Below are positions 1-53,124 of a stretch of 53,124 bases of DNA, in pieces. The stretch spans positions 1-53,124 of the IMG/VR virus record IMGVR_UViG_3300043470_000833; one strand, 5' to 3'. This DNA is from a virus. The translations under genes were made by a program, and so were the position numbers. The notes under the pieces were generated by a model, which ran no database searches, was not told the origin of the DNA, and worked only from the letters and a program-made list of their open reading frames with translations. Within the stretch, counting starts at the first letter, position 1. Each line of letters begins with the position of its first letter.

Positions 1-900
1 ATGAACCACTTATTCCGCTACTTCCAGAAGTTCCAGAAGAACCGCTTGTTCCAGATGAACCACTTGTTCCGCTACTTCCAGAAGTTCCAGAAGAGCCGCT
101 TGTTCCACTACTTCCAGAAGTTCCAGACGAACCACTTGTTCCGCTACTTCCAGAAGTTCCAGATGAACTGCTTGTGCCACTACTTCCAGAAGTTCCAGAT
201 GAACCACTTATTCCGCTACTTCCAGAAGTTCCAGAAGAACCGCTTGTTCCAGATGAACCACTTGTTCCGCTACTTCCAGAAGTTCCAGAAGAGCCGCTTG
301 TTCCACTACTTCCAGAAGTTCCAGAAGAACCGCTTGTTCCAGATGAACCACTTGTTCCGCTACTTCCAGAAGTTCCAGACGAACCACTTGTTCCGCTACT
401 TCCAGAAGTTCCAGAAGAACCGCTTGTTCCAGATGAACCACTTGTTCCGCTACTTCCAGAAGTTCCAGAAGAACCGCTTGTGCCACTACTTCCAGAAGTT
501 CCAGATGAACCACTTGTTCCGCTACTTCCAGAAGTTCCAGAAGAGCCGCTTGTACCACTACTTCCAGAAGTTCCAGATGAACCACTTGTTCCGCTACTTC
601 CAGAAGTTCCAGATGAACCACTTGTTCCGCTACTTCCAGAAGTTCCAGAAGAACCGCTTGTGCCAGAAGAGCCGCTTGTGCCACTACTTCCAGAAGTTCC
701 AGATGAACTACTTGTTCCGCTACTTCCAGAAGAACCGGATGAACCGCTTGTTCCAGAAGAACCGGATAAACCGCTTGTTCCAGAAGAACCAGATGAACCG
801 CTTGTTCCAGAAGAGCCAGATGAACCGCTTGTACCAGAAGAACCTGAAGTTCCACTGCTTCCGCTAGTACCACTTGATCCACTTGTGCCTGATGAACCAG
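1..900 (-). repeat. Gly-Ser/Thr collagen-like tandem repeat tract
   Basis: Degenerate 9-bp and 18-bp units encode GTS/GSS triplets on the minus strand, with glycine at every third residue and almost only Ser or Thr between. The tract continues past the left edge. A shorter copy lies at about 1376-1465 in the same gene. Near-identical units such as 'cttccagaagttcc' recur every few tens of bases, so slippage or recombination could change the tract length. Confidence 0.9.
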
Positions 901-3631
901 ATGGCCCTTGCACTCCTTCAATTTTACTTATTAAAATTCTACTTGCAGGATAATCGTTTCTTACATTTATATTTTGTGATGTCGAATCATTATGAAAAAC
1001 ATATATTTCAAAAAAATCATTATTTGCTAATGTTAATGTAGAACTAAAATTTATTACCGTATACTCATTATTAGTCGATACGCTATTATAAGAATATCTA
1101 CCTTGAAGAGAAGCTGTGTTTCCATTTTTAACTATAAATACCGATCTAGTAGTACCAGCGGTTCCCCCAGATGCCCAACTTACATAACCATCAATATTTA
1201 CAATATAAGACGCTCCAGAACTATTTGTAAATCTATTTGATGAACTAAAAGTTAAACCAGTAGACCCTTGACTATTTGCAGTATCAGCGGTATTCCAATC
1301 TACTATAGTATCTGTACTTGAAGTTATAGTTTGAGGAGTATTACTATATCTAGCTAAAGTATTAGCCACTGTTGGAGTGCCGCTTGTTCCTGACGAACCG
1401 CTGCTTCCACTAGTTCCGCTAGATCCTGAAGTTCCACTTGATCCAGAAGTTCCTGATGTACCACTAACAGGTGTGATTTCAATACCACGAAAAGTTAACA
1501 CATTTGCAGTTGTAGCTGATAACGCGAATAATATTGGCTTGGATATCTCACCATAAGCTGTCGGCTCAACTGATTGCCATGTTCCAGAAGTAGTCGTATT
1601 TAAAAAGTAAACAGTTCCAGCAATCAAACCCGACAAACCAGTTATCAATCCATCTACTACCACTTTAAAAGTATTTGCAGTTACCGACTTAACAACACCC
1701 AATACTTCTGCATGTGCGGCGCTGTCTGCTTGCGCTTTAAAATAATTTGTTCCATCGAATCTAATAACATCACCGGCAATAAAACCATGAGCAGCAACAG
1801 TAAACTCTTCAATTAAAGAAGTGCCGCTCCCTGTATCTAATTGTTTTTTTACAATGTTATCTTCAACTACTAATTTATATAAATTTTCTGAAGTTGTTGT
1901 TGTTGGCAATTCAGTAAACACTAAATTATTACTACCACTATAATACAACGTACCTGTTGTTAAACTATCTGAATCAGAAAATACTGGCAAATAGCCACTA
2001 ACACCAGATCCATCAATTACTTTTTTACCACTTAACGGACTAAGATTTATTGCTTGATTTATATATCCAGAACTAATATATAAAGTATCTGAGAATTCTG
2101 AAACAACCTCATCAGTATTAATTGCGCGAACTTTAACAAAATAATTAGCATCTTCTTTTACTGGAAAAATAAAAGATGGATCTATTGTAGAATATACAAA
2201 ATCAGCAAAACCAGTTATTCTTTTTGCTATTTGTATTCCTGTTACAGTATCATTTAAATCATTGAACCCACTAATATTAGGTGTGAAAATTGATAAATAT
2301 CTAACATCAGAATACGTGCCAGTATATACATTACCACTAAAATATCCACCACTTGGCAAAAAACTAAATTCATTATTACCAGTATAATCATAGCATAGAA
2401 AAACTTCTGAAGAATTTGAAATTCCAGAAGGTATTCTTATTTCTGTAATATAATTTATTCCTGTAGAGTATTGATCATAAATACCTGTTGGCAAAGAACC
2501 TAAATTATCAGTATAAATTGTATGGTCATTCCATCGTATTCCTGAAGACCCATAATTTTGAAAAATTGTACCAGATGAACTTAATCCAGTTCCAGTACCG
2601 TATAATATTGATGAAATTTTATCTAAAGATCTATTTTGTAAAAAATAATCGTATTTATTAGAGTTAGATCCACTCTCTTCAACTAAAACATGAAACGAAC
2701 AATCTTGAGACTCTGTAATCGCATCCCACTTCACAAAAATATTTAAATCTAATTCTTTAGAAGTCTTATTAAAATTATTAAACGCATAGCCAGTAACATT
2801 ATTTATTTTTTCTGGCAAAAATGCCTCAGAATAAGAAGACGGTTTTATACCTGAAGACGTTATTTTTTGACCGCTAGAAAAATAACTATAAGGAATCAAA
2901 TGAACATAATAAGGAAGCCTTATTTCATTATCTGTTAGTTGATTTTGATTTAATCGAATTAAATCTGGAACATAAACGTTATCTAAAGATGGAGCGTTAT
3001 AATTTGCGTAATATAAATAATCTTGACTTGAAGGATCAAAAGATTGACCAGTTGTTACAAATAAATCTAAAGATTCAATTATTTGTCTATCTGTATAGTT
3101 TAAATTTAAATTTGTTGTGTTATCTATGCTATAACCACTAATTTGTACACTTGGCACGCCAAAATTTATTAAAGCAGTTCCAGTGCTTGTTCTGCCTTGA
3201 AAATCTTGACTTACTATATCAATAAAAAATTGATTATAATTAACAGCACTATTTGATCCGGTAATCGATGAGAATATACTAAACAACTCTTGAGAAGTTA
3301 TTTTATAATTAGTTCTATTAAAAGCGTTAGTATCTGTAAAAATTAAACTTCTTCCAGTATCATAATAATTAACATAAAAACCAGAAAACCCCACATCGTT
3401 AACAAAAGAAGTAATTAAATCTTTAGTTATTGGTCTTTCTACAACCCAAGACAAAGAAACCTGATTTTCAGCCATGAAGCCGCTGACAAAGGAATTCGAA
3501 GGATCTATTCCAAAACTTGTTGGCGAATAAGTGGTATTCTTTGACGAAAAAATACCGTTTAAACTTAAATCAATATTTTTTATAGCAAAAGCGCTATCAT
3601 AATCAATTCCTGTGTTGCTAATGAATGCCAT
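1..3631 (-). CDS. Collagen-like tail fibre protein with C1q-like domain (partial, open at left edge)
   Basis: The frame is open from ATG at 3631 to base 1 with no stop, so at least 1210 residues are encoded and the C-terminus is missing. The first ~720 residues read as beta-rich fibre or tail-tip sequence, with an Fn3-like stretch near residue 495. A short Gly-X-Y tract (GTSGSSG units) follows at about 722-752. Residues ~755-905 look like a C1q/TNF-type jelly roll, with alternating strands, 'VFIVKNGN' and 'NDFFEIFVFHND'. From ~907 a second collagen-like tract of GTS, GSS and GPS triplets runs off the window. The gene follows the gpJ-like gene; the GTG-TAA end of that gene forms a GTGTAAA motif 7 nt before this ATG. 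Position and architecture suggest a trimeric fibre attached to the tail tip. The receptor is unknown. The plus-strand frames over the repeat are shadows. Confidence 0.82.
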   Translation of the reverse strand, partial: MAFISNTGIDYDSAFAIKNIDLSLNGIFSSKNTTYSPTSFGIDPSNSFVSGFMAENQVSLSWVVERPITKDLITSFVNDVGFSGFYVNYYDTGRSLIFTDTNAFNRTNYKITSQELFSIFSSITGSNSAVNYNQFFIDIVSQDFQGRTSTGTALINFGVPSVQISGYSIDNTTNLNLNYTDRQIIESLDLFVTTGQSFDPSSQDYLYYANYNAPSLDNVYVPDLIRLNQNQLTDNEIRLPYYVHLIPYSYFSSGQKITSSGIKPSSYSEAFLPEKINNVTGYAFNNFNKTSKELDLNIFVKWDAITESQDCSFHVLVEESGSNSNKYDYFLQNRSLDKISSILYGTGTGLSSSGTIFQNYGSSGIRWNDHTIYTDNLGSLPTGIYDQYSTGINYITEIRIPSGISNSSEVFLCYDYTGNNEFSFLPSGGYFSGNVYTGTYSDVRYLSIFTPNISGFNDLNDTVTGIQIAKRITGFADFVYSTIDPSFIFPVKEDANYFVKVRAINTDEVVSEFSDTLYISSGYINQAINLSPLSGKKVIDGSGVSGYLPVFSDSDSLTTGTLYYSGSNNLVFTELPTTTTSENLYKLVVEDNIVKKQLDTGSGTSLIEEFTVAAHGFIAGDVIRFDGTNYFKAQADSAAHAEVLGVVKSVTANTFKVVVDGLITGLSGLIAGTVYFLNTTTSGTWQSVEPTAYGEISKPILFALSATTANVLTFRGIEITPVSGTSGTSGSSGTSGSSGTSGSSGSSGTSGTPTVANTLARYSNTPQTITSSTDTIVDWNTADTANSQGSTGLTFSSSNRFTNSSGASYIVNIDGYVSWASGGTAGTTRSVFIVKNGNTASLQGRYSYNSVSTNNEYTVINFSSTLTLANNDFFEIYVFHNDSTSQNINVRNDYPASRILISKIEGVQGPSGSSGTSGSSGTSGSSGTSGSSGTSGSSGSSGTSGSSGSSGTSGLSGSSGTSGSSGSSGSSGTSSSSGTSGSSGTSGSSGTSGSSGTSGSSGTSGSSGTSGSSGTSGSSGTSGSSGTSGSSGTSGSSGTSGSSGTSGSSGTSGSSGTSGSSGTSGSSGTSGSSGTSGSSGTSGSSGTSGSSGTSGSSGTSGSSGTSGSSGTSGSSGTSGSSGTSGSSGTSGSSGTSGSSGISGSSGTSGSSGTSSSSGTSGSSGTSGSSGTSGSSGTSGSSGTSGSSGTSGSSGTSGSSGTSGSSGISGS

Positions 3632-3638
3632 ATTATAC

Positions 3639-3645
3639 TTTACAC
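3639..3645 (-). promoter_or_regulatory. GTGTAAA start-proximal motif
   Basis: GTGTAAA followed by GTATAAT and then the ATG of the collagen-like fibre gene at 3631. The motif contains the stop codon of the gpJ-like gene (GTG TAA). It is one of six such motifs placed 7-13 nt before start codons. Function unknown. Confidence 0.4.
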
Positions 3646-6600
3646 ATTAATTAAACGCATATTGGAATCAAAAGCATACAAATCTATATCGAACACTACA
3701 GTATTATTGTTTTGTAATGATATGTTCTGTCCAAGAAAAATAGAAATTTTACCTGCTTGGTTCTTATATTGTTTAAATTTTAAAACTTTTCCATCTTTTA
3801 TGATTGTGCAGTATAAACCATTGATATATTTATTATTCTCTAATATAGAAAACAGTTTAATAAAATTAATCTCTATACTTAGGTAGTTTTTAAAATTGAA
3901 AGCGTCTGTTAAAATCTCATTTTCTATAGAAAAAGAATAATCAAAATTAATATTTATCGCTTGGATATAAGATAAAGGTGTTTGTTTTATGTTTTCATTT
4001 ATTACAGTATCAGAAAAAGCAGGTCTTATATAATCATCTGTAGCAAATATCACTTGTTTTTTATTGTATTGATTTTCATCTATATATTCATTTTTGTCCA
4101 CAACATCGAATTTTTCAGCATTGTATTTCATAGCTGAAATTCCATATTCGTTTGCAGACGCTTCATTCATACCTACAACTCTATATAAATCTTCTTGTTC
4201 AGCATCATTTTCTAAATATATAGAAAAATTAGCGTCAGATCTTAAATTAGAAAAGCTATTATACATTGGCAATGGATATCTAGAAAATGTTATTTCATTT
4301 ATTTTTGCAAATTGAGTATTAAAAGCTGCAACCGCATATAAAGGATTCCCTTTCGTTCTTGGCTGTGGATCTGTTAATTTTTGTTGATTTAAATAAAAAG
4401 TTACGTTAACTCCGTCATATGATATGGTCAATAAATCAGAACTTGTTATAGATTTATTAAAATTAAATGGAACCGCTACTGGATAACCAGGAAAAACTCC
4501 TAATAAATTTCCGCTATTTATATAAAAAGCATACTGAATATCTTCATAACTATTTGATATATTATTAGCAGAACTTAAACCACAAATAAAAATTTGAGAA
4601 ACTTCTGCAACTTTAAAAGAAATTTGACAATCTTCAACATAACTTTGCTTTGTAAAAGCTTTTTTATCCCAAGCTGCCGCTGAAATCAAATCAGACGATA
4701 AGGTTCTTCCATTATCAGAAGCTATAGCTTTGCTTTTTATATTCCAACTAAAATAATCATAAGGCAATAATTTTAATTTTAATTCTGAATTATCGCTTTC
4801 AAAAATACTCAACGTGCTTTCTAATGGTTCGTCGTTAACAATTGATAAAATTTTTATTCTTTTACCAATCACATCGTTTTTAAGCTCTCTATCAATATAT
4901 ATATAATTATTTTTAAAATCTAAAGACGTAACCTTTCCAAATTCCAATTTAGAATTTTTAAGATTATCTGCTATTCTAATTATATCTCCTATTTTTAAAA
5001 GACTAGCTTCTATACCAGTGGAAAAAGCAACTGTTTGCGACTCTAGTTTACCTGTTGTTAAAAACCATTTACCTATTCTTTCGGCTTGATACTTAGAAGT
5101 TATTCCAAAGCCTAATATTTCTTTTTCTATTAAACCGTATTTTTTTATTAATGCAGAATCTTCAACATAGACCACTTTATCTTTAAAATTATCTGTTTTG
5201 TCTAAATATGATACTTTAGCAACCGAATATGAAGATTCTAAATTAGAAGAGCTATAATTAAAAAGACCCTCTTTTACGTTTGAATTTGTAAAAACATAAG
5301 AAGTAGCTTTTTTCACATCTGTATTTAAATTTAAAAGACCATTTTTAAAATAAAAAATACCTCTAAAGACAGACGATAAATCACTTAATATTTTCAACCC
5401 CTCTGTGGCTTCATTTATATAGATATTAGCAGAAAATCTAGGTTCTAAAAAATCTCCATATTCTGGATGTTTTACAACACATTTTCCAGACGCTACATTT
5501 AAAGAGCTATCAAAAATCTTTTTATTTCTAAAAGATAACGATATGTTTTCAGCGGTAGAATCATATGTATTTATTGAATTTGATATATTATTTAAATACG
5601 ATATAGCAAAGCTTTTAGCGTTATCTTCTGTATTTAAAACTTCAGGATTCCCAACGATATACTGCTTTAAAGAATCATAAAATCTACCAGAATTATCAGA
5701 TTCAATAAATTTTCTAATACCAAAATCATTACATAACTTTATTTTTACTGTATTTCCTACTTTTGTTACTGACAATATAATTTTTTTAAAATTTATGTTT
5801 ATATTTTCATCAAGATTATTCTTTATATTATATAAATATATTATGCTTTTTTCTGGGTATCTAGTTTGTAATGTATTTAAAGCCTCAATTGAAGTAAAAG
5901 TTATTGTATTGTAATCTGTTTGATTTAATTGTATTTTATTATCGAAAGTGAATTCATCTTCTTTATATTTGGTTCCAGCATTAGTAATAACTAATTCATC
6001 GCAAAATTTAGATATTTTATATAACTCCCATTTATTTAAATCTTTTTCAGACATTGATGATTTAGCTAAACCGTATCTGCTATTTATACATAAATCATAA
6101 AAAATCCAAGCCGGATTATCAGTCCATTTTAATAATTTACTAAAATCTCCGCTCCAATCCTCATCGTATTGTCTAGCATCAGAGTCGTAATTATTCGGGA
6201 CTTTTACTTTTAATAATTTACAATCAAAACTTCTAACCGGAATATTAGCAAAGTGTTTAGCGCTAATTGTATTTTGACAAACCGCTGAATAAGGATAAGA
6301 AAACGCATAATCTACTCTTTCAACTATAGAATCTATTGAGAAACTTCTAGAATTATTACTTAATGTTCTATTTTTTGAACCAATTGCGGTCAATCTTTTT
6401 TCTACACTATACACATTTATTAAATATTCTGGAGGATTTCCAGATAAATTAGCTCCTCTCTTAAATTGTATTTGAATTGGTATTACAACAGGATTTCCTT
6501 TTGCAACAAAGTAAGATTGATAATAAAAATATGTTGTAGTTTTTTCTGTAACATTAGTAACCGATAATACAAAACGAATATTATTTCCACAAGTTTCTCC

Positions 6601-7350
6601 TTTTCCTCCTATATAAAAGCATGTATCTATTTTTACATTTACAGTCGCTGAAGTTATATATTTATTTTTTACATAATGAGAGAAGCTTCTCGCTTTATTT
6701 TTTAAATATATTAATTGTTGATATAATGGATTAGACGTTAAATCAGAAAACTGTTCTCCTATATACGATTTATCTAAATTATTAAAACTAGCTATATTTG
6801 GATCTTGATCTAAATCGTAAACTCTAGAATCATAAGAGTAGACACTGCTTGATATATCATTAAAATTGTTTACTTCATTTCCTAAAGTTAAATTAAAATT
6901 AGCTGCTGTTAAATTTAATAAATTTGTGTTTTTATCTTTTACTGAAATATCGTTGTAATAAATACCATAAGCTAATGAAGAATTTCTATTTTTAACCGTA
7001 GAATTCAAATCAAGCAAATTTAAAATATTACCATCTTTATCTACCAAACCTTCAATAGGCCCTTCACATAAAAGATCATTGCTTTCATAAAAAGATTCTG
7101 TATCTAAAGTCGCATCTGCTGTTATAAAAGAAGATGCATATGATATCGTAGAAACTAAATCATTTTCTATAAATATTTTAACTACATCTGCTCCAGATGA
7201 GGAAGCGCTTAAAGAAGATGTGTTTATTAATAAATTTGGATCTGAACTGTTAGAACCCTGCTGAACCTGATTTGAAGCTCCAATACTTTGCGGAATATCT
7301 CTTTCCATGTCTTCCGTTAATCTTACTGGATATATTGAATTCGCGCCCAT
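3640..7350 (-). CDS. Lambda gpJ-like tail tip / host-specificity protein
   Basis: This 1236-aa protein is the probable central tip protein that contacts the host. Family signals include 'LLCEGPIEGLVDKDGNIL' near residues 93-110, which matches the gpJ 'SEGPIEG' signature, 'NPAWIFYDLCINSRYGL' near 410-427, and a gpJ-type segment near 770-800 ('GKWFLTTGKLESQTVAFSTG', then 'GDIIRIAD'). Residues ~850-1020 look like an inserted concanavalin A/LamG-type lectin domain ('QYAFYINSGNLLGVFPGYP', 'ISYDGVNVTFYLNQQKL'). Lambda gpJ itself has no such insert. The gene starts 3 nt after the stop of the gpI-like gene and ends in GTG-TAA, overlapping the upstream motif of the collagen-like fibre gene. Order I-J matches lambda. 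Confidence 0.85.
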   Translation of the reverse strand: MGANSIYPVRLTEDMERDIPQSIGASNQVQQGSNSSDPNLLINTSSLSASSSGADVVKIFIENDLVSTISYASSFITADATLDTESFYESNDLLCEGPIEGLVDKDGNILNLLDLNSTVKNRNSSLAYGIYYNDISVKDKNTNLLNLTAANFNLTLGNEVNNFNDISSSVYSYDSRVYDLDQDPNIASFNNLDKSYIGEQFSDLTSNPLYQQLIYLKNKARSFSHYVKNKYITSATVNVKIDTCFYIGGKGETCGNNIRFVLSVTNVTEKTTTYFYYQSYFVAKGNPVVIPIQIQFKRGANLSGNPPEYLINVYSVEKRLTAIGSKNRTLSNNSRSFSIDSIVERVDYAFSYPYSAVCQNTISAKHFANIPVRSFDCKLLKVKVPNNYDSDARQYDEDWSGDFSKLLKWTDNPAWIFYDLCINSRYGLAKSSMSEKDLNKWELYKISKFCDELVITNAGTKYKEDEFTFDNKIQLNQTDYNTITFTSIEALNTLQTRYPEKSIIYLYNIKNNLDENININFKKIILSVTKVGNTVKIKLCNDFGIRKFIESDNSGRFYDSLKQYIVGNPEVLNTEDNAKSFAISYLNNISNSINTYDSTAENISLSFRNKKIFDSSLNVASGKCVVKHPEYGDFLEPRFSANIYINEATEGLKILSDLSSVFRGIFYFKNGLLNLNTDVKKATSYVFTNSNVKEGLFNYSSSNLESSYSVAKVSYLDKTDNFKDKVVYVEDSALIKKYGLIEKEILGFGITSKYQAERIGKWFLTTGKLESQTVAFSTGIEASLLKIGDIIRIADNLKNSKLEFGKVTSLDFKNNYIYIDRELKNDVIGKRIKILSIVNDEPLESTLSIFESDNSELKLKLLPYDYFSWNIKSKAIASDNGRTLSSDLISAAAWDKKAFTKQSYVEDCQISFKVAEVSQIFICGLSSANNISNSYEDIQYAFYINSGNLLGVFPGYPVAVPFNFNKSITSSDLLTISYDGVNVTFYLNQQKLTDPQPRTKGNPLYAVAAFNTQFAKINEITFSRYPLPMYNSFSNLRSDANFSIYLENDAEQEDLYRVVGMNEASANEYGISAMKYNAEKFDVVDKNEYIDENQYNKKQVIFATDDYIRPAFSDTVINENIKQTPLSYIQAININFDYSFSIENEILTDAFNFKNYLSIEINFIKLFSILENNKYINGLYCTIIKDGKVLKFKQYKNQAGKISIFLGQNISLQNNNTVVFDIDLYAFDSNMRLINV

Positions 7351-7353
7351 AAA

Positions 7354-7863
7354 TTAATTATTATTAATTTTATTTGTTAATATTACATCATTGGCAACAA
7401 CGATACTTCCTATTTTCAATCTTCCATAACCTATAGGAATTGACACGTTTCTTTTAGTTACGTTTTCATAACCAGAAAAGAGTCTTGAATTATTTTTAAT
7501 ATCTTTTGGGGCTTTTGGAGTCATTAAACTGGTTATTAACATTGAAATTCCTGTCGATATCGCTATCAAAAGAATAGCAATTAATATATCAAAACCAAGT
7601 GTTGATCCCAATATCAATGGAACAACCTCTATTTTCGAATCTTTTTTTAATATTGGCGAATTAAAATATTCATGAGCTACTGGTTTATCATCAACATATA
7701 TGATAAAGTGTGTTAAATATTCCTGAAAATTACCCAAAGCTTCTAACAATTTTCCACTATTAGCCTCAATAGCTTCAAATGCTTCAAAAACAGTTTTGAC
7801 ATTTAAATGCCATTCTGTTTTCACATAGTTTTCGAAAATACCATGTAATTTAATATTAACCAT
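7354..7863 (-). CDS. Lambda gpI-like tail assembly protein
   Basis: This 169-aa protein fits the lambda tail assembly protein I family, which is needed for tail tip assembly together with gpJ, gpK and gpL. The N-terminal part ('VNIKLHG', then 'FEAFEAIEANSGKLLEAL') has the family's beta-grasp-like look. A strongly hydrophobic glycine-containing segment spans residues ~91-112. The C-terminal part reads 'RNVSIPIGYGRLKIGSIVVA', a typical end for this family. The start is 3 nt from the stop of the JAB gene, and the gpJ-like gene follows after 3 nt. A GTGTAAA motif lies 12 nt upstream, inside the end of the JAB gene. Confidence 0.8.
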   Translation of the reverse strand: MVNIKLHGIFENYVKTEWHLNVKTVFEAFEAIEANSGKLLEALGNFQEYLTHFIIYVDDKPVAHEYFNSPILKKDSKIEVVPLILGSTLGFDILIAILLIAISTGISMLITSLMTPKAPKDIKNNSRLFSGYENVTKRNVSIPIGYGRLKIGSIVVANDVILTNKINNN

Positions 7864-7866
7864 ATA

Positions 7867-8205
7867 TTATATTAATTTACACTTCTTTTCTTTAAAGATG
7901 TTTTGTTTAATATCATAGATAATCATATTTAAATTATGATATTTTTGATAAAATAAATCAACATTAGAAAAATCAAAGCTTTCAGGATGACTATGAAAAT
8001 AGTATAAAATTGTGTAATTATTTTTTATTTGCAAGTAATCTTTAGGAGAAACTAAAACGTGATTTTGTTTTTCTGGGTGTTTATTATCGACTGGAATGAA
8101 TTTAATTACCGAGTCTTTTTCTACAATAAACCCACAAACCTCTTCATTAGCATTTTTATTAGAATAAGATCGCAATTCATCATGTATTTCAGGTTTTAGA
8201 TTCAT
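7867..8205 (-). CDS. JAB/MPN (JAMM) metalloprotease, gpK N-domain-like
   Basis: This is a stand-alone JAB1/MPN domain of 112 aa, the counterpart of the N-terminal half of lambda gpK. Likely zinc ligands and catalytic residues are E21/E22 ('EEVCGFIV'), H71 and H73 ('YYFHSHP'), S80 and D83 ('FSNVD'). The spacing is H-x-H-x6-S-x2-D, one residue shorter than the usual x7. No NlpC/P60 domain follows, so the peptidoglycan hydrolase half of gpK is absent here or encoded elsewhere. I chose ATG 8205, which overlaps the end of the gpL-like gene by 17 bp. The longer start at 8238 would add 11 residues that do not resemble the domain. In tails these domains are thought to process or assemble tip proteins. 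Confidence 0.82.
   Translation of the reverse strand: MNLKPEIHDELRSYSNKNANEEVCGFIVEKDSVIKFIPVDNKHPEKQNHVLVSPKDYLQIKNNYTILYYFHSHPESFDFSNVDLFYQKYHNLNMIIYDIKQNIFKEKKCKLI
7876..7882 (-). promoter_or_regulatory. GTGTAAA start-proximal motif
   Basis: GTGTAAA 12 nt upstream of the gpI-like ATG at 7863, read in the last codons of the JAB gene (Lys-Cys-Lys-Leu-Ile-stop). Here it lies in coding sequence, so this copy may be incidental. Confidence 0.3.
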
Positions 8206-9235
8206 TGTTGTATGGGAATGTAGCTGGAAAGGCCCCAAATGGTAAATACGGCTTATCCTTAGTTAAATTAACATTATCATTAAATCTTAATCTACATCCT
8301 CTTAAAGTACGCGAGCATTTATCTTGTTTCCAAACGTCAGTATTTTGTGAAGGATATTTATTTACATTATTAATTATGCAAACAAAATAATTTTTTGGTT
8401 TGTTTAAAGAAACTATTTCCGATTCATCGTTTTCTAAATTAGCGTTAGAAACAGCATCTACATAAATAAAATCTCCAACCACATAAGAAGTGGTAGCCAA
8501 CCATTCATTTTTATATGTTAAGCTCGTTAAATTATAACTGCCATTATAAGGTAAATCATATAAATCTCCTGAATTAGTGCTATTCGCTTTTTTAACAAAA
8601 ACTTTATCATTTTCATCAGCAACTGGCGCTCCTAAATAACCGTTGAAACCACCCGCTATTGTTACTGGTAATTTAGGCCCTGAATAATCTCTATTGTTTC
8701 CATAATTACATCCATAACATCTATAATTCCACGAACACGTATCATTAGTAATTTTTCTTGCAGGAATAGATAATGATTCAACATCGACTTTTGTTGTTAA
8801 TTCCAACTCTACTAAATTTAAATTTTCTGCAATCTTTGCGTTTACCACAAACCTATCAAACGCTATATAAGTATTAAAACTAGATATTCCATATGGATTA
8901 ATGTTATTTTCAAAATTACTAACGTCTAAATCTTTAGCTAATATTTTTTTTCTATTAAAATTTTTACCTATAAGATCGTTTCTGTCTTGCAACACTTTAG
9001 AAAAATAATTATTTATATTACCGATTTGCAATTTAGGTCTACTTTGCCTACCGTCCGAGGAGGTTTCATAAGAAGAAAACTCACAAGGTATAAAAATATA
9101 TTCTTTATTTTGGAAAAATAAATTTTTGTTAAAATTCTTAGACCCATGAAATCTTAAATACCCTTCGTTAGATTCCAATTCTATTTCAAATAAATCTAAT
9201 ATTACATAATTATTAAGTTTAAATAAAGTGTTCAT
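8189..9235 (-). CDS. Lambda gpL-like minor tail protein (Fe-S cysteine motif)
   Basis: This 348-aa protein belongs to the phage minor tail protein L group. Lambda gpL carries a C-terminal [4Fe-4S] cluster bound by cysteines. Here a C-x5-C-x2-C cluster ('CSWNYRCYGC') lies at about residues 165-174, and a C-x6-C pair ('CSRTLRGCRLRF') at about 306-317; the latter is the hallmark of the family. The segment between them is longer than usual for the family. Start ATG 9235 overlaps the stop of the upstream LamG gene by one base (TAATG), typical of translational coupling. The protein links the tape measure/distal tail to the gpJ-like tip. Confidence 0.82.
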   Translation of the reverse strand: MNTLFKLNNYVILDLFEIELESNEGYLRFHGSKNFNKNLFFQNKEYIFIPCEFSSYETSSDGRQSRPKLQIGNINNYFSKVLQDRNDLIGKNFNRKKILAKDLDVSNFENNINPYGISSFNTYIAFDRFVVNAKIAENLNLVELELTTKVDVESLSIPARKITNDTCSWNYRCYGCNYGNNRDYSGPKLPVTIAGGFNGYLGAPVADENDKVFVKKANSTNSGDLYDLPYNGSYNLTSLTYKNEWLATTSYVVGDFIYVDAVSNANLENDESEIVSLNKPKNYFVCIINNVNKYPSQNTDVWKQDKCSRTLRGCRLRFNDNVNLTKDKPYLPFGAFPATFPYNNESKT

Positions 9236-11901
9236 TATAATGATGATATTTTACCAGCTAAATTAAAAATATTTGGAAACCTAACTCTATCAGTAATATT
9301 TAAATAAGAATTCGAAGCTATTCCTGTAAATAATTTCATATAACTTTGCAATAAATGATTATTAACTTTTCTATTTTCATCATTAAATAGAACTCTATTG
9401 TAACATAAAATATCAAAAAAACTAGTAGACATTGCAGTGTCGTTATTTTCTAATCTAAATGTTGTAGATAATATTTCTGAAATAAAGTTATTTATATTTC
9501 TTGCTGATGATTCTGTACTAAAATTTAAATCATAAAAAGTATGCAATTGCCCGTTTACGTATATTGTATAAACCGATCCAGTTCTTTTTATATTTAAAAT
9601 GAATGGATATATCGTGAAAGAACTAGTATTCAAACATTTAGACAATTGATAATATGAATTTGCAGCCCCTTTATTGAATAAAAAGAAATCTTTTGTCGCT
9701 TCATTATTAATTTTAAAATTGTACAATAAAGAAGTGAAAAAATTAAAAGTATTAGACTCTGCAAAATTATTAATAGAAACATTTGTATCAGTGAATTGTT
9801 TGAAATTTACGTGTTTTTGGCTTATCTTGGTTGCGTCTGCATACCAATTTATCAAGTTGAAGGTTTTTGGTGGAGTCATTGTTCCCCCAAAACAACCAAC
9901 TAGATACAAATCAAAATTCTTACAAGTTGATGAGCCAGAAATAAGCCCAGAAAGAGAACCGTTTGTAATAGTTAAAGCTCTGTATCCTGTTGAATTAAAA
10001 TTAGAATTATATGAAACTCCTCCGCTTAACGTATTTAAAGTAAAAATTGTTGAAGCGTTATTGTTTTGTGCTACCCAAGATGACGAGCTTGTCAATAAAG
10101 AATTTTCTAATCTAAAAATATAATCAGTAGGTATATCAGTGTTGTATAAAGAATACCTTAACGACGAATTAGAGTATTTTTTAATTAAATTTCCAGCTTG
10201 AGAAACTGCGCCAGGCATACTTACAAAACTTAAACCTCTTGGATTACCATCTATAGGAAAACTATTTACGTCAGTGTATATTTCAGGTTGATAATACTTA
10301 TCTCTACTAAAACTAAAAGTAGAAATCTGATCTAAATATTTAAAATAAAAAGTATTAGAACCGTCTTCTCCATATTCTGATTTATTTGAGAAAAAAGAAG
10401 CAACAATAGTAGACGATGTAGTAATTGCGTCTCCATTTCTAACATGAGTGGCTTGTCCTCTAAATAGATCATATTTAGTATTTATTCCATATTTATTAAA
10501 AGCTCCATTTAATTGATAAAGAGTCCCTTTTATTAAATTATCAGAACTTAAACCATAAGCCTCACCAACTCCTGCAATTTCAGCTATGCCAGCTTTATTA
10601 CCACCTCCACCAGCAGCTATGAAACTATTTTTTTCCGTATAAATATTATAAATAAAATCTTTTATATCCTTATCTGTTTTAGCGTCTAATTTTAATACAT
10701 TTCCACCAGATTTTGAATCTGATAATGTTGGGTTTGTTTTATTGTATTCTGCTGTTGTTTTGTCTAACACGCTTTGTAGAAACCCTTTTTTATCAGTATT
10801 CATCCACACATCAGAAGTAATAATATCTCCACCTTTTCCAAAGTTTCCAATTATATTGCAATTGTAAGGTATGTAAAAATTAATAAAAGTACCATTTGCA
10901 TCTCCCGTGAAGTTTTGTAATACTACATTATTTAAATCGACAGCATAACTATTTTCATCTTTAGAAGAGAACGTTGAATTTCCTGGAAAATAAACATTTA
11001 TACCGGAATAAAATGTAAAATCAGAAATTGTTTGATTTGTTTTTAATATTTTTTGTGATAAATCGTAATTTATGTAATTACCATTTTCTATATAAACGTT
11101 TAATGCTTTTTTCTTGAATTCAATGTTTGGTTTAACTCCAGAATTTCCATTAATAACTTCTTCAGACAACTGTTCACTAACCGAATCTATACCTGTAGCA
11201 TAAATACTTATTCCAGTATTGTTAGTGCTATATGTATAAATTCTTGCATAATAACCAGTGTCTAAAATTAAAGTTGGAAAATCTTTTTTAGAAACATTTA
11301 CTGTATTTTCTAATTCTGGATATCCATAAAAAGACGCAAATTTAGGATTGTTTGTCGTGTTTTGAGCGCTAATTATTCCAGTCGTAAAAACGGTATTTGT
11401 TACAAAATCAGTACCTGTTGCAATATCTAATTGATATCCTGTAAAATAATAATTTTTCAAAGATCCAGTACCAGTTGGAGGTAACCAGCTAAAATCATAA
11501 TTAATTCCATTATTTACATCGTAATTTTTTAAAGCTACAAATTTACGCACTGCTCCTGCTGTATTGGTTATTATTCTTGATCCAGTTGCATTTATTGTTA
11601 TTAAACCGCTTGGATCAATAGCTCCATCTTCAACAGATTGACTAAAGATTGTAAAATCCGCTGTTTCATCAGCCGCAGAAGCAGTGATTGTTGGTTTATA
11701 AAATATATAAAAGACTCCAGTCGAACCGTTATTAATTATTAATTCAGAATTAGATGTAGAAAAGACATTTGTATTATTTTTGACATCAATAGCGTACTCT
11801 ACATCAGAATTTCCACTATTATAAATTACTACTGGATAACTAGATCCAAAACCCGTCAAGCATTCACCAATATGTTTTCCTGTTGTATTTACATATGTCA
11901 T
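9235..11901 (-). CDS. LamG/ConA-like tail tip protein with Ig/Fn3-like modules
   Basis: This 888-aa protein is modular. Residues ~1-130 look like an ASH/Ig-type beta sandwich ('SNSELIINNGSTGVFYIFYK'). Residues ~140-215 resemble an Fn3 domain ('DFSWLPPTGTGSLKNYYFTG'). A glycine-rich middle ('AAGGGGNKAG') lies near 430, and residues ~640-880 match a LamG/concanavalin A lectin fold that ends in 'FFDILCYNRVLF' and an 'HLLQSYM' helix, the usual end of such domains. It starts in an ATGA overlap with the upstream gene and is coupled by TAATG to the gpL-like gene. Between tape measure and gpL, lambda has only gpM, so this is an added structural gene. A role in glycan binding is inferred from the fold only. 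Confidence 0.65.
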   Translation of the reverse strand: MTYVNTTGKHIGECLTGFGSSYPVVIYNSGNSDVEYAIDVKNNTNVFSTSNSELIINNGSTGVFYIFYKPTITASAADETADFTIFSQSVEDGAIDPSGLITINATGSRIITNTAGAVRKFVALKNYDVNNGINYDFSWLPPTGTGSLKNYYFTGYQLDIATGTDFVTNTVFTTGIISAQNTTNNPKFASFYGYPELENTVNVSKKDFPTLILDTGYYARIYTYSTNNTGISIYATGIDSVSEQLSEEVINGNSGVKPNIEFKKKALNVYIENGNYINYDLSQKILKTNQTISDFTFYSGINVYFPGNSTFSSKDENSYAVDLNNVVLQNFTGDANGTFINFYIPYNCNIIGNFGKGGDIITSDVWMNTDKKGFLQSVLDKTTAEYNKTNPTLSDSKSGGNVLKLDAKTDKDIKDFIYNIYTEKNSFIAAGGGGNKAGIAEIAGVGEAYGLSSDNLIKGTLYQLNGAFNKYGINTKYDLFRGQATHVRNGDAITTSSTIVASFFSNKSEYGEDGSNTFYFKYLDQISTFSFSRDKYYQPEIYTDVNSFPIDGNPRGLSFVSMPGAVSQAGNLIKKYSNSSLRYSLYNTDIPTDYIFRLENSLLTSSSSWVAQNNNASTIFTLNTLSGGVSYNSNFNSTGYRALTITNGSLSGLISGSSTCKNFDLYLVGCFGGTMTPPKTFNLINWYADATKISQKHVNFKQFTDTNVSINNFAESNTFNFFTSLLYNFKINNEATKDFFLFNKGAANSYYQLSKCLNTSSFTIYPFILNIKRTGSVYTIYVNGQLHTFYDLNFSTESSARNINNFISEILSTTFRLENNDTAMSTSFFDILCYNRVLFNDENRKVNNHLLQSYMKLFTGIASNSYLNITDRVRFPNIFNLAGKISSL

Positions 11902-13901
11902 AATTTTATTAACGTATTAAAATATATGTCCGACTCTGTTAAACCTTTAAATTCTATAAATTTGACTGAAAGATCATGATTATTTTTAAATTTATATGAA
12001 TGATTCCATTCTGGACAATAAACATTTATTAATTTATTATAAGGGGCTGGCAATGTCATTTCAAAAATTTTAAAACCAGCATTCGAATCTAAAAATTTTA
12101 AAATAGCTTCAGTTTCTTTATCAGATCTATTTGATAAATTATATGTAAATTCTAAATTAGTTTTATTAATTCCATAGTTCTCATAAGCAGCGGCAGAATT
12201 ATTGAATTCTGTTTTTGTAAATTTTGGAGAAATTGGAATTTCAAAATCTAATTCTGGTTGAAAATAAAAAGATCTTGTAAATAATGAATTTGCTCCAGAA
12301 GGTCTTTGCGTATGTGCGGGAATAGTATTATCTATTCCAGTATACCAATAATAACCTTTTTGACTTTCTGCATTTGTATTATAATAGACTACGTCATTCT
12401 TAAAATAAGATTTAGTTTCGTTAAAAAAAGAAGTTACATCTTTTCCAGTAACCTGAAACCCTCTATAGTCTAAACTAGAATCATAAGCTGATTCGCATTT
12501 GATTGAAATCTTATTTAAATTAGCTTCTACCGAATTATATTGCAAATCAGAAAAATAAATTTTTGAGTTGTTTTTATATGGAAAGAATAAATCTATTTTA
12601 ACATTTTCATAAGAATCAAGAATATTTTTAGGAGTATATTCGAAAGTGTTTTGAAAAAATCCTATTAGACATTTAGCTTGAATATCAGTAAGACCATCAT
12701 AATTTAAATTAAATTGTGAATTTAAATTATTTATATTAGGTATTACATTTGTAAAATAATTATCTCCATAGTTCATTCTTTCGGCTTTTGTAGAAAAACT
12801 GGCCGAACATCCATATGTTTTATTAAAAACAGAATCGATTTCTTTTGTTAGATATTGAGATCCAGTTATATTTATTGGAGAATAACGATAATCAGAAACA
12901 GTAAAATTAGATTTACAAATATATAAGCCATCATCATTTGTAAAATGTTTTTCAAAAAGATATTTTTCTACCGCCAATATATCATCATCAGTTGGTGTTT
13001 TAGCAAAACCCAATATTTCATAATAAGAAATATCTGAACCATCATAATTAAATACATTATTTTGAGAAGGATGATTATTATTTGCCGCGCCTATCATTAA
13101 ACCACTGCATCCAGAATTGAAATGATTTGTGCTGTTTATATTTAATAATTCATATCCATTGTTTCTTAATCTTAAATTATTTGTCGTATCATTTTTTATA
13201 ATAGAAATAATGTTCTTATTGCTCAATACCTTAGAAGCAGAAAAAGCTGAATTTACATTTAATGGATTATTCTCTGCACTTCCTGTTGCATTAATGACAA
13301 ATTGTTGAGAACCAACAGAAGTATTTAAATTCCATTTATATATATCAGTATTACCGGAGATCCCTAAAAAACCGCTGCTTGCGCAATCTGTTGGATATCT
13401 TGAAGCGGCGTATAAATCTGTATCAATTATACTTGCTATGTTTGGTTTTATTGTAAAGCCGTAATCACCTCTTCTTAAATCATCAAACTCATAAACAATA
13501 AACCAACAACGATCCCCAGTCAAAAAACCAACAAAACCGTCGCCAGTGGTAAATAAACTATTAAGAGTAAAATTTGAAAAATCAGCTTCAAAACTAACAC
13601 AATTTTTATTTTGATTATAAAAAGGACGATTTTGACTTGAAGTGGTATTATTTAAATCTTGACCTATTTCATGACCTACAGCGTTATTATACCATTTATA
13701 AATACGTCCTGATGCATCAAATTCTAGATTATTTAAATCATCGAGATTGAACCATGCGTAAAGACCAGACAAATTAGTTGGATCTTTTAAATTGCCAGTA
13801 AAATATTCAAAGTCAACTAAATTATATTGCACATAAGAATCGCCAATATCAAAATTAGCTATTCCAGAAACTGAAAACTGCGTGTCTAAAAATTTACTCA
13901 T
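11898..13901 (-). CDS. LamG-containing tail protein with possible gpM-like C-terminus
   Basis: This 667-aa protein has a LamG-type lectin domain at about residues 45-315: 'GLYAWFNLDDL' at its start, 'IYKWYNN' next, and 'ISYYEILGFAKTPTDDDI' plus a C-terminal helix at its end. The second half (~340-667) has two similar beta-rich segments, the last ending in 'VYCPEWNHSYKFKNNHDLSV', which resembles short phage minor tail proteins of the lambda gpM/distal-tail type. The gene overlaps both neighbours by ATGA. A fusion of a lectin domain to a gpM-like distal tail protein is a reasonable reading, but the gpM assignment is weak. Confidence 0.6.
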   Translation of the reverse strand: MSKFLDTQFSVSGIANFDIGDSYVQYNLVDFEYFTGNLKDPTNLSGLYAWFNLDDLNNLEFDASGRIYKWYNNAVGHEIGQDLNNTTSSQNRPFYNQNKNCVSFEADFSNFTLNSLFTTGDGFVGFLTGDRCWFIVYEFDDLRRGDYGFTIKPNIASIIDTDLYAASRYPTDCASSGFLGISGNTDIYKWNLNTSVGSQQFVINATGSAENNPLNVNSAFSASKVLSNKNIISIIKNDTTNNLRLRNNGYELLNINSTNHFNSGCSGLMIGAANNNHPSQNNVFNYDGSDISYYEILGFAKTPTDDDILAVEKYLFEKHFTNDDGLYICKSNFTVSDYRYSPINITGSQYLTKEIDSVFNKTYGCSASFSTKAERMNYGDNYFTNVIPNINNLNSQFNLNYDGLTDIQAKCLIGFFQNTFEYTPKNILDSYENVKIDLFFPYKNNSKIYFSDLQYNSVEANLNKISIKCESAYDSSLDYRGFQVTGKDVTSFFNETKSYFKNDVVYYNTNAESQKGYYWYTGIDNTIPAHTQRPSGANSLFTRSFYFQPELDFEIPISPKFTKTEFNNSAAAYENYGINKTNLEFTYNLSNRSDKETEAILKFLDSNAGFKIFEMTLPAPYNKLINVYCPEWNHSYKFKNNHDLSVKFIEFKGLTESDIYFNTLIKL

Positions 13902-14728
13902 AATGAATTCCTAAGTGGAGCAACCCTTTGGCTAATTGCCATAGTGCTTTGTAATATTCCATTTGAATCTATATTCAAAGATCTTGAATCCAATCTACCA
14001 GATATACTAAAAGTATTTAATAAATTATTATTATAATCTTTTAAATATATATCGCAAATAGATTCTATACCCTCAATATCTAAAACATTAGATTTTTTAA
14101 AATAATTACCATCAACTGATACCGCTTTTGCTTTATTTATTTTTGCTACTCTAAATGGCGTTATTTCACCATTTTTATAAAATGGAACTCTATCACAACT
14201 TTCATTATATGAATAACTAAAAATCTCAGAAAATCCAAAAACATTAGATAAATCAGATATATAAGAATTATTTGAATGAGAAATCTGTGTTAATTTTTGC
14301 ACGGCTGGACCAGTTGGCCCACTTGGCCCACCTATATCATTATTCTTTAAATTATATGTACTATTTGTAGAGTTTATTTTTCCATACCAATCAAAATCAA
14401 TACTTAATAAAATAGGAGAAAATTGCGATGCTGTAAAACTTATACTTTTAACATAACAATTTTCAACAGAAACGCCACCAAAACTACAATTTATACTTGA
14501 CTCTGAAGAGTTTACTATATTAAGATAATTTGGTAACGATCCAGTAAGATAAAATTCTGTAGATAACGATCCAACCACAGTCTCTTGAGGAGCGTATCTC
14601 AATAAACTTCCATCAGCTAATAAAACTGGTTGAATATTAGATCTTAAAGAAATTTTAACAGATGTAGAATAAAAAATTTCGCTATTTATTCTAAAATCTA
14701 AATTTTCATATTTTATGAATTTACTCAT
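13898..14728 (-). CDS. Tail-tube-like minor tail protein (second paralogue)
   Basis: This 276-aa protein has the same general layout as the 299-aa protein encoded at 16474-17373 and as the probable major tail protein at 28964-30298. An early strand pair is followed by a central 'SISFTASQFSPILLSIDFDW' segment, matching the tube-like 'SVG.IP..S' block of the other two. It also carries a short collagen-like insert near residues 134-141 ('GGPSGPTGP'). It is coupled to its neighbours by TAATG (start) and ATGA (stop). A tube-fold distal tail adaptor is the most likely role; this rests on internal comparison, not on a named family. Confidence 0.5.
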   Translation of the reverse strand: MSKFIKYENLDFRINSEIFYSTSVKISLRSNIQPVLLADGSLLRYAPQETVVGSLSTEFYLTGSLPNYLNIVNSSESSINCSFGGVSVENCYVKSISFTASQFSPILLSIDFDWYGKINSTNSTYNLKNNDIGGPSGPTGPAVQKLTQISHSNNSYISDLSNVFGFSEIFSYSYNESCDRVPFYKNGEITPFRVAKINKAKAVSVDGNYFKKSNVLDIEGIESICDIYLKDYNNNLLNTFSISGRLDSRSLNIDSNGILQSTMAISQRVAPLRNSL

Positions 14729-16470
14729 TAAATAATAATGTATTTTAAAGAGCTTGTTACTTTTACTGGAATATTTAATGTTGTAAAATCCGACTTAAAT
14801 AATCTAAATTGAAGCAACTGACCAGAAGTAAAACTTCCAAACGTAGTGAATACTATTTCAGCTATTTGATTAGTATTTAATGTTACTGTTCCACTACATT
14901 TGACATTAGCATAATCTCCAGTTGTATTTATATTGTTATAACCGTTTGTAGCCGTAACTGCTGGAGTTATTGCGTAAAATTGAAAAACAACATTAGTGGC
15001 AATCGTGTCTGATGTTAATAATTTTACTCTTTCTAATTTACCATTATACATTGACACTCCAAATGGAGCATCATTATTAAAGTTACCACTACTAACCGTA
15101 GAAGAACCATTAACACCGAAAGGATCTATATATATATTTGATGTGCCAGTTAAACTTGAATTATGCACTTCAATAAAATGACCTTTACAGTAAGAAGAGT
15201 TTGTTGTAAATCTCCCATCAATATCAAAATCACCAACTGTAGATAATTTTGCGACAACATTTGGGCTTGTTCCAAAATAACCTCCTTTTATAAAAACAAA
15301 ATCATCTGATCCACCGAATGTTGTATCATTATATATATTGCCTATAGACCATTTATCTGTATCTACTGCACTATCATATCTAGAAAAAGTTGCAAATGAA
15401 TTTCTTGGACCAGTATCTGCACCACCTATAGCTTTATTAGCAGCTATAATTATTTCACATGTTTTAACCGTTCCAGTGTTGGCGAAGTGAGCTACTGTTT
15501 CAGAAGATATTGTATTAACGTCTAATTTATATTGTGGAGCGCTTATTCCAAGCCCCAATAAACCTTCTCCAGCGTGACTATAAACTAAATTTGAAACCGA
15601 ATCGTCATAAGATGGACCAAGGTAAGTTTTATTATTTATTACCCCAAAATATCCAGAATCAACTGTATTTCCTAAAGCTAAAGTTGTATTATTTGTATTA
15701 CCATCTAATCTAGTTACTATTCCAGATCCGCTTACGTTTAATGGCGCATAAGGAGTTGTAGTATTAATTCCAACTTTTGGTAATAATAAATCATTATCAA
15801 TATATATAGCATTATATCCTAATCTAATATCAGCTAAATTATTATAATTTATTGAAAATACTTCATCAGTAGCGTTAGTTTTTATTTCACCATTATACGG
15901 ATCTAATATAATTGAATTCCCAGAATTTTGAAATTCAGAAAACTCGCCACTTACTAAAAATTTTCTTGTTAAAGCTCCAGTAGTTCCATGAAACGCAAAA
16001 TTTCCACTTTGATCAACAACCATTAAATTAGTAAAAGTGCTGCCATTATTTATTGATGATTCTAAATATAATTTTGTATCATTAGGTTGTTTTGCTATTT
16101 GATAATACAGGTTTGGATCTGTTATAGAAATTCCAATTTTTCTAGCTGCGCTAGACGTACTAATTCTAATTTGACCTGATCCATTCGTTGCGCTTGTATT
16201 ATCAGCAACATCTAATGATACATAAGGAGTTTTATCATTTACACCAACAAATCCATTACTACCACTTACTGTTAAACCAACAAGACCCGCACTTTCAAAT
16301 AAAGAAATACCACTAGCGTTTTGTGCTGTTAGATAATTAAAAGACTTGGCTAATTCAGATCTTTCTATTTTATTATTATTGGCGGACGTAGAATCTGAAA
16401 CTAAAAAGATATCTGTATCTACAACAGCGCTTCCTAATTTTGCCGATAAGCTTGAAAGTGTTATTGACAT
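14728..16470 (-). CDS. Fibre-like structural protein with VGI-x-T-P-LDV repeats
   Basis: This 580-aa protein shows repeats typical of phage fibre shafts: 'GFVGVNDKTPYVSLDV', 'KVGINTTTPYAPLNVSG' and 'GLGISAPQYKLDVN'. The same repeat type occurs in the two giant fibres at the right end of the window. It has no S74 chaperone domain and no recognisable receptor-binding domain. The C-terminal ~100 residues form a beta-rich domain ('VKVTSSLKYII' end). The gene lies between the two tube-like paralogues and is coupled to the next gene by TAATG, so it is probably part of the tail tip or a side fibre built into it. Confidence 0.6.
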   Translation of the reverse strand: MSITLSSLSAKLGSAVVDTDIFLVSDSTSANNNKIERSELAKSFNYLTAQNASGISLFESAGLVGLTVSGSNGFVGVNDKTPYVSLDVADNTSATNGSGQIRISTSSAARKIGISITDPNLYYQIAKQPNDTKLYLESSINNGSTFTNLMVVDQSGNFAFHGTTGALTRKFLVSGEFSEFQNSGNSIILDPYNGEIKTNATDEVFSINYNNLADIRLGYNAIYIDNDLLLPKVGINTTTPYAPLNVSGSGIVTRLDGNTNNTTLALGNTVDSGYFGVINNKTYLGPSYDDSVSNLVYSHAGEGLLGLGISAPQYKLDVNTISSETVAHFANTGTVKTCEIIIAANKAIGGADTGPRNSFATFSRYDSAVDTDKWSIGNIYNDTTFGGSDDFVFIKGGYFGTSPNVVAKLSTVGDFDIDGRFTTNSSYCKGHFIEVHNSSLTGTSNIYIDPFGVNGSSTVSSGNFNNDAPFGVSMYNGKLERVKLLTSDTIATNVVFQFYAITPAVTATNGYNNINTTGDYANVKCSGTVTLNTNQIAEIVFTTFGSFTSGQLLQFRLFKSDFTTLNIPVKVTSSLKYIII

Positions 16471-16473
16471 ATT

Positions 16474-17373
16474 TTAATTTAAATATCCTTTGTAATTAAG
16501 TTTTACACTTAAAATCTCATCCGCATTCGAATTAAATTCTTGAGACACTAATTTAACATTATTAAAAGATTGATTAAACAAAGAAACCCCAACAGATGTC
16601 CTAGCCACAATTAAATCATCTATTCCAACATCTAAATCTTGATTTGAATCTGCCAATAAATTTTGATCTTGCAGAACAGCGCCAACAATTAACAAACTAA
16701 ACGAAGAATCAATATCATTATTTAATTGCTCGTATAATTTTCTGGATTGAAAATCATCAATTTCAATATTAAAACTTACGCTTATTTCTATAGGAAAATC
16801 ACACAATACCTCATATGGAATATAATTATTTGATGTTTGCAATGTATAAATTGGTTTTTTAGGAGAATTTATAGAATAATCGAAATTAGTTATTCTATTA
16901 GATGAAGAGCCGCTACATGTTATACTTATGTCTTTTACCTGCGGAACAGTAACGTATCTTGCTTGTCTAGTGCCTGATGCTGAGTATCCAGATCCTATAT
17001 CTCCAAAAACTTGAATACTCATCGAAGTCTGTGGAATATCACCCACCGAACAAGACAAGCCAAAAGAACTTAAATATCCACTTTGAAATCCTATTGATCT
17101 ATTATTATAATTTATGCTTCCAGCAAAACTAGGAGCTATTAAATTATTTTTTTGACCTGTAAAATTTAAAAACGGCTCATTATATACTAAATATTTATTA
17201 ACATTAAATTCAGCCGTAGGTACATCCGCAATTACTTGTTTATTATACCCAATTCCTATTGTGTTAATTGGCGCATAATTAATTGAATACGAACCATCAA
17301 CTGATATAACCCCTGAAATAGCTTGGCCGTCAAGATAAAAAACATTTTCATAATTAAGTATTGTATTTTTCAT
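16474..17373 (-). CDS. Tail-tube-like minor tail protein (first paralogue, distal tail candidate)
   Basis: This 299-aa protein starts one nucleotide after the tape measure stop (TAA-A-ATG). Its central segment 'LSCSVGDIPQTSMSIQVFGD' lines up with 'FEASVGAIPTASVTVEAFNI' of the probable major tail protein, and the segment after it also runs in parallel ('VKDISITCSGSS' against 'IQSFSFTLPLS'). This supports a shared tail-tube/distal-tail fold. The first gene after the tape measure is the usual place for a distal tail protein. No membrane segments or signal peptide are visible. Confidence 0.55.
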   Translation of the reverse strand: MKNTILNYENVFYLDGQAISGVISVDGSYSINYAPINTIGIGYNKQVIADVPTAEFNVNKYLVYNEPFLNFTGQKNNLIAPSFAGSINYNNRSIGFQSGYLSSFGLSCSVGDIPQTSMSIQVFGDIGSGYSASGTRQARYVTVPQVKDISITCSGSSSNRITNFDYSINSPKKPIYTLQTSNNYIPYEVLCDFPIEISVSFNIEIDDFQSRKLYEQLNNDIDSSFSLLIVGAVLQDQNLLADSNQDLDVGIDDLIVARTSVGVSLFNQSFNNVKLVSQEFNSNADEILSVKLNYKGYLN

Positions 17374-17374
17374 T

Positions 17375-20300
17375 TTATGCTTTTCTTGTACCAGCTAATG
17401 AACCGCCAAATCTTTGTTGTTCACGAATAACATCAAGAACTGCTCCATATATTTTAGTATTAAGATTATTTGATAATTCAACATCTTGCTGTTTATATGT
17501 TGAACTATCTGCTCCCATTTGTATAGCACCGTCTCTATTAACTGAAGTATTAAAATTAAATGAATTACTAGCATTACTATTATTAACAGTATTAGAATTA
17601 TTAGCTACAGCAGATGTTCCCCCGCCTTGCATTCCTACATCATACTGTTTAACCATTGGGCTATTATATAATCCACCTTCCATATAACCAGGAATTGTAT
17701 CTGATAAACGAGAACCTATTGAACCACCAGTCTGACGACCCATAGGTTTTGTAACTAAAGCTCTATTTGGCCCAAATGATGGTCCTGATAAAAATGAATT
17801 AAATCCTGATTGTATATTAGTTGGACCTTTATACTCAAAATTATTTCCTAATAATCCAGATTTTTGAAATTTAGCTAAAGACCCAAGCTCTGAATTTGTC
17901 ATTCCAGCGCCTCCAGTTGCATTTAGTTTGGCGGATAAAGTTTGAGCTTTACCGGCTTGGATATTTCCCATTTTATTAGATATTCCAGCGCCTATTCCAA
18001 TTGTTGCTATAGAAGCTACAATAGATCCAACCATTTGGGCTGTTTGAGCTTGTCTTGCGCGTTTCTTTTGTCTGGCTTGTTCAGCCTTTTGTATTTCAGC
18101 GTCACGTAATTCTTTGTATAATGAACTATTTTCAAGACCAAAAGTAGTCATACCATCTTCCATTGACTTTATATCACTCAATTCCGCATTGAACGCTCCA
18201 CCACTAGCGAAACGAGGCGCAGCAGAGAAATTCAAAGTATCAAGAGCGGCAGGACCACCCATTGCCATTACCGCTCTTCTATTTAATACATATTCACCAT
18301 TCTCAAGCATGGCTGGATATTTATCTCCAGAACCAGTTCCAGAAACATACATGCCAGATTGTGCGCGTACAACACCTCCTTTTTGAGCCGTAAATAGACT
18401 TTCAATTCCTGATCCACTTATCAATTTTGAAACACCAACCTCCATTAATCTATTACTAATAGTATCTAAGAAATTAGCAGCAACACCTAAAAGAGCATCA
18501 CCAAGATTATCAGTTTCTTTTACTGCCGCTTTTATAGCATTTACCATTCCATCTCTAAAAAGCATAGGCGTATCTTTTGCCAATCTATTTAATCCAGTAT
18601 CAGCATCTTCTTGTATTTGATCGAAACCTTCTTTGAATCCCATCCTTATCGATTGTCTATCTTTAGCTTCTTGTCTAACTTTACTATTCAAAATGTCTTG
18701 TATTGAACGCATTTTATCTAATTCATCAACATTAGAATTTAATATGCTATTAATTTCTTTTTCTGTATCTGCTAATGTTTTGGCGGCTTCACCTTGCAAA
18801 CCATATTGATTTCTAATATTCGATAATTCTGAAACAAAAGCTTTAGCTTGATCAACATTAGTTACCTTGCTTGTATCAAGATTTGCTATAGCTGTTCTAG
18901 CTTTTTCCGCTCTATCTGTTTGTTCTTTATTTAAAGGTCCATAAGATCCTTCTTGAAGCAAAGGATTTATACTTTCTGCTTTTATTTTACTTCTATAGGT
19001 TTCAAATTGACTCAACTGTTGTTGAACGTTTTGAGTTGCTTGTGCATTTTGACGGCGCTGTCTTAATGCTAAATTTTGTTCATCAAAGCCTATTTGTTTT
19101 TCAGCTTTTCCTGTGACTCCTAATCCAAAGAAATTTGCTGGTCTAGATTTTGCAGCCTCTAATCTTTGCTCTTCAATTTCAATTGTATTTAAAATTCCTC
19201 TTTGAGCTTTTTCAATTTGCAATAAAGTATTAAGGCGATATATATATGCATTATTTATTCTATCGTTTACGTCAGCAATTTTGATATCAGCTTGAGAATT
19301 TGATTCAAAAATTTTAGATTCTTTATCAAGACCAATTAATGTTTGAGATATAATCCCCATTTGTTCTTGCAAAGGTTTATATAAAACTGAAGTTTGATCG
19401 ATATTTGAAAAGATATATTCTAAATTTTTTCTAAAACTCTCTAATGAAGCTGGATCATTTATTTTATCAAGCATATCATCTAAATTAAATAAATCTGTCA
19501 TATCAGATATATTTACTTTATCAACACCTAAATTTTTATATAAATTAGGTTGTTCTGATATAGATACTTTTTCAATTTCTTGAAATGCAGTTTTTATTGG
19601 GGTTAATATAGGAAAAAGTGTACTTTTAAGTTGCGATTTTACGTTTCCTAAAGTATCCGCCCTTGTTAAAGACTGTCTTTCCATCATCAATCCTCTATTT
19701 TGCATTATAGTTTCTCTATTTATTCGGCCTTCAGATACTCCAAATCCAAAACCAGGCGTTTTTCTAGTATTTTGTAAATCATTCTCTCTTATATCAATGT
19801 TTGCTTTTTGACCAGCAATAGAAATTGCTCGTTTTGTATCGCTTTCTATTAATTTATTTTGTAAGATTAATAATCTTTCTGTACTTTCTGCTTTTCTTTT
19901 AGCAACATCGTTCTCAAGAGCGCTTAAAGAAAGATTTTCTTTTTTAGTTTGAATTAATAACATCAAAGAATCTCGCTCTTTTTTTAATTCAGCGTTTAAT
20001 GATTTTACCTCGTTTGGATCGACATTTTTATATCCCGCTGCGCTTGTAGCTTCTACAGAATTTGTATTTTTAATTAATTCATTTATTTGGCTTAATTGTT
20101 GTTCTGGAGATGAAGTTTTAAAACTTTCAATTAATTTTTCAAGTTTTCCAAGCGTACCAGCATCAGATCCACCTAATGTTTTAGGTAATTTTGAACCAAT
20201 ATTTTGTTCAAAATCAGAGGTGAATTTCATTCTAGATGCTTCTGTTTTAGTTTGAGTTTCTCTATTTCTAGAAGATATTTCTCTTGAAGCTTTTTCTAAA

Positions 20301-23300
20301 GGAGTTGAAATAGAATCTAAATAATTATTAGCGGCATTTTCCAATATCTTAAACCTACTTGATTCAAATTCCATGTTTTGAAGTTGAGAAGCGATGTTAA
20401 ATACATAATTAGAAATAGAGTCTTCTATTCTTTTTATGATTGGTCGCGCATTAAATTGTTGTTTTTCAAGCTGTTGAGCGGCGCTTTTATATTTATCATT
20501 TGTAGCGTCAAAAAACCTCTTCACTAAAACCCCGCTATTAGCTACAAAAAAATCTCCTTCGACTCCCATTTCATCTATTACATTATCAGATAAATCCGCT
20601 AACTCTTTAGCAATCGTTTCTGATATATTATATTTTTTAGCTATCGCCGCTAAATCAGATTCGGATGTATAACCTTGCATTTCTTTTTGAAACTCTTCCA
20701 TAAATGCAGAAGAATTTTCGGCAGTTAATCCGCCCTTTTTGAGTAAATCAAAAAAACCTTGAAATTGCACGAAAGATGTCTGCAAACTTGCTTCTGTTTC
20801 TTTTATATCACCAGAGCCTTGCTGAATATTATATCCTTTTTTTGCTAATTGATTTGATCGGACTGGTATTGTAAAAGATAATTTATCACCACTTTCTTTA
20901 TAAGAAGTTTTTAAATTATTTATTGATTTTACCATATTTGCAGTACTAGTAAAATCTTCAATAGCTTTACCCATCTTATCTATATCACCACCTGCTTCCA
21001 TAAATTTTCTTCCTAATTCAGGAGACTCTTTTGATAAATTTTGAAAAGTTTCTGATAGTTTAAAAGAAGCTTGATTTAATAAAGATGGATCTGATATAGA
21101 ACTAATTTCTTTTAATTGCTGGATGTAGGAACCACTTGAACTAATAATATTATCAACTTGTGCTTTATAAAATTCTGAAGACTTCTGCAAGTCTTCTAAC
21201 GAATCTTGAGAGTCATAAGCGGCTTTGCCTAAACCAATTAAAGCTCCAATTGCTGCTCCAGCAGCAGTTCCTAACCCTGGAATCATCGATCCAATTTCAG
21301 CACCAGTTGTTGTAGCAGTTAAAACTCCACTAGATGCGCTCGATGCAAATTTTTCAGCAGTACTTAACTGAGATCTATCTCTGCCTCCTTGAATAAGATT
21401 TTCTAACTGACCACCAATTAAAGCTCCACCCACTACACCAGCAATTCCACCTAATTTTGAACTTGCAAATTTATCTGCTTTTGCTCCTTTTGCGCCAAAA
21501 AACTTTTCAGATAAAGATTTAGAAGTAGATGTATTTGCAGTAGTTTGATTAGCGGCGTTTCTTTCTGCATCAGCATGAGCTTTAACTTGTTTTAACAACT
21601 CATTAAAAGATGCTGCCTGTAAATTATAACTTTTTAATATTTTTTGTACTGCTGAGTTTATTTGAACGTTATTGGTTTTTAATAAATCTATACTTTTTAT
21701 ATAATTATTAATAGCAGTATCAATTGAATTTCTACTTGTTACTCTTCCAGATCTCTCTCTAATTGCTGTTCCAGAAGAACTAAAATCAGCAAAGTTAGGA
21801 ATATATCCTTTACTCATCAATCCAGCATTCTTCTGTCCTCTCATTGAATCACTCAACGCATTACTTAAACCACCATGATCAGATATTGCGGAACTGAATG
21901 TTGGCTGACTCTTGTTTCTAATGTGTGGGAAAGGCTTAGTATCGAATACGGCTTTTTCTCCGCTCATGCTTTCTTCTAAGCCCATTACTGCTTGTTTATA
22001 CGCAAAGTTGGGAATAAAACCTTTTGCAGCATTCATTGCCAAGAACTCAGGATCTTTTACATAATTATTTAATAAACTATTTGTTTCTGCGGACAATGCT
22101 TTTACAAGATCAGGGCTATTCTTCAATATTTGAGAATAACTTGTTGCAGCTAATTCAAGAAAGTTTTTACCAAACTCAGATGGCAATTGATTTTCATGGC
22201 CAGTTTCATTGAAAACCATGACACCTTCTTTTATTTTAGCCGCTTGTTCAGGATCAGTTTGAGCAACTCTCTTTAATTTATCATTCATGTGTTTAGCAAC
22301 CGAGCCACCTGATAAATTTTTTTTCGGAAAACCTTTAAAATCAAGACCGATAATTCCATCATCTTGTAAAAGAGCGTCATCAAATGCAGTTTGACTAGAT
22401 TTTGCTCTAGGTTGCAATACACTGCCTCTAACAAATTCACCAAATATATTGGATTTATTTATTAATTGTAATGCTTTTCTACTAAAAGTTTCATATAATG
22501 GACCGAAAATATTAGGATCACCATTTTCATCTGCACCTTTAGCAGTGCTTCTAAAACCAATTTGTCTAAATGTATCTACATCACTAGCTTTAGATATTCC
22601 TAAAGTAGGTTGGATTTTATCAAAAGCAGCATTACCAAATTTCTTAAACCAAGGAATTCTTATTGCACTTGTAGGAGGAGCAAAATTAGGAATAAAACCT
22701 CCAGACTTATAGTCCAAAGCTAATTTTTCAGCAGTTTCTTTTTTATTTGAACCTTTAGCTACATACGTCTTTTCAAGAGGAACTTTAGTGCGATCTAAGA
22801 AAAGATTTGAAGATATTATGTCTTTATCGCTTATGCCACTAAGTCGTCCCGCAATCGATTTATTTTTTGCAATTAAATTTCTTTTATTTGTTTTGTGTAC
22901 AACGTTCTTATCAAGCCCACCTGCTGTTTGAGGTAAAATCACAGACCCGCCTTCTACTGTAGGCTTGACATACCAATTGCCTGATCTAGTACTCTTAATA
23001 GTAGCGTTATTAGACCTTATTATTTTAGAAATATAGCTGTCTAAATTAATAGGCTTTTCTGATAATTTAGCGTCTCCCCAAAAAGTCTTATTATTTAAGC
23101 CTAGTTTTTCCTTTACTTGTGGATCTTTAAACTCAAACGGATTATAATCTAATATATCGTTGTCTTCTAAGTACGCTTGTTTTAAGCCAATAGCAATCGC
23201 TATTGTATTATCAAAAACTTTTCCAGCATCCATCTTTGCTAAATAATTTGAAGCAAAATTAGGCACAAATCCACTATTCATATACGGATCAACACCCGTT

Positions 23301-25150
23301 CTACTTATAGCGTTTTGTCTATGTGCGCGGCCAGCTTTTGATCCAGCAGGAGGATTAATAAAAGGTTGAGCAAAACCGGGGACGTATTTAACATCTTCCG
23401 CAGTATTCATTACTCCACCAACAGGAGATTTCACTACTTTACCGGGAGCATAACCACCAGCTTGTGCGCCAACTGTTTCAGCCATTCTTGTTGCAGCAGG
23501 AATATAACCTCCTGCGCGAGTGACCTGCAAACCACCAGATCCTTTTACTCGCACACCTTGACCGGCTAATTGAGTGGCTAATTGTTTTGCAAGAGTTGAT
23601 TGTATTTGATATTCTGCTGTCTGTTGTCTGGCTAATTGAAGCAGCAACTGAGCTTGTGCAGCTTGATTGCCCATAGAGCCAGCAAGAGCTTGCGATACCG
23701 GCCCTTGTTGCTGCATGATTTGCAAAATAGATTGTTCAATATTTTTTCTATTTTGAGTTTCTGTCGTGATACCAGCGATCTGAGGCAAAGCTTGAGCAAG
23801 ATAAGTGAAAGAGTTTTGTATTAACTTAAAAAGCGTAAAGAAAGCAGCGATAGCGCCGGGACCAGCTATTATATTACGAATACCTTTTAATAAACCATTA
23901 GCGAAAGTAGAACCAACTCCTTCTCCTTCAAGAATTTCGTTCATGCTTTCGACAAGTGATTTCAATTGTTCTGTACCATATCTAGCCAATGGTTCAAATG
24001 TTACTTTACCAATATTATTTGCTAGTTGTTGTGTAGAAGTGGCAGTTTGCTTTAATAAAGCGTCAAGAGTTTGATTTAGTTTGGCGGTAGCGATTTCAGC
24101 TTCATTTGTTGCTGATGCGCCTCTTTGTAAAGCTCCAGCATACACGCCTTGAGATTTATTTAAATCACCAACAATAGCTTTAAGAATGTTAACTTGATAA
24201 ACACCAGCGACTTGTTCAGATAACTGCGCTCTTTGAGCGTCTCCTAAGTTTTTATAAGCACCTGCGAAATTTTGTAGAATAGAGACTGCTGGTAAAGTAT
24301 TTCCTTGTACATCTCTTACAGCTATATTGAAAGCTTCTAATTGGTCAAGAGTATCAGTACGTTGTAAGCGAGTAAAAATTGTTTTTAATGCGTTACCAAT
24401 AACCGCGCCGCCTCTTGCTGTACTTTGTTGAGCGGATGTAACTAATGCGTTTAACTGATCAAAACTAACTCCTGCTTCTTGCGCCGCTTGACCTGTACGA
24501 GACAATGCTTCAGCCAAGTCTCCTGCGCCAACTGCGAAATCCTGTTCGACAGCTACAAGTTTATTTAATATTTGAGTTGTTGTTATTCCAGTTGCAGAAA
24601 AACCGTTTATAGTAGAAGTTAAAGCGTCAACAGAATTTGCAGTGCTAATTCCAGCGACTCTTGCTAAAGTTAATGCGTCTTTTGTTCTTATTAAAACTTC
24701 TTCAGCTTTTAAACCTTGACGAGAGAATTCAAGAGCAGCTTTAGACGCGTCATCAAATGTAGAAGCCGTTTGTTTACCAACGCTAAATAAATCTGTACTA
24801 AATTTTTGTAATTGACCAGTAGTTAATCCGAATACACGATTAATATCAGCAAGATTCTTTTCGACATCAATAGTAACATTAGCTAGTTCTTTAAAACTAC
24901 GAATAACACCACCAAGAACAGCGGTTGAAGCTCCGAAGGCGATAACGCGAGCATTAGAAGCGGCAAGAGCCGCCTCAAAATCCTTAACATCACCAGTCAT
25001 TCTTCCGAGCGGCTGAGAGAAAGCTCGTTGATTAACGCTTAAATTAACCTGATTGTTCTGAGCGAATTTTTGATTGTACGCTTGAACACCAGCTTGAATA
25101 GAAGCTGTTAATGCTGCTTGATTGGCGGCGACATTGATTTGAACGGCCAT
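17375..25150 (-). CDS. Tail tape measure protein
   Basis: At 2591 aa this is the length ruler of the tail. At ~1.5 A per residue, the usual relation, it predicts a tail of several hundred nm. Residues ~40-400 match the TP901-type tape measure core. A hydrophobic stretch lies at ~425-455 and others near ~1235-1310. Residues ~550-1120 carry recurrent G-[FY]-[IV]-P-N-F-A motifs (near 626, 817, 1043 and 1114) separating dissimilar inserts. The C-terminal third is coiled-coil rich, then has 'PAMLENGEYVLNRRAV', a conserved tape-measure C-terminal motif. The insert between 817 and 1043 contains 'FGPLYETF' and 'GIIGLDFKGF', faintly like a PD-(D/E)XK nuclease core; this is speculative. ATG 25150 follows GTGTAAA by 8 nt. 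It is preceded by two chaperone-like genes, the classic order. Confidence 0.93.
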   Translation of the reverse strand: MAVQINVAANQAALTASIQAGVQAYNQKFAQNNQVNLSVNQRAFSQPLGRMTGDVKDFEAALAASNARVIAFGASTAVLGGVIRSFKELANVTIDVEKNLADINRVFGLTTGQLQKFSTDLFSVGKQTASTFDDASKAALEFSRQGLKAEEVLIRTKDALTLARVAGISTANSVDALTSTINGFSATGITTTQILNKLVAVEQDFAVGAGDLAEALSRTGQAAQEAGVSFDQLNALVTSAQQSTARGGAVIGNALKTIFTRLQRTDTLDQLEAFNIAVRDVQGNTLPAVSILQNFAGAYKNLGDAQRAQLSEQVAGVYQVNILKAIVGDLNKSQGVYAGALQRGASATNEAEIATAKLNQTLDALLKQTATSTQQLANNIGKVTFEPLARYGTEQLKSLVESMNEILEGEGVGSTFANGLLKGIRNIIAGPGAIAAFFTLFKLIQNSFTYLAQALPQIAGITTETQNRKNIEQSILQIMQQQGPVSQALAGSMGNQAAQAQLLLQLARQQTAEYQIQSTLAKQLATQLAGQGVRVKGSGGLQVTRAGGYIPAATRMAETVGAQAGGYAPGKVVKSPVGGVMNTAEDVKYVPGFAQPFINPPAGSKAGRAHRQNAISRTGVDPYMNSGFVPNFASNYLAKMDAGKVFDNTIAIAIGLKQAYLEDNDILDYNPFEFKDPQVKEKLGLNNKTFWGDAKLSEKPINLDSYISKIIRSNNATIKSTRSGNWYVKPTVEGGSVILPQTAGGLDKNVVHKTNKRNLIAKNKSIAGRLSGISDKDIISSNLFLDRTKVPLEKTYVAKGSNKKETAEKLALDYKSGGFIPNFAPPTSAIRIPWFKKFGNAAFDKIQPTLGISKASDVDTFRQIGFRSTAKGADENGDPNIFGPLYETFSRKALQLINKSNIFGEFVRGSVLQPRAKSSQTAFDDALLQDDGIIGLDFKGFPKKNLSGGSVAKHMNDKLKRVAQTDPEQAAKIKEGVMVFNETGHENQLPSEFGKNFLELAATSYSQILKNSPDLVKALSAETNSLLNNYVKDPEFLAMNAAKGFIPNFAYKQAVMGLEESMSGEKAVFDTKPFPHIRNKSQPTFSSAISDHGGLSNALSDSMRGQKNAGLMSKGYIPNFADFSSSGTAIRERSGRVTSRNSIDTAINNYIKSIDLLKTNNVQINSAVQKILKSYNLQAASFNELLKQVKAHADAERNAANQTTANTSTSKSLSEKFFGAKGAKADKFASSKLGGIAGVVGGALIGGQLENLIQGGRDRSQLSTAEKFASSASSGVLTATTTGAEIGSMIPGLGTAAGAAIGALIGLGKAAYDSQDSLEDLQKSSEFYKAQVDNIISSSGSYIQQLKEISSISDPSLLNQASFKLSETFQNLSKESPELGRKFMEAGGDIDKMGKAIEDFTSTANMVKSINNLKTSYKESGDKLSFTIPVRSNQLAKKGYNIQQGSGDIKETEASLQTSFVQFQGFFDLLKKGGLTAENSSAFMEEFQKEMQGYTSESDLAAIAKKYNISETIAKELADLSDNVIDEMGVEGDFFVANSGVLVKRFFDATNDKYKSAAQQLEKQQFNARPIIKRIEDSISNYVFNIASQLQNMEFESSRFKILENAANNYLDSISTPLEKASREISSRNRETQTKTEASRMKFTSDFEQNIGSKLPKTLGGSDAGTLGKLEKLIESFKTSSPEQQLSQINELIKNTNSVEATSAAGYKNVDPNEVKSLNAELKKERDSLMLLIQTKKENLSLSALENDVAKRKAESTERLLILQNKLIESDTKRAISIAGQKANIDIRENDLQNTRKTPGFGFGVSEGRINRETIMQNRGLMMERQSLTRADTLGNVKSQLKSTLFPILTPIKTAFQEIEKVSISEQPNLYKNLGVDKVNISDMTDLFNLDDMLDKINDPASLESFRKNLEYIFSNIDQTSVLYKPLQEQMGIISQTLIGLDKESKIFESNSQADIKIADVNDRINNAYIYRLNTLLQIEKAQRGILNTIEIEEQRLEAAKSRPANFFGLGVTGKAEKQIGFDEQNLALRQRRQNAQATQNVQQQLSQFETYRSKIKAESINPLLQEGSYGPLNKEQTDRAEKARTAIANLDTSKVTNVDQAKAFVSELSNIRNQYGLQGEAAKTLADTEKEINSILNSNVDELDKMRSIQDILNSKVRQEAKDRQSIRMGFKEGFDQIQEDADTGLNRLAKDTPMLFRDGMVNAIKAAVKETDNLGDALLGVAANFLDTISNRLMEVGVSKLISGSGIESLFTAQKGGVVRAQSGMYVSGTGSGDKYPAMLENGEYVLNRRAVMAMGGPAALDTLNFSAAPRFASGGAFNAELSDIKSMEDGMTTFGLENSSLYKELRDAEIQKAEQARQKKRARQAQTAQMVGSIVASIATIGIGAGISNKMGNIQAGKAQTLSAKLNATGGAGMTNSELGSLAKFQKSGLLGNNFEYKGPTNIQSGFNSFLSGPSFGPNRALVTKPMGRQTGGSIGSRLSDTIPGYMEGGLYNSPMVKQYDVGMQGGGTSAVANNSNTVNNSNASNSFNFNTSVNRDGAIQMGADSSTYKQQDVELSNNLNTKIYGAVLDVIREQQRFGGSLAGTRKA

Positions 25151-25158
25151 ATGCTTTA

Positions 25159-25165
25159 TTTACAC
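25159..25165 (-). promoter_or_regulatory. GTGTAAA start-proximal motif
   Basis: GTGTAAA in the 28-bp gap upstream of the tape measure ATG, with an 8-nt spacer (TAAAGCAT). This copy is fully intergenic. Confidence 0.4.
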
Positions 25166-25178
25166 GTTAAAATTACTA

Positions 25179-26174
25179 TTAACCGAATATTTTCATCATA
25201 TCGTCCATACTCAATGAGCCGCCTTTCTTTTTGGCTTCGTCTGCTAAAGATAAAGTCTTTTGACCTTTAGCCTTTAATCCTATATATTCAAGATCTTCTG
25301 ATGTTGCGCCAACTATTGAAGTCGCTTGGTTTTCTTTATTATTTCTGTTTTCAATTGTCTTTTTAGCGTTTTCATTAGCATTGACATAATCGATAATTTT
25401 ATCAGGATCATCTTTAATATCTTGAGGCATTTTATCATTTTGCTGAAAAACATTCTTAAAAAATCGAGCATAAATAAGTAATTTTACTTGATTATAAGTA
25501 AGCTCGCACACACATTTACCAAAGAATTCAGTAGGATTTTCGGCAAAAGGCATATACAAATTGAAAAAATCTTGTAAAATTAGATGTTGAATTGTGTTGT
25601 CATTTATGTTTTTGTATACCTCTGAGTATTGTTTTATAATACAAGTAAGAGTTTCAGAATCGATATTATCAAACTCATCTTCTTCGAAAGCTTCTTGACT
25701 TAACTTTTTATCTTTATACAAACATTTCAATATATAATAATCATTAACTCTTTCTTCGGCATAACTTTCGGCGGTTCTTTGAAAGAATGCTGCTCTTGTA
25801 TTTTTTAAATCGTTTAAACGTTTTTGCGCCGATTCAATATCATTATTAACTCTTGTTATTTCTGATTTTAGATATAACGCTTTCTTTTGTTTATTGAAGT
25901 TTTCTATTAAATTTTGTTCTTGTGTTATTAAAGATTCTTGTTTATTTGACCATTGTTTTTCGTCAACCAACCGTTCTAAAGTTTCATTATTCGTAGGAAC
26001 GCCGCGTTTTTTAGCTTGATCAAAATAGACATCATAAATTTGATCAATATCGACTTGATCTTCCAAAGACAAATGCTTTAAATAAAAAAGATTCTCTAAA
26101 ACTTTAATCTCAGAGAATCCATTTTTTATATCCCTAAAAGCTTTTTTGTATTTACTCTGTTGGGACTGTTCCAT
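25179..26174 (-). CDS. Putative tail assembly chaperone (second of pair)
   Basis: This 331-aa, charged, helix-rich protein has a probable coiled coil at about residues 80-120 ('EITRVNNDIESAQKRLNDLK'). I do not recognise a named family. It lies directly before the tape measure gene and overlaps the preceding gene by 23 bp in another frame, the position and arrangement of the lambda G/GT chaperones. Unlike those, it has its own ATG with a good ribosome site (GGAG, 6-nt spacer), so it is probably translated independently and not by frameshift. The C-terminus ends in 'LSMDDMMKIFG', a short hydrophobic tail that could be a partner-binding peptide. Confidence 0.5.
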   Translation of the reverse strand: MEQSQQSKYKKAFRDIKNGFSEIKVLENLFYLKHLSLEDQVDIDQIYDVYFDQAKKRGVPTNNETLERLVDEKQWSNKQESLITQEQNLIENFNKQKKALYLKSEITRVNNDIESAQKRLNDLKNTRAAFFQRTAESYAEERVNDYYILKCLYKDKKLSQEAFEEDEFDNIDSETLTCIIKQYSEVYKNINDNTIQHLILQDFFNLYMPFAENPTEFFGKCVCELTYNQVKLLIYARFFKNVFQQNDKMPQDIKDDPDKIIDYVNANENAKKTIENRNNKENQATSIVGATSEDLEYIGLKAKGQKTLSLADEAKKKGGSLSMDDMMKIFG

Positions 26175-26931
26175 CTATTTCTCCAATGATTCTATCGAAT
26201 TCTTCTTTTTCTGTATTGCTGGTAAAGAACCAGTAACTAATAACACTAGCTAGTTTACTATAGCATTTTTCATAAATTTCATTCTTATTCTCTTCGTAAT
26301 CAAACATGACAGATTCTTTAATTTCAAATGTCTTGCCGGGAAATAGCCATTCATATTCAGGACTCTTTTTACTATTATCCTTGAATTGAGTTAGACTTAG
26401 TACATACCAAAGAATAGCTCTATTTTGAGCTTTAATGTCGGCAGTATGATTAAACAAAGTCATATAACTCGTTTCTTTTTCAATAAGAGTCTTACGACGT
26501 TGAAGAATTTCAGAAGTTACTTTTTCAATCTTTAGCTTGTAATCTTCATCGCGTTCCGATTCTGGTTTTAGATTAAGAATAGTTAGTCTACTTTGTAGAT
26601 CTCCAATTTCTCCAGCGGCAGAAACCATTATCTTCGCGTCATTGTCGCTGATCAAACCACCAGTATCACTATACTTATTTAGCAACATCGCCTTTGTTAA
26701 AATTCCATTTCGGATGCATCGGCTCATTTCAATACTGAATTCCATGTCAGCTTCTTGCATTTGTTTTCTATTTGGCTGAAGAATGTGAATTTCTATTGGA
26801 ATTTGTTTCTTAACTTTTTCCTTATAAGTGCGAACGACCTGTTCGCCTTGTTCGTTTGTAACCGTTTCAGTCTTATCCTCTTCGACTTCGGCTGTTTTAA
26901 AAATGTTGAAACTATACAGTGACTTTGACAT
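26152..26931 (-). CDS. Putative tail assembly chaperone (first of pair)
   Basis: This 259-aa protein is of no recognised family. It is acidic and helix-rich, with a heptad-like stretch around residues 108-150 ('GEIGDLQSRLTILNLKPESE' and the following region). It is the first gene of the long leftward tail operon and lies across a 55-bp intergenic region from the rightward head-tail joining gene. Its place, two genes before the tape measure, and its overlap with a second helix-rich gene suggest a chaperone that coats the tape measure before tube polymerisation. No signal peptide or membrane segment is seen. Confidence 0.5.
   Translation of the reverse strand: MSKSLYSFNIFKTAEVEEDKTETVTNEQGEQVVRTYKEKVKKQIPIEIHILQPNRKQMQEADMEFSIEMSRCIRNGILTKAMLLNKYSDTGGLISDNDAKIMVSAAGEIGDLQSRLTILNLKPESERDEDYKLKIEKVTSEILQRRKTLIEKETSYMTLFNHTADIKAQNRAILWYVLSLTQFKDNSKKSPEYEWLFPGKTFEIKESVMFDYEENKNEIYEKCYSKLASVISYWFFTSNTEKEEFDRIIGEIDGTVPTE
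26181..26184 (-). promoter_or_regulatory. Ribosome binding site GGAG of the second chaperone-like gene
   Basis: GGAG, six nucleotides before ATG 26174, inside the end of the upstream coding region. It is one of the few clear Shine-Dalgarno sequences in the window and supports independent initiation of the overlapping gene. Confidence 0.55.
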
Positions 26932-26935
26932 AATT

Positions 26936-26943
26936 TATTTATA
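26936..26943 (-). promoter_or_regulatory. TATAAATA box, T4-late-like
   Basis: TATAAATA lies 4 nt before ATG 26931 in the divergent 55-bp region. It matches the T4/cyanophage late promoter core, but transcription from it would give an almost leaderless mRNA, and the region is so AT-rich that chance is possible. Confidence 0.25.
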
Positions 26944-26972
26944 TTAATATATATTCTATAGTTTTTCAACCA

Positions 26973-26979
26973 GTGTAAA
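26973..26979 (+). promoter_or_regulatory. GTGTAAA start-proximal motif
   Basis: GTGTAAA with a 7-nt spacer (GGTATAT) before ATG 26987. Fully intergenic. AAAGG in the same stretch could also act as a weak ribosome site. Confidence 0.4.
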
Positions 26980-26986
26980 GGTATAT

Positions 26987-27442
26987 ATGGCTACGAATCT
27001 TATATCTGCTTCAGAAAGAATCGCGCTTAATGCGGTTATTGATGATGTTCATGAGACTTTTGCTCGCGAAATCACTGTTTTTAAAGAAGCCTCACAGATT
27101 GTAATTATTACCGACCCTAACTTTAATCCATTATATAATACCGCTGGTCAAACCACTTCATATGTAAATACACCAGTTTATAAGACATTTAAAGTAAGAA
27201 TATTTTATAACGACGACGTTAGTAAAAAATACTGGAACGAATCAGGACTAGCTTCTCAAATTAAATTAGAAGTCGTTGTTGGATCTGTAAGAATAAAGAT
27301 GCGAGCAGAAGATTATGATTATATTAAAGATGCCCGCCGTTTTGATCTTGATGGAAAACGATTTGTATTGAATTCTTCATTTAGACCTCATGGTTTATTT
27401 GACAATCAATATTATACTCTTTATCTCAAACCTGACGCATAA
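26987..27442 (+). CDS. Head-tail joining / head closure protein
   Basis: This 151-aa protein has a beta-barrel-like pattern with 'AEDYDYIKDARRFDLDGKRF' and then 'RPHGLFDNQYYTLYLK', resembling phage head-tail joining proteins (stopper/head-closure type), which have a similar barrel and a C-terminal strand. It is first in a four-gene rightward operon, followed by an HK97 gp10-like gene and, two genes on, the probable major tail protein. This is the usual connector-to-tail order. No catalytic motifs are seen. Its exact role, stopper or adaptor, is inferred from context. Confidence 0.6.
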   Translation: MATNLISASERIALNAVIDDVHETFAREITVFKEASQIVIITDPNFNPLYNTAGQTTSYVNTPVYKTFKVRIFYNDDVSKKYWNESGLASQIKLEVVVGSVRIKMRAEDYDYIKDARRFDLDGKRFVLNSSFRPHGLFDNQYYTLYLKPDA

Positions 27443-27445
27443 AAT

Positions 27446-28036
27446 ATGGACCCAGATTACAGAAAAATAATGCAAGATTTGCAAGCCGACAAAGAGTATC
27501 AAAAAGAAGTTCATAGAATAGTTGAAAAAGAATTCAATAAAATAAAAAACCAATATTTACAAGAATTTCTTAATCATCCTATCACTCAAGAAATAAAAGG
27601 AGGCATAGACGCAACAAACACATCAGGAACTCTTGCCGGTATAACTAATTTATATTCTTTTATTGGGTTTGATGAAGGATCTGACCCCATAAAACCTATT
27701 GAAGATTTATTAGAGAAGTCTAATTATAGAATTGTTTTTAATAATAAAGCTTTAGATAGTACAATTATTTTTGATATACCTACCGCTGTGCAAATATTTG
27801 AAATAACGCCTATGCCTTGGGCAGTTGGCAGAAGTTGGGCGAGAGGAATAGAAACCGGAATATCGGGTCTTGGATATTATTTAAAAAAAATAAAAAACAG
27901 TCGATCTGGATTCGGTATTCAATCATCAACCAATCAAGTTAGACCGGGAACTGTTTTTAAAAATACAAAATACATATCTGATTTAATAAACAAATTCTCT
28001 AAAGATTTAAAAAGTTTAAATAAAATTACAGCATGA
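27446..28036 (+). CDS. HK97 gp10-like head-tail connector / tail completion protein
   Basis: This 196-aa protein begins with a charged helix (residues 1-45) and has 'PWAVGRSWARGIETGISGLG' near residues 125-145, resembling the C-terminal signature of HK97 gp10-like proteins, which join the head to the tail. It starts 3 nt after the previous stop and overlaps the next gene by ATGA. The N-terminal helix is longer than in HK97 gp10 (about 110-140 aa in total), so this is an extended version. Confidence 0.55.
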   Translation: MDPDYRKIMQDLQADKEYQKEVHRIVEKEFNKIKNQYLQEFLNHPITQEIKGGIDATNTSGTLAGITNLYSFIGFDEGSDPIKPIEDLLEKSNYRIVFNNKALDSTIIFDIPTAVQIFEITPMPWAVGRSWARGIETGISGLGYYLKKIKNSRSGFGIQSSTNQVRPGTVFKNTKYISDLINKFSKDLKSLNKITA

Positions 28037-28893
28037 AACCGACATTTACTCATAATGTTATTAACAGTTTTTTTCTTTGGTTCGATAATTTCTTAATGAC
28101 CAAAGGTGACGCTTATAAAACTTATACAACAAAACTATATAATTATCAAGATCCTCGACTTGGTGGAGATAAAGTTGTTTACGGATCTCCATATAAACAA
28201 TGGGTATACGATAAAAATATAACTGGCGCAACAATACCATCTGGTTTCACAATTAATAATCAATTTGTATCTACTGGTACAAGCGGTATGAGAATTGATT
28301 TTGATAATGGCAGAATTATTTTTAATAGCGGAGTTTCAACGGGCCTGAACATAACCGGAACTTATTCAGTCAAAGAAGTAAACAGTTATATAACAGATCA
28401 GCCAGAAGATAATTTAATAATTGAAAACAAATTCGTAACAAATAGCAGATTCACAGTATCTGAAAATTATATTACTCCATATAATCCTGTTACTCCTTGT
28501 ATATTCGCTTCTATTGAAACATCTCATAACACTGCATTTGCTTTTGGCGGTGAAGACGAAACAAAATGCATTATTAAAGTCGTAGCGTTTTGTGAAAACT
28601 TATATCAGCTAGACGGAGTTCTTAGCGTATTTGGCGATTCATATAATGAAATATTTAGTATCATACCAATGACAGGTCATCCATTAGGAGAATTCAATGA
28701 AATGAAAACTGGCGCATATCCTACAGGATATGATTATAAAAATTTAAACAACGCATACAATTCTCAAACGCTTTTTATATCCCATGTTGAAACTTCAAAG
28801 ATTCGCGATAGCGTTATTAAAGAATTAAATCCGATTCTTCATATTGGATTTTTAGACTTTGAAATCAAAACTTATCGATACCCTCGATTATAA
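28033..28893 (+). CDS. Putative tail terminator / completion protein
   Basis: This 286-aa protein is not a recognised family. The first ~40 residues are helical ('HNVINSFFLWFDNFLMTKGD') and the rest is beta-rich with frequent aromatic residues. It lies between an HK97 gp10-like gene and the probable major tail protein gene, where siphophages encode the tail terminator. Its start overlaps the preceding stop (ATGA). At 286 aa it is larger than lambda gpU (131 aa), so the assignment rests on position only. Confidence 0.4.
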   Translation: MKPTFTHNVINSFFLWFDNFLMTKGDAYKTYTTKLYNYQDPRLGGDKVVYGSPYKQWVYDKNITGATIPSGFTINNQFVSTGTSGMRIDFDNGRIIFNSGVSTGLNITGTYSVKEVNSYITDQPEDNLIIENKFVTNSRFTVSENYITPYNPVTPCIFASIETSHNTAFAFGGEDETKCIIKVVAFCENLYQLDGVLSVFGDSYNEIFSIIPMTGHPLGEFNEMKTGAYPTGYDYKNLNNAYNSQTLFISHVETSKIRDSVIKELNPILHIGFLDFEIKTYRYPRL

Positions 28894-28963
28894 TTTCACA
28901 AAAACAACCAATCACTGTAAAAAATATTAACAATTTAACAACAATTAAACAAATAAAAAACAT
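28894..28963 (+). promoter_or_regulatory. A-rich leader of the probable major tail protein gene
   Basis: A 70-bp intergenic leader, one of the longest gaps in the window, rich in A and nearly free of G. It contains CACTGTAAA about 45 nt upstream of ATG 28964, close to the GTGTAAA motif but with C for the first G. No clear Shine-Dalgarno is visible. The length and unstructured composition suit a highly translated gene. Confidence 0.35.
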
Positions 28964-30298
28964 ATGGCAAGAAATCGTGTAATATACCAAAGTCAAGCTT
29001 TATTTATCGCTCCAAGTTCTACTGGAGTACAAGTAAGCGGAGTAGATAGCGCAGGTACTGGATTCACTGCCTCTCCATTTACTCCAACTGATACAGGTTC
29101 ACTAGCATCCGGTATTTCTCTTCTAAAGAAGATGGATCGCATTCAAAATTGTAATTTTAATTTTACAATTAATAGACAAGATATCAATGAATTCGGTAAA
29201 CTAGCTCGTATCGATTCTATTGTTATGGAAGCTCCAACAGTTGGACTTGATTTCAGTTATTATGTAACTGATGGCTATAATGAAAGATTAATGGGCTTTA
29301 ATATTACTGGAGTTACTGATACAAATATCGTTAATGGCGCACAAGCTATTTCTGGATTACTAACTGATCTACAAGGTAATAATTATTACATTTTAACTGT
29401 AGATGAAGGTGAAGACGTTGTTGGCGGAACATTGACCCCAAATTCTACTATAGTAGGAATTGGTAATGGATTCGTTAGCGAATATAGTTTTGAAGCTTCT
29501 GTTGGAGCTATTCCAACAGCAAGCGTAACTGTTGAAGCTTTTAACATCAAATCTGATTCAGCCGAAACCGTCACAACCGTAACAACCGGAAATGCACCCG
29601 CAACATCAGTGGTTGGCGCAAATATAACCTCAATAACTGGAAATAGCGCAGCAATTAATCTTTTTGCTACTCCAGCTACTAAATTTACTTCTATTGGTTC
29701 TGCATATAAACTTGATTATTCAAGAGATTTCACTGGAGCAATTGGTGCTGCCGCTGGTGTTGATTTTACAGGATTCACCACTGGAGTAAGTTCTGTAAGC
29801 GCATTGCGTCCTGGTGATATAGTTCTTTCTCTTGGAAACAGCGTTGGTTTAACAAATCTAGCAGACGCTCATATTCAATCATTTAGTTTTACTCTTCCAT
29901 TGAGCAGAACAATTCTACAAAGACTTGGAAATACATTTGGTTTCGCAAGAGTTGTTAATGTTCCTATTAATATGGATGTAAGTATTAGCGCAATTGTTTC
30001 TGAACTAAAAGATCAAAATCTTTTTGACGCTTTAACAAGTGGAACTCAAACTCTTTCAATTACATTGAAAAATAGCTCATCAGCAAATAAGATTGTTTAT
30101 GAAATCAGAGGCGCACTATTATCTTCTGAAACATATTCTGAAAATCTTGGTGATAATCAAACTGTAGATTTAACATATTCAGTTCAAATCGGCGGCGCAA
30201 ACGACACAACCGCTGGATTGTTTATGTCTGGAAGTTATCAAAACGAATTAGACTCTATTACATCAGGCTTCTTCAAGCTTGGCACTGGCAAGATCTAA
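28964..30298 (+). CDS. Probable major tail protein (tail tube)
   Basis: This 444-aa protein shows the beta-sandwich pattern of tail tube subunits: 'NFNFTINRQDINEFGKLARI' near residues 62-81 and 'FSYYVTDGYNERLMGFN' near 97-113. Residues ~165-195 ('FEASVGAIPTASVTVEAFNI') and ~290-345 recur in the 299-aa protein at 16474-17373. A Thr/Ala/Val-rich segment ('AETVTTVTTGNAPATSVVGA') at ~200-225 may be a surface Ig-like or linker insertion. It is the last gene of its operon, preceded by a 70-bp leader and followed within 20 bp by a strong terminator, as expected for an abundant structural protein. Confidence 0.68.
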   Translation: MARNRVIYQSQALFIAPSSTGVQVSGVDSAGTGFTASPFTPTDTGSLASGISLLKKMDRIQNCNFNFTINRQDINEFGKLARIDSIVMEAPTVGLDFSYYVTDGYNERLMGFNITGVTDTNIVNGAQAISGLLTDLQGNNYYILTVDEGEDVVGGTLTPNSTIVGIGNGFVSEYSFEASVGAIPTASVTVEAFNIKSDSAETVTTVTTGNAPATSVVGANITSITGNSAAINLFATPATKFTSIGSAYKLDYSRDFTGAIGAAAGVDFTGFTTGVSSVSALRPGDIVLSLGNSVGLTNLADAHIQSFSFTLPLSRTILQRLGNTFGFARVVNVPINMDVSISAIVSELKDQNLFDALTSGTQTLSITLKNSSSANKIVYEIRGALLSSETYSENLGDNQTVDLTYSVQIGGANDTTAGLFMSGSYQNELDSITSGFFKLGTGKI

Positions 30299-30315
30299 AA
30301 TAGATAACAATAAAA

Positions 30316-30347
30316 AACCCCAGTCGAAAGACTGGGGTTCTTTTTTT
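30316..30347. terminator. Bidirectional rho-independent terminator
   Basis: A perfect 10-bp stem (30316-30325 paired with 30330-30339) closed by a GAAA tetraloop, with T-rich tails on both strands: seven T's at 30341-30347 on plus, and six A's at 30312-30317 giving T's on minus. It lies between the convergent stops of the probable major tail protein and the 170-aa protein and can end transcription from both sides. Confidence 0.93.
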
Positions 30348-30349
30348 AC

Positions 30350-30862
30350 TTATGGATGACCATATCCATATGGATAATAAAAAAATCCAGATCCTGTAAA
30401 TATCGGCGAACCATCTTCACCAGCCACTTGCACAGGCGCAGCTTGATAAATATTGTAACTAGATACTAATCTTTCCATTTCTTCTCTAGCGTCATTAGCT
30501 AATCCGCGATATGTTTTTGCAAGTTCGTTTTTATTTGTACGCGTAATCATTGTGTCGCCTTCACGCAAAGTCACGAAATCTACAGAGCTATCTACTCCGC
30601 GCAAAACTTGGCGAGTCTTTTTTGTATAAAACTCATACAAGTACATTTGCTTATATATTGCTCTTTCTTCTTGTTGAAAAAACCCTGTTGGTTCAAAATT
30701 AGAATTTTGTACTGAATATTGGCTGTATATTTTTGTATTTAACAAACCAACATTATTAGCAAGCCATCCTGAAATATAATAAAATTGAGCATAGCCGCTA
30801 TCATACTCAAATTCATTCGCGAATATTTCATCAGCTAAATCATGTACACTATAAGCTACCAT
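30350..30862 (-). CDS. Phage structural protein of unknown role (possible neck protein)
   Basis: This 170-aa protein has a helical N-terminus ('VHDLADEIFANEFEYDSGYA'), 'ISGWLANNVGLLNTKI', and a central aromatic helix ('EERAIYKQMYLYEFYTKK'), ending in an aromatic tail ('GFFYYPYGYGHP'). The general layout reminds me of small proteins next to connector genes in marine siphophages, but I cannot name a family. It follows the APS-kinase-like gene after 9 bp, on the same strand, and its GTGTAAG motif covers that gene's stop codon. It ends at the bidirectional terminator. Confidence 0.45.
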   Translation of the reverse strand: MVAYSVHDLADEIFANEFEYDSGYAQFYYISGWLANNVGLLNTKIYSQYSVQNSNFEPTGFFQQEERAIYKQMYLYEFYTKKTRQVLRGVDSSVDFVTLREGDTMITRTNKNELAKTYRGLANDAREEMERLVSSYNIYQAAPVQVAGEDGSPIFTGSGFFYYPYGYGHP

Positions 30863-30870
30863 ATATATAT

Positions 30871-30877
30871 CTTACAC
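30871..30877 (-). promoter_or_regulatory. GTGTAAG start-proximal motif (one-base variant)
   Basis: GTGTAAG, 8 nt before ATG 30862 (spacer ATATATAT). As at 3639-3645, the GTG-TAA is the last codon and the stop of the upstream gene. Confidence 0.35.
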
Positions 30878-31327
30878 TTTTTTATTTAACTTACGAACTA
30901 ATTCGTTGTATATCATTTTAGAATAATAACTGCTATTCTTACTTTGAACTTCAATATCAAACTTTTTGGGCGGCTCAAACACTTTATTAGTATCTTCGTA
31001 TGTTGATTCGTTAATGGTATTCATAAATATTAAAAAATCAGGATCAAATTGATTTCTGGTTTTTTGAAACGGACATACAAAGTCGCAAATGACTATTTCA
31101 TTATACTGACCGTACATGTCGGCCAAATCTTTCATTCTTTTACCTTGACGTTCACGACCAGCTTCACTGAAGTCCCAATCGTTGAATTGTTCACGAACTT
31201 TATCTGCGTTTAACCAATGACATTTATAATGATGGCTCAAAAGATAAGATAAATCTGCCGCTAATGTGGTTTTACCAGATCCCGGCAAGCCCATAATTAA
31301 TACCTTTAAAAACGAACCAATTGGCAT
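30872..31327 (-). CDS. cysC: Adenylylsulfate (APS) kinase-like protein
   Basis: This 151-aa P-loop kinase resembles APS kinase (CysC), which phosphorylates adenylyl sulfate to PAPS, the universal sulfate donor. It has Walker A 'GLPGSGKT' (13-20), 'NADKVREQFN' (40-49; compare 'DGDNVR' in CysC), 'DWDFSEAGRERQGKRM' (50-65; compare the 'D.GFS..DR' loop that grips APS) and 'FEPP' (117-120), also a CysC feature. It is shorter than bacterial CysC (about 200 aa) and lacks some C-terminal elements. The start at 31327 is needed for the first beta strand. It begins 10 bp from the divergent sulfotransferase, which would use its product. Some phage relatives could act on other nucleotides, so the substrate is inferred. 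Confidence 0.8.
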   Translation of the reverse strand: MPIGSFLKVLIMGLPGSGKTTLAADLSYLLSHHYKCHWLNADKVREQFNDWDFSEAGRERQGKRMKDLADMYGQYNEIVICDFVCPFQKTRNQFDPDFLIFMNTINESTYEDTNKVFEPPKKFDIEVQSKNSSYYSKMIYNELVRKLNKKV

Positions 31328-31337
31328 ATTATATGGT

Positions 31338-32162
31338 ATGGTTGAAAAGATATTTTTTCAATGTTCACTACCTCGGGCAGGTTCGACACTTTTACAAAAT
31401 GTGCTGGCGCAAAATCCTGATTTTTATGCAACACCAACTAGTGGATTAATTGAAATCTTCCTTAATGCTAGAAATATTTATTCTACAAATATTGAATTTA
31501 AGGCTCAAGACATTAATGTAGTTGAACCAGCATTCAAAGCTCTTTGTAAAGAAGGTATGTTTGCATATTTTAACGCCATCACTGATAAGAAATATGTTAT
31601 TGACAAAAGCAGAGGCTGGAGCGTTACATACGATTTTCTAAACTGGTATTATCCAGAACCAAAGGTTATTGTTATGGTTCGCGATCTGCGAGCAGTTGTG
31701 GCGAGCATGGAAAAGAAGTGGCGACAATATCAGCACATTGATGCTGGCCTTCAGAACTGGAACGAACTTCGTAACACTACGGTTGATAAGAGAATAGATT
31801 ACTTTTTAATGCAAGCGCCGCCACTTGCTGTAAGTATTGATGTATTGTATGATACCGTTATGCGTAAATTAAGTAAGAAATGTTTATTTATTAAGTTTGA
31901 AAACTTCGCCAGTAATCCTCAAAGAGAAATGGAACGAGTGTACGAGTATCTTGGATTGCCGTTTTATCAACACGACTTTAATAATGTAGAACAAAAGACT
32001 TTTGAAGATGATCGTATGCACATTCCTTTTGGTGACCATACAATTCAAAAAGTAATCAAACCAGTGCCTAACGACTATATAGATATTCTTGGAAAACAGA
32101 ACTGCGATAATATATACAACAAGTTTTCTTGGTTCTATAAAGCTTTTAGTTACGATTATTAA
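31338..32162 (+). CDS. PAPS-dependent sulfotransferase family protein
   Basis: This 274-aa protein has the 5'-phosphosulfate loop 'CSLPRAGSTLL' (residues 9-19, matching the 'PRSGSTLL' form) and the 3'-phosphate-binding segment 'VMVRDLRAVVASMEKKW' (112-128) with R115 and S123. 'VIDKSRGW' (87-94) fits the substrate-side region of carbohydrate and protein sulfotransferases. The family transfers sulfate from PAPS to hydroxyl or amino groups of sugars or proteins. I chose ATG 31338; the open frame extends to 31266 but those residues are antisense to the kinase P-loop. The acceptor is unknown. No signal peptide or membrane anchor is seen, so it should act in the host cytoplasm. It is followed after 40 bp by a 93-aa gene and then two glycosyltransferase genes. 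Confidence 0.88.
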   Translation: MVEKIFFQCSLPRAGSTLLQNVLAQNPDFYATPTSGLIEIFLNARNIYSTNIEFKAQDINVVEPAFKALCKEGMFAYFNAITDKKYVIDKSRGWSVTYDFLNWYYPEPKVIVMVRDLRAVVASMEKKWRQYQHIDAGLQNWNELRNTTVDKRIDYFLMQAPPLAVSIDVLYDTVMRKLSKKCLFIKFENFASNPQREMERVYEYLGLPFYQHDFNNVEQKTFEDDRMHIPFGDHTIQKVIKPVPNDYIDILGKQNCDNIYNKFSWFYKAFSYDY

Positions 32163-32182
32163 TTTCTATAGATAAAAAAATA

Positions 32183-32189
32183 GTGTAAA
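32183..32189 (+). promoter_or_regulatory. GTGTAAA start-proximal motif
   Basis: GTGTAAA with a 13-nt spacer before ATG 32203, in the 40-bp gap after the sulfotransferase gene. The longest spacer of the six. Confidence 0.35.
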
Positions 32190-32202
32190 ATTAAATACAA
32201 AT

Positions 32203-32484
32203 ATGAGCGACCCAACATTCCCAATTATCAATCTACCAAGTGCTGTAGAAATTCAACAAGCTGCTAATACCAGTCAAATCGAAATCCTTCAAACCACAGA
32301 CGACCCAATCGGTAAGACTGTAAAGAGTTTGGTAAAGATATCAACCACTCCTTACGCTCATAACTGGTATACAGTATGGTCTGGAGATACATATGATCAA
32401 GCTGGTCAATGGACGGACGCCCAATTGTCTGCCGCCATCGTTACTCTAGTAATGGCAGAATATCCTCCCGCTTTGACACGATAA
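32203..32484 (+). CDS. Small phage protein of unknown function
   Basis: This 93-aa protein ends at tandem stops (TAA TAA). It is Thr/Ser/Ile-rich in the first half ('SAVEIQQAANTSQIEILQTT'), with an aromatic middle ('HNWYTVWSGDTYDQAGQW') and a helical C-terminal part. No family is recognised and no membrane segment is seen. It is flanked by a GTGTAAA motif upstream and a terminator-like hairpin downstream, so it may be expressed as its own short transcript or as the end of the sulfotransferase transcript. Confidence 0.6.
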   Translation: MSDPTFPIINLPSAVEIQQAANTSQIEILQTTDDPIGKTVKSLVKISTTPYAHNWYTVWSGDTYDQAGQWTDAQLSAAIVTLVMAEYPPALTR

Positions 32485-32520
32485 TAACTGTAGAAAACAA
32501 TACTAAAAAAACATAAAATA

Positions 32521-32552
32521 CCTCAAGGACATATTGTTCTTGAGGTTTTTTT
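32521..32552 (+). terminator. Terminator-like hairpin abutting the next start codon
   Basis: Stem of 10 bp including one G-U pair (32521-32530 with 32536-32545), loop ATATT, then seven T's ending at 32552. The ATG of the glycosyltransferase follows at 32553 with no gap and no ribosome site. It could terminate the 93-aa gene transcript, or act as a leader hairpin. Confidence 0.75.
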
Positions 32553-33317
32553 ATGGCTGAAAAAAAGAAAGTATTAATCGCAACTCCATCTTACGACGGT
32601 AAACTGGATGTTTATTATATCGACTCACTTCTAAACACTTTATCATTAGCTGAAAAGAATAATGTAGAAGTATATCCATTGTTTATTTGTTACGACTCTC
32701 TTATTCAACGTGCGCGAAACGATTTATTTAAACTTGCTTATAGTAACGATATTGATAATTTGTTTTTTATTGATGGTGATGTAGGTTGGAATCCTCAAGA
32801 TTTTTACAAGCTGGTAAAAAGCGACAAAGATATTATCGGTGGATCTTATAGAAAAAAGACTGACAACGAAGAGCTTTACGTTGTGAAAGCTCTTGATAAA
32901 GATAATTCTAAATTAAATTTGAGCGTTGATAAAGACGGCATTCTTGAAGTGGCAGGTTTAGGTTGCGGGTTCATGAAAATTTCTCGCAAAGCTATGAACG
33001 CTTTATGGGAGATTTCCAAACCGTATACCTCAGAAAAAGGTGACACACGAATGGTATTTGAAGTCGTTTGTGAAGACGGCGATCTTATCAGCGAAGATAT
33101 TTATATGTGTAAGAAGTGGCGCAATCTTGGTAATAGCATTTATCTCGATACCAACATCACATGTTCGCACACAGGCGCGAAGACGTTCGTAGGAGACGTT
33201 GGTAAATGGATCAACTCTTTTAAAAATCAAAATACCTTCAATCCACAACCGACAACCGATCTGTCTAAATATTTTGTAAAGAATAATGATGAAGATGATT
33301 TTAAAGTTCTTGTATGA
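32553..33317 (+). CDS. GT-A fold glycosyltransferase
   Basis: This 254-aa protein begins 'VLIATPSYDGKLDVYY' and has the metal/nucleotide-binding DxD motif in 'FFIDGDVGW' (DGD at 74-76), followed by 'DKDIIGGSYRKK' near 91-102. This arrangement is common in phage and Anp1-like GT-A glycosyltransferases that transfer sugars from nucleotide donors. 'LGCGFMKISRKAM' near 137-149 is another common element of the group. The start directly follows a hairpin and T-run. The stop overlaps the next gene (ATGA), so the two glycosyltransferases are coupled. Donor and acceptor are unknown. Confidence 0.8.
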   Translation: MAEKKKVLIATPSYDGKLDVYYIDSLLNTLSLAEKNNVEVYPLFICYDSLIQRARNDLFKLAYSNDIDNLFFIDGDVGWNPQDFYKLVKSDKDIIGGSYRKKTDNEELYVVKALDKDNSKLNLSVDKDGILEVAGLGCGFMKISRKAMNALWEISKPYTSEKGDTRMVFEVVCEDGDLISEDIYMCKKWRNLGNSIYLDTNITCSHTGAKTFVGDVGKWINSFKNQNTFNPQPTTDLSKYFVKNNDEDDFKVLV

Positions 33318-34276
33318 CGGATATTTACGCAGACATTATTTTATTTGATAGCATAGGTTCTTCATACGATGGAAATACCATGCACAAATGTGGAATGGGC
33401 GGCAGCGAGTTTCAAGCCATTTTACTTCTTGAAGAGTTAGCTAAAGAAGGATATAAAGTTATATGCCTAAACAATTCTAACAAAGAATCTTTTGTAAATG
33501 GAGTGTTGTATGCGCCAAACAAGTTGGTTGATAGTTATAAATTCAAGTGCAAGAATTTAATAATCCACAGGTATAGCGAAATTCCTAAAATCGCTCACAA
33601 AAAAGCATTCATGTGGGCAACCGATTTGAATGGCGTTCATAATCTAAAATTCTATAAACTATTTGAAGAAAAGAAACTAACTTTAATTACCCTCAGTAAT
33701 TTTCATAACGATTTGTTTCCAAAATCTTGGGACAAGCATGTAATTTATTTCATGATACCTGATTGGGTATATGAGTATTCTATACCAGAGAACAAGAAAG
33801 ATTATATATACGCCAGTAGTTTAATGAAAGGATATTCATCCACATTACCATTATGGAAATATCTAAAAAATGAAAAACTACTTAGTAAAACTGATGTATT
33901 GAATGTGTGTTTACCGGGATATGACAATCCGACCCAAGACATAAGCGAAAAAGATTATGGAATTAATTATCTTGGAACTTTGAAGTTTAAAGAAGTTATA
34001 GAACTGATGGCGAAATGTCGCGGCATGTTTTATGTCAACACTATGCCCGAGACTTTTGGCATAAGCGTTGTACTATCCGACATATTAAAGACGACACCGT
34101 TTGTTTATGGTATAAACGGTCTAGGAAGTTTATCTGAATTAATAAATAATAAAAATCTTACTACCGACATGCAAGAATACATTAATATGTTTAAAACTTA
34201 TTCAAGCTTAAATGAAACGCCGCGAAACTTCCGCCCAAAGATGGTTATTAAATGGTGGAAGAAAGTATTGATTTAA
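33314..34276 (+). CDS. GT-B fold glycosyltransferase (GT4-like)
   Basis: This 320-aa protein has the GT-B N-terminal glycine motif 'CGMGGSEFQAILLLEELAKE' near residues 26-45 and the C-terminal donor-binding element 'PETFGISVVLSDIL' near 244-257, as in GT4 enzymes (E-x7-E region, here with D in place of the second E). A 'YASSLMKGYSSTL' segment near 170-183 marks the domain linker. It is translationally coupled to the GT-A gene by ATGA. It ends at a TTAA shared with the opposite FkbM gene, with no terminator between. Probably sequential glycan assembly with its partner. Confidence 0.75.
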   Translation: MTDIYADIILFDSIGSSYDGNTMHKCGMGGSEFQAILLLEELAKEGYKVICLNNSNKESFVNGVLYAPNKLVDSYKFKCKNLIIHRYSEIPKIAHKKAFMWATDLNGVHNLKFYKLFEEKKLTLITLSNFHNDLFPKSWDKHVIYFMIPDWVYEYSIPENKKDYIYASSLMKGYSSTLPLWKYLKNEKLLSKTDVLNVCLPGYDNPTQDISEKDYGINYLGTLKFKEVIELMAKCRGMFYVNTMPETFGISVVLSDILKTTPFVYGINGLGSLSELINNKNLTTDMQEYINMFKTYSSLNETPRNFRPKMVIKWWKKVLI

Positions 34277-34902
34277 GGTCTAATAAATAATAGACTTTCG
34301 GCAATCAATTCGTTCTTATCGTTCATAACTGTTTCGACTGGCATAATATAATCAAATTTTAGATCAAACATTTTGTTTAATATTTGATCTTTATTGCAGC
34401 CGCCTTCATTATAATTATTAAAAGATACTTCGGTGATAACAACTTTAGCGTTTTTAAAAGTATTTATACCGCCTTCTATAATATCTAATTCACTACCTTG
34501 AGTGTCTATTTTTATAAGATCGTAAATATCTTTCACACAATCATCTAATCTATAAATCGGCAACTCTTCGACTATCAAATTTTGTTCGTTATATGTTTGC
34601 GAGTTTTCTTTGTATATAGAATTGCCAGAACAAATTGCACTCCATTTTGTTTTATAAAATTTAGTTGTACCGTTGATTTTACCAAGCAATTTTATTTGAT
34701 AATCGTAAAGTTGTTTCTGGTATAACTTTTCGCACTCAGCGTTTCCTTCGAATAATAATATGTTTGCGACAGGCCAGATTTGGCGCATAATGTCTGCCGT
34801 TTGGCAGACACTTGCACCGATATCTAATATATTTTTAGGATAAAATCCTTTGTCTCTGAGTAAGAAACAAATTTGAGAATAATAGTCATAAGAATAACCC
34901 AT
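34273..34902 (-). CDS. FkbM family SAM-dependent methyltransferase
   Basis: This 209-aa protein has SAM-binding motif I 'ILDIGAS' (25-31), an acidic residue after beta strand 2 ('LLFEGNA', 49-55) and the FkbM hallmark 'LIKIDTQGSELDIIEGG' (129-145). These enzymes O-methylate sugars or polyketides; in phage and bacterial glycan clusters they cap sugar hydroxyls. The start is 20 nt after the stop of the fibre-chaperone-like gene, so it belongs to the leftward fibre operon while facing the two glycosyltransferases tail-to-tail. This location fits a shared role in glycan decoration. The first coding bases contain a perfect 8-bp inverted repeat at 34791-34810. Confidence 0.85.
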   Translation of the reverse strand: MGYSYDYYSQICFLLRDKGFYPKNILDIGASVCQTADIMRQIWPVANILLFEGNAECEKLYQKQLYDYQIKLLGKINGTTKFYKTKWSAICSGNSIYKENSQTYNEQNLIVEELPIYRLDDCVKDIYDLIKIDTQGSELDIIEGGINTFKNAKVVITEVSFNNYNEGGCNKDQILNKMFDLKFDYIMPVETVMNDKNELIAESLLFIRP

Positions 34903-34922
34903 GACTATTATATAAAAAAAAC

Positions 34923-35525
34923 TTAAGCATTAAAGCCTGGTATTGGATGGAATCCAGAAACACCGTTAAAGCTTGGCATTGGAGGAAATGGAGGTATAGT
35001 TATATTTGGAGCAGATGTCGGAATGGTGGGCCACACCGCTTGAGTAATATCTGGGATATCTAACATTGTACGCAACTGTTGTCTGAAATTTTTAAAATCA
35101 AGTTTCGCGGCATCAGACATTGGCGAATCAGACGACTGAGTAAAATCAGTTATCACAAGATATCTATCTCTTATTGTTCTTATGCTTTGTTTTAATTGTT
35201 GGGTGCGGATTTCTATTTCTGAAGTATCTGCGTTTTGTATTGAATAAGAAATTGTGCAAGTTTTTTCATTAATATTGAGTGTTTTGGTTTCTATCAATTT
35301 TTGATCAATGTTTATTGATGGTTTTTCATTAAAGATAGCGACCCAAAACGCTAAATTTGGACTACCTTGCCAAGTTAAATCAGATAACAATTCAGGTGAA
35401 TTTTGTTCTAAAAAATTAAATCCACTTGTTGGTCCAAATGATTCCGGCAAATAATTTGGGCCTTGAATTATAGAGTAATTCTGATTATCGATTTTGGTGA
35501 CTAAAAAATATTGTTTGTTGTTCAT
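34923..35525 (-). CDS. Tail fibre assembly chaperone-like protein
   Basis: This 200-aa protein has a C-terminal half resembling caudoviral fibre-assembly/DUF4376-type proteins: 'YLVITDFTQSSDSPMSD' near 123-139, then a 'FRQQLRTML' helix and 'AVWPTIP' near 163-169; the 'TD....D.P' and 'WP..P' elements are typical of the group. The end is proline-rich ('PPFPPMP'). It lies directly downstream of the giant fibres and the LamG gene, where fibre chaperones are usually found. A TATAAATA box occupies the 22-bp gap upstream. Confidence 0.6.
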   Translation of the reverse strand: MNNKQYFLVTKIDNQNYSIIQGPNYLPESFGPTSGFNFLEQNSPELLSDLTWQGSPNLAFWVAIFNEKPSINIDQKLIETKTLNINEKTCTISYSIQNADTSEIEIRTQQLKQSIRTIRDRYLVITDFTQSSDSPMSDAAKLDFKNFRQQLRTMLDIPDITQAVWPTIPTSAPNITIPPFPPMPSFNGVSGFHPIPGFNA

Positions 35526-35539
35526 GTTCTTATATTAGA

Positions 35540-35547
35540 TATTTATA
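35540..35547 (-). promoter_or_regulatory. TATAAATA box, T4-late-like
   Basis: TATAAATA directly after the stop of the LamG gene and 14 nt before ATG 35525, at a workable distance for a late promoter of the T4/cyanophage type. No sigma-like late factor gene is visible in the window. Confidence 0.35.
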
Positions 35548-36360
35548 TTATGGTATTCCAAGTTTAGGTTTCAAGCTTTGAAGAATTGCATCAGCTTTAG
35601 CATAGGTAAATCCTTGGGGATAAGAATTATCTGAATATTCAAATCCTGATAACCAATCACCAATTAAAACATTTGGTAAATAATTATCATCAAAACCACC
35701 ATATTTGCCAAGAGCAGGAGATCCGGCTGTAGTTAAATTTACTCCTCCGATGCTTGTGTTAACATAAGATTGTCCAGCACTACTGTAAAGCGCAAAGTAT
35801 CCTGTATTAAAATATTGAGATTGACCTATTAATGCAATATAACGTCTTCCAGCTACTGGTGAAATGCCAGAAGAAACCGCAGAACCGTTCCTAGAAAAAA
35901 CATAAGGAGTCACTCCATATCCTGAAGTGCCTAACCAAAAATCGTGAGTGCTTGCCTGATATGCTCCTAGAATAATATCAGCACCATATGTAGTATTAGA
36001 TGCTACGTACTCCCAACTAACTATAAAAGTGAACTCTGTAGTTCCATAAGCGCTGTAATTACTGCCAGCACTGGTAATAGTTTTTCCCGTACCTGGACTA
36101 TACCCAGTTGTATTATTTAAATGCAACATTCCTCCATATCTGTTTGGATAATAATCAGTCGCAGAAACATTATTAGCCACAAAATTTGAAGCGTTATAAA
36201 TAGAAATATCTCTACATGCGGTTAGGCTTTTCCTAGGATTATAACTAAGCCCTTGTCTAAAATTAAGAAGAGTGAAAAAGTTTGCGCCAGATTGACTCGC
36301 AATACCTAAACCATAAGGAAATGCGGTTCCGACTATATTTGATGAAGCGTTTGTTATCAT
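35548..36360 (-). CDS. LamG/ConA-like lectin tail protein
   Basis: This 270-aa protein is mostly one concanavalin A/LamG-type domain: 'TEFTFIVSWEYVASNTTYG' near 108-126, 'VAGRRYIALIGQSQYFNTGY' near 163-182 and 'NVLIGDWLSGFEYSD' near 225-239, with a helical end ('YAKADAILQSLKPKLGIP') typical of these domains. It starts 4 nt after the stop of the 2809-aa fibre, so it is probably made with it and may cap or bind the fibre, or bind a glycan. No signal peptide. Confidence 0.6.
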   Translation of the reverse strand: MITNASSNIVGTAFPYGLGIASQSGANFFTLLNFRQGLSYNPRKSLTACRDISIYNASNFVANNVSATDYYPNRYGGMLHLNNTTGYSPGTGKTITSAGSNYSAYGTTEFTFIVSWEYVASNTTYGADIILGAYQASTHDFWLGTSGYGVTPYVFSRNGSAVSSGISPVAGRRYIALIGQSQYFNTGYFALYSSAGQSYVNTSIGGVNLTTAGSPALGKYGGFDDNYLPNVLIGDWLSGFEYSDNSYPQGFTYAKADAILQSLKPKLGIP

Positions 36361-36364
36361 AATT

Positions 36365-39300
36365 TTATAAACTTGTGCTAACTAGCCCTTGAGCAACAAC
36401 AGTTCCTATCCAAACACCTGTTGTTCCCTGATAAGAGGTTAACATATATACATCTGCATAACCAGATACTCCAGTTATTGTTGGGGTGATACCATTCGCC
36501 CATAACACATTAGTCCATGTAATAGAAGCTGTGCCGCCATATTTTATAACTAACATGATTGTATTTACAGAAGGGTTGGCAGTTCTATTGTTATATGTGA
36601 AACTAGATATTGTTGTTGAAGCGGCTAAAGTTAAAACATGAATACCAGCAGCATTGACATCAATTGTGCATCCTACTGTTCCGCTTAATGATTGAGATGC
36701 GCTTTTTTGAACGTATGAGTTTGCTCTTACGACGTTTAAAATACTTGTGCTTGCTGGATCAGTATAATAAGTGGTATCATTACTATCATAAAACATTTGC
36801 GCTCTCATGGACGATCCATCAGCCAATGTATAATCTCCACCAACGACTCTTATTCTCCAATTACCATCTTGATTTAAAAGTCCTACATCATTATTGGTAT
36901 CTGCGTAAAAATACCCACGAACTGTTCCATTGTGTCCTCCAGTTCTTAATCTTATTCCTTGTGCGCTTGCAGAGCTTGCAACATTCCAATAATTAACACT
37001 ATCAGAATAAAAATGCTGACCAGTTGCTTCATTATATAAACCATTACCACTCGTAGTACTTCTAAACCAATTTGCAGTATAATATTGTGCTGCTGTTATA
37101 TTACCGGCTGCGGTAATAGCGTTTAAGTTGCTTGTGCTGGCAGGATCACAATAATATCCAGTATTATCCCAATCATAAAAAAGTGTTCCGCGAACATCGC
37201 CTGGAGTCCTAAGACTTCCTCCTCCCCACGCGCCTTTGAACACACCATTTTCTAGTATTAATAATCCATGACTTGCTAGATTACCTGCCGCTCCACCAGC
37301 ATTTTGATGAGACCAAGCAATACCATACAAATTACCAGTAGTGGTTCCATCAGCGGCTAATTTATAAGAATCACCCATCGCAAATACGCCTTGATATCTG
37401 CTTGCAGAATAAACACCAACTACAGTATTTCCATAATTATCATCAATATAAAAATTACCGTTTGCTCTTGTTGCTTTTGTGGCTAAAGTTGTAGTGGCGG
37501 AATTACCAGTGCAAGAAGCAGAACTTCCACCAGCATTACCTGTAATGTTTATACTCCATGTACCGCTTGCATTTGCGCCTGTCAAAGATGGATATGAACC
37601 ATCTGTTACTTGACTTCTAAAATGAGCAGGTGTTGATTTTCTTAAATAATTATCCCCTGTACTTTGTGTCCATATTTGTCCAATTGTTGGATTTTCACTG
37701 TTTCCCGCACTGGAATTAAAATATCCACCAAATATATAATTTCCTATTATATGCCCACTACTATCTCTATAAACAATTGTATTTGCAGTAGCAGCGGTTG
37801 TAGGATTGTTAAATCCACTGATTGAACCGGCAGTACCTGTACATGAAGTTACTGTTTGTGATGCAATATTACCAGTATGAATCATCTCCACCCAACTTCT
37901 TAAAGTCGGCCAAGCACTTCTCCAAAAAAACCTGTTATCTGCTTCTCCTGCACAGAGCATCTGGAAGCCATATCCATTTACATTATTTTGATGATTGTAA
38001 TGAAGACTCTGAAACCCTACATAGTGACTTGAACTACCCGGTCCGTTTGCTGGATTAGTCCAACTATCAATAAAACCAGAACCCCAATTAGAAAACATGT
38101 GATTACAATCAACAGTACTCCAACCCATTGTACCATTACGATAAGCTGCCCCAGAGTTATATCTAGTAACATAAGGTGAATTGACATGCATTGAATTCAT
38201 GTCGTTGTAAGACATAGTAAGAGTACTAAACTTGTTTAAGTTAGAAGTACCTGCGGGATCTAAATAATAAGTAGTATCATTAGCATCTCTGAATTGAGTA
38301 CCATCAACATTTCCAGTGAATGCAGAATATCCAACGTAGTTAGAACTATCTAATAATCTAATCCAACTTCCAAAACTGCTATTATAATTTCTTGTCCATA
38401 ATCCTGTATTCCACATGTTATTAGCAATTTGGAATCCATAAGCTTGATCGCCGGGATTAGATCCAACTGAAAGACCTGTTGTGTATGTACTTGCTGATGG
38501 CGCAGATGTTCCACCATCATTACCACCCCAGTTATAGAATGCCCACATACCTGTTCCAGCATGTGGATATCCAGATTGACCACTTGTTCTAGTTGCTGTT
38601 GCAGCATTACCAGTACAAGAAGCAGAACTTCCACCAGCATTACCTGTGATACTTCCGGTAATTGTATTAACGACAGTTAAACCAAGTAAGTTGCTTGTAC
38701 TTGCTGGATCTGTATAATAAGCTGTATTATTACTATCGTAGAATATTGGCGCTCTCCAAGAACCCGTTGCGTATCCAGCCTCTTCAGCAATTCTAAGTGT
38801 AAATGGTTCAGCGCCATTAGACTTTCTGAATATAAAATATCCATCACTGGTATTTTGAAAATACAAATGACTACTGTGCCATTGTATTTTATTTTGTTCT
38901 CCAGTCCAAGCAGCATGGTCTCCAACAATTGCGCCTGCAATTCTTAAAGAAGTTCCAGCGGCTGGATCTAAATAATATGCAGTATTATCAGTATCATAGA
39001 AAATTGGCGCTCTTACTGAAGCGGCAGATGCAAAAATACCAGATTTAGTTTGAGTGCCTGATCCTATATCTACAACTAAATTATTATCATTATAAAGACT
39101 CGCAGCACTTCTGACTGGATATCTAGCGAGTATTTCTGCTGAGACGTTATTTGCATTAGCTCTTGTAGTAAATACACTTGAATCGGCAGCAGTAAATGTA
39201 GTTAATGTTGAATGATTTGTTGCTGAAACACCATCATACGCTGTTACTGTGGCATTAGAACCAATTGGAGTTCTAATTCTATATTGTGCGCCACCAACGC

Positions 39301-42300
39301 CGCCACCTCTCAACCATATGATAACTCCACCATTTACTGGATAACCCAATCCAGCAACCATTGTGCTATAACTTTCATTGAACTCAATTATTCTTATCGC
39401 TTTATCATTTCCTCCCCAAGCGGTATCACCAGACCATTCCCAATCTAAAGTTAAACCGCCTTTATGACTTGCAGTGTTCCATGTATCAGGTCCAGTCCAA
39501 TTATAACCTCTAGTAACACTATATCTTCCAAAACTATATAAATATTCTCCTTGTATTAAGACAACGTAATAAGTATTAACATCACCATAAACATATATAT
39601 CTTTATAATCATTTGAAAGATTATAATAAGCGTTAACGTATAAACCATTCAATACAGAATTACTGGCGGGATCACAATAATAACCAGTATCATTACTATC
39701 ATAAAAAATAGGCGATCTTAAGCTAGAATTAGCTTGTAATGTGTAAGTTACTGTTGCTCCACCATAATATAAAAATGAAGCGGGTGTAGATTTGTCTCCA
39801 TAGAATATAAACTCACCACCATATCCTACTCCATAAACAGTTGGATTAGCATCAGTAATTTCCATATAACAATCAAGCCCACCATCTTCAATACCAATTT
39901 TTGTAGCTTGAATTGCTCCAGCAAAATATGCTGAATAACCTGTACTTGAAGGATCTACATAATATGCAGTATTATTACTATCATAGAATATAGGTGATCT
40001 CACGCTACCACTAGAAAATATATTTCCAGAAGTATCTACTCCACCAACTGTGGCTCCCGCCGCTTCTGAAAAGAAATGAAAATCTGCTGTTCCTACTAAT
40101 TGCGATGACATTCTTTTTCCAACGTACCAACCACTTCCACTGCCACCAATATATCTAACCATAGCTTCAGAGCCATTTCCAGGATTAATTATTAAATAAG
40201 TATTTTTAGCTCCAACTAAACTTAAATTGTATAAAGAGCTTGTGCCATTTGGATCAACATAATAAGCAGTATCATTACTATCATAAAAAAGAGGTGCGCG
40301 GGCGCTAGTTCTAAATTCTACATAACTACCGTCTTGATTTGGATAAGCTTTGTAAGACCAATCCCAACTGCTACCATCAGTAGCGCCTTTTCCACCATAT
40401 AAATAATATGCAGCATCACTAGCTATATGATGCAACCAATAACCTAAACCACCATTTGTTTGTCTTTGAACCATCGAAGCGTATGTGCTACGAATGGTAA
40501 AACTTTCATGACCAGAACCAAAAGGTGAACTGCCCCAATCGCCATCGATTTGTAAATATTTTAATTTACTACCAGAAGCGCCATCAATATAATATGCTGT
40601 ATTATTACTATCATAGAAAATTGGTGCGCGGAAATCAGTATCAGAATTCCAAGTGCCATACAATGTTCCTCCTGAACTTGAACTTCCAAAGTTATATCTT
40701 ACTGCCCAATTTCCTGTATTGTTTAATATACCGCCGCCACCAGAATCCCAATATCCAATATATCCTTTTAGAGCATCACTTCCGTCTTTAATTTGAATTC
40801 CACCTAAAGATGTTGAATCAGATTTAAAAATTAAATATTGAGTGTTGTTTCCAACAAATCTTGTTCCTGCATTAAAATGAATTTGTGCATTATAGTTAAT
40901 TTCCTTATTTTGCATATGGAAATGTCTACGCCAATTTAAATAAGTTGTATCATTTGTTACATAATCAAATAAAGCAGTATCGGTTCCAGCATTTCTTGTA
41001 TACCAAGTAAATGTATAACCGCTATCCCAATACCATCTAGCACCATAATCACTACCAGCAACACTACCTTCACCGAAAAATAATGATGCGTCACCAGAAT
41101 CTGTTGCACCAATTCTTATTATATCATTTACAAATACAGTATCACCACCAGCATTTCCTAAATATGTGTTACCATTAACCGTTAAATCATTGGCGACAGT
41201 TAAATTATTTAAATTACTTGTGCTTGCAGGATCTAAATAATATGCAGTATTACCGCTGTCATAAAATATAGGAGCGCGAACATCACCGCTTGCTGTAAAT
41301 GAACCAATAGCATTAAACTGATATTGAGATGCTGCTGCGGTAGCTGTACCAAAATGCATTCCAATTACATCGTAACCACCTACACCTCCAGATCCCTGAA
41401 AGTATGCAAGTCCATAGCCATCAGAGTTACCAAAACTCCATATACGGTTACGACCAGCAGCGTAGGTAGCAGTCTGGAATCCTCCACTAGCAGAGGAGAC
41501 GACTCCAGAGAACGTCGAGTAGCCACCATAATTACCAGTCGTTAATCCATTTGTAGCTGTAGCGGCATTACCATCAATACTAACTCCAGTAAGAGTTTGA
41601 GATGCTGATCCTCTATTAAGAGCAATAGATGTTGTGCCAATAAAATGAGTGCTGTTTCCAAGAACACCTGAAGGAATAGTTCCACTAAGATTACCAGCGG
41701 TTAAAGTCGAACTAGTATATAATCCATTTGTAACAGTCGCCGCGTTACCAGTAATACTTGTTGCTAGTTCAACTTTAGATATTGTAGTAACTCTTGTCAA
41801 AGCGGATGTAGTCGCATCTGTAACCGTCCATCCTTCTAAAGGAGCATTGCCTTGATCATAAATACATCTTACATTAAATCTTCCATAATAAATAAGACCA
41901 GATAAATGCAAGCAAACTTTCCCGCTTGCATTTGTTCCGATTGAAACAGTGCCGGGATTCCAAGCGCCTAAATTAGTGTAACTTAAATTTGTCCAGCTAT
42001 TTGTATAAGCGTACCACACTATTTCTAAATGTATTGGCACCCCATTACCGTAAGCGTAGCCCTCAATAATTACAGTAGGCATGTTGAATGTGCTGTAATC
42101 GATATTTGTAGTTATTAAATATCCATTTGTAGGAGTTGCGCCTCCTCCATAATACACGCAAGTTAAACCATGATTGGCGGCAGATATAGTAGCTGCTCTT
42201 AAATTATTTAAGTTACTAGTAGAATTAGGATTAAGAAAATAACCAGTATCATTACTGTCGTAGAAGATCGGCGCTCGGAAATCAGTATCAGAATAAGCCG

Positions 42301-44794
42301 AACCAACTACATGTAATTTATTAGCAGGGCTTGTTGTGCCTATACCAACATTGCCATTACCCAATATATTAACAAGATGATCGGCTGCATATAGCCCTAA
42401 AGAAAGCATGTTAAGTGCTGATCCATCAGCTACATGTCTATAACCAATATACGAGCAATTATATTGACTCTGTGCTTTACCTATGAGATTTATTGCGGTT
42501 TCAGTTGCTGCTAAATTTGCGTACATCACTGAAGATCCCCAATTAAATGCATCTGATGCAGTTCCTGCTATTCTTAAAAAAGCGACACCGTCACCACCAA
42601 CACCTGCTAAATGTAATAATGACGTAGGGCTTGTTGTACCTATACCAACTTTTCCAGCAACCAATAAAGATGTTCCTGAATTTGCGGCGTCTAAATAATA
42701 AGTAGTATTATCACTATCGTAAAATATCGGCGCACGAAATGAACCAGACGATGTGGCATTTCCACCACCAAGAGTAAATGTCCATGTTGAACCATAACCA
42801 TAATTATTAAACTCTACACTGCTTGAATTATTATACAAAATTCCTGAAGTTGTATAAGTTCTAGATCCCCAACTACCATATGATCCAGCCGTTCCGCCCA
42901 AATAAAGAATTCCACTTAATTGAGCATCACCGCTTACGCTTAGTCTTAAATCTGGAGTTACATTTCCTAAACCAAGATTTAATAATCGAGAATTACTAGC
43001 GGGATCAACATAATAAGCAGTATCATTACTATCATAAAAGATTGGCGCACGAAATGAATTCGGTTCAAGAGTATAGTCAATATATTTTGCTAATTCACCA
43101 GTGGTCGCTCCACCACCAAAAATTCTTGTTATACCGCCAGTGCTGCCTAAATTTCCATAACCAATATACATACCATCATTAGTAGCATTATTACGCATAA
43201 CTCTCATGTTAGCGTATACATCGCTACTTGCAGTATCAAATGCGCTATAAACTCTTAAACTAGATAAACGAGAAACACTGTTTGGATCAACGTAATATCC
43301 TGTATCGTTGCTATCGTAAAAAATAGGTGCGCGGAAATCTGACGACGCAGTAACAACTCCATTTTCTTGTACTCTAAATAATTCTGTACCAGCTTTGATT
43401 GCATTATTTTGTACAATAAACGCATCGGCTGTAGCATTATTATTACTATCAATGCTTACATATACATTACCCGCACCTGCTAGATATAAACCATTACCTG
43501 ATGAAGCATTTTGAGCCAAAGTTAAATCATAATTATTATCAACTTTTAAATAAACATTTGAAGGATCAAGTGTTCCAAAATACAACGCTCCAGCCCCTGC
43601 TGCTGATGCGATTCTTGCGTCTCCAGTTATATCTAATTTATAACCGGGACTTGTTGTACCTATACCAACATTACCATTGCCAAGAACACTTAATCTTTCA
43701 TTTAAAGTGCCTGTTTGATATACAAAAAATCCAAGTCTGTCACCGGCAGCACCATTTGCATCATTTACTTCTATTTTTGCTCTTTGACTATTATCACTTA
43801 CTCTGAAACTAACTACAGGTACATTTGTACTAGTAGAAGACAAAAGAATTCCTGTATTGAGATCTGAACCTCCGGTTACTTTAAATGATCCTCCGTAAAC
43901 ATGTAATTTATCACTAGGACTTGTTGTACCTATACCAACATTACCATCCGCCTGAATACGTAATTTTTCAGAAGAGCCAGCAAACATTCTTATCAACTGA
44001 CTACCAGCGTCTAAGAAAGCCCCTGTAGCATCAGTTCCTATATAAAAACCATATGCAGATGCGCCAAAACAACCATATCCATTTACATCAAGAATTGAAC
44101 CGGATCTAATACTTGTTTTACTTACCCCTACGCTGCCCGCAACTAATAAAGATGTTCCAGTATTTGCAGGATCTAAATAATAAGCAGTATTTGTAATATC
44201 ATAAAACGATTGAGCATAAATATTATTTACAACTCTTACATTACTGTCTGCATTTCCAACTGAAAAAATTTCTGTGCCTTCTCCGACAAGATTATTATAA
44301 AACCTAGTCCCACCGTAGCCATAGTAAGCCCCTATTCTTATTCCAGTGTGCCAGTTTAATGTGAGCTTAGAGTAATTGCCTCCAACATTCTCCATCGCGG
44401 TGAATATTTTATAGGCTTGGCTGGAAGTATAATCTCCACCAAATGTTAGGCCGGTTCCAGCCGTTCCACCAGCACCAACAGTCCACGGTTGAGCGTTATC
44501 AGCGCCAAAATTTAGTCGCGTTAATTGTAATGTGGCAAATGTAGGACTATTGCTACTTCCTACGTTTTGATTAATTGTATATGCAGTTATATTGGCGGCA
44601 TTACCATCAATACTAACACCAGTTAGTGTTTGTGCGCCGCTCGCTCTATTAAAAACATTTTGTGTAGTACCAATATAATAAGTAGCATTACTTGCTACAG
44701 CATAACTGCCAATGTTACTGGCGGTTACTATGGTTGTTGTTGATTGTCCACCATCCGCTGTTCTTAGTGTTGAACCATGATTAAGAATTGCCAT
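36365..44794 (-). CDS. Giant tail fibre with 'RAPIFYDS' repeats
   Basis: This 2809-aa protein contains about 15 copies of a motif such as 'FRAPIFYDSNDTAYYVDP', spaced by variable beta-rich inserts of ~60-350 residues, and four 'VGIGTTSP..KLHV' shaft motifs in the N-terminal third. Segments such as 'QTLTGVSIDGNAA' and 'TGNAGGSSASCTGNAAT' recur. The C-terminal ~110 residues ('SQSLSGTVGCTIDVNAAG' to the end) form a distinct beta domain, probably the fibre tip; there is no S74 chaperone. Coding is continuous over 8.4 kb. It lies 22 bp after the YadA-like fibre and just before a LamG gene and a fibre-chaperone-like gene. Likely a long trimeric side fibre. Confidence 0.85.
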   Translation of the reverse strand: MAILNHGSTLRTADGGQSTTTIVTASNIGSYAVASNATYYIGTTQNVFNRASGAQTLTGVSIDGNAANITAYTINQNVGSSNSPTFATLQLTRLNFGADNAQPWTVGAGGTAGTGLTFGGDYTSSQAYKIFTAMENVGGNYSKLTLNWHTGIRIGAYYGYGGTRFYNNLVGEGTEIFSVGNADSNVRVVNNIYAQSFYDITNTAYYLDPANTGTSLLVAGSVGVSKTSIRSGSILDVNGYGCFGASAYGFYIGTDATGAFLDAGSQLIRMFAGSSEKLRIQADGNVGIGTTSPSDKLHVYGGSFKVTGGSDLNTGILLSSTSTNVPVVSFRVSDNSQRAKIEVNDANGAAGDRLGFFVYQTGTLNERLSVLGNGNVGIGTTSPGYKLDITGDARIASAAGAGALYFGTLDPSNVYLKVDNNYDLTLAQNASSGNGLYLAGAGNVYVSIDSNNNATADAFIVQNNAIKAGTELFRVQENGVVTASSDFRAPIFYDSNDTGYYVDPNSVSRLSSLRVYSAFDTASSDVYANMRVMRNNATNDGMYIGYGNLGSTGGITRIFGGGATTGELAKYIDYTLEPNSFRAPIFYDSNDTAYYVDPASNSRLLNLGLGNVTPDLRLSVSGDAQLSGILYLGGTAGSYGSWGSRTYTTSGILYNNSSSVEFNNYGYGSTWTFTLGGGNATSSGSFRAPIFYDSDNTTYYLDAANSGTSLLVAGKVGIGTTSPTSLLHLAGVGGDGVAFLRIAGTASDAFNWGSSVMYANLAATETAINLIGKAQSQYNCSYIGYRHVADGSALNMLSLGLYAADHLVNILGNGNVGIGTTSPANKLHVVGSAYSDTDFRAPIFYDSNDTGYFLNPNSTSNLNNLRAATISAANHGLTCVYYGGGATPTNGYLITTNIDYSTFNMPTVIIEGYAYGNGVPIHLEIVWYAYTNSWTNLSYTNLGAWNPGTVSIGTNASGKVCLHLSGLIYYGRFNVRCIYDQGNAPLEGWTVTDATTSALTRVTTISKVELATSITGNAATVTNGLYTSSTLTAGNLSGTIPSGVLGNSTHFIGTTSIALNRGSASQTLTGVSIDGNAATATNGLTTGNYGGYSTFSGVVSSASGGFQTATYAAGRNRIWSFGNSDGYGLAYFQGSGGVGGYDVIGMHFGTATAAASQYQFNAIGSFTASGDVRAPIFYDSGNTAYYLDPASTSNLNNLTVANDLTVNGNTYLGNAGGDTVFVNDIIRIGATDSGDASLFFGEGSVAGSDYGARWYWDSGYTFTWYTRNAGTDTALFDYVTNDTTYLNWRRHFHMQNKEINYNAQIHFNAGTRFVGNNTQYLIFKSDSTSLGGIQIKDGSDALKGYIGYWDSGGGGILNNTGNWAVRYNFGSSSSGGTLYGTWNSDTDFRAPIFYDSNNTAYYIDGASGSKLKYLQIDGDWGSSPFGSGHESFTIRSTYASMVQRQTNGGLGYWLHHIASDAAYYLYGGKGATDGSSWDWSYKAYPNQDGSYVEFRTSARAPLFYDSNDTAYYVDPNGTSSLYNLSLVGAKNTYLIINPGNGSEAMVRYIGGSGSGWYVGKRMSSQLVGTADFHFFSEAAGATVGGVDTSGNIFSSGSVRSPIFYDSNNTAYYVDPSSTGYSAYFAGAIQATKIGIEDGGLDCYMEITDANPTVYGVGYGGEFIFYGDKSTPASFLYYGGATVTYTLQANSSLRSPIFYDSNDTGYYCDPASNSVLNGLYVNAYYNLSNDYKDIYVYGDVNTYYVVLIQGEYLYSFGRYSVTRGYNWTGPDTWNTASHKGGLTLDWEWSGDTAWGGNDKAIRIIEFNESYSTMVAGLGYPVNGGVIIWLRGGGVGGAQYRIRTPIGSNATVTAYDGVSATNHSTLTTFTAADSSVFTTRANANNVSAEILARYPVRSAASLYNDNNLVVDIGSGTQTKSGIFASAASVRAPIFYDTDNTAYYLDPAAGTSLRIAGAIVGDHAAWTGEQNKIQWHSSHLYFQNTSDGYFIFRKSNGAEPFTLRIAEEAGYATGSWRAPIFYDSNNTAYYTDPASTSNLLGLTVVNTITGSITGNAGGSSASCTGNAATATRTSGQSGYPHAGTGMWAFYNWGGNDGGTSAPSASTYTTGLSVGSNPGDQAYGFQIANNMWNTGLWTRNYNSSFGSWIRLLDSSNYVGYSAFTGNVDGTQFRDANDTTYYLDPAGTSNLNKFSTLTMSYNDMNSMHVNSPYVTRYNSGAAYRNGTMGWSTVDCNHMFSNWGSGFIDSWTNPANGPGSSSHYVGFQSLHYNHQNNVNGYGFQMLCAGEADNRFFWRSAWPTLRSWVEMIHTGNIASQTVTSCTGTAGSISGFNNPTTAATANTIVYRDSSGHIIGNYIFGGYFNSSAGNSENPTIGQIWTQSTGDNYLRKSTPAHFRSQVTDGSYPSLTGANASGTWSINITGNAGGSSASCTGNSATTTLATKATRANGNFYIDDNYGNTVVGVYSASRYQGVFAMGDSYKLAADGTTTGNLYGIAWSHQNAGGAAGNLASHGLLILENGVFKGAWGGGSLRTPGDVRGTLFYDWDNTGYYCDPASTSNLNAITAAGNITAAQYYTANWFRSTTSGNGLYNEATGQHFYSDSVNYWNVASSASAQGIRLRTGGHNGTVRGYFYADTNNDVGLLNQDGNWRIRVVGGDYTLADGSSMRAQMFYDSNDTTYYTDPASTSILNVVRANSYVQKSASQSLSGTVGCTIDVNAAGIHVLTLAASTTISSFTYNNRTANPSVNTIMLVIKYGGTASITWTNVLWANGITPTITGVSGYADVYMLTSYQGTTGVWIGTVVAQGLVSTSL
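36740..44220 (-). repeat. Fifteen 'RAPIFYDS' protein repeats
   Basis: By eye, 15 copies of (F)RAPIFYDSxNTxYYxDPxxxSxLxxL, including three diverged ones (near 36740, 38260 and 44180). The inserts between copies share little, so the motif looks like a common structural joint between different fibre modules. It is a degenerate protein-level repeat, not a DNA tandem repeat. Confidence 0.88.
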
Positions 44795-44805
44795 ATTTTT
44801 TTATA

Positions 44806-44813
44806 TATTTATT
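44806..44813 (-). promoter_or_regulatory. AATAAATA box, T4-late-like
   Basis: AATAAATA (the NATAAATA form) in the 22-bp gap upstream of the 2809-aa fibre, 11 nt before ATG 44794 and just after the previous stop. Chance is possible in so AT-rich a gap. Confidence 0.3.
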
Positions 44814-44816
44814 ATG

Positions 44817-47800
44817 TTACTTATTTAATTGCTTTTTTAACTCTGCGAGTTCGGCGGCCAACTCATTTACTGCACTAATCAATACAGAAGTTAGTTTCGA
44901 ATAGTTTACACCTAAAGGACGACCATTTTCATATTCTACTAATTCTGGATATACTTGGGCGACTTCTTCCGCAATCAATCCTAGACTGCGTTTGTTGTCT
45001 TTTTTGTAATTAAATGATACAGGCGACAGTTTGGCGATTTTGGCGGTTTGACTGCTTAGTTTTTTGACATTTGTTTTGGCGACAACACTTGATGTTTCAA
45101 CTAATGTTGTACAAGTAATTGTGCCGACGACTTCTAGTTTGGTGCTTGGAGTTGTTGTACCTATACCAACGTTTCCGCTCGTATCAATTCTAACTCTTTC
45201 ATTGTTATTCGTTGCAAAAATAATATTTCTACTATCAACCGTACCTATACTTAAAGCATACGCTGATCCGCCAGTTGCCCATAAATTATTACCAGCAGAA
45301 TTATCCAAACCAATTAAACTTCTATTAGATACCCAATTATCATTTGAAAACGCTATATAAAATTGATTAGTAGATGTTGCTGGTTGCAATTGTATAACTT
45401 TACTATCGCTTACGATATGTGTTTTACTATTTGGGCTATTTGTTCCTATACCAACATTACCACTACTATCAACATTTATTCTTCTATTACCTTGGCCGTC
45501 AGCAATTATAATGTTATTGGCAATTGTGGCACTTAATCCTGTGACGTTTGCGCCGAGGATTGTGTTGTAGTTGCCTGTGGTAATACCACGACCAGTGTTA
45601 TAACCAATAGCGGTATTTTCTCTAGCTGTAGTTATATCGTAACAAGAATAAGAACCAAATGCACTATTATTTAGACCAGTAGTATTCAGAGCTAAAGAAT
45701 CTTTTCCAAAAGCAGAGTTACCAACACCTGTAGTGTTACTATATAAAGCGCTATATCCAAATGCATTATTTTTTGCGCCTATTGTATTTGCTTGTAATGC
45801 ACTTTTACCTACAACAGTATTAGAAACACCCGTAGTGTTATAATACATAGCATTTAAACCTATAGCAACATTATTATTACCTATTGTATTATTTAATAAT
45901 GATGAATTACCAACGGCGACATTGTTTGCACCAATTGTATTGCTTTGTAAAGCTGATCTACCAAATGCGCTATTGTTGCTGCCTGTAGTATTAGTATATA
46001 ATGACAAATAACCAAATGCACTATTCTCAGTACCAATTGTATTTACTACCATCGATTGAAAACCAACTGCTGTATTTCTAACACCTGTTGTATTTTCTCT
46101 TAACGCTTGGACACCCACCGCTGTATTTTGACCACCAATTGTATTAATTTTTAATGCATCAGAACCAACTGCGGTATTGTTTGTACCAATTGTATTATTT
46201 TGTAAAGCTCTGTAACCAAAAGCTGAATTATTAGCACCAGTTGTGTTACCAAATAATGCTACATATCCGAAAGCGCTATTATTGCTTTGTGTATTGCCAT
46301 ATAACGCTTTATAACCAAATGCGCTATTATTGTTTCCACTAATATTACTATATAAAGATTGATTGCCAACCGCAACATTTCTATTACCGATAGTATTAAC
46401 TACTAAAGCATTATTACCTATACCAATATTATTGCCACCAATTGTATTAGCTTCTAAAGCGCTTACACCAAATGCGAGATTTTGCTGTCCTGTAGTATTA
46501 CCAAATAAAGAATTAACGCCTACCGCTGTATTATAACTACCAGTCGTATTTGCTATTAATGCGCTTCTACCAATAGCGATATTAAAATTACCTATAGTAT
46601 TTGCTTTTAAAGCGTCATAACCAAATGCACTATTAGCTTGACCTACGGTATTAGTTTTTAAAGAGTAACTGCCAAAAGCGGTATTCTTTATGCCAGCTGT
46701 ATTTTCTTGTAAAGCTGATCTACCAACAGCAGTATTATGCGTGCCAGTAGTATTAGCTGATAAAGCGCTTGTGCCAACTGCTACGTTATTTGCGCCGGTT
46801 GTATTATATCTTAAAGAGTTAACACCAAATGCAACATTATTATTGCCAATAGTATTATTCAATAAAGCGTAAACACCAACGGCAACATTACTTGAACCTG
46901 TTGTATTGAAATTTAAAGCGTTAGCGCCAAATGCGCTATTATTTGTGCCAATTGTATTATCATTTAATGCTTTGTAACCAAATGCACTGTTATTATTTGT
47001 TGTGTTAGCGTATAAAGCATAATAACCGAAAGCACTATTTGCTACACCTACTGTATTACTGTATAAAGATCTAAATCCTAAAGCGCTATTAGCTCTACCT
47101 GTTGTCTGACTAAGTAAAGATTGAAAACCTACAGCGGTATTATTATTTCCTATAGTATTATTTTGTAAAGCAGCATGACCTACAGCAACATTTTGTGTAC
47201 CAATTGTATTAGCAGTTAATGCTTTATAACCAAACGCACTGTTATTATCTGTACTATTACTATATAAAGCTTCTCTACCAAATGCTGAATTTCTAGAACC
47301 TGCATTATTATTTAATAAAGCGTAGTTTCCAAATGCACTATTATTAACACCTGTTAGATTGCTTTGTAAAGCAGCACGCCCAAAAGCAGCATTATGTGTA
47401 CCTATTGTGTTATTTCTTAAAGCGTAAAGACCAAATGCGCTATTATTAAAACCACTTGTATTTGCATATAATGATCTATAACCAACTGCGGTATTATTAC
47501 CACCAGTGGTATTATAAACTAACGCATCTCTACCAAAAGCACTATTAAAGTTACCAAATGTATTAGTATATAAAGCATAAAAACCAAACGCACTGTTAGC
47601 TTGACCTGTGGTATTAGACTTTAAAGCATAAAAACCAAACGCACTGTTTTGTACACCACTTGTATTATTTCCCAACGCAGCAAGACCAACTGCGGTATTA
47701 CGACTACCTGTTGAATTAGAATACAATGAATACGCTCCAACCGCAACATTATATTGTCCAATCGTATTATTATATAATGAAAGAGCGCCAATTGCTACAT

Positions 47801-50800
47801 TTTGTATGCCAGTCGTATTACTAAATAAAGTTGCACGCCCTAAAGCTGCATTATAACCACCAAATGTATTATTTTGTAAAGAACTTCCACCAATAGCGGT
47901 ATTATTTGTGCCAGTAGTATTTGATAATAATGCTTTATAACCAAAAGAGCTATTTATTCCGCCTGTTGTATTATTTTGTAAAGAACCATAACCAAATGCA
48001 CAATTTTGTTGACCAATTGTATTATTTTGCAAAGATTTATGTCCTACAGCAGTATTATTTGCGCCTGTGGTATTATTGTATAAAGATTCAAAACCAACCG
48101 CAGTATTTGCTGTACCAATTGTATTAACATATAAAGCCATTGTGCCAAATGCCACATTATAACTACCTGTTGTATTAAATAACATTGAGGCATAACCAAA
48201 TGCAGTATTACGCACACCAATCGTATTTAATCTTAGCGAGCTATAACCAAACGCACTATTACGATTACCAGTTGTATTAGAATTTAAAGCTTTGTAACCG
48301 AATGCACTATTATAATTACCAAACGTGTTAGCAGATAGTGAGTTATAACCAACGGCTGTATTATAAGATCCTCTGGTATTTGATTGTAATGAGATATATC
48401 CAACAGCGACATTAAATGCACCTGTTGTATTACTATGTAATGATTTATAACCAAATGCACTGTTATTATTTGTGGTATTGTTTAGTAACGCTTGATAACC
48501 AAATGCACTATTATTATTACCAACATTATTGTAATACAACGATTCCATACCAACCGCAGTATTTCTACTGCCTGTGGTATTATTTATTAAAGTGTTAACA
48601 CCAAGAGCGGTATTATTTCCACCAGTTGTATTATTTAATAAACTATATCTACCAACCGATGTGTTATATTGACCTGTTGTATTGTATCTTAAAGCTTTAT
48701 AACCAAAAGCGCTATTATTTGTACCAATCGTATTAGCAAATAAAGCTTGAGAACCAACAGCGGTATTATAATTACCAGTCGTATTAGATAAGGATGCATA
48801 ATAACCAATAGCAACATTTCCAATACCTATTGTATTATTAGCTAAAGAGCCATGACCAAACGCGCTATTATAAACACCAGTTGTATTTGATGTCAAAGAA
48901 GTATAACCAAATGCATTATTATAGCTACCCGTTGTATTTGAATTTAAAGAAGAATAACCAACTGCGGTATTGGCTACACCAATTGTATTAGCATTTAAAG
49001 CAATATAACCAACAGCAGTATTTTGACTGCCTGTAGTATTACTTCCCAATGCAGCATAACCAACTGATGTATTATTTACGCCAATCGTATTATTTCTCAA
49101 AGCATAAAAACCAAATGCGCTATTATTTCCACCACTTGTATTTGACAACAAACTATAAAGACCCATTGCGGTATTGTTATTACCAGTAGTATTTTTTTCC
49201 AAAGCGCTGCGACCAACTGCTGTATTATATAATCCAATTGTATTACTTAGTAAACTATTCAAACCAACCGCTGTATTACTTGTACCAGTTGTATTAGCAT
49301 TTAATGCTTTATATCCGAAAGCACTATTACTATTTGTAGTATTACTAAAAAGAGCGGCATAACCAAACGCTGTATTATTACTCCCCACCGCATTTGTATA
49401 TAATGATTGTAAACCTACAGCAGTATTTTTGCCACCAGTTGTATTAGAGCTAAGTGCTTGTTGACCTACAGCAGTATTATAAATACCGACTGTGTTAGCT
49501 AATAAAGCGTTAACACCCACAGCAACATTAGATGCGCCTGTAGTATTATTCAGCAAAGATTGATGTCCAACAGCAGTATTACTTATGCCAATTGTATTAG
49601 CATTTAATGAATTATTACCTACAGCAGTATTATTACTACCTGTAGTATTACTCGTTAAAGCTGCGTTGCCTACCGCTACATTGCTTGTTCCAATTGTATT
49701 AGCAAACAACGACATATAACCAAATCCAGCATTACCACTTGCAGTATTATTTTGTAATACTCTGTGACCAAATGCTGTATTTGAACTACCATTGACATTT
49801 GCAAATAATGAATACCAACCAAAAGCATTGTTTCTTGTACCGACTGTGTTACCATATAATGAGTTAAGACCTACCGCATTATTGTAAGCACCAGTTGTGT
49901 TACTATATAAAGCATTTGTACCAACAGCAGTATTATTTACGCCAGTCGTATTACTATATAAAGCATTTGCACCAAATGCATTATTTGCTGTACCTATTGT
50001 ATTACTTTGTAAAGCACTAGTTCCTACAGCAGTATTATAAGTACCCGTTGTATTATATCTTAAAGCGGTGAAACCAAATGCATTATTATTTATACCAATT
50101 GTATTAGCTTCTAAAGCGTAACCACCAAATGCATTATTTTCTGAACCTGTTGTGTTAGCTTTTAGAGCATAAAAACCAAAAGCGTTATTATTATTTGTTG
50201 TATTATATCTTAAAGCTCTATGACCAAACGCGCTATTTCGTCTGCCTACGGTATTGTCTCTTAAAGCATAATAACCGAAAGCATTATTTTTATCACCTGT
50301 CGTATTACTATATAAAGATTTAAATCCAAAAGCACCATTAGCAGATGCTATTGTATTAGCAGTTAAAGCACCATTACCAAACGCCACATTATAATTACCC
50401 GTTGTATTTGAACCTATAGCCCCGTAACCAACAGCAGTATTTTCTAAACCGATTGTATTATATTGTAAAGATGATCTACCTACAGCAGTATTATATGAAC
50501 CTGTAGTATTTGACAATAAAGCATATATACCAAACGCACTATTATTAGTACCTATTGTATTTGCACCCAAAGCACTTCTACCCATTGCAGTATTGTTTAT
50601 ACCAGTAGTGTTGTACTTTAAAGCATAATTACCAAATGAACTGTTACTTGTACCTATGGTATTACCTTTTAAAGAGTCTCTACCAAATGCACTATTTCCA
50701 TAACCTGTTGTATTAGCAGTTAATGCGTTAGATCCAAAAGCGCTGTTATTGTTTGTTGTATTAAAATAAAGAGCGTTATAACCAAATGCCGCATTATTAT

Positions 50801-53124
50801 TACCACTTACATTTGCTAGCATACAGTTAAAACCAACCGCTGTGTTGTTACCTCCGACTGTATTATAATTTAATGCTTGACGACCAAATGCACTATTATT
50901 ACTACCTGATGAGTTGCTTTGTAAAGCGGCGCGGCCAAAAGCACTATTACAAATACCAGTTGTATTTGTCAATAAAGTATACATACCAAAAGCACTATTA
51001 TCTGCGCCAATTGTATTATTATATAAAGCAGCTCTACCAACCGCTGTATTTCTACTACCTGTAGTATTCTTATATAGCGCTTCATCACCAATAGCGATAT
51101 TAAATTGACCTATAGTATTGCTGAACAAAGTTTGATGACCCATTGCAACGTTATAATTACCACTTGTATTTGTAATCAACGATTTAAAACCAAACGCTGC
51201 ATTTCTATGTCCCGTAGTATTAACGGCCAATGCTTTATAACCAAATGCACTGTTATTGCTTGTTGTGTTAGCCTCTAAAGCTTGAAAACCAACGGCAGTA
51301 TTTGCACTACCTATTGTATTAACTGATAATGCGCTACGACCAAGTGCTGTATTGTAAATACCAATTGTATTAGAATTTAATGCGTATGTACCAAACGCTG
51401 AATTATTACTTCCGGTTGTATTAGCGGTTAATGAACCGTATCCTACAGCCGTATTTAATGAACCTATTGTATTATTTTGTAATGCAGCAGTACCTACAGC
51501 TACGCTTGAATAACCAGTTGTGTTAGCGAATAACGCTTTATAACCAAACGCACTGTTACTGCTTGTAGTATTAGACACTAATGCATAAGCGCCAAATGCA
51601 CTATTATTATTTCCATTAACATTTAATGCAATTGCATTGCGACCAAATGCAGTATTATTCGCTCCAACTGTATTTGAGGTTAATGATGTTTTTCCGAAGG
51701 CAGAATTATTATAACCTGTCGTGTTAGCTTTTAGAGCGTAATAACCAAAAGCATTATTATCGCTTCCTCCTGTATTGTTTACTAACGAATTAACGCCTAC
51801 TGCATTATTTCTTGCACCTGATATATTGTTTGCTAAAGCGTTTAGACCAATCGCAACATTATTAACACCAGTTGTATTACCATTTAAAGCTGCATAACCA
51901 AACGCAGTATTTTGTATACCAGTTGTATTATTTCTTAAAGAATATTTACCAAAAGCACTATTATTATAACCAGTTGTATTTAATAATAAAGAATAAAAAC
52001 CCATTGCGGTATTATTACTACCAGTAGTATTATTATTTAAAGCGCCAGATCCAACCGCAGTATTATAAACGCCTGTAGTGTTATAATACATAGAATTCGA
52101 ACCTATAGCAGTATTATTTGTGCCTATTGTATTGCTTCTTAAAGAACTTGCACCAACTGCTGTATTATTTGCACCCGTTGTATTACTTAATAAAGCGTAG
52201 TGTCCAAATGCACTATTATTGATACCAATTGTATTACTCTGTAAAGCGGAACGTCCAACAGCAGTATTATCTACACCAGTAGAATTACTAAATAAAGTGT
52301 AACCACCAAATGCAGTATTATTTGTACCAATAGTATTATATCTAAGAGAAAAATTACCAAAAGCTGAATTATTAGAACCTGTAGTGTTTGCAAATAAAGC
52401 ATTCACGCCAAATGAACTATTTCTAGCACCTATCGTATTTTGTTGTAAAGCATTTAAACCGACTGCCGTATTATTAACACCTGTAGTATTTTTTAATAAA
52501 GCGTAACCACCAAATGCGCTGTTACTCGTACCAATCGTATTATATCTCAAAGACTGATAACCAAATGCTGAATTATTATTTGCAGTAGTGTTATTTCTTA
52601 AAGCATAAAAACCAAATGCACTATTATTAATACCTATTGTATTTAATCTAAGAGCATTACTACCAAATGCCGAATTGCTTTGACCTGTAATATTATATCT
52701 TAAAGAATATCTACCAAACGCACTATTATTATCACCTGTTGTATTACTTATCAATGAATTATGACCTACCGCTGTATTGCTACTTCCTATAGTGTTTGCT
52801 TGCAAAGCGCCAACACCAATAGCGATATTTCTTGTGCCAGTTGTATTATTTAATAATGCTTTATATCCGAAAGCGCTATTATTATTTGTGGTATTAGAGT
52901 TTAAAGCATAATTACCAAAAGCACTATTAGAATAACCAATTACATTAGAAATCAAAGCACTTCTACCAAATGCATTATTTTGACTACCCGTGGTGTTATT
53001 TTTTAAAGCATATAAACCGAATGCATTATTATCAGCACCTGTTGTATTATTTTGTAATGAATAATAACCAACAGCGGTATTATTAACACCTGTCGTATTT
53101 GCATTTAATGCAGTATTTCCAACA
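44817..53124 (-). CDS. Giant YadA-head-like repeat fibre with S74 chaperone domain (partial, open at right edge)
   Basis: The frame is open from the right edge to TAA at 44817, giving at least 2768 residues without the N-terminus. Nearly all of it is ~145 tandem units of 17 residues such as 'NTAVGHNSLISNTTGDN', like the head repeats of YadA-type trimeric adhesins and common in phage fibres. Near the end are two shaft motifs ('VGIGTNSPNSKTHI', 'VGIGTTTPSTKLEV'), then a Peptidase_S74 intramolecular chaperone: 'ETSSVVAKTNV' (Ser-x4-Lys, the likely autocleavage dyad), 'LSPVSFNYKK' and 'SLGLIAEEVAQVYPELVEYE', ending in a coiled-coil tail. S74 domains trimerise the fibre and are then cut off. The TTG at 52955 is internal, not a start. 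Confidence 0.9.
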   Translation of the reverse strand, partial: VGNTALNANTTGVNNTAVGYYSLQNNTTGADNNAFGLYALKNNTTGSQNNAFGRSALISNVIGYSNSAFGNYALNSNTTNNNSAFGYKALLNNTTGTRNIAIGVGALQANTIGSSNTAVGHNSLISNTTGDNNSAFGRYSLRYNITGQSNSAFGSNALRLNTIGINNSAFGFYALRNNTTANNNSAFGYQSLRYNTIGTSNSAFGGYALLKNTTGVNNTAVGLNALQQNTIGARNSSFGVNALFANTTGSNNSAFGNFSLRYNTIGTNNTAFGGYTLFSNSTGVDNTAVGRSALQSNTIGINNSAFGHYALLSNTTGANNTAVGASSLRSNTIGTNNTAIGSNSMYYNTTGVYNTAVGSGALNNNTTGSNNTAMGFYSLLLNTTGYNNSAFGKYSLRNNTTGIQNTAFGYAALNGNTTGVNNVAIGLNALANNISGARNNAVGVNSLVNNTGGSDNNAFGYYALKANTTGYNNSAFGKTSLTSNTVGANNTAFGRNAIALNVNGNNNSAFGAYALVSNTTSSNSAFGYKALFANTTGYSSVAVGTAALQNNTIGSLNTAVGYGSLTANTTGSNNSAFGTYALNSNTIGIYNTALGRSALSVNTIGSANTAVGFQALEANTTSNNSAFGYKALAVNTTGHRNAAFGFKSLITNTSGNYNVAMGHQTLFSNTIGQFNIAIGDEALYKNTTGSRNTAVGRAALYNNTIGADNSAFGMYTLLTNTTGICNSAFGRAALQSNSSGSNNSAFGRQALNYNTVGGNNTAVGFNCMLANVSGNNNAAFGYNALYFNTTNNNSAFGSNALTANTTGYGNSAFGRDSLKGNTIGTSNSSFGNYALKYNTTGINNTAMGRSALGANTIGTNNSAFGIYALLSNTTGSYNTAVGRSSLQYNTIGLENTAVGYGAIGSNTTGNYNVAFGNGALTANTIASANGAFGFKSLYSNTTGDKNNAFGYYALRDNTVGRRNSAFGHRALRYNTTNNNNAFGFYALKANTTGSENNAFGGYALEANTIGINNNAFGFTALRYNTTGTYNTAVGTSALQSNTIGTANNAFGANALYSNTTGVNNTAVGTNALYSNTTGAYNNAVGLNSLYGNTVGTRNNAFGWYSLFANVNGSSNTAFGHRVLQNNTASGNAGFGYMSLFANTIGTSNVAVGNAALTSNTTGSNNTAVGNNSLNANTIGISNTAVGHQSLLNNTTGASNVAVGVNALLANTVGIYNTAVGQQALSSNTTGGKNTAVGLQSLYTNAVGSNNTAFGYAALFSNTTNSNSAFGYKALNANTTGTSNTAVGLNSLLSNTIGLYNTAVGRSALEKNTTGNNNTAMGLYSLLSNTSGGNNSAFGFYALRNNTIGVNNTSVGYAALGSNTTGSQNTAVGYIALNANTIGVANTAVGYSSLNSNTTGSYNNAFGYTSLTSNTTGVYNSAFGHGSLANNTIGIGNVAIGYYASLSNTTGNYNTAVGSQALFANTIGTNNSAFGYKALRYNTTGQYNTSVGRYSLLNNTTGGNNTALGVNTLINNTTGSRNTAVGMESLYYNNVGNNNSAFGYQALLNNTTNNNSAFGYKSLHSNTTGAFNVAVGYISLQSNTRGSYNTAVGYNSLSANTFGNYNSAFGYKALNSNTTGNRNSAFGYSSLRLNTIGVRNTAFGYASMLFNTTGSYNVAFGTMALYVNTIGTANTAVGFESLYNNTTGANNTAVGHKSLQNNTIGQQNCAFGYGSLQNNTTGGINSSFGYKALLSNTTGTNNTAIGGSSLQNNTFGGYNAALGRATLFSNTTGIQNVAIGALSLYNNTIGQYNVAVGAYSLYSNSTGSRNTAVGLAALGNNTSGVQNSAFGFYALKSNTTGQANSAFGFYALYTNTFGNFNSAFGRDALVYNTTGGNNTAVGYRSLYANTSGFNNSAFGLYALRNNTIGTHNAAFGRAALQSNLTGVNNSAFGNYALLNNNAGSRNSAFGREALYSNSTDNNSAFGYKALTANTIGTQNVAVGHAALQNNTIGNNNTAVGFQSLLSQTTGRANSALGFRSLYSNTVGVANSAFGYYALYANTTNNNSAFGYKALNDNTIGTNNSAFGANALNFNTTGSSNVAVGVYALLNNTIGNNNVAFGVNSLRYNTTGANNVAVGTSALSANTTGTHNTAVGRSALQENTAGIKNTAFGSYSLKTNTVGQANSAFGYDALKANTIGNFNIAIGRSALIANTTGSYNTAVGVNSLFGNTTGQQNLAFGVSALEANTIGGNNIGIGNNALVVNTIGNRNVAVGNQSLYSNISGNNNSAFGYKALYGNTQSNNSAFGYVALFGNTTGANNSAFGYRALQNNTIGTNNTAVGSDALKINTIGGQNTAVGVQALRENTTGVRNTAVGFQSMVVNTIGTENSAFGYLSLYTNTTGSNNSAFGRSALQSNTIGANNVAVGNSSLLNNTIGNNNVAIGLNAMYYNTTGVSNTVVGKSALQANTIGAKNNAFGYSALYSNTTGVGNSAFGKDSLALNTTGLNNSAFGSYSCYDITTARENTAIGYNTGRGITTGNYNTILGANVTGLSATIANNIIIADGQGNRRINVDSSGNVGIGTNSPNSKTHIVSDSKVIQLQPATSTNQFYIAFSNDNWVSNRSLIGLDNSAGNNLWATGGSAYALSIGTVDSRNIIFATNNNERVRIDTSGNVGIGTTTPSTKLEVVGTITCTTLVETSSVVAKTNVKKLSSQTAKIAKLSPVSFNYKKDNKRSLGLIAEEVAQVYPELVEYENGRPLGVNYSKLTSVLISAVNELAAELAELKKQLNK
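45600..53124 (-). repeat. About 145 tandem 17-residue (51-bp) YadA-like repeats
   Basis: Consensus N-[ST]-A-[FV]-G-x-x-[AS]-L-x-x-N-T-[TI]-G-x-x. Copies have diverged at DNA level through synonymous changes. Interspersed units are one residue short (TTNN in place of TTGxx). Long stretches alternate T and I (or V) before the conserved Gly, giving a 34-residue super-period. The array continues past the right edge. Confidence 0.92.

Follow-up and report, generated by a model that had tools for sequence, protein, structure and literature searches.

We propose that two divergent genes of this virus form a phage sulfation module, a reading to which we assign a probability of roughly three in four. 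The window analysed here is an entire IMG/VR virus record of 53,124 bp, which contains a lambda-like siphovirus tail module and two giant fibre-like genes. From the observed families, residues, fold and gene linkage, we infer that an APS-kinase-like P-loop kinase (151 aa; 30872..31327, minus strand) would convert APS to PAPS by phosphorylating its 3' position. The divergent sulfotransferase (274 aa; 31338..32162, plus strand) would then move the sulfate from PAPS to a sugar hydroxyl in a glycan that the adjacent glycosyltransferases and an FkbM methyltransferase may assemble or trim. A sequence-only reading had described such a pair, divergent and 10 bp apart, and both reading frames lie at the positions it gave. 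The Walker A motif, the APS loop and the two PAPS-binding motifs (SLPRAGSTL; R115...S123) that it had named are all present.

The kinase was identified by Pfam, by an AF2 model and by fold matches. It scores 53.5 bits against the Pfam APS_kinase cut-off of 21.1 (3.5e-14), with an alignment that covers only positions 5-91 of the 152 in the model and stops ahead of the lid. It belongs to the PHROG family phrog_10255 ('kinase'), which covers kinase-nucleotidyltransferase fusions; the window holds the kinase half only. The AF2 model, calculated from a 57-row alignment, has a pLDDT of 96.2; the alignments for structure models were built from the collected loci, with two rows from GenBank phage records omitted. 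In a Foldseek comparison with the PDB, the 50 best matches listed are all APS kinases or PAPS synthetases, with a TM-score of about 0.8 by query length, and the solved APS kinases among them share 17-24% identity with the window kinase. Additionally, the kinase family profile matches the archaeal APS kinase 2yvu at 6e-21.

Most residues expected to contact the substrates are retained. The Walker A motif GLPGSGKT (residues 13-20; 31268..31291, minus strand) includes G13, G18 and K19, which are invariant in 57 kinases. The LDGD motif of APS kinases has its counterpart in LNAD (residues 39-42; 31202..31213, minus strand), in which the invariant D42 aligns with D480 of Mtb CysC, the proposed catalytic base of that enzyme (PMC4373884), and N40 replaces D478. 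Position 40 is Asn in 17/17 members of the window's kinase clade and Asp in 40/40 of the other clade. The APS-binding loop extends from R45 to R58 (31154..31195, minus strand); both arginines are invariant, F53 is Phe or Tyr throughout, and Q61 takes the place of the APS-loop Asn in the window's clade. In Mtb CysC, F492 and F576 sandwich the APS adenine, R497 binds its N1, and the lid (residues 552-581) carries R559, K562 and F576, with K562 and R559 acting from the lid (PMC4373884). The FEPP motif noted earlier is indeed found, but the lid that it ends is shortened (30968..31021, minus strand): the Pfam match stops before it, and the segment over which the phage proteins can be aligned is shorter. 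The window kinase therefore departs from strict family membership in two features, the incomplete LDGD motif and the lack of a lid of about 30 residues with the catalytic Lys and the second stacking Phe. It also scores 45.1 bits against the curated apsK cut-off of 138.7 (TIGR00455), and for this reason we file it as APS-kinase-like and not as an apsK equivalog. The APS-kinase identity claimed by the sequence-only reading holds for the fold and most contact residues, but not for the truncated lid and the altered LDGD. Judged by fold, contacts and context, the protein would work like an APS kinase, with APS as its predicted substrate.

The sulfotransferase matches Sulfotransfer_3 at 1.6e-18, over the Pfam cut-off, and falls in phrog_27463, where its function is unassigned. 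Its best solved relatives are tyrosylprotein sulfotransferases, with a PDB match at 5e-8 and a profile match to TPST1 at 2.7e-18, and its nearest curated family is NCBIfam NoeE, at 4.4e-13 and 48.7 bits, well under the cut-off of 500. Across 27 phage sulfotransferases, P12 and R13 of the 5'-PSB loop SLPRAGSTL (residues 10-18; 31365..31391, plus strand) do not vary. The 3'-phosphate-binding site, R115...S123 (31680..31706, plus strand), is likewise invariant at both residues in the 27, and these align with the Arg and Ser of TPST1 MVRDGRASVHS. The phage family also has invariant R92 and W94 (DKxRxW) and H234. The region of the TPST glutamate base, GEET, is TPTS in the phage family, and therefore protein-tyrosine sulfation is not implied. 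We consider the gene to encode a probable PAPS-dependent sulfotransferase acting on a sugar.

The arrangement of the two genes is itself conserved. The mechanically called sulfotransferase frame begins at GTG 31266 and overlaps the kinase; the gap is 10 bp (31328..31337) because the start kept in relatives is ATG 31338 (MVEKIFFQ...). Related contigs keep the head-to-head layout with exactly 10 bp between the start codons, even where the kinase is at 64-68% identity. A 170-aa gene with no family match (30350..30862, minus strand) follows the kinase on the same strand after 9 bp, and a terminator-like hairpin (30312..30343, minus strand) closes this transcription unit. In the opposite direction, a conserved 93-aa gene (32203..32484, plus strand) lies downstream of the sulfotransferase and is followed by a second terminator-like hairpin (32520..32546, plus strand). 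Since the 10-bp gap starts both units, any promoters would lie within the two coding starts. When the window is compared with relatives that have no kinase, the homology starts at base 31337, one base before the sulfotransferase start, and in some of them it continues to about 34848. The homology forms a single block from that base, and thus the sulfotransferase, glycosyltransferase and FkbM genes move as one piece with respect to the kinase.

Beyond the second hairpin are a glycosyltransferase-like protein (32553..33317, plus strand; phrog_1574 at 2.7e-24, with a weak match to the glycosyltransferase family phrog_12406) and a probable second glycosyltransferase (33314..34276, plus strand), recognised by eye with no family match and conserved in its order with the cassette. 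They are followed by an FkbM-type methyltransferase (34273..34902, minus strand; PF05050, 8.3e-12), a tail fibre assembly chaperone (34923..35525, minus strand; phrog_4912, 7.1e-13; PF16778, 8e-07) and a giant fibre-like protein of 2809 aa (36365..44794, minus strand), a candidate for the acceptor side. The second giant fibre, of 2712 aa, carries NTTGxNNSAFGY-type repeats (44817..52955, minus strand) which by eye resemble YadA-head repeats; its 5' end may lie upstream, because the reading frame starts with TTG. Window positions 1-953 hold repeat-rich reading frames with long self-similar matches to the fibre repeats of two loci (L013 and L019), and a phrog_31248 match is found at 174-953. No tRNA was found in the 53-kb window.

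A glycan is the likeliest acceptor, given the genes for glycosyltransferases, FkbM methyltransferase and fibres next to the pair. Of the targets suggested earlier, a virion glycan, a fibre Ser/Thr or a host surface glycan, this neighbourhood favours a glycan over bare Ser/Thr, but it does not fix a single target; the Ser plus Thr content of the giant fibres, 21-22%, is not decisive. The adjoining tail fibres make a virion glycan the preferred acceptor, a choice that follows the neighbourhood only and is a guess. It is quite possible, if not what we expect, that the same chemistry acts on host LPS or capsule, for receptor masking or superinfection exclusion. Phage glycan-modifying genes often target host surface sugars, and NoeE, the nearest curated sulfotransferase, acts on a lipochitooligosaccharide; however, the cassette accompanies tail fibre and chaperone genes both in the window and in its relatives.

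To examine the linkage more widely, 248 sequences (the window and the collected loci) were scanned with profiles built in this analysis. After dereplication, 70 phage kinase lineages had 3 kb of flanking sequence in each direction, and in 46 of them a sulfotransferase lies inside that distance, mostly overlapping the kinase or within 30 bp of it and usually with the sulfotransferase preceding the kinase. A small nucleotidyltransferase of about 120 aa with an HxGH motif is found near about 58 of the 70, and among the identified neighbours only this gene is more frequent than the sulfotransferase. GT9-like genes, assigned by eye with no Pfam match, are near 38/70, an FkbM-like gene near 14/70 and a carbamoyltransferase near 8/70. 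The genes occur in several arrangements: divergent and 10 bp apart, as in the window; as sulfotransferase, kinase and nucleotidyltransferase in that order on a single strand, where the start of one gene often overlaps the stop of another; as a kinase-nucleotidyltransferase fusion with the sulfotransferase nearby (L065, L088, L092, L093); and as kinase plus nucleotidyltransferase with no sulfotransferase. In several phage lineages NodU/Nol-like carbamoyltransferases adjoin the kinase (L059:8520-10007; L216:4209-5846; L065:7164-8858), and carbamoylation and sulfation are also paired in Nod-factor synthesis.

The kinase tree has two clades (SH-aLRT 100), with sulfotransferase-linked members in both. 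Presence of a sulfotransferase changes 14 times on this tree, compared with 27.5 changes in shuffles. Occurrence of one gene without the other at the rate expected by chance, which the sequence-only reading had named as grounds for abandoning the idea, is not seen overall, but the linkage is uneven. A sulfotransferase is present in 71/80 loci of the clade retrieved with the L033 query, in 4/35 loci of the outer relatives of the window clade and in 2/41 loci found with the nucleotidyltransferase query, and most window-clade kinases have none nearby. Sampling is biased toward linked clades, because the L024 and L033 kinase queries came from beside sulfotransferases. Taken over phages, archaea and bacteria and over several arrangements, the predicted coupling of making PAPS and using it is well supported by comparative genomics, strongly in one kinase clade but sparsely in others.

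Several loci break the pairing. Six close relatives carry the sulfotransferase cassette with no adjacent kinase, and two of them have another kinase elsewhere on the contig; among contigs of at least 45 kb with a sulfotransferase and no adjacent kinase, the corresponding figure is 4/6. In loci L017 and L018 (contigs L252 and L251), a different APS-kinase-like gene lies between glycosyltransferase-like and DHFR-like genes, and the sulfotransferase cassette on these contigs has no divergent kinase. The cyanophages S-SKS1, S-SCSM1 and S-SRM01 encode a sulfotransferase but lack an APS kinase. PAPS may come from their Synechococcus hosts, and an APS kinase is found in the Synechococcus elongatus genome used as a control. 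Of the 22 kinase phages that have no Sulfotransfer_3, five encode a Sulfotransfer_2 protein over the cut-off (one borderline), among them the cultured phage DLP_6, whose own annotation reads 'sulfotransferase'. No recognised sulfotransferase was found in the other 17, including the complete 56-kb genome of Xanthomonas phage AhaSv, in which Sulfotransfer_1, _2 and _3 proteins were looked for. AhaSv (OR820514.1, 15213-15959) and its relatives Suzuki, Bhz60 and Clavibacter phage 33 carry a kinase-nucleotidyltransferase fusion annotated as 'kinase' or hypothetical, and in AhaSv a few genes separate this fusion from an annotated cysteine dioxygenase. As both sulfotransferase-only and kinase-only phages exist, we reject the strict pair as the functional unit. 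The two genes are linked, as had been suggested, but the unit is wider: its usual third member is the small nucleotidyltransferase, of which this contig has no copy.

The kinase could be an auxiliary metabolic gene of assimilatory sulfate reduction (cysC), making PAPS for the host PAPS reductase and cysteine synthesis, with the adjacent sulfotransferase a coincidence. Phage cysC genes have been so described in surveys: 62 were reported in freshwater phages as sulfate assimilation genes (PMC10914622), and cysC is also described in Challenger Deep viruses (PMC9529941). However, a PAPS reductase (PAPS_reduct) is encoded in 0/30 kinase-bearing phage records, a set that lies outside the window, and this makes the assimilation readings doubtful. 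The frequency of the sulfotransferase as a neighbour and the head-to-head layout in the window also speak against coincidence, and we regard this explanation as unlikely.

In most modules related to the proposed sulfation module, APS would be supplied from ATP and sulfate by the HxGH nucleotidyltransferase, which follows, or is fused to, most phage kinases. This protein has GRxQxxHxGH and ISxTxxR motifs and near-invariant R38 and R85. Its nearest solved sequence relatives are NMN adenylyltransferases, and its fold is like those of NMNAT and the phosphopantetheine adenylyltransferases, with ATP sulfurylase at ranks 32-33 and a similar TM-score. The phage proteins stay under the curated NMNAT cut-off (at most 38.9 bits against 127), and the solved NMNATs have Gly at the site of R38. 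Membership of the Sat family was rejected, as the Pfam ATP-sulfurylase cut-off is not reached and weak matches occur in 15/35 members, with a best E of 0.0029. The 53-kb window has no such nucleotidyltransferase and no annotated Sat- or CysDN-like gene, and the contig may be incomplete; APS would therefore be supplied by the ATP sulfurylase of the host or by the product of a gene beyond the contig.

Cellular relatives bear on what this enzyme makes. A scan of 84,980 genomes gave at least 546 confirmed relatives of the small nucleotidyltransferase. Among the best 80 of these, a kinase is present in 73 and fused in 45, of which 41 have the full APS-kinase lid motif (for example L299:7488-8345, L293:7416-8384 and L265:2417-3337, with full-length APS kinases); a CysQ-like gene lies on the locus in 21, and a sulfotransferase is adjacent in each of the six haloarchaeal loci. 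With 150.5 against 138.7, the Haloarcula fusion clears the curated apsK threshold, and CysQ of the marine archaea likewise clears its own, with 251 against 229. Of 30 genomes with the nucleotidyltransferase, 28 have no Sat and 29 no CysD at the curated cut-off, one of the 29 having a strong but split CysD match; Sulfotransfer_3 is present in 22/30, compared with 2/14 control genomes. The absence of Sat and CysD is weaker for several assemblies, because they are MAGs or single-cell genomes, and the haloarchaeal isolates weigh most. The fusions to APS kinases, the sulfotransferase and CysQ neighbours and the near absence of Sat and CysD make it probable that the nucleotidyltransferase produces APS, the simplest reading, and is a minimal ATP sulfurylase. 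In SAR11 loci (L314-L335; for example L320:4728-10141), a window-type (DWDF) kinase accompanies the nucleotidyltransferase, with an M24 creatinase-like gene, a Rieske oxygenase, a SET protein and a HalD-like oxygenase as neighbours; the SAR11 genomes tested also encode Sulfotransfer_3.

The kinase might instead make another 3'-phosphorylated donor, with the 'sulfotransferase' moving that group. An APS-kinase homologue with such a role in Campylobacter, in O-methyl phosphoramidate synthesis, is cytidine diphosphoramidate kinase. The altered lid of the phage kinases fits this idea, as does the position of the nucleotidyltransferase nearer to NMN adenylyltransferases than to Sat in sequence and fold. 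We nevertheless find it improbable, since the APS kinase to which the nucleotidyltransferase is fused in haloarchaea exceeds the curated apsK cut-off, the marine archaeal nucleotidyltransferase lies beside CysQ, the PAP phosphatase, and neither the glutamine kinase nor the hydrolase of that pathway was seen. Less probable still is a NadR-like NAD-salvage pair of kinase and nucleotidyltransferase, unrelated to sulfation, with the sulfotransferase using host PAPS: NMN adenylyltransferases are the families nearest to the nucleotidyltransferase, and an NAD synthetase-like gene was noted by eye near the L066 fusion, but the kinase matches APS kinases and not ribosylnicotinamide kinases, R38 replaces the NMN adenylyltransferase Gly, and operons with sulfotransferase and CysQ recur. 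Chance reading frames are rejected on the family matches and the conservation in relatives.

On balance, we lean towards a third, minimal class of ATP sulfurylase. This enzyme and the kinase together would carry out the whole of PAPS synthesis in about 250-300 aa, a combination that phages, marine archaea, haloarchaea and several bacterial phyla would employ along with sulfotransferases. Many 'cysC' genes of phages would then belong to sulfation modules and not to sulfur assimilation, and the pair in the window would be a variant that keeps the second step only. As far as our searches extended, an ATP sulfurylase of this kind is new. If these proposals are correct, many phages make their own PAPS, and do not only borrow that of the host, to sulfate sugars; phage cysC genes now counted in the viral sulfur cycle would receive a different reading; and archaea and bacteria possess a small, previously unassigned ATP-sulfurylase-like enzyme, in many cases in genomes that encode an APS kinase but no enzyme known to make APS. 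Within the searches made here, which had subscription papers outside their scope, no paper on a phage sulfotransferase and APS kinase pair and no demonstration of sulfation of phage virions were found.

The two proteins can be placed among known families. With the APS kinases (CysC and the kinase domain of PAPS synthetase), the window kinase shares the P-loop, the second Asp of LDGD, the Arg and Phe contacts to APS and the fold; in contrast to them it has a shortened lid, and N40 and Q61 in its clade. The sulfotransferase shares the 5'-PSB and 3'-PB motifs and the overall profile of the TPST/Sulfotransfer_3 family, but, unlike TPST, the phage family has TPTS for GEET and its own invariant Arg, Trp and His residues. 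The pair belongs to phrog_10255 and phrog_27463, neither of whose names mentions sulfation. The published phage cysC genes (PMC10914622, PMC9529941) probably belong to the same APS-kinase-like family, whereas the linkage found here points to sulfotransfer and not to assimilatory sulfate reduction. The pair is a variant of the known kind of system in which PAPS synthesis is combined with a sulfotransferase. In rhizobia, NodPQ (ATP sulfurylase/APS kinase) is linked with a Nod-factor sulfotransferase, NodH or NoeE, the latter acting on the fucose of the Nod factor. As in the phage pair, genes for making and for using PAPS are kept together for one glycan. Unlike those systems, the pair in the window is phage-encoded and divergent and has a truncated, single-domain kinase; a NodPQ-type ATP sulfurylase was not seen in the 53-kb contig, and the phage relatives use the nucleotidyltransferase of about 120 aa in its place.
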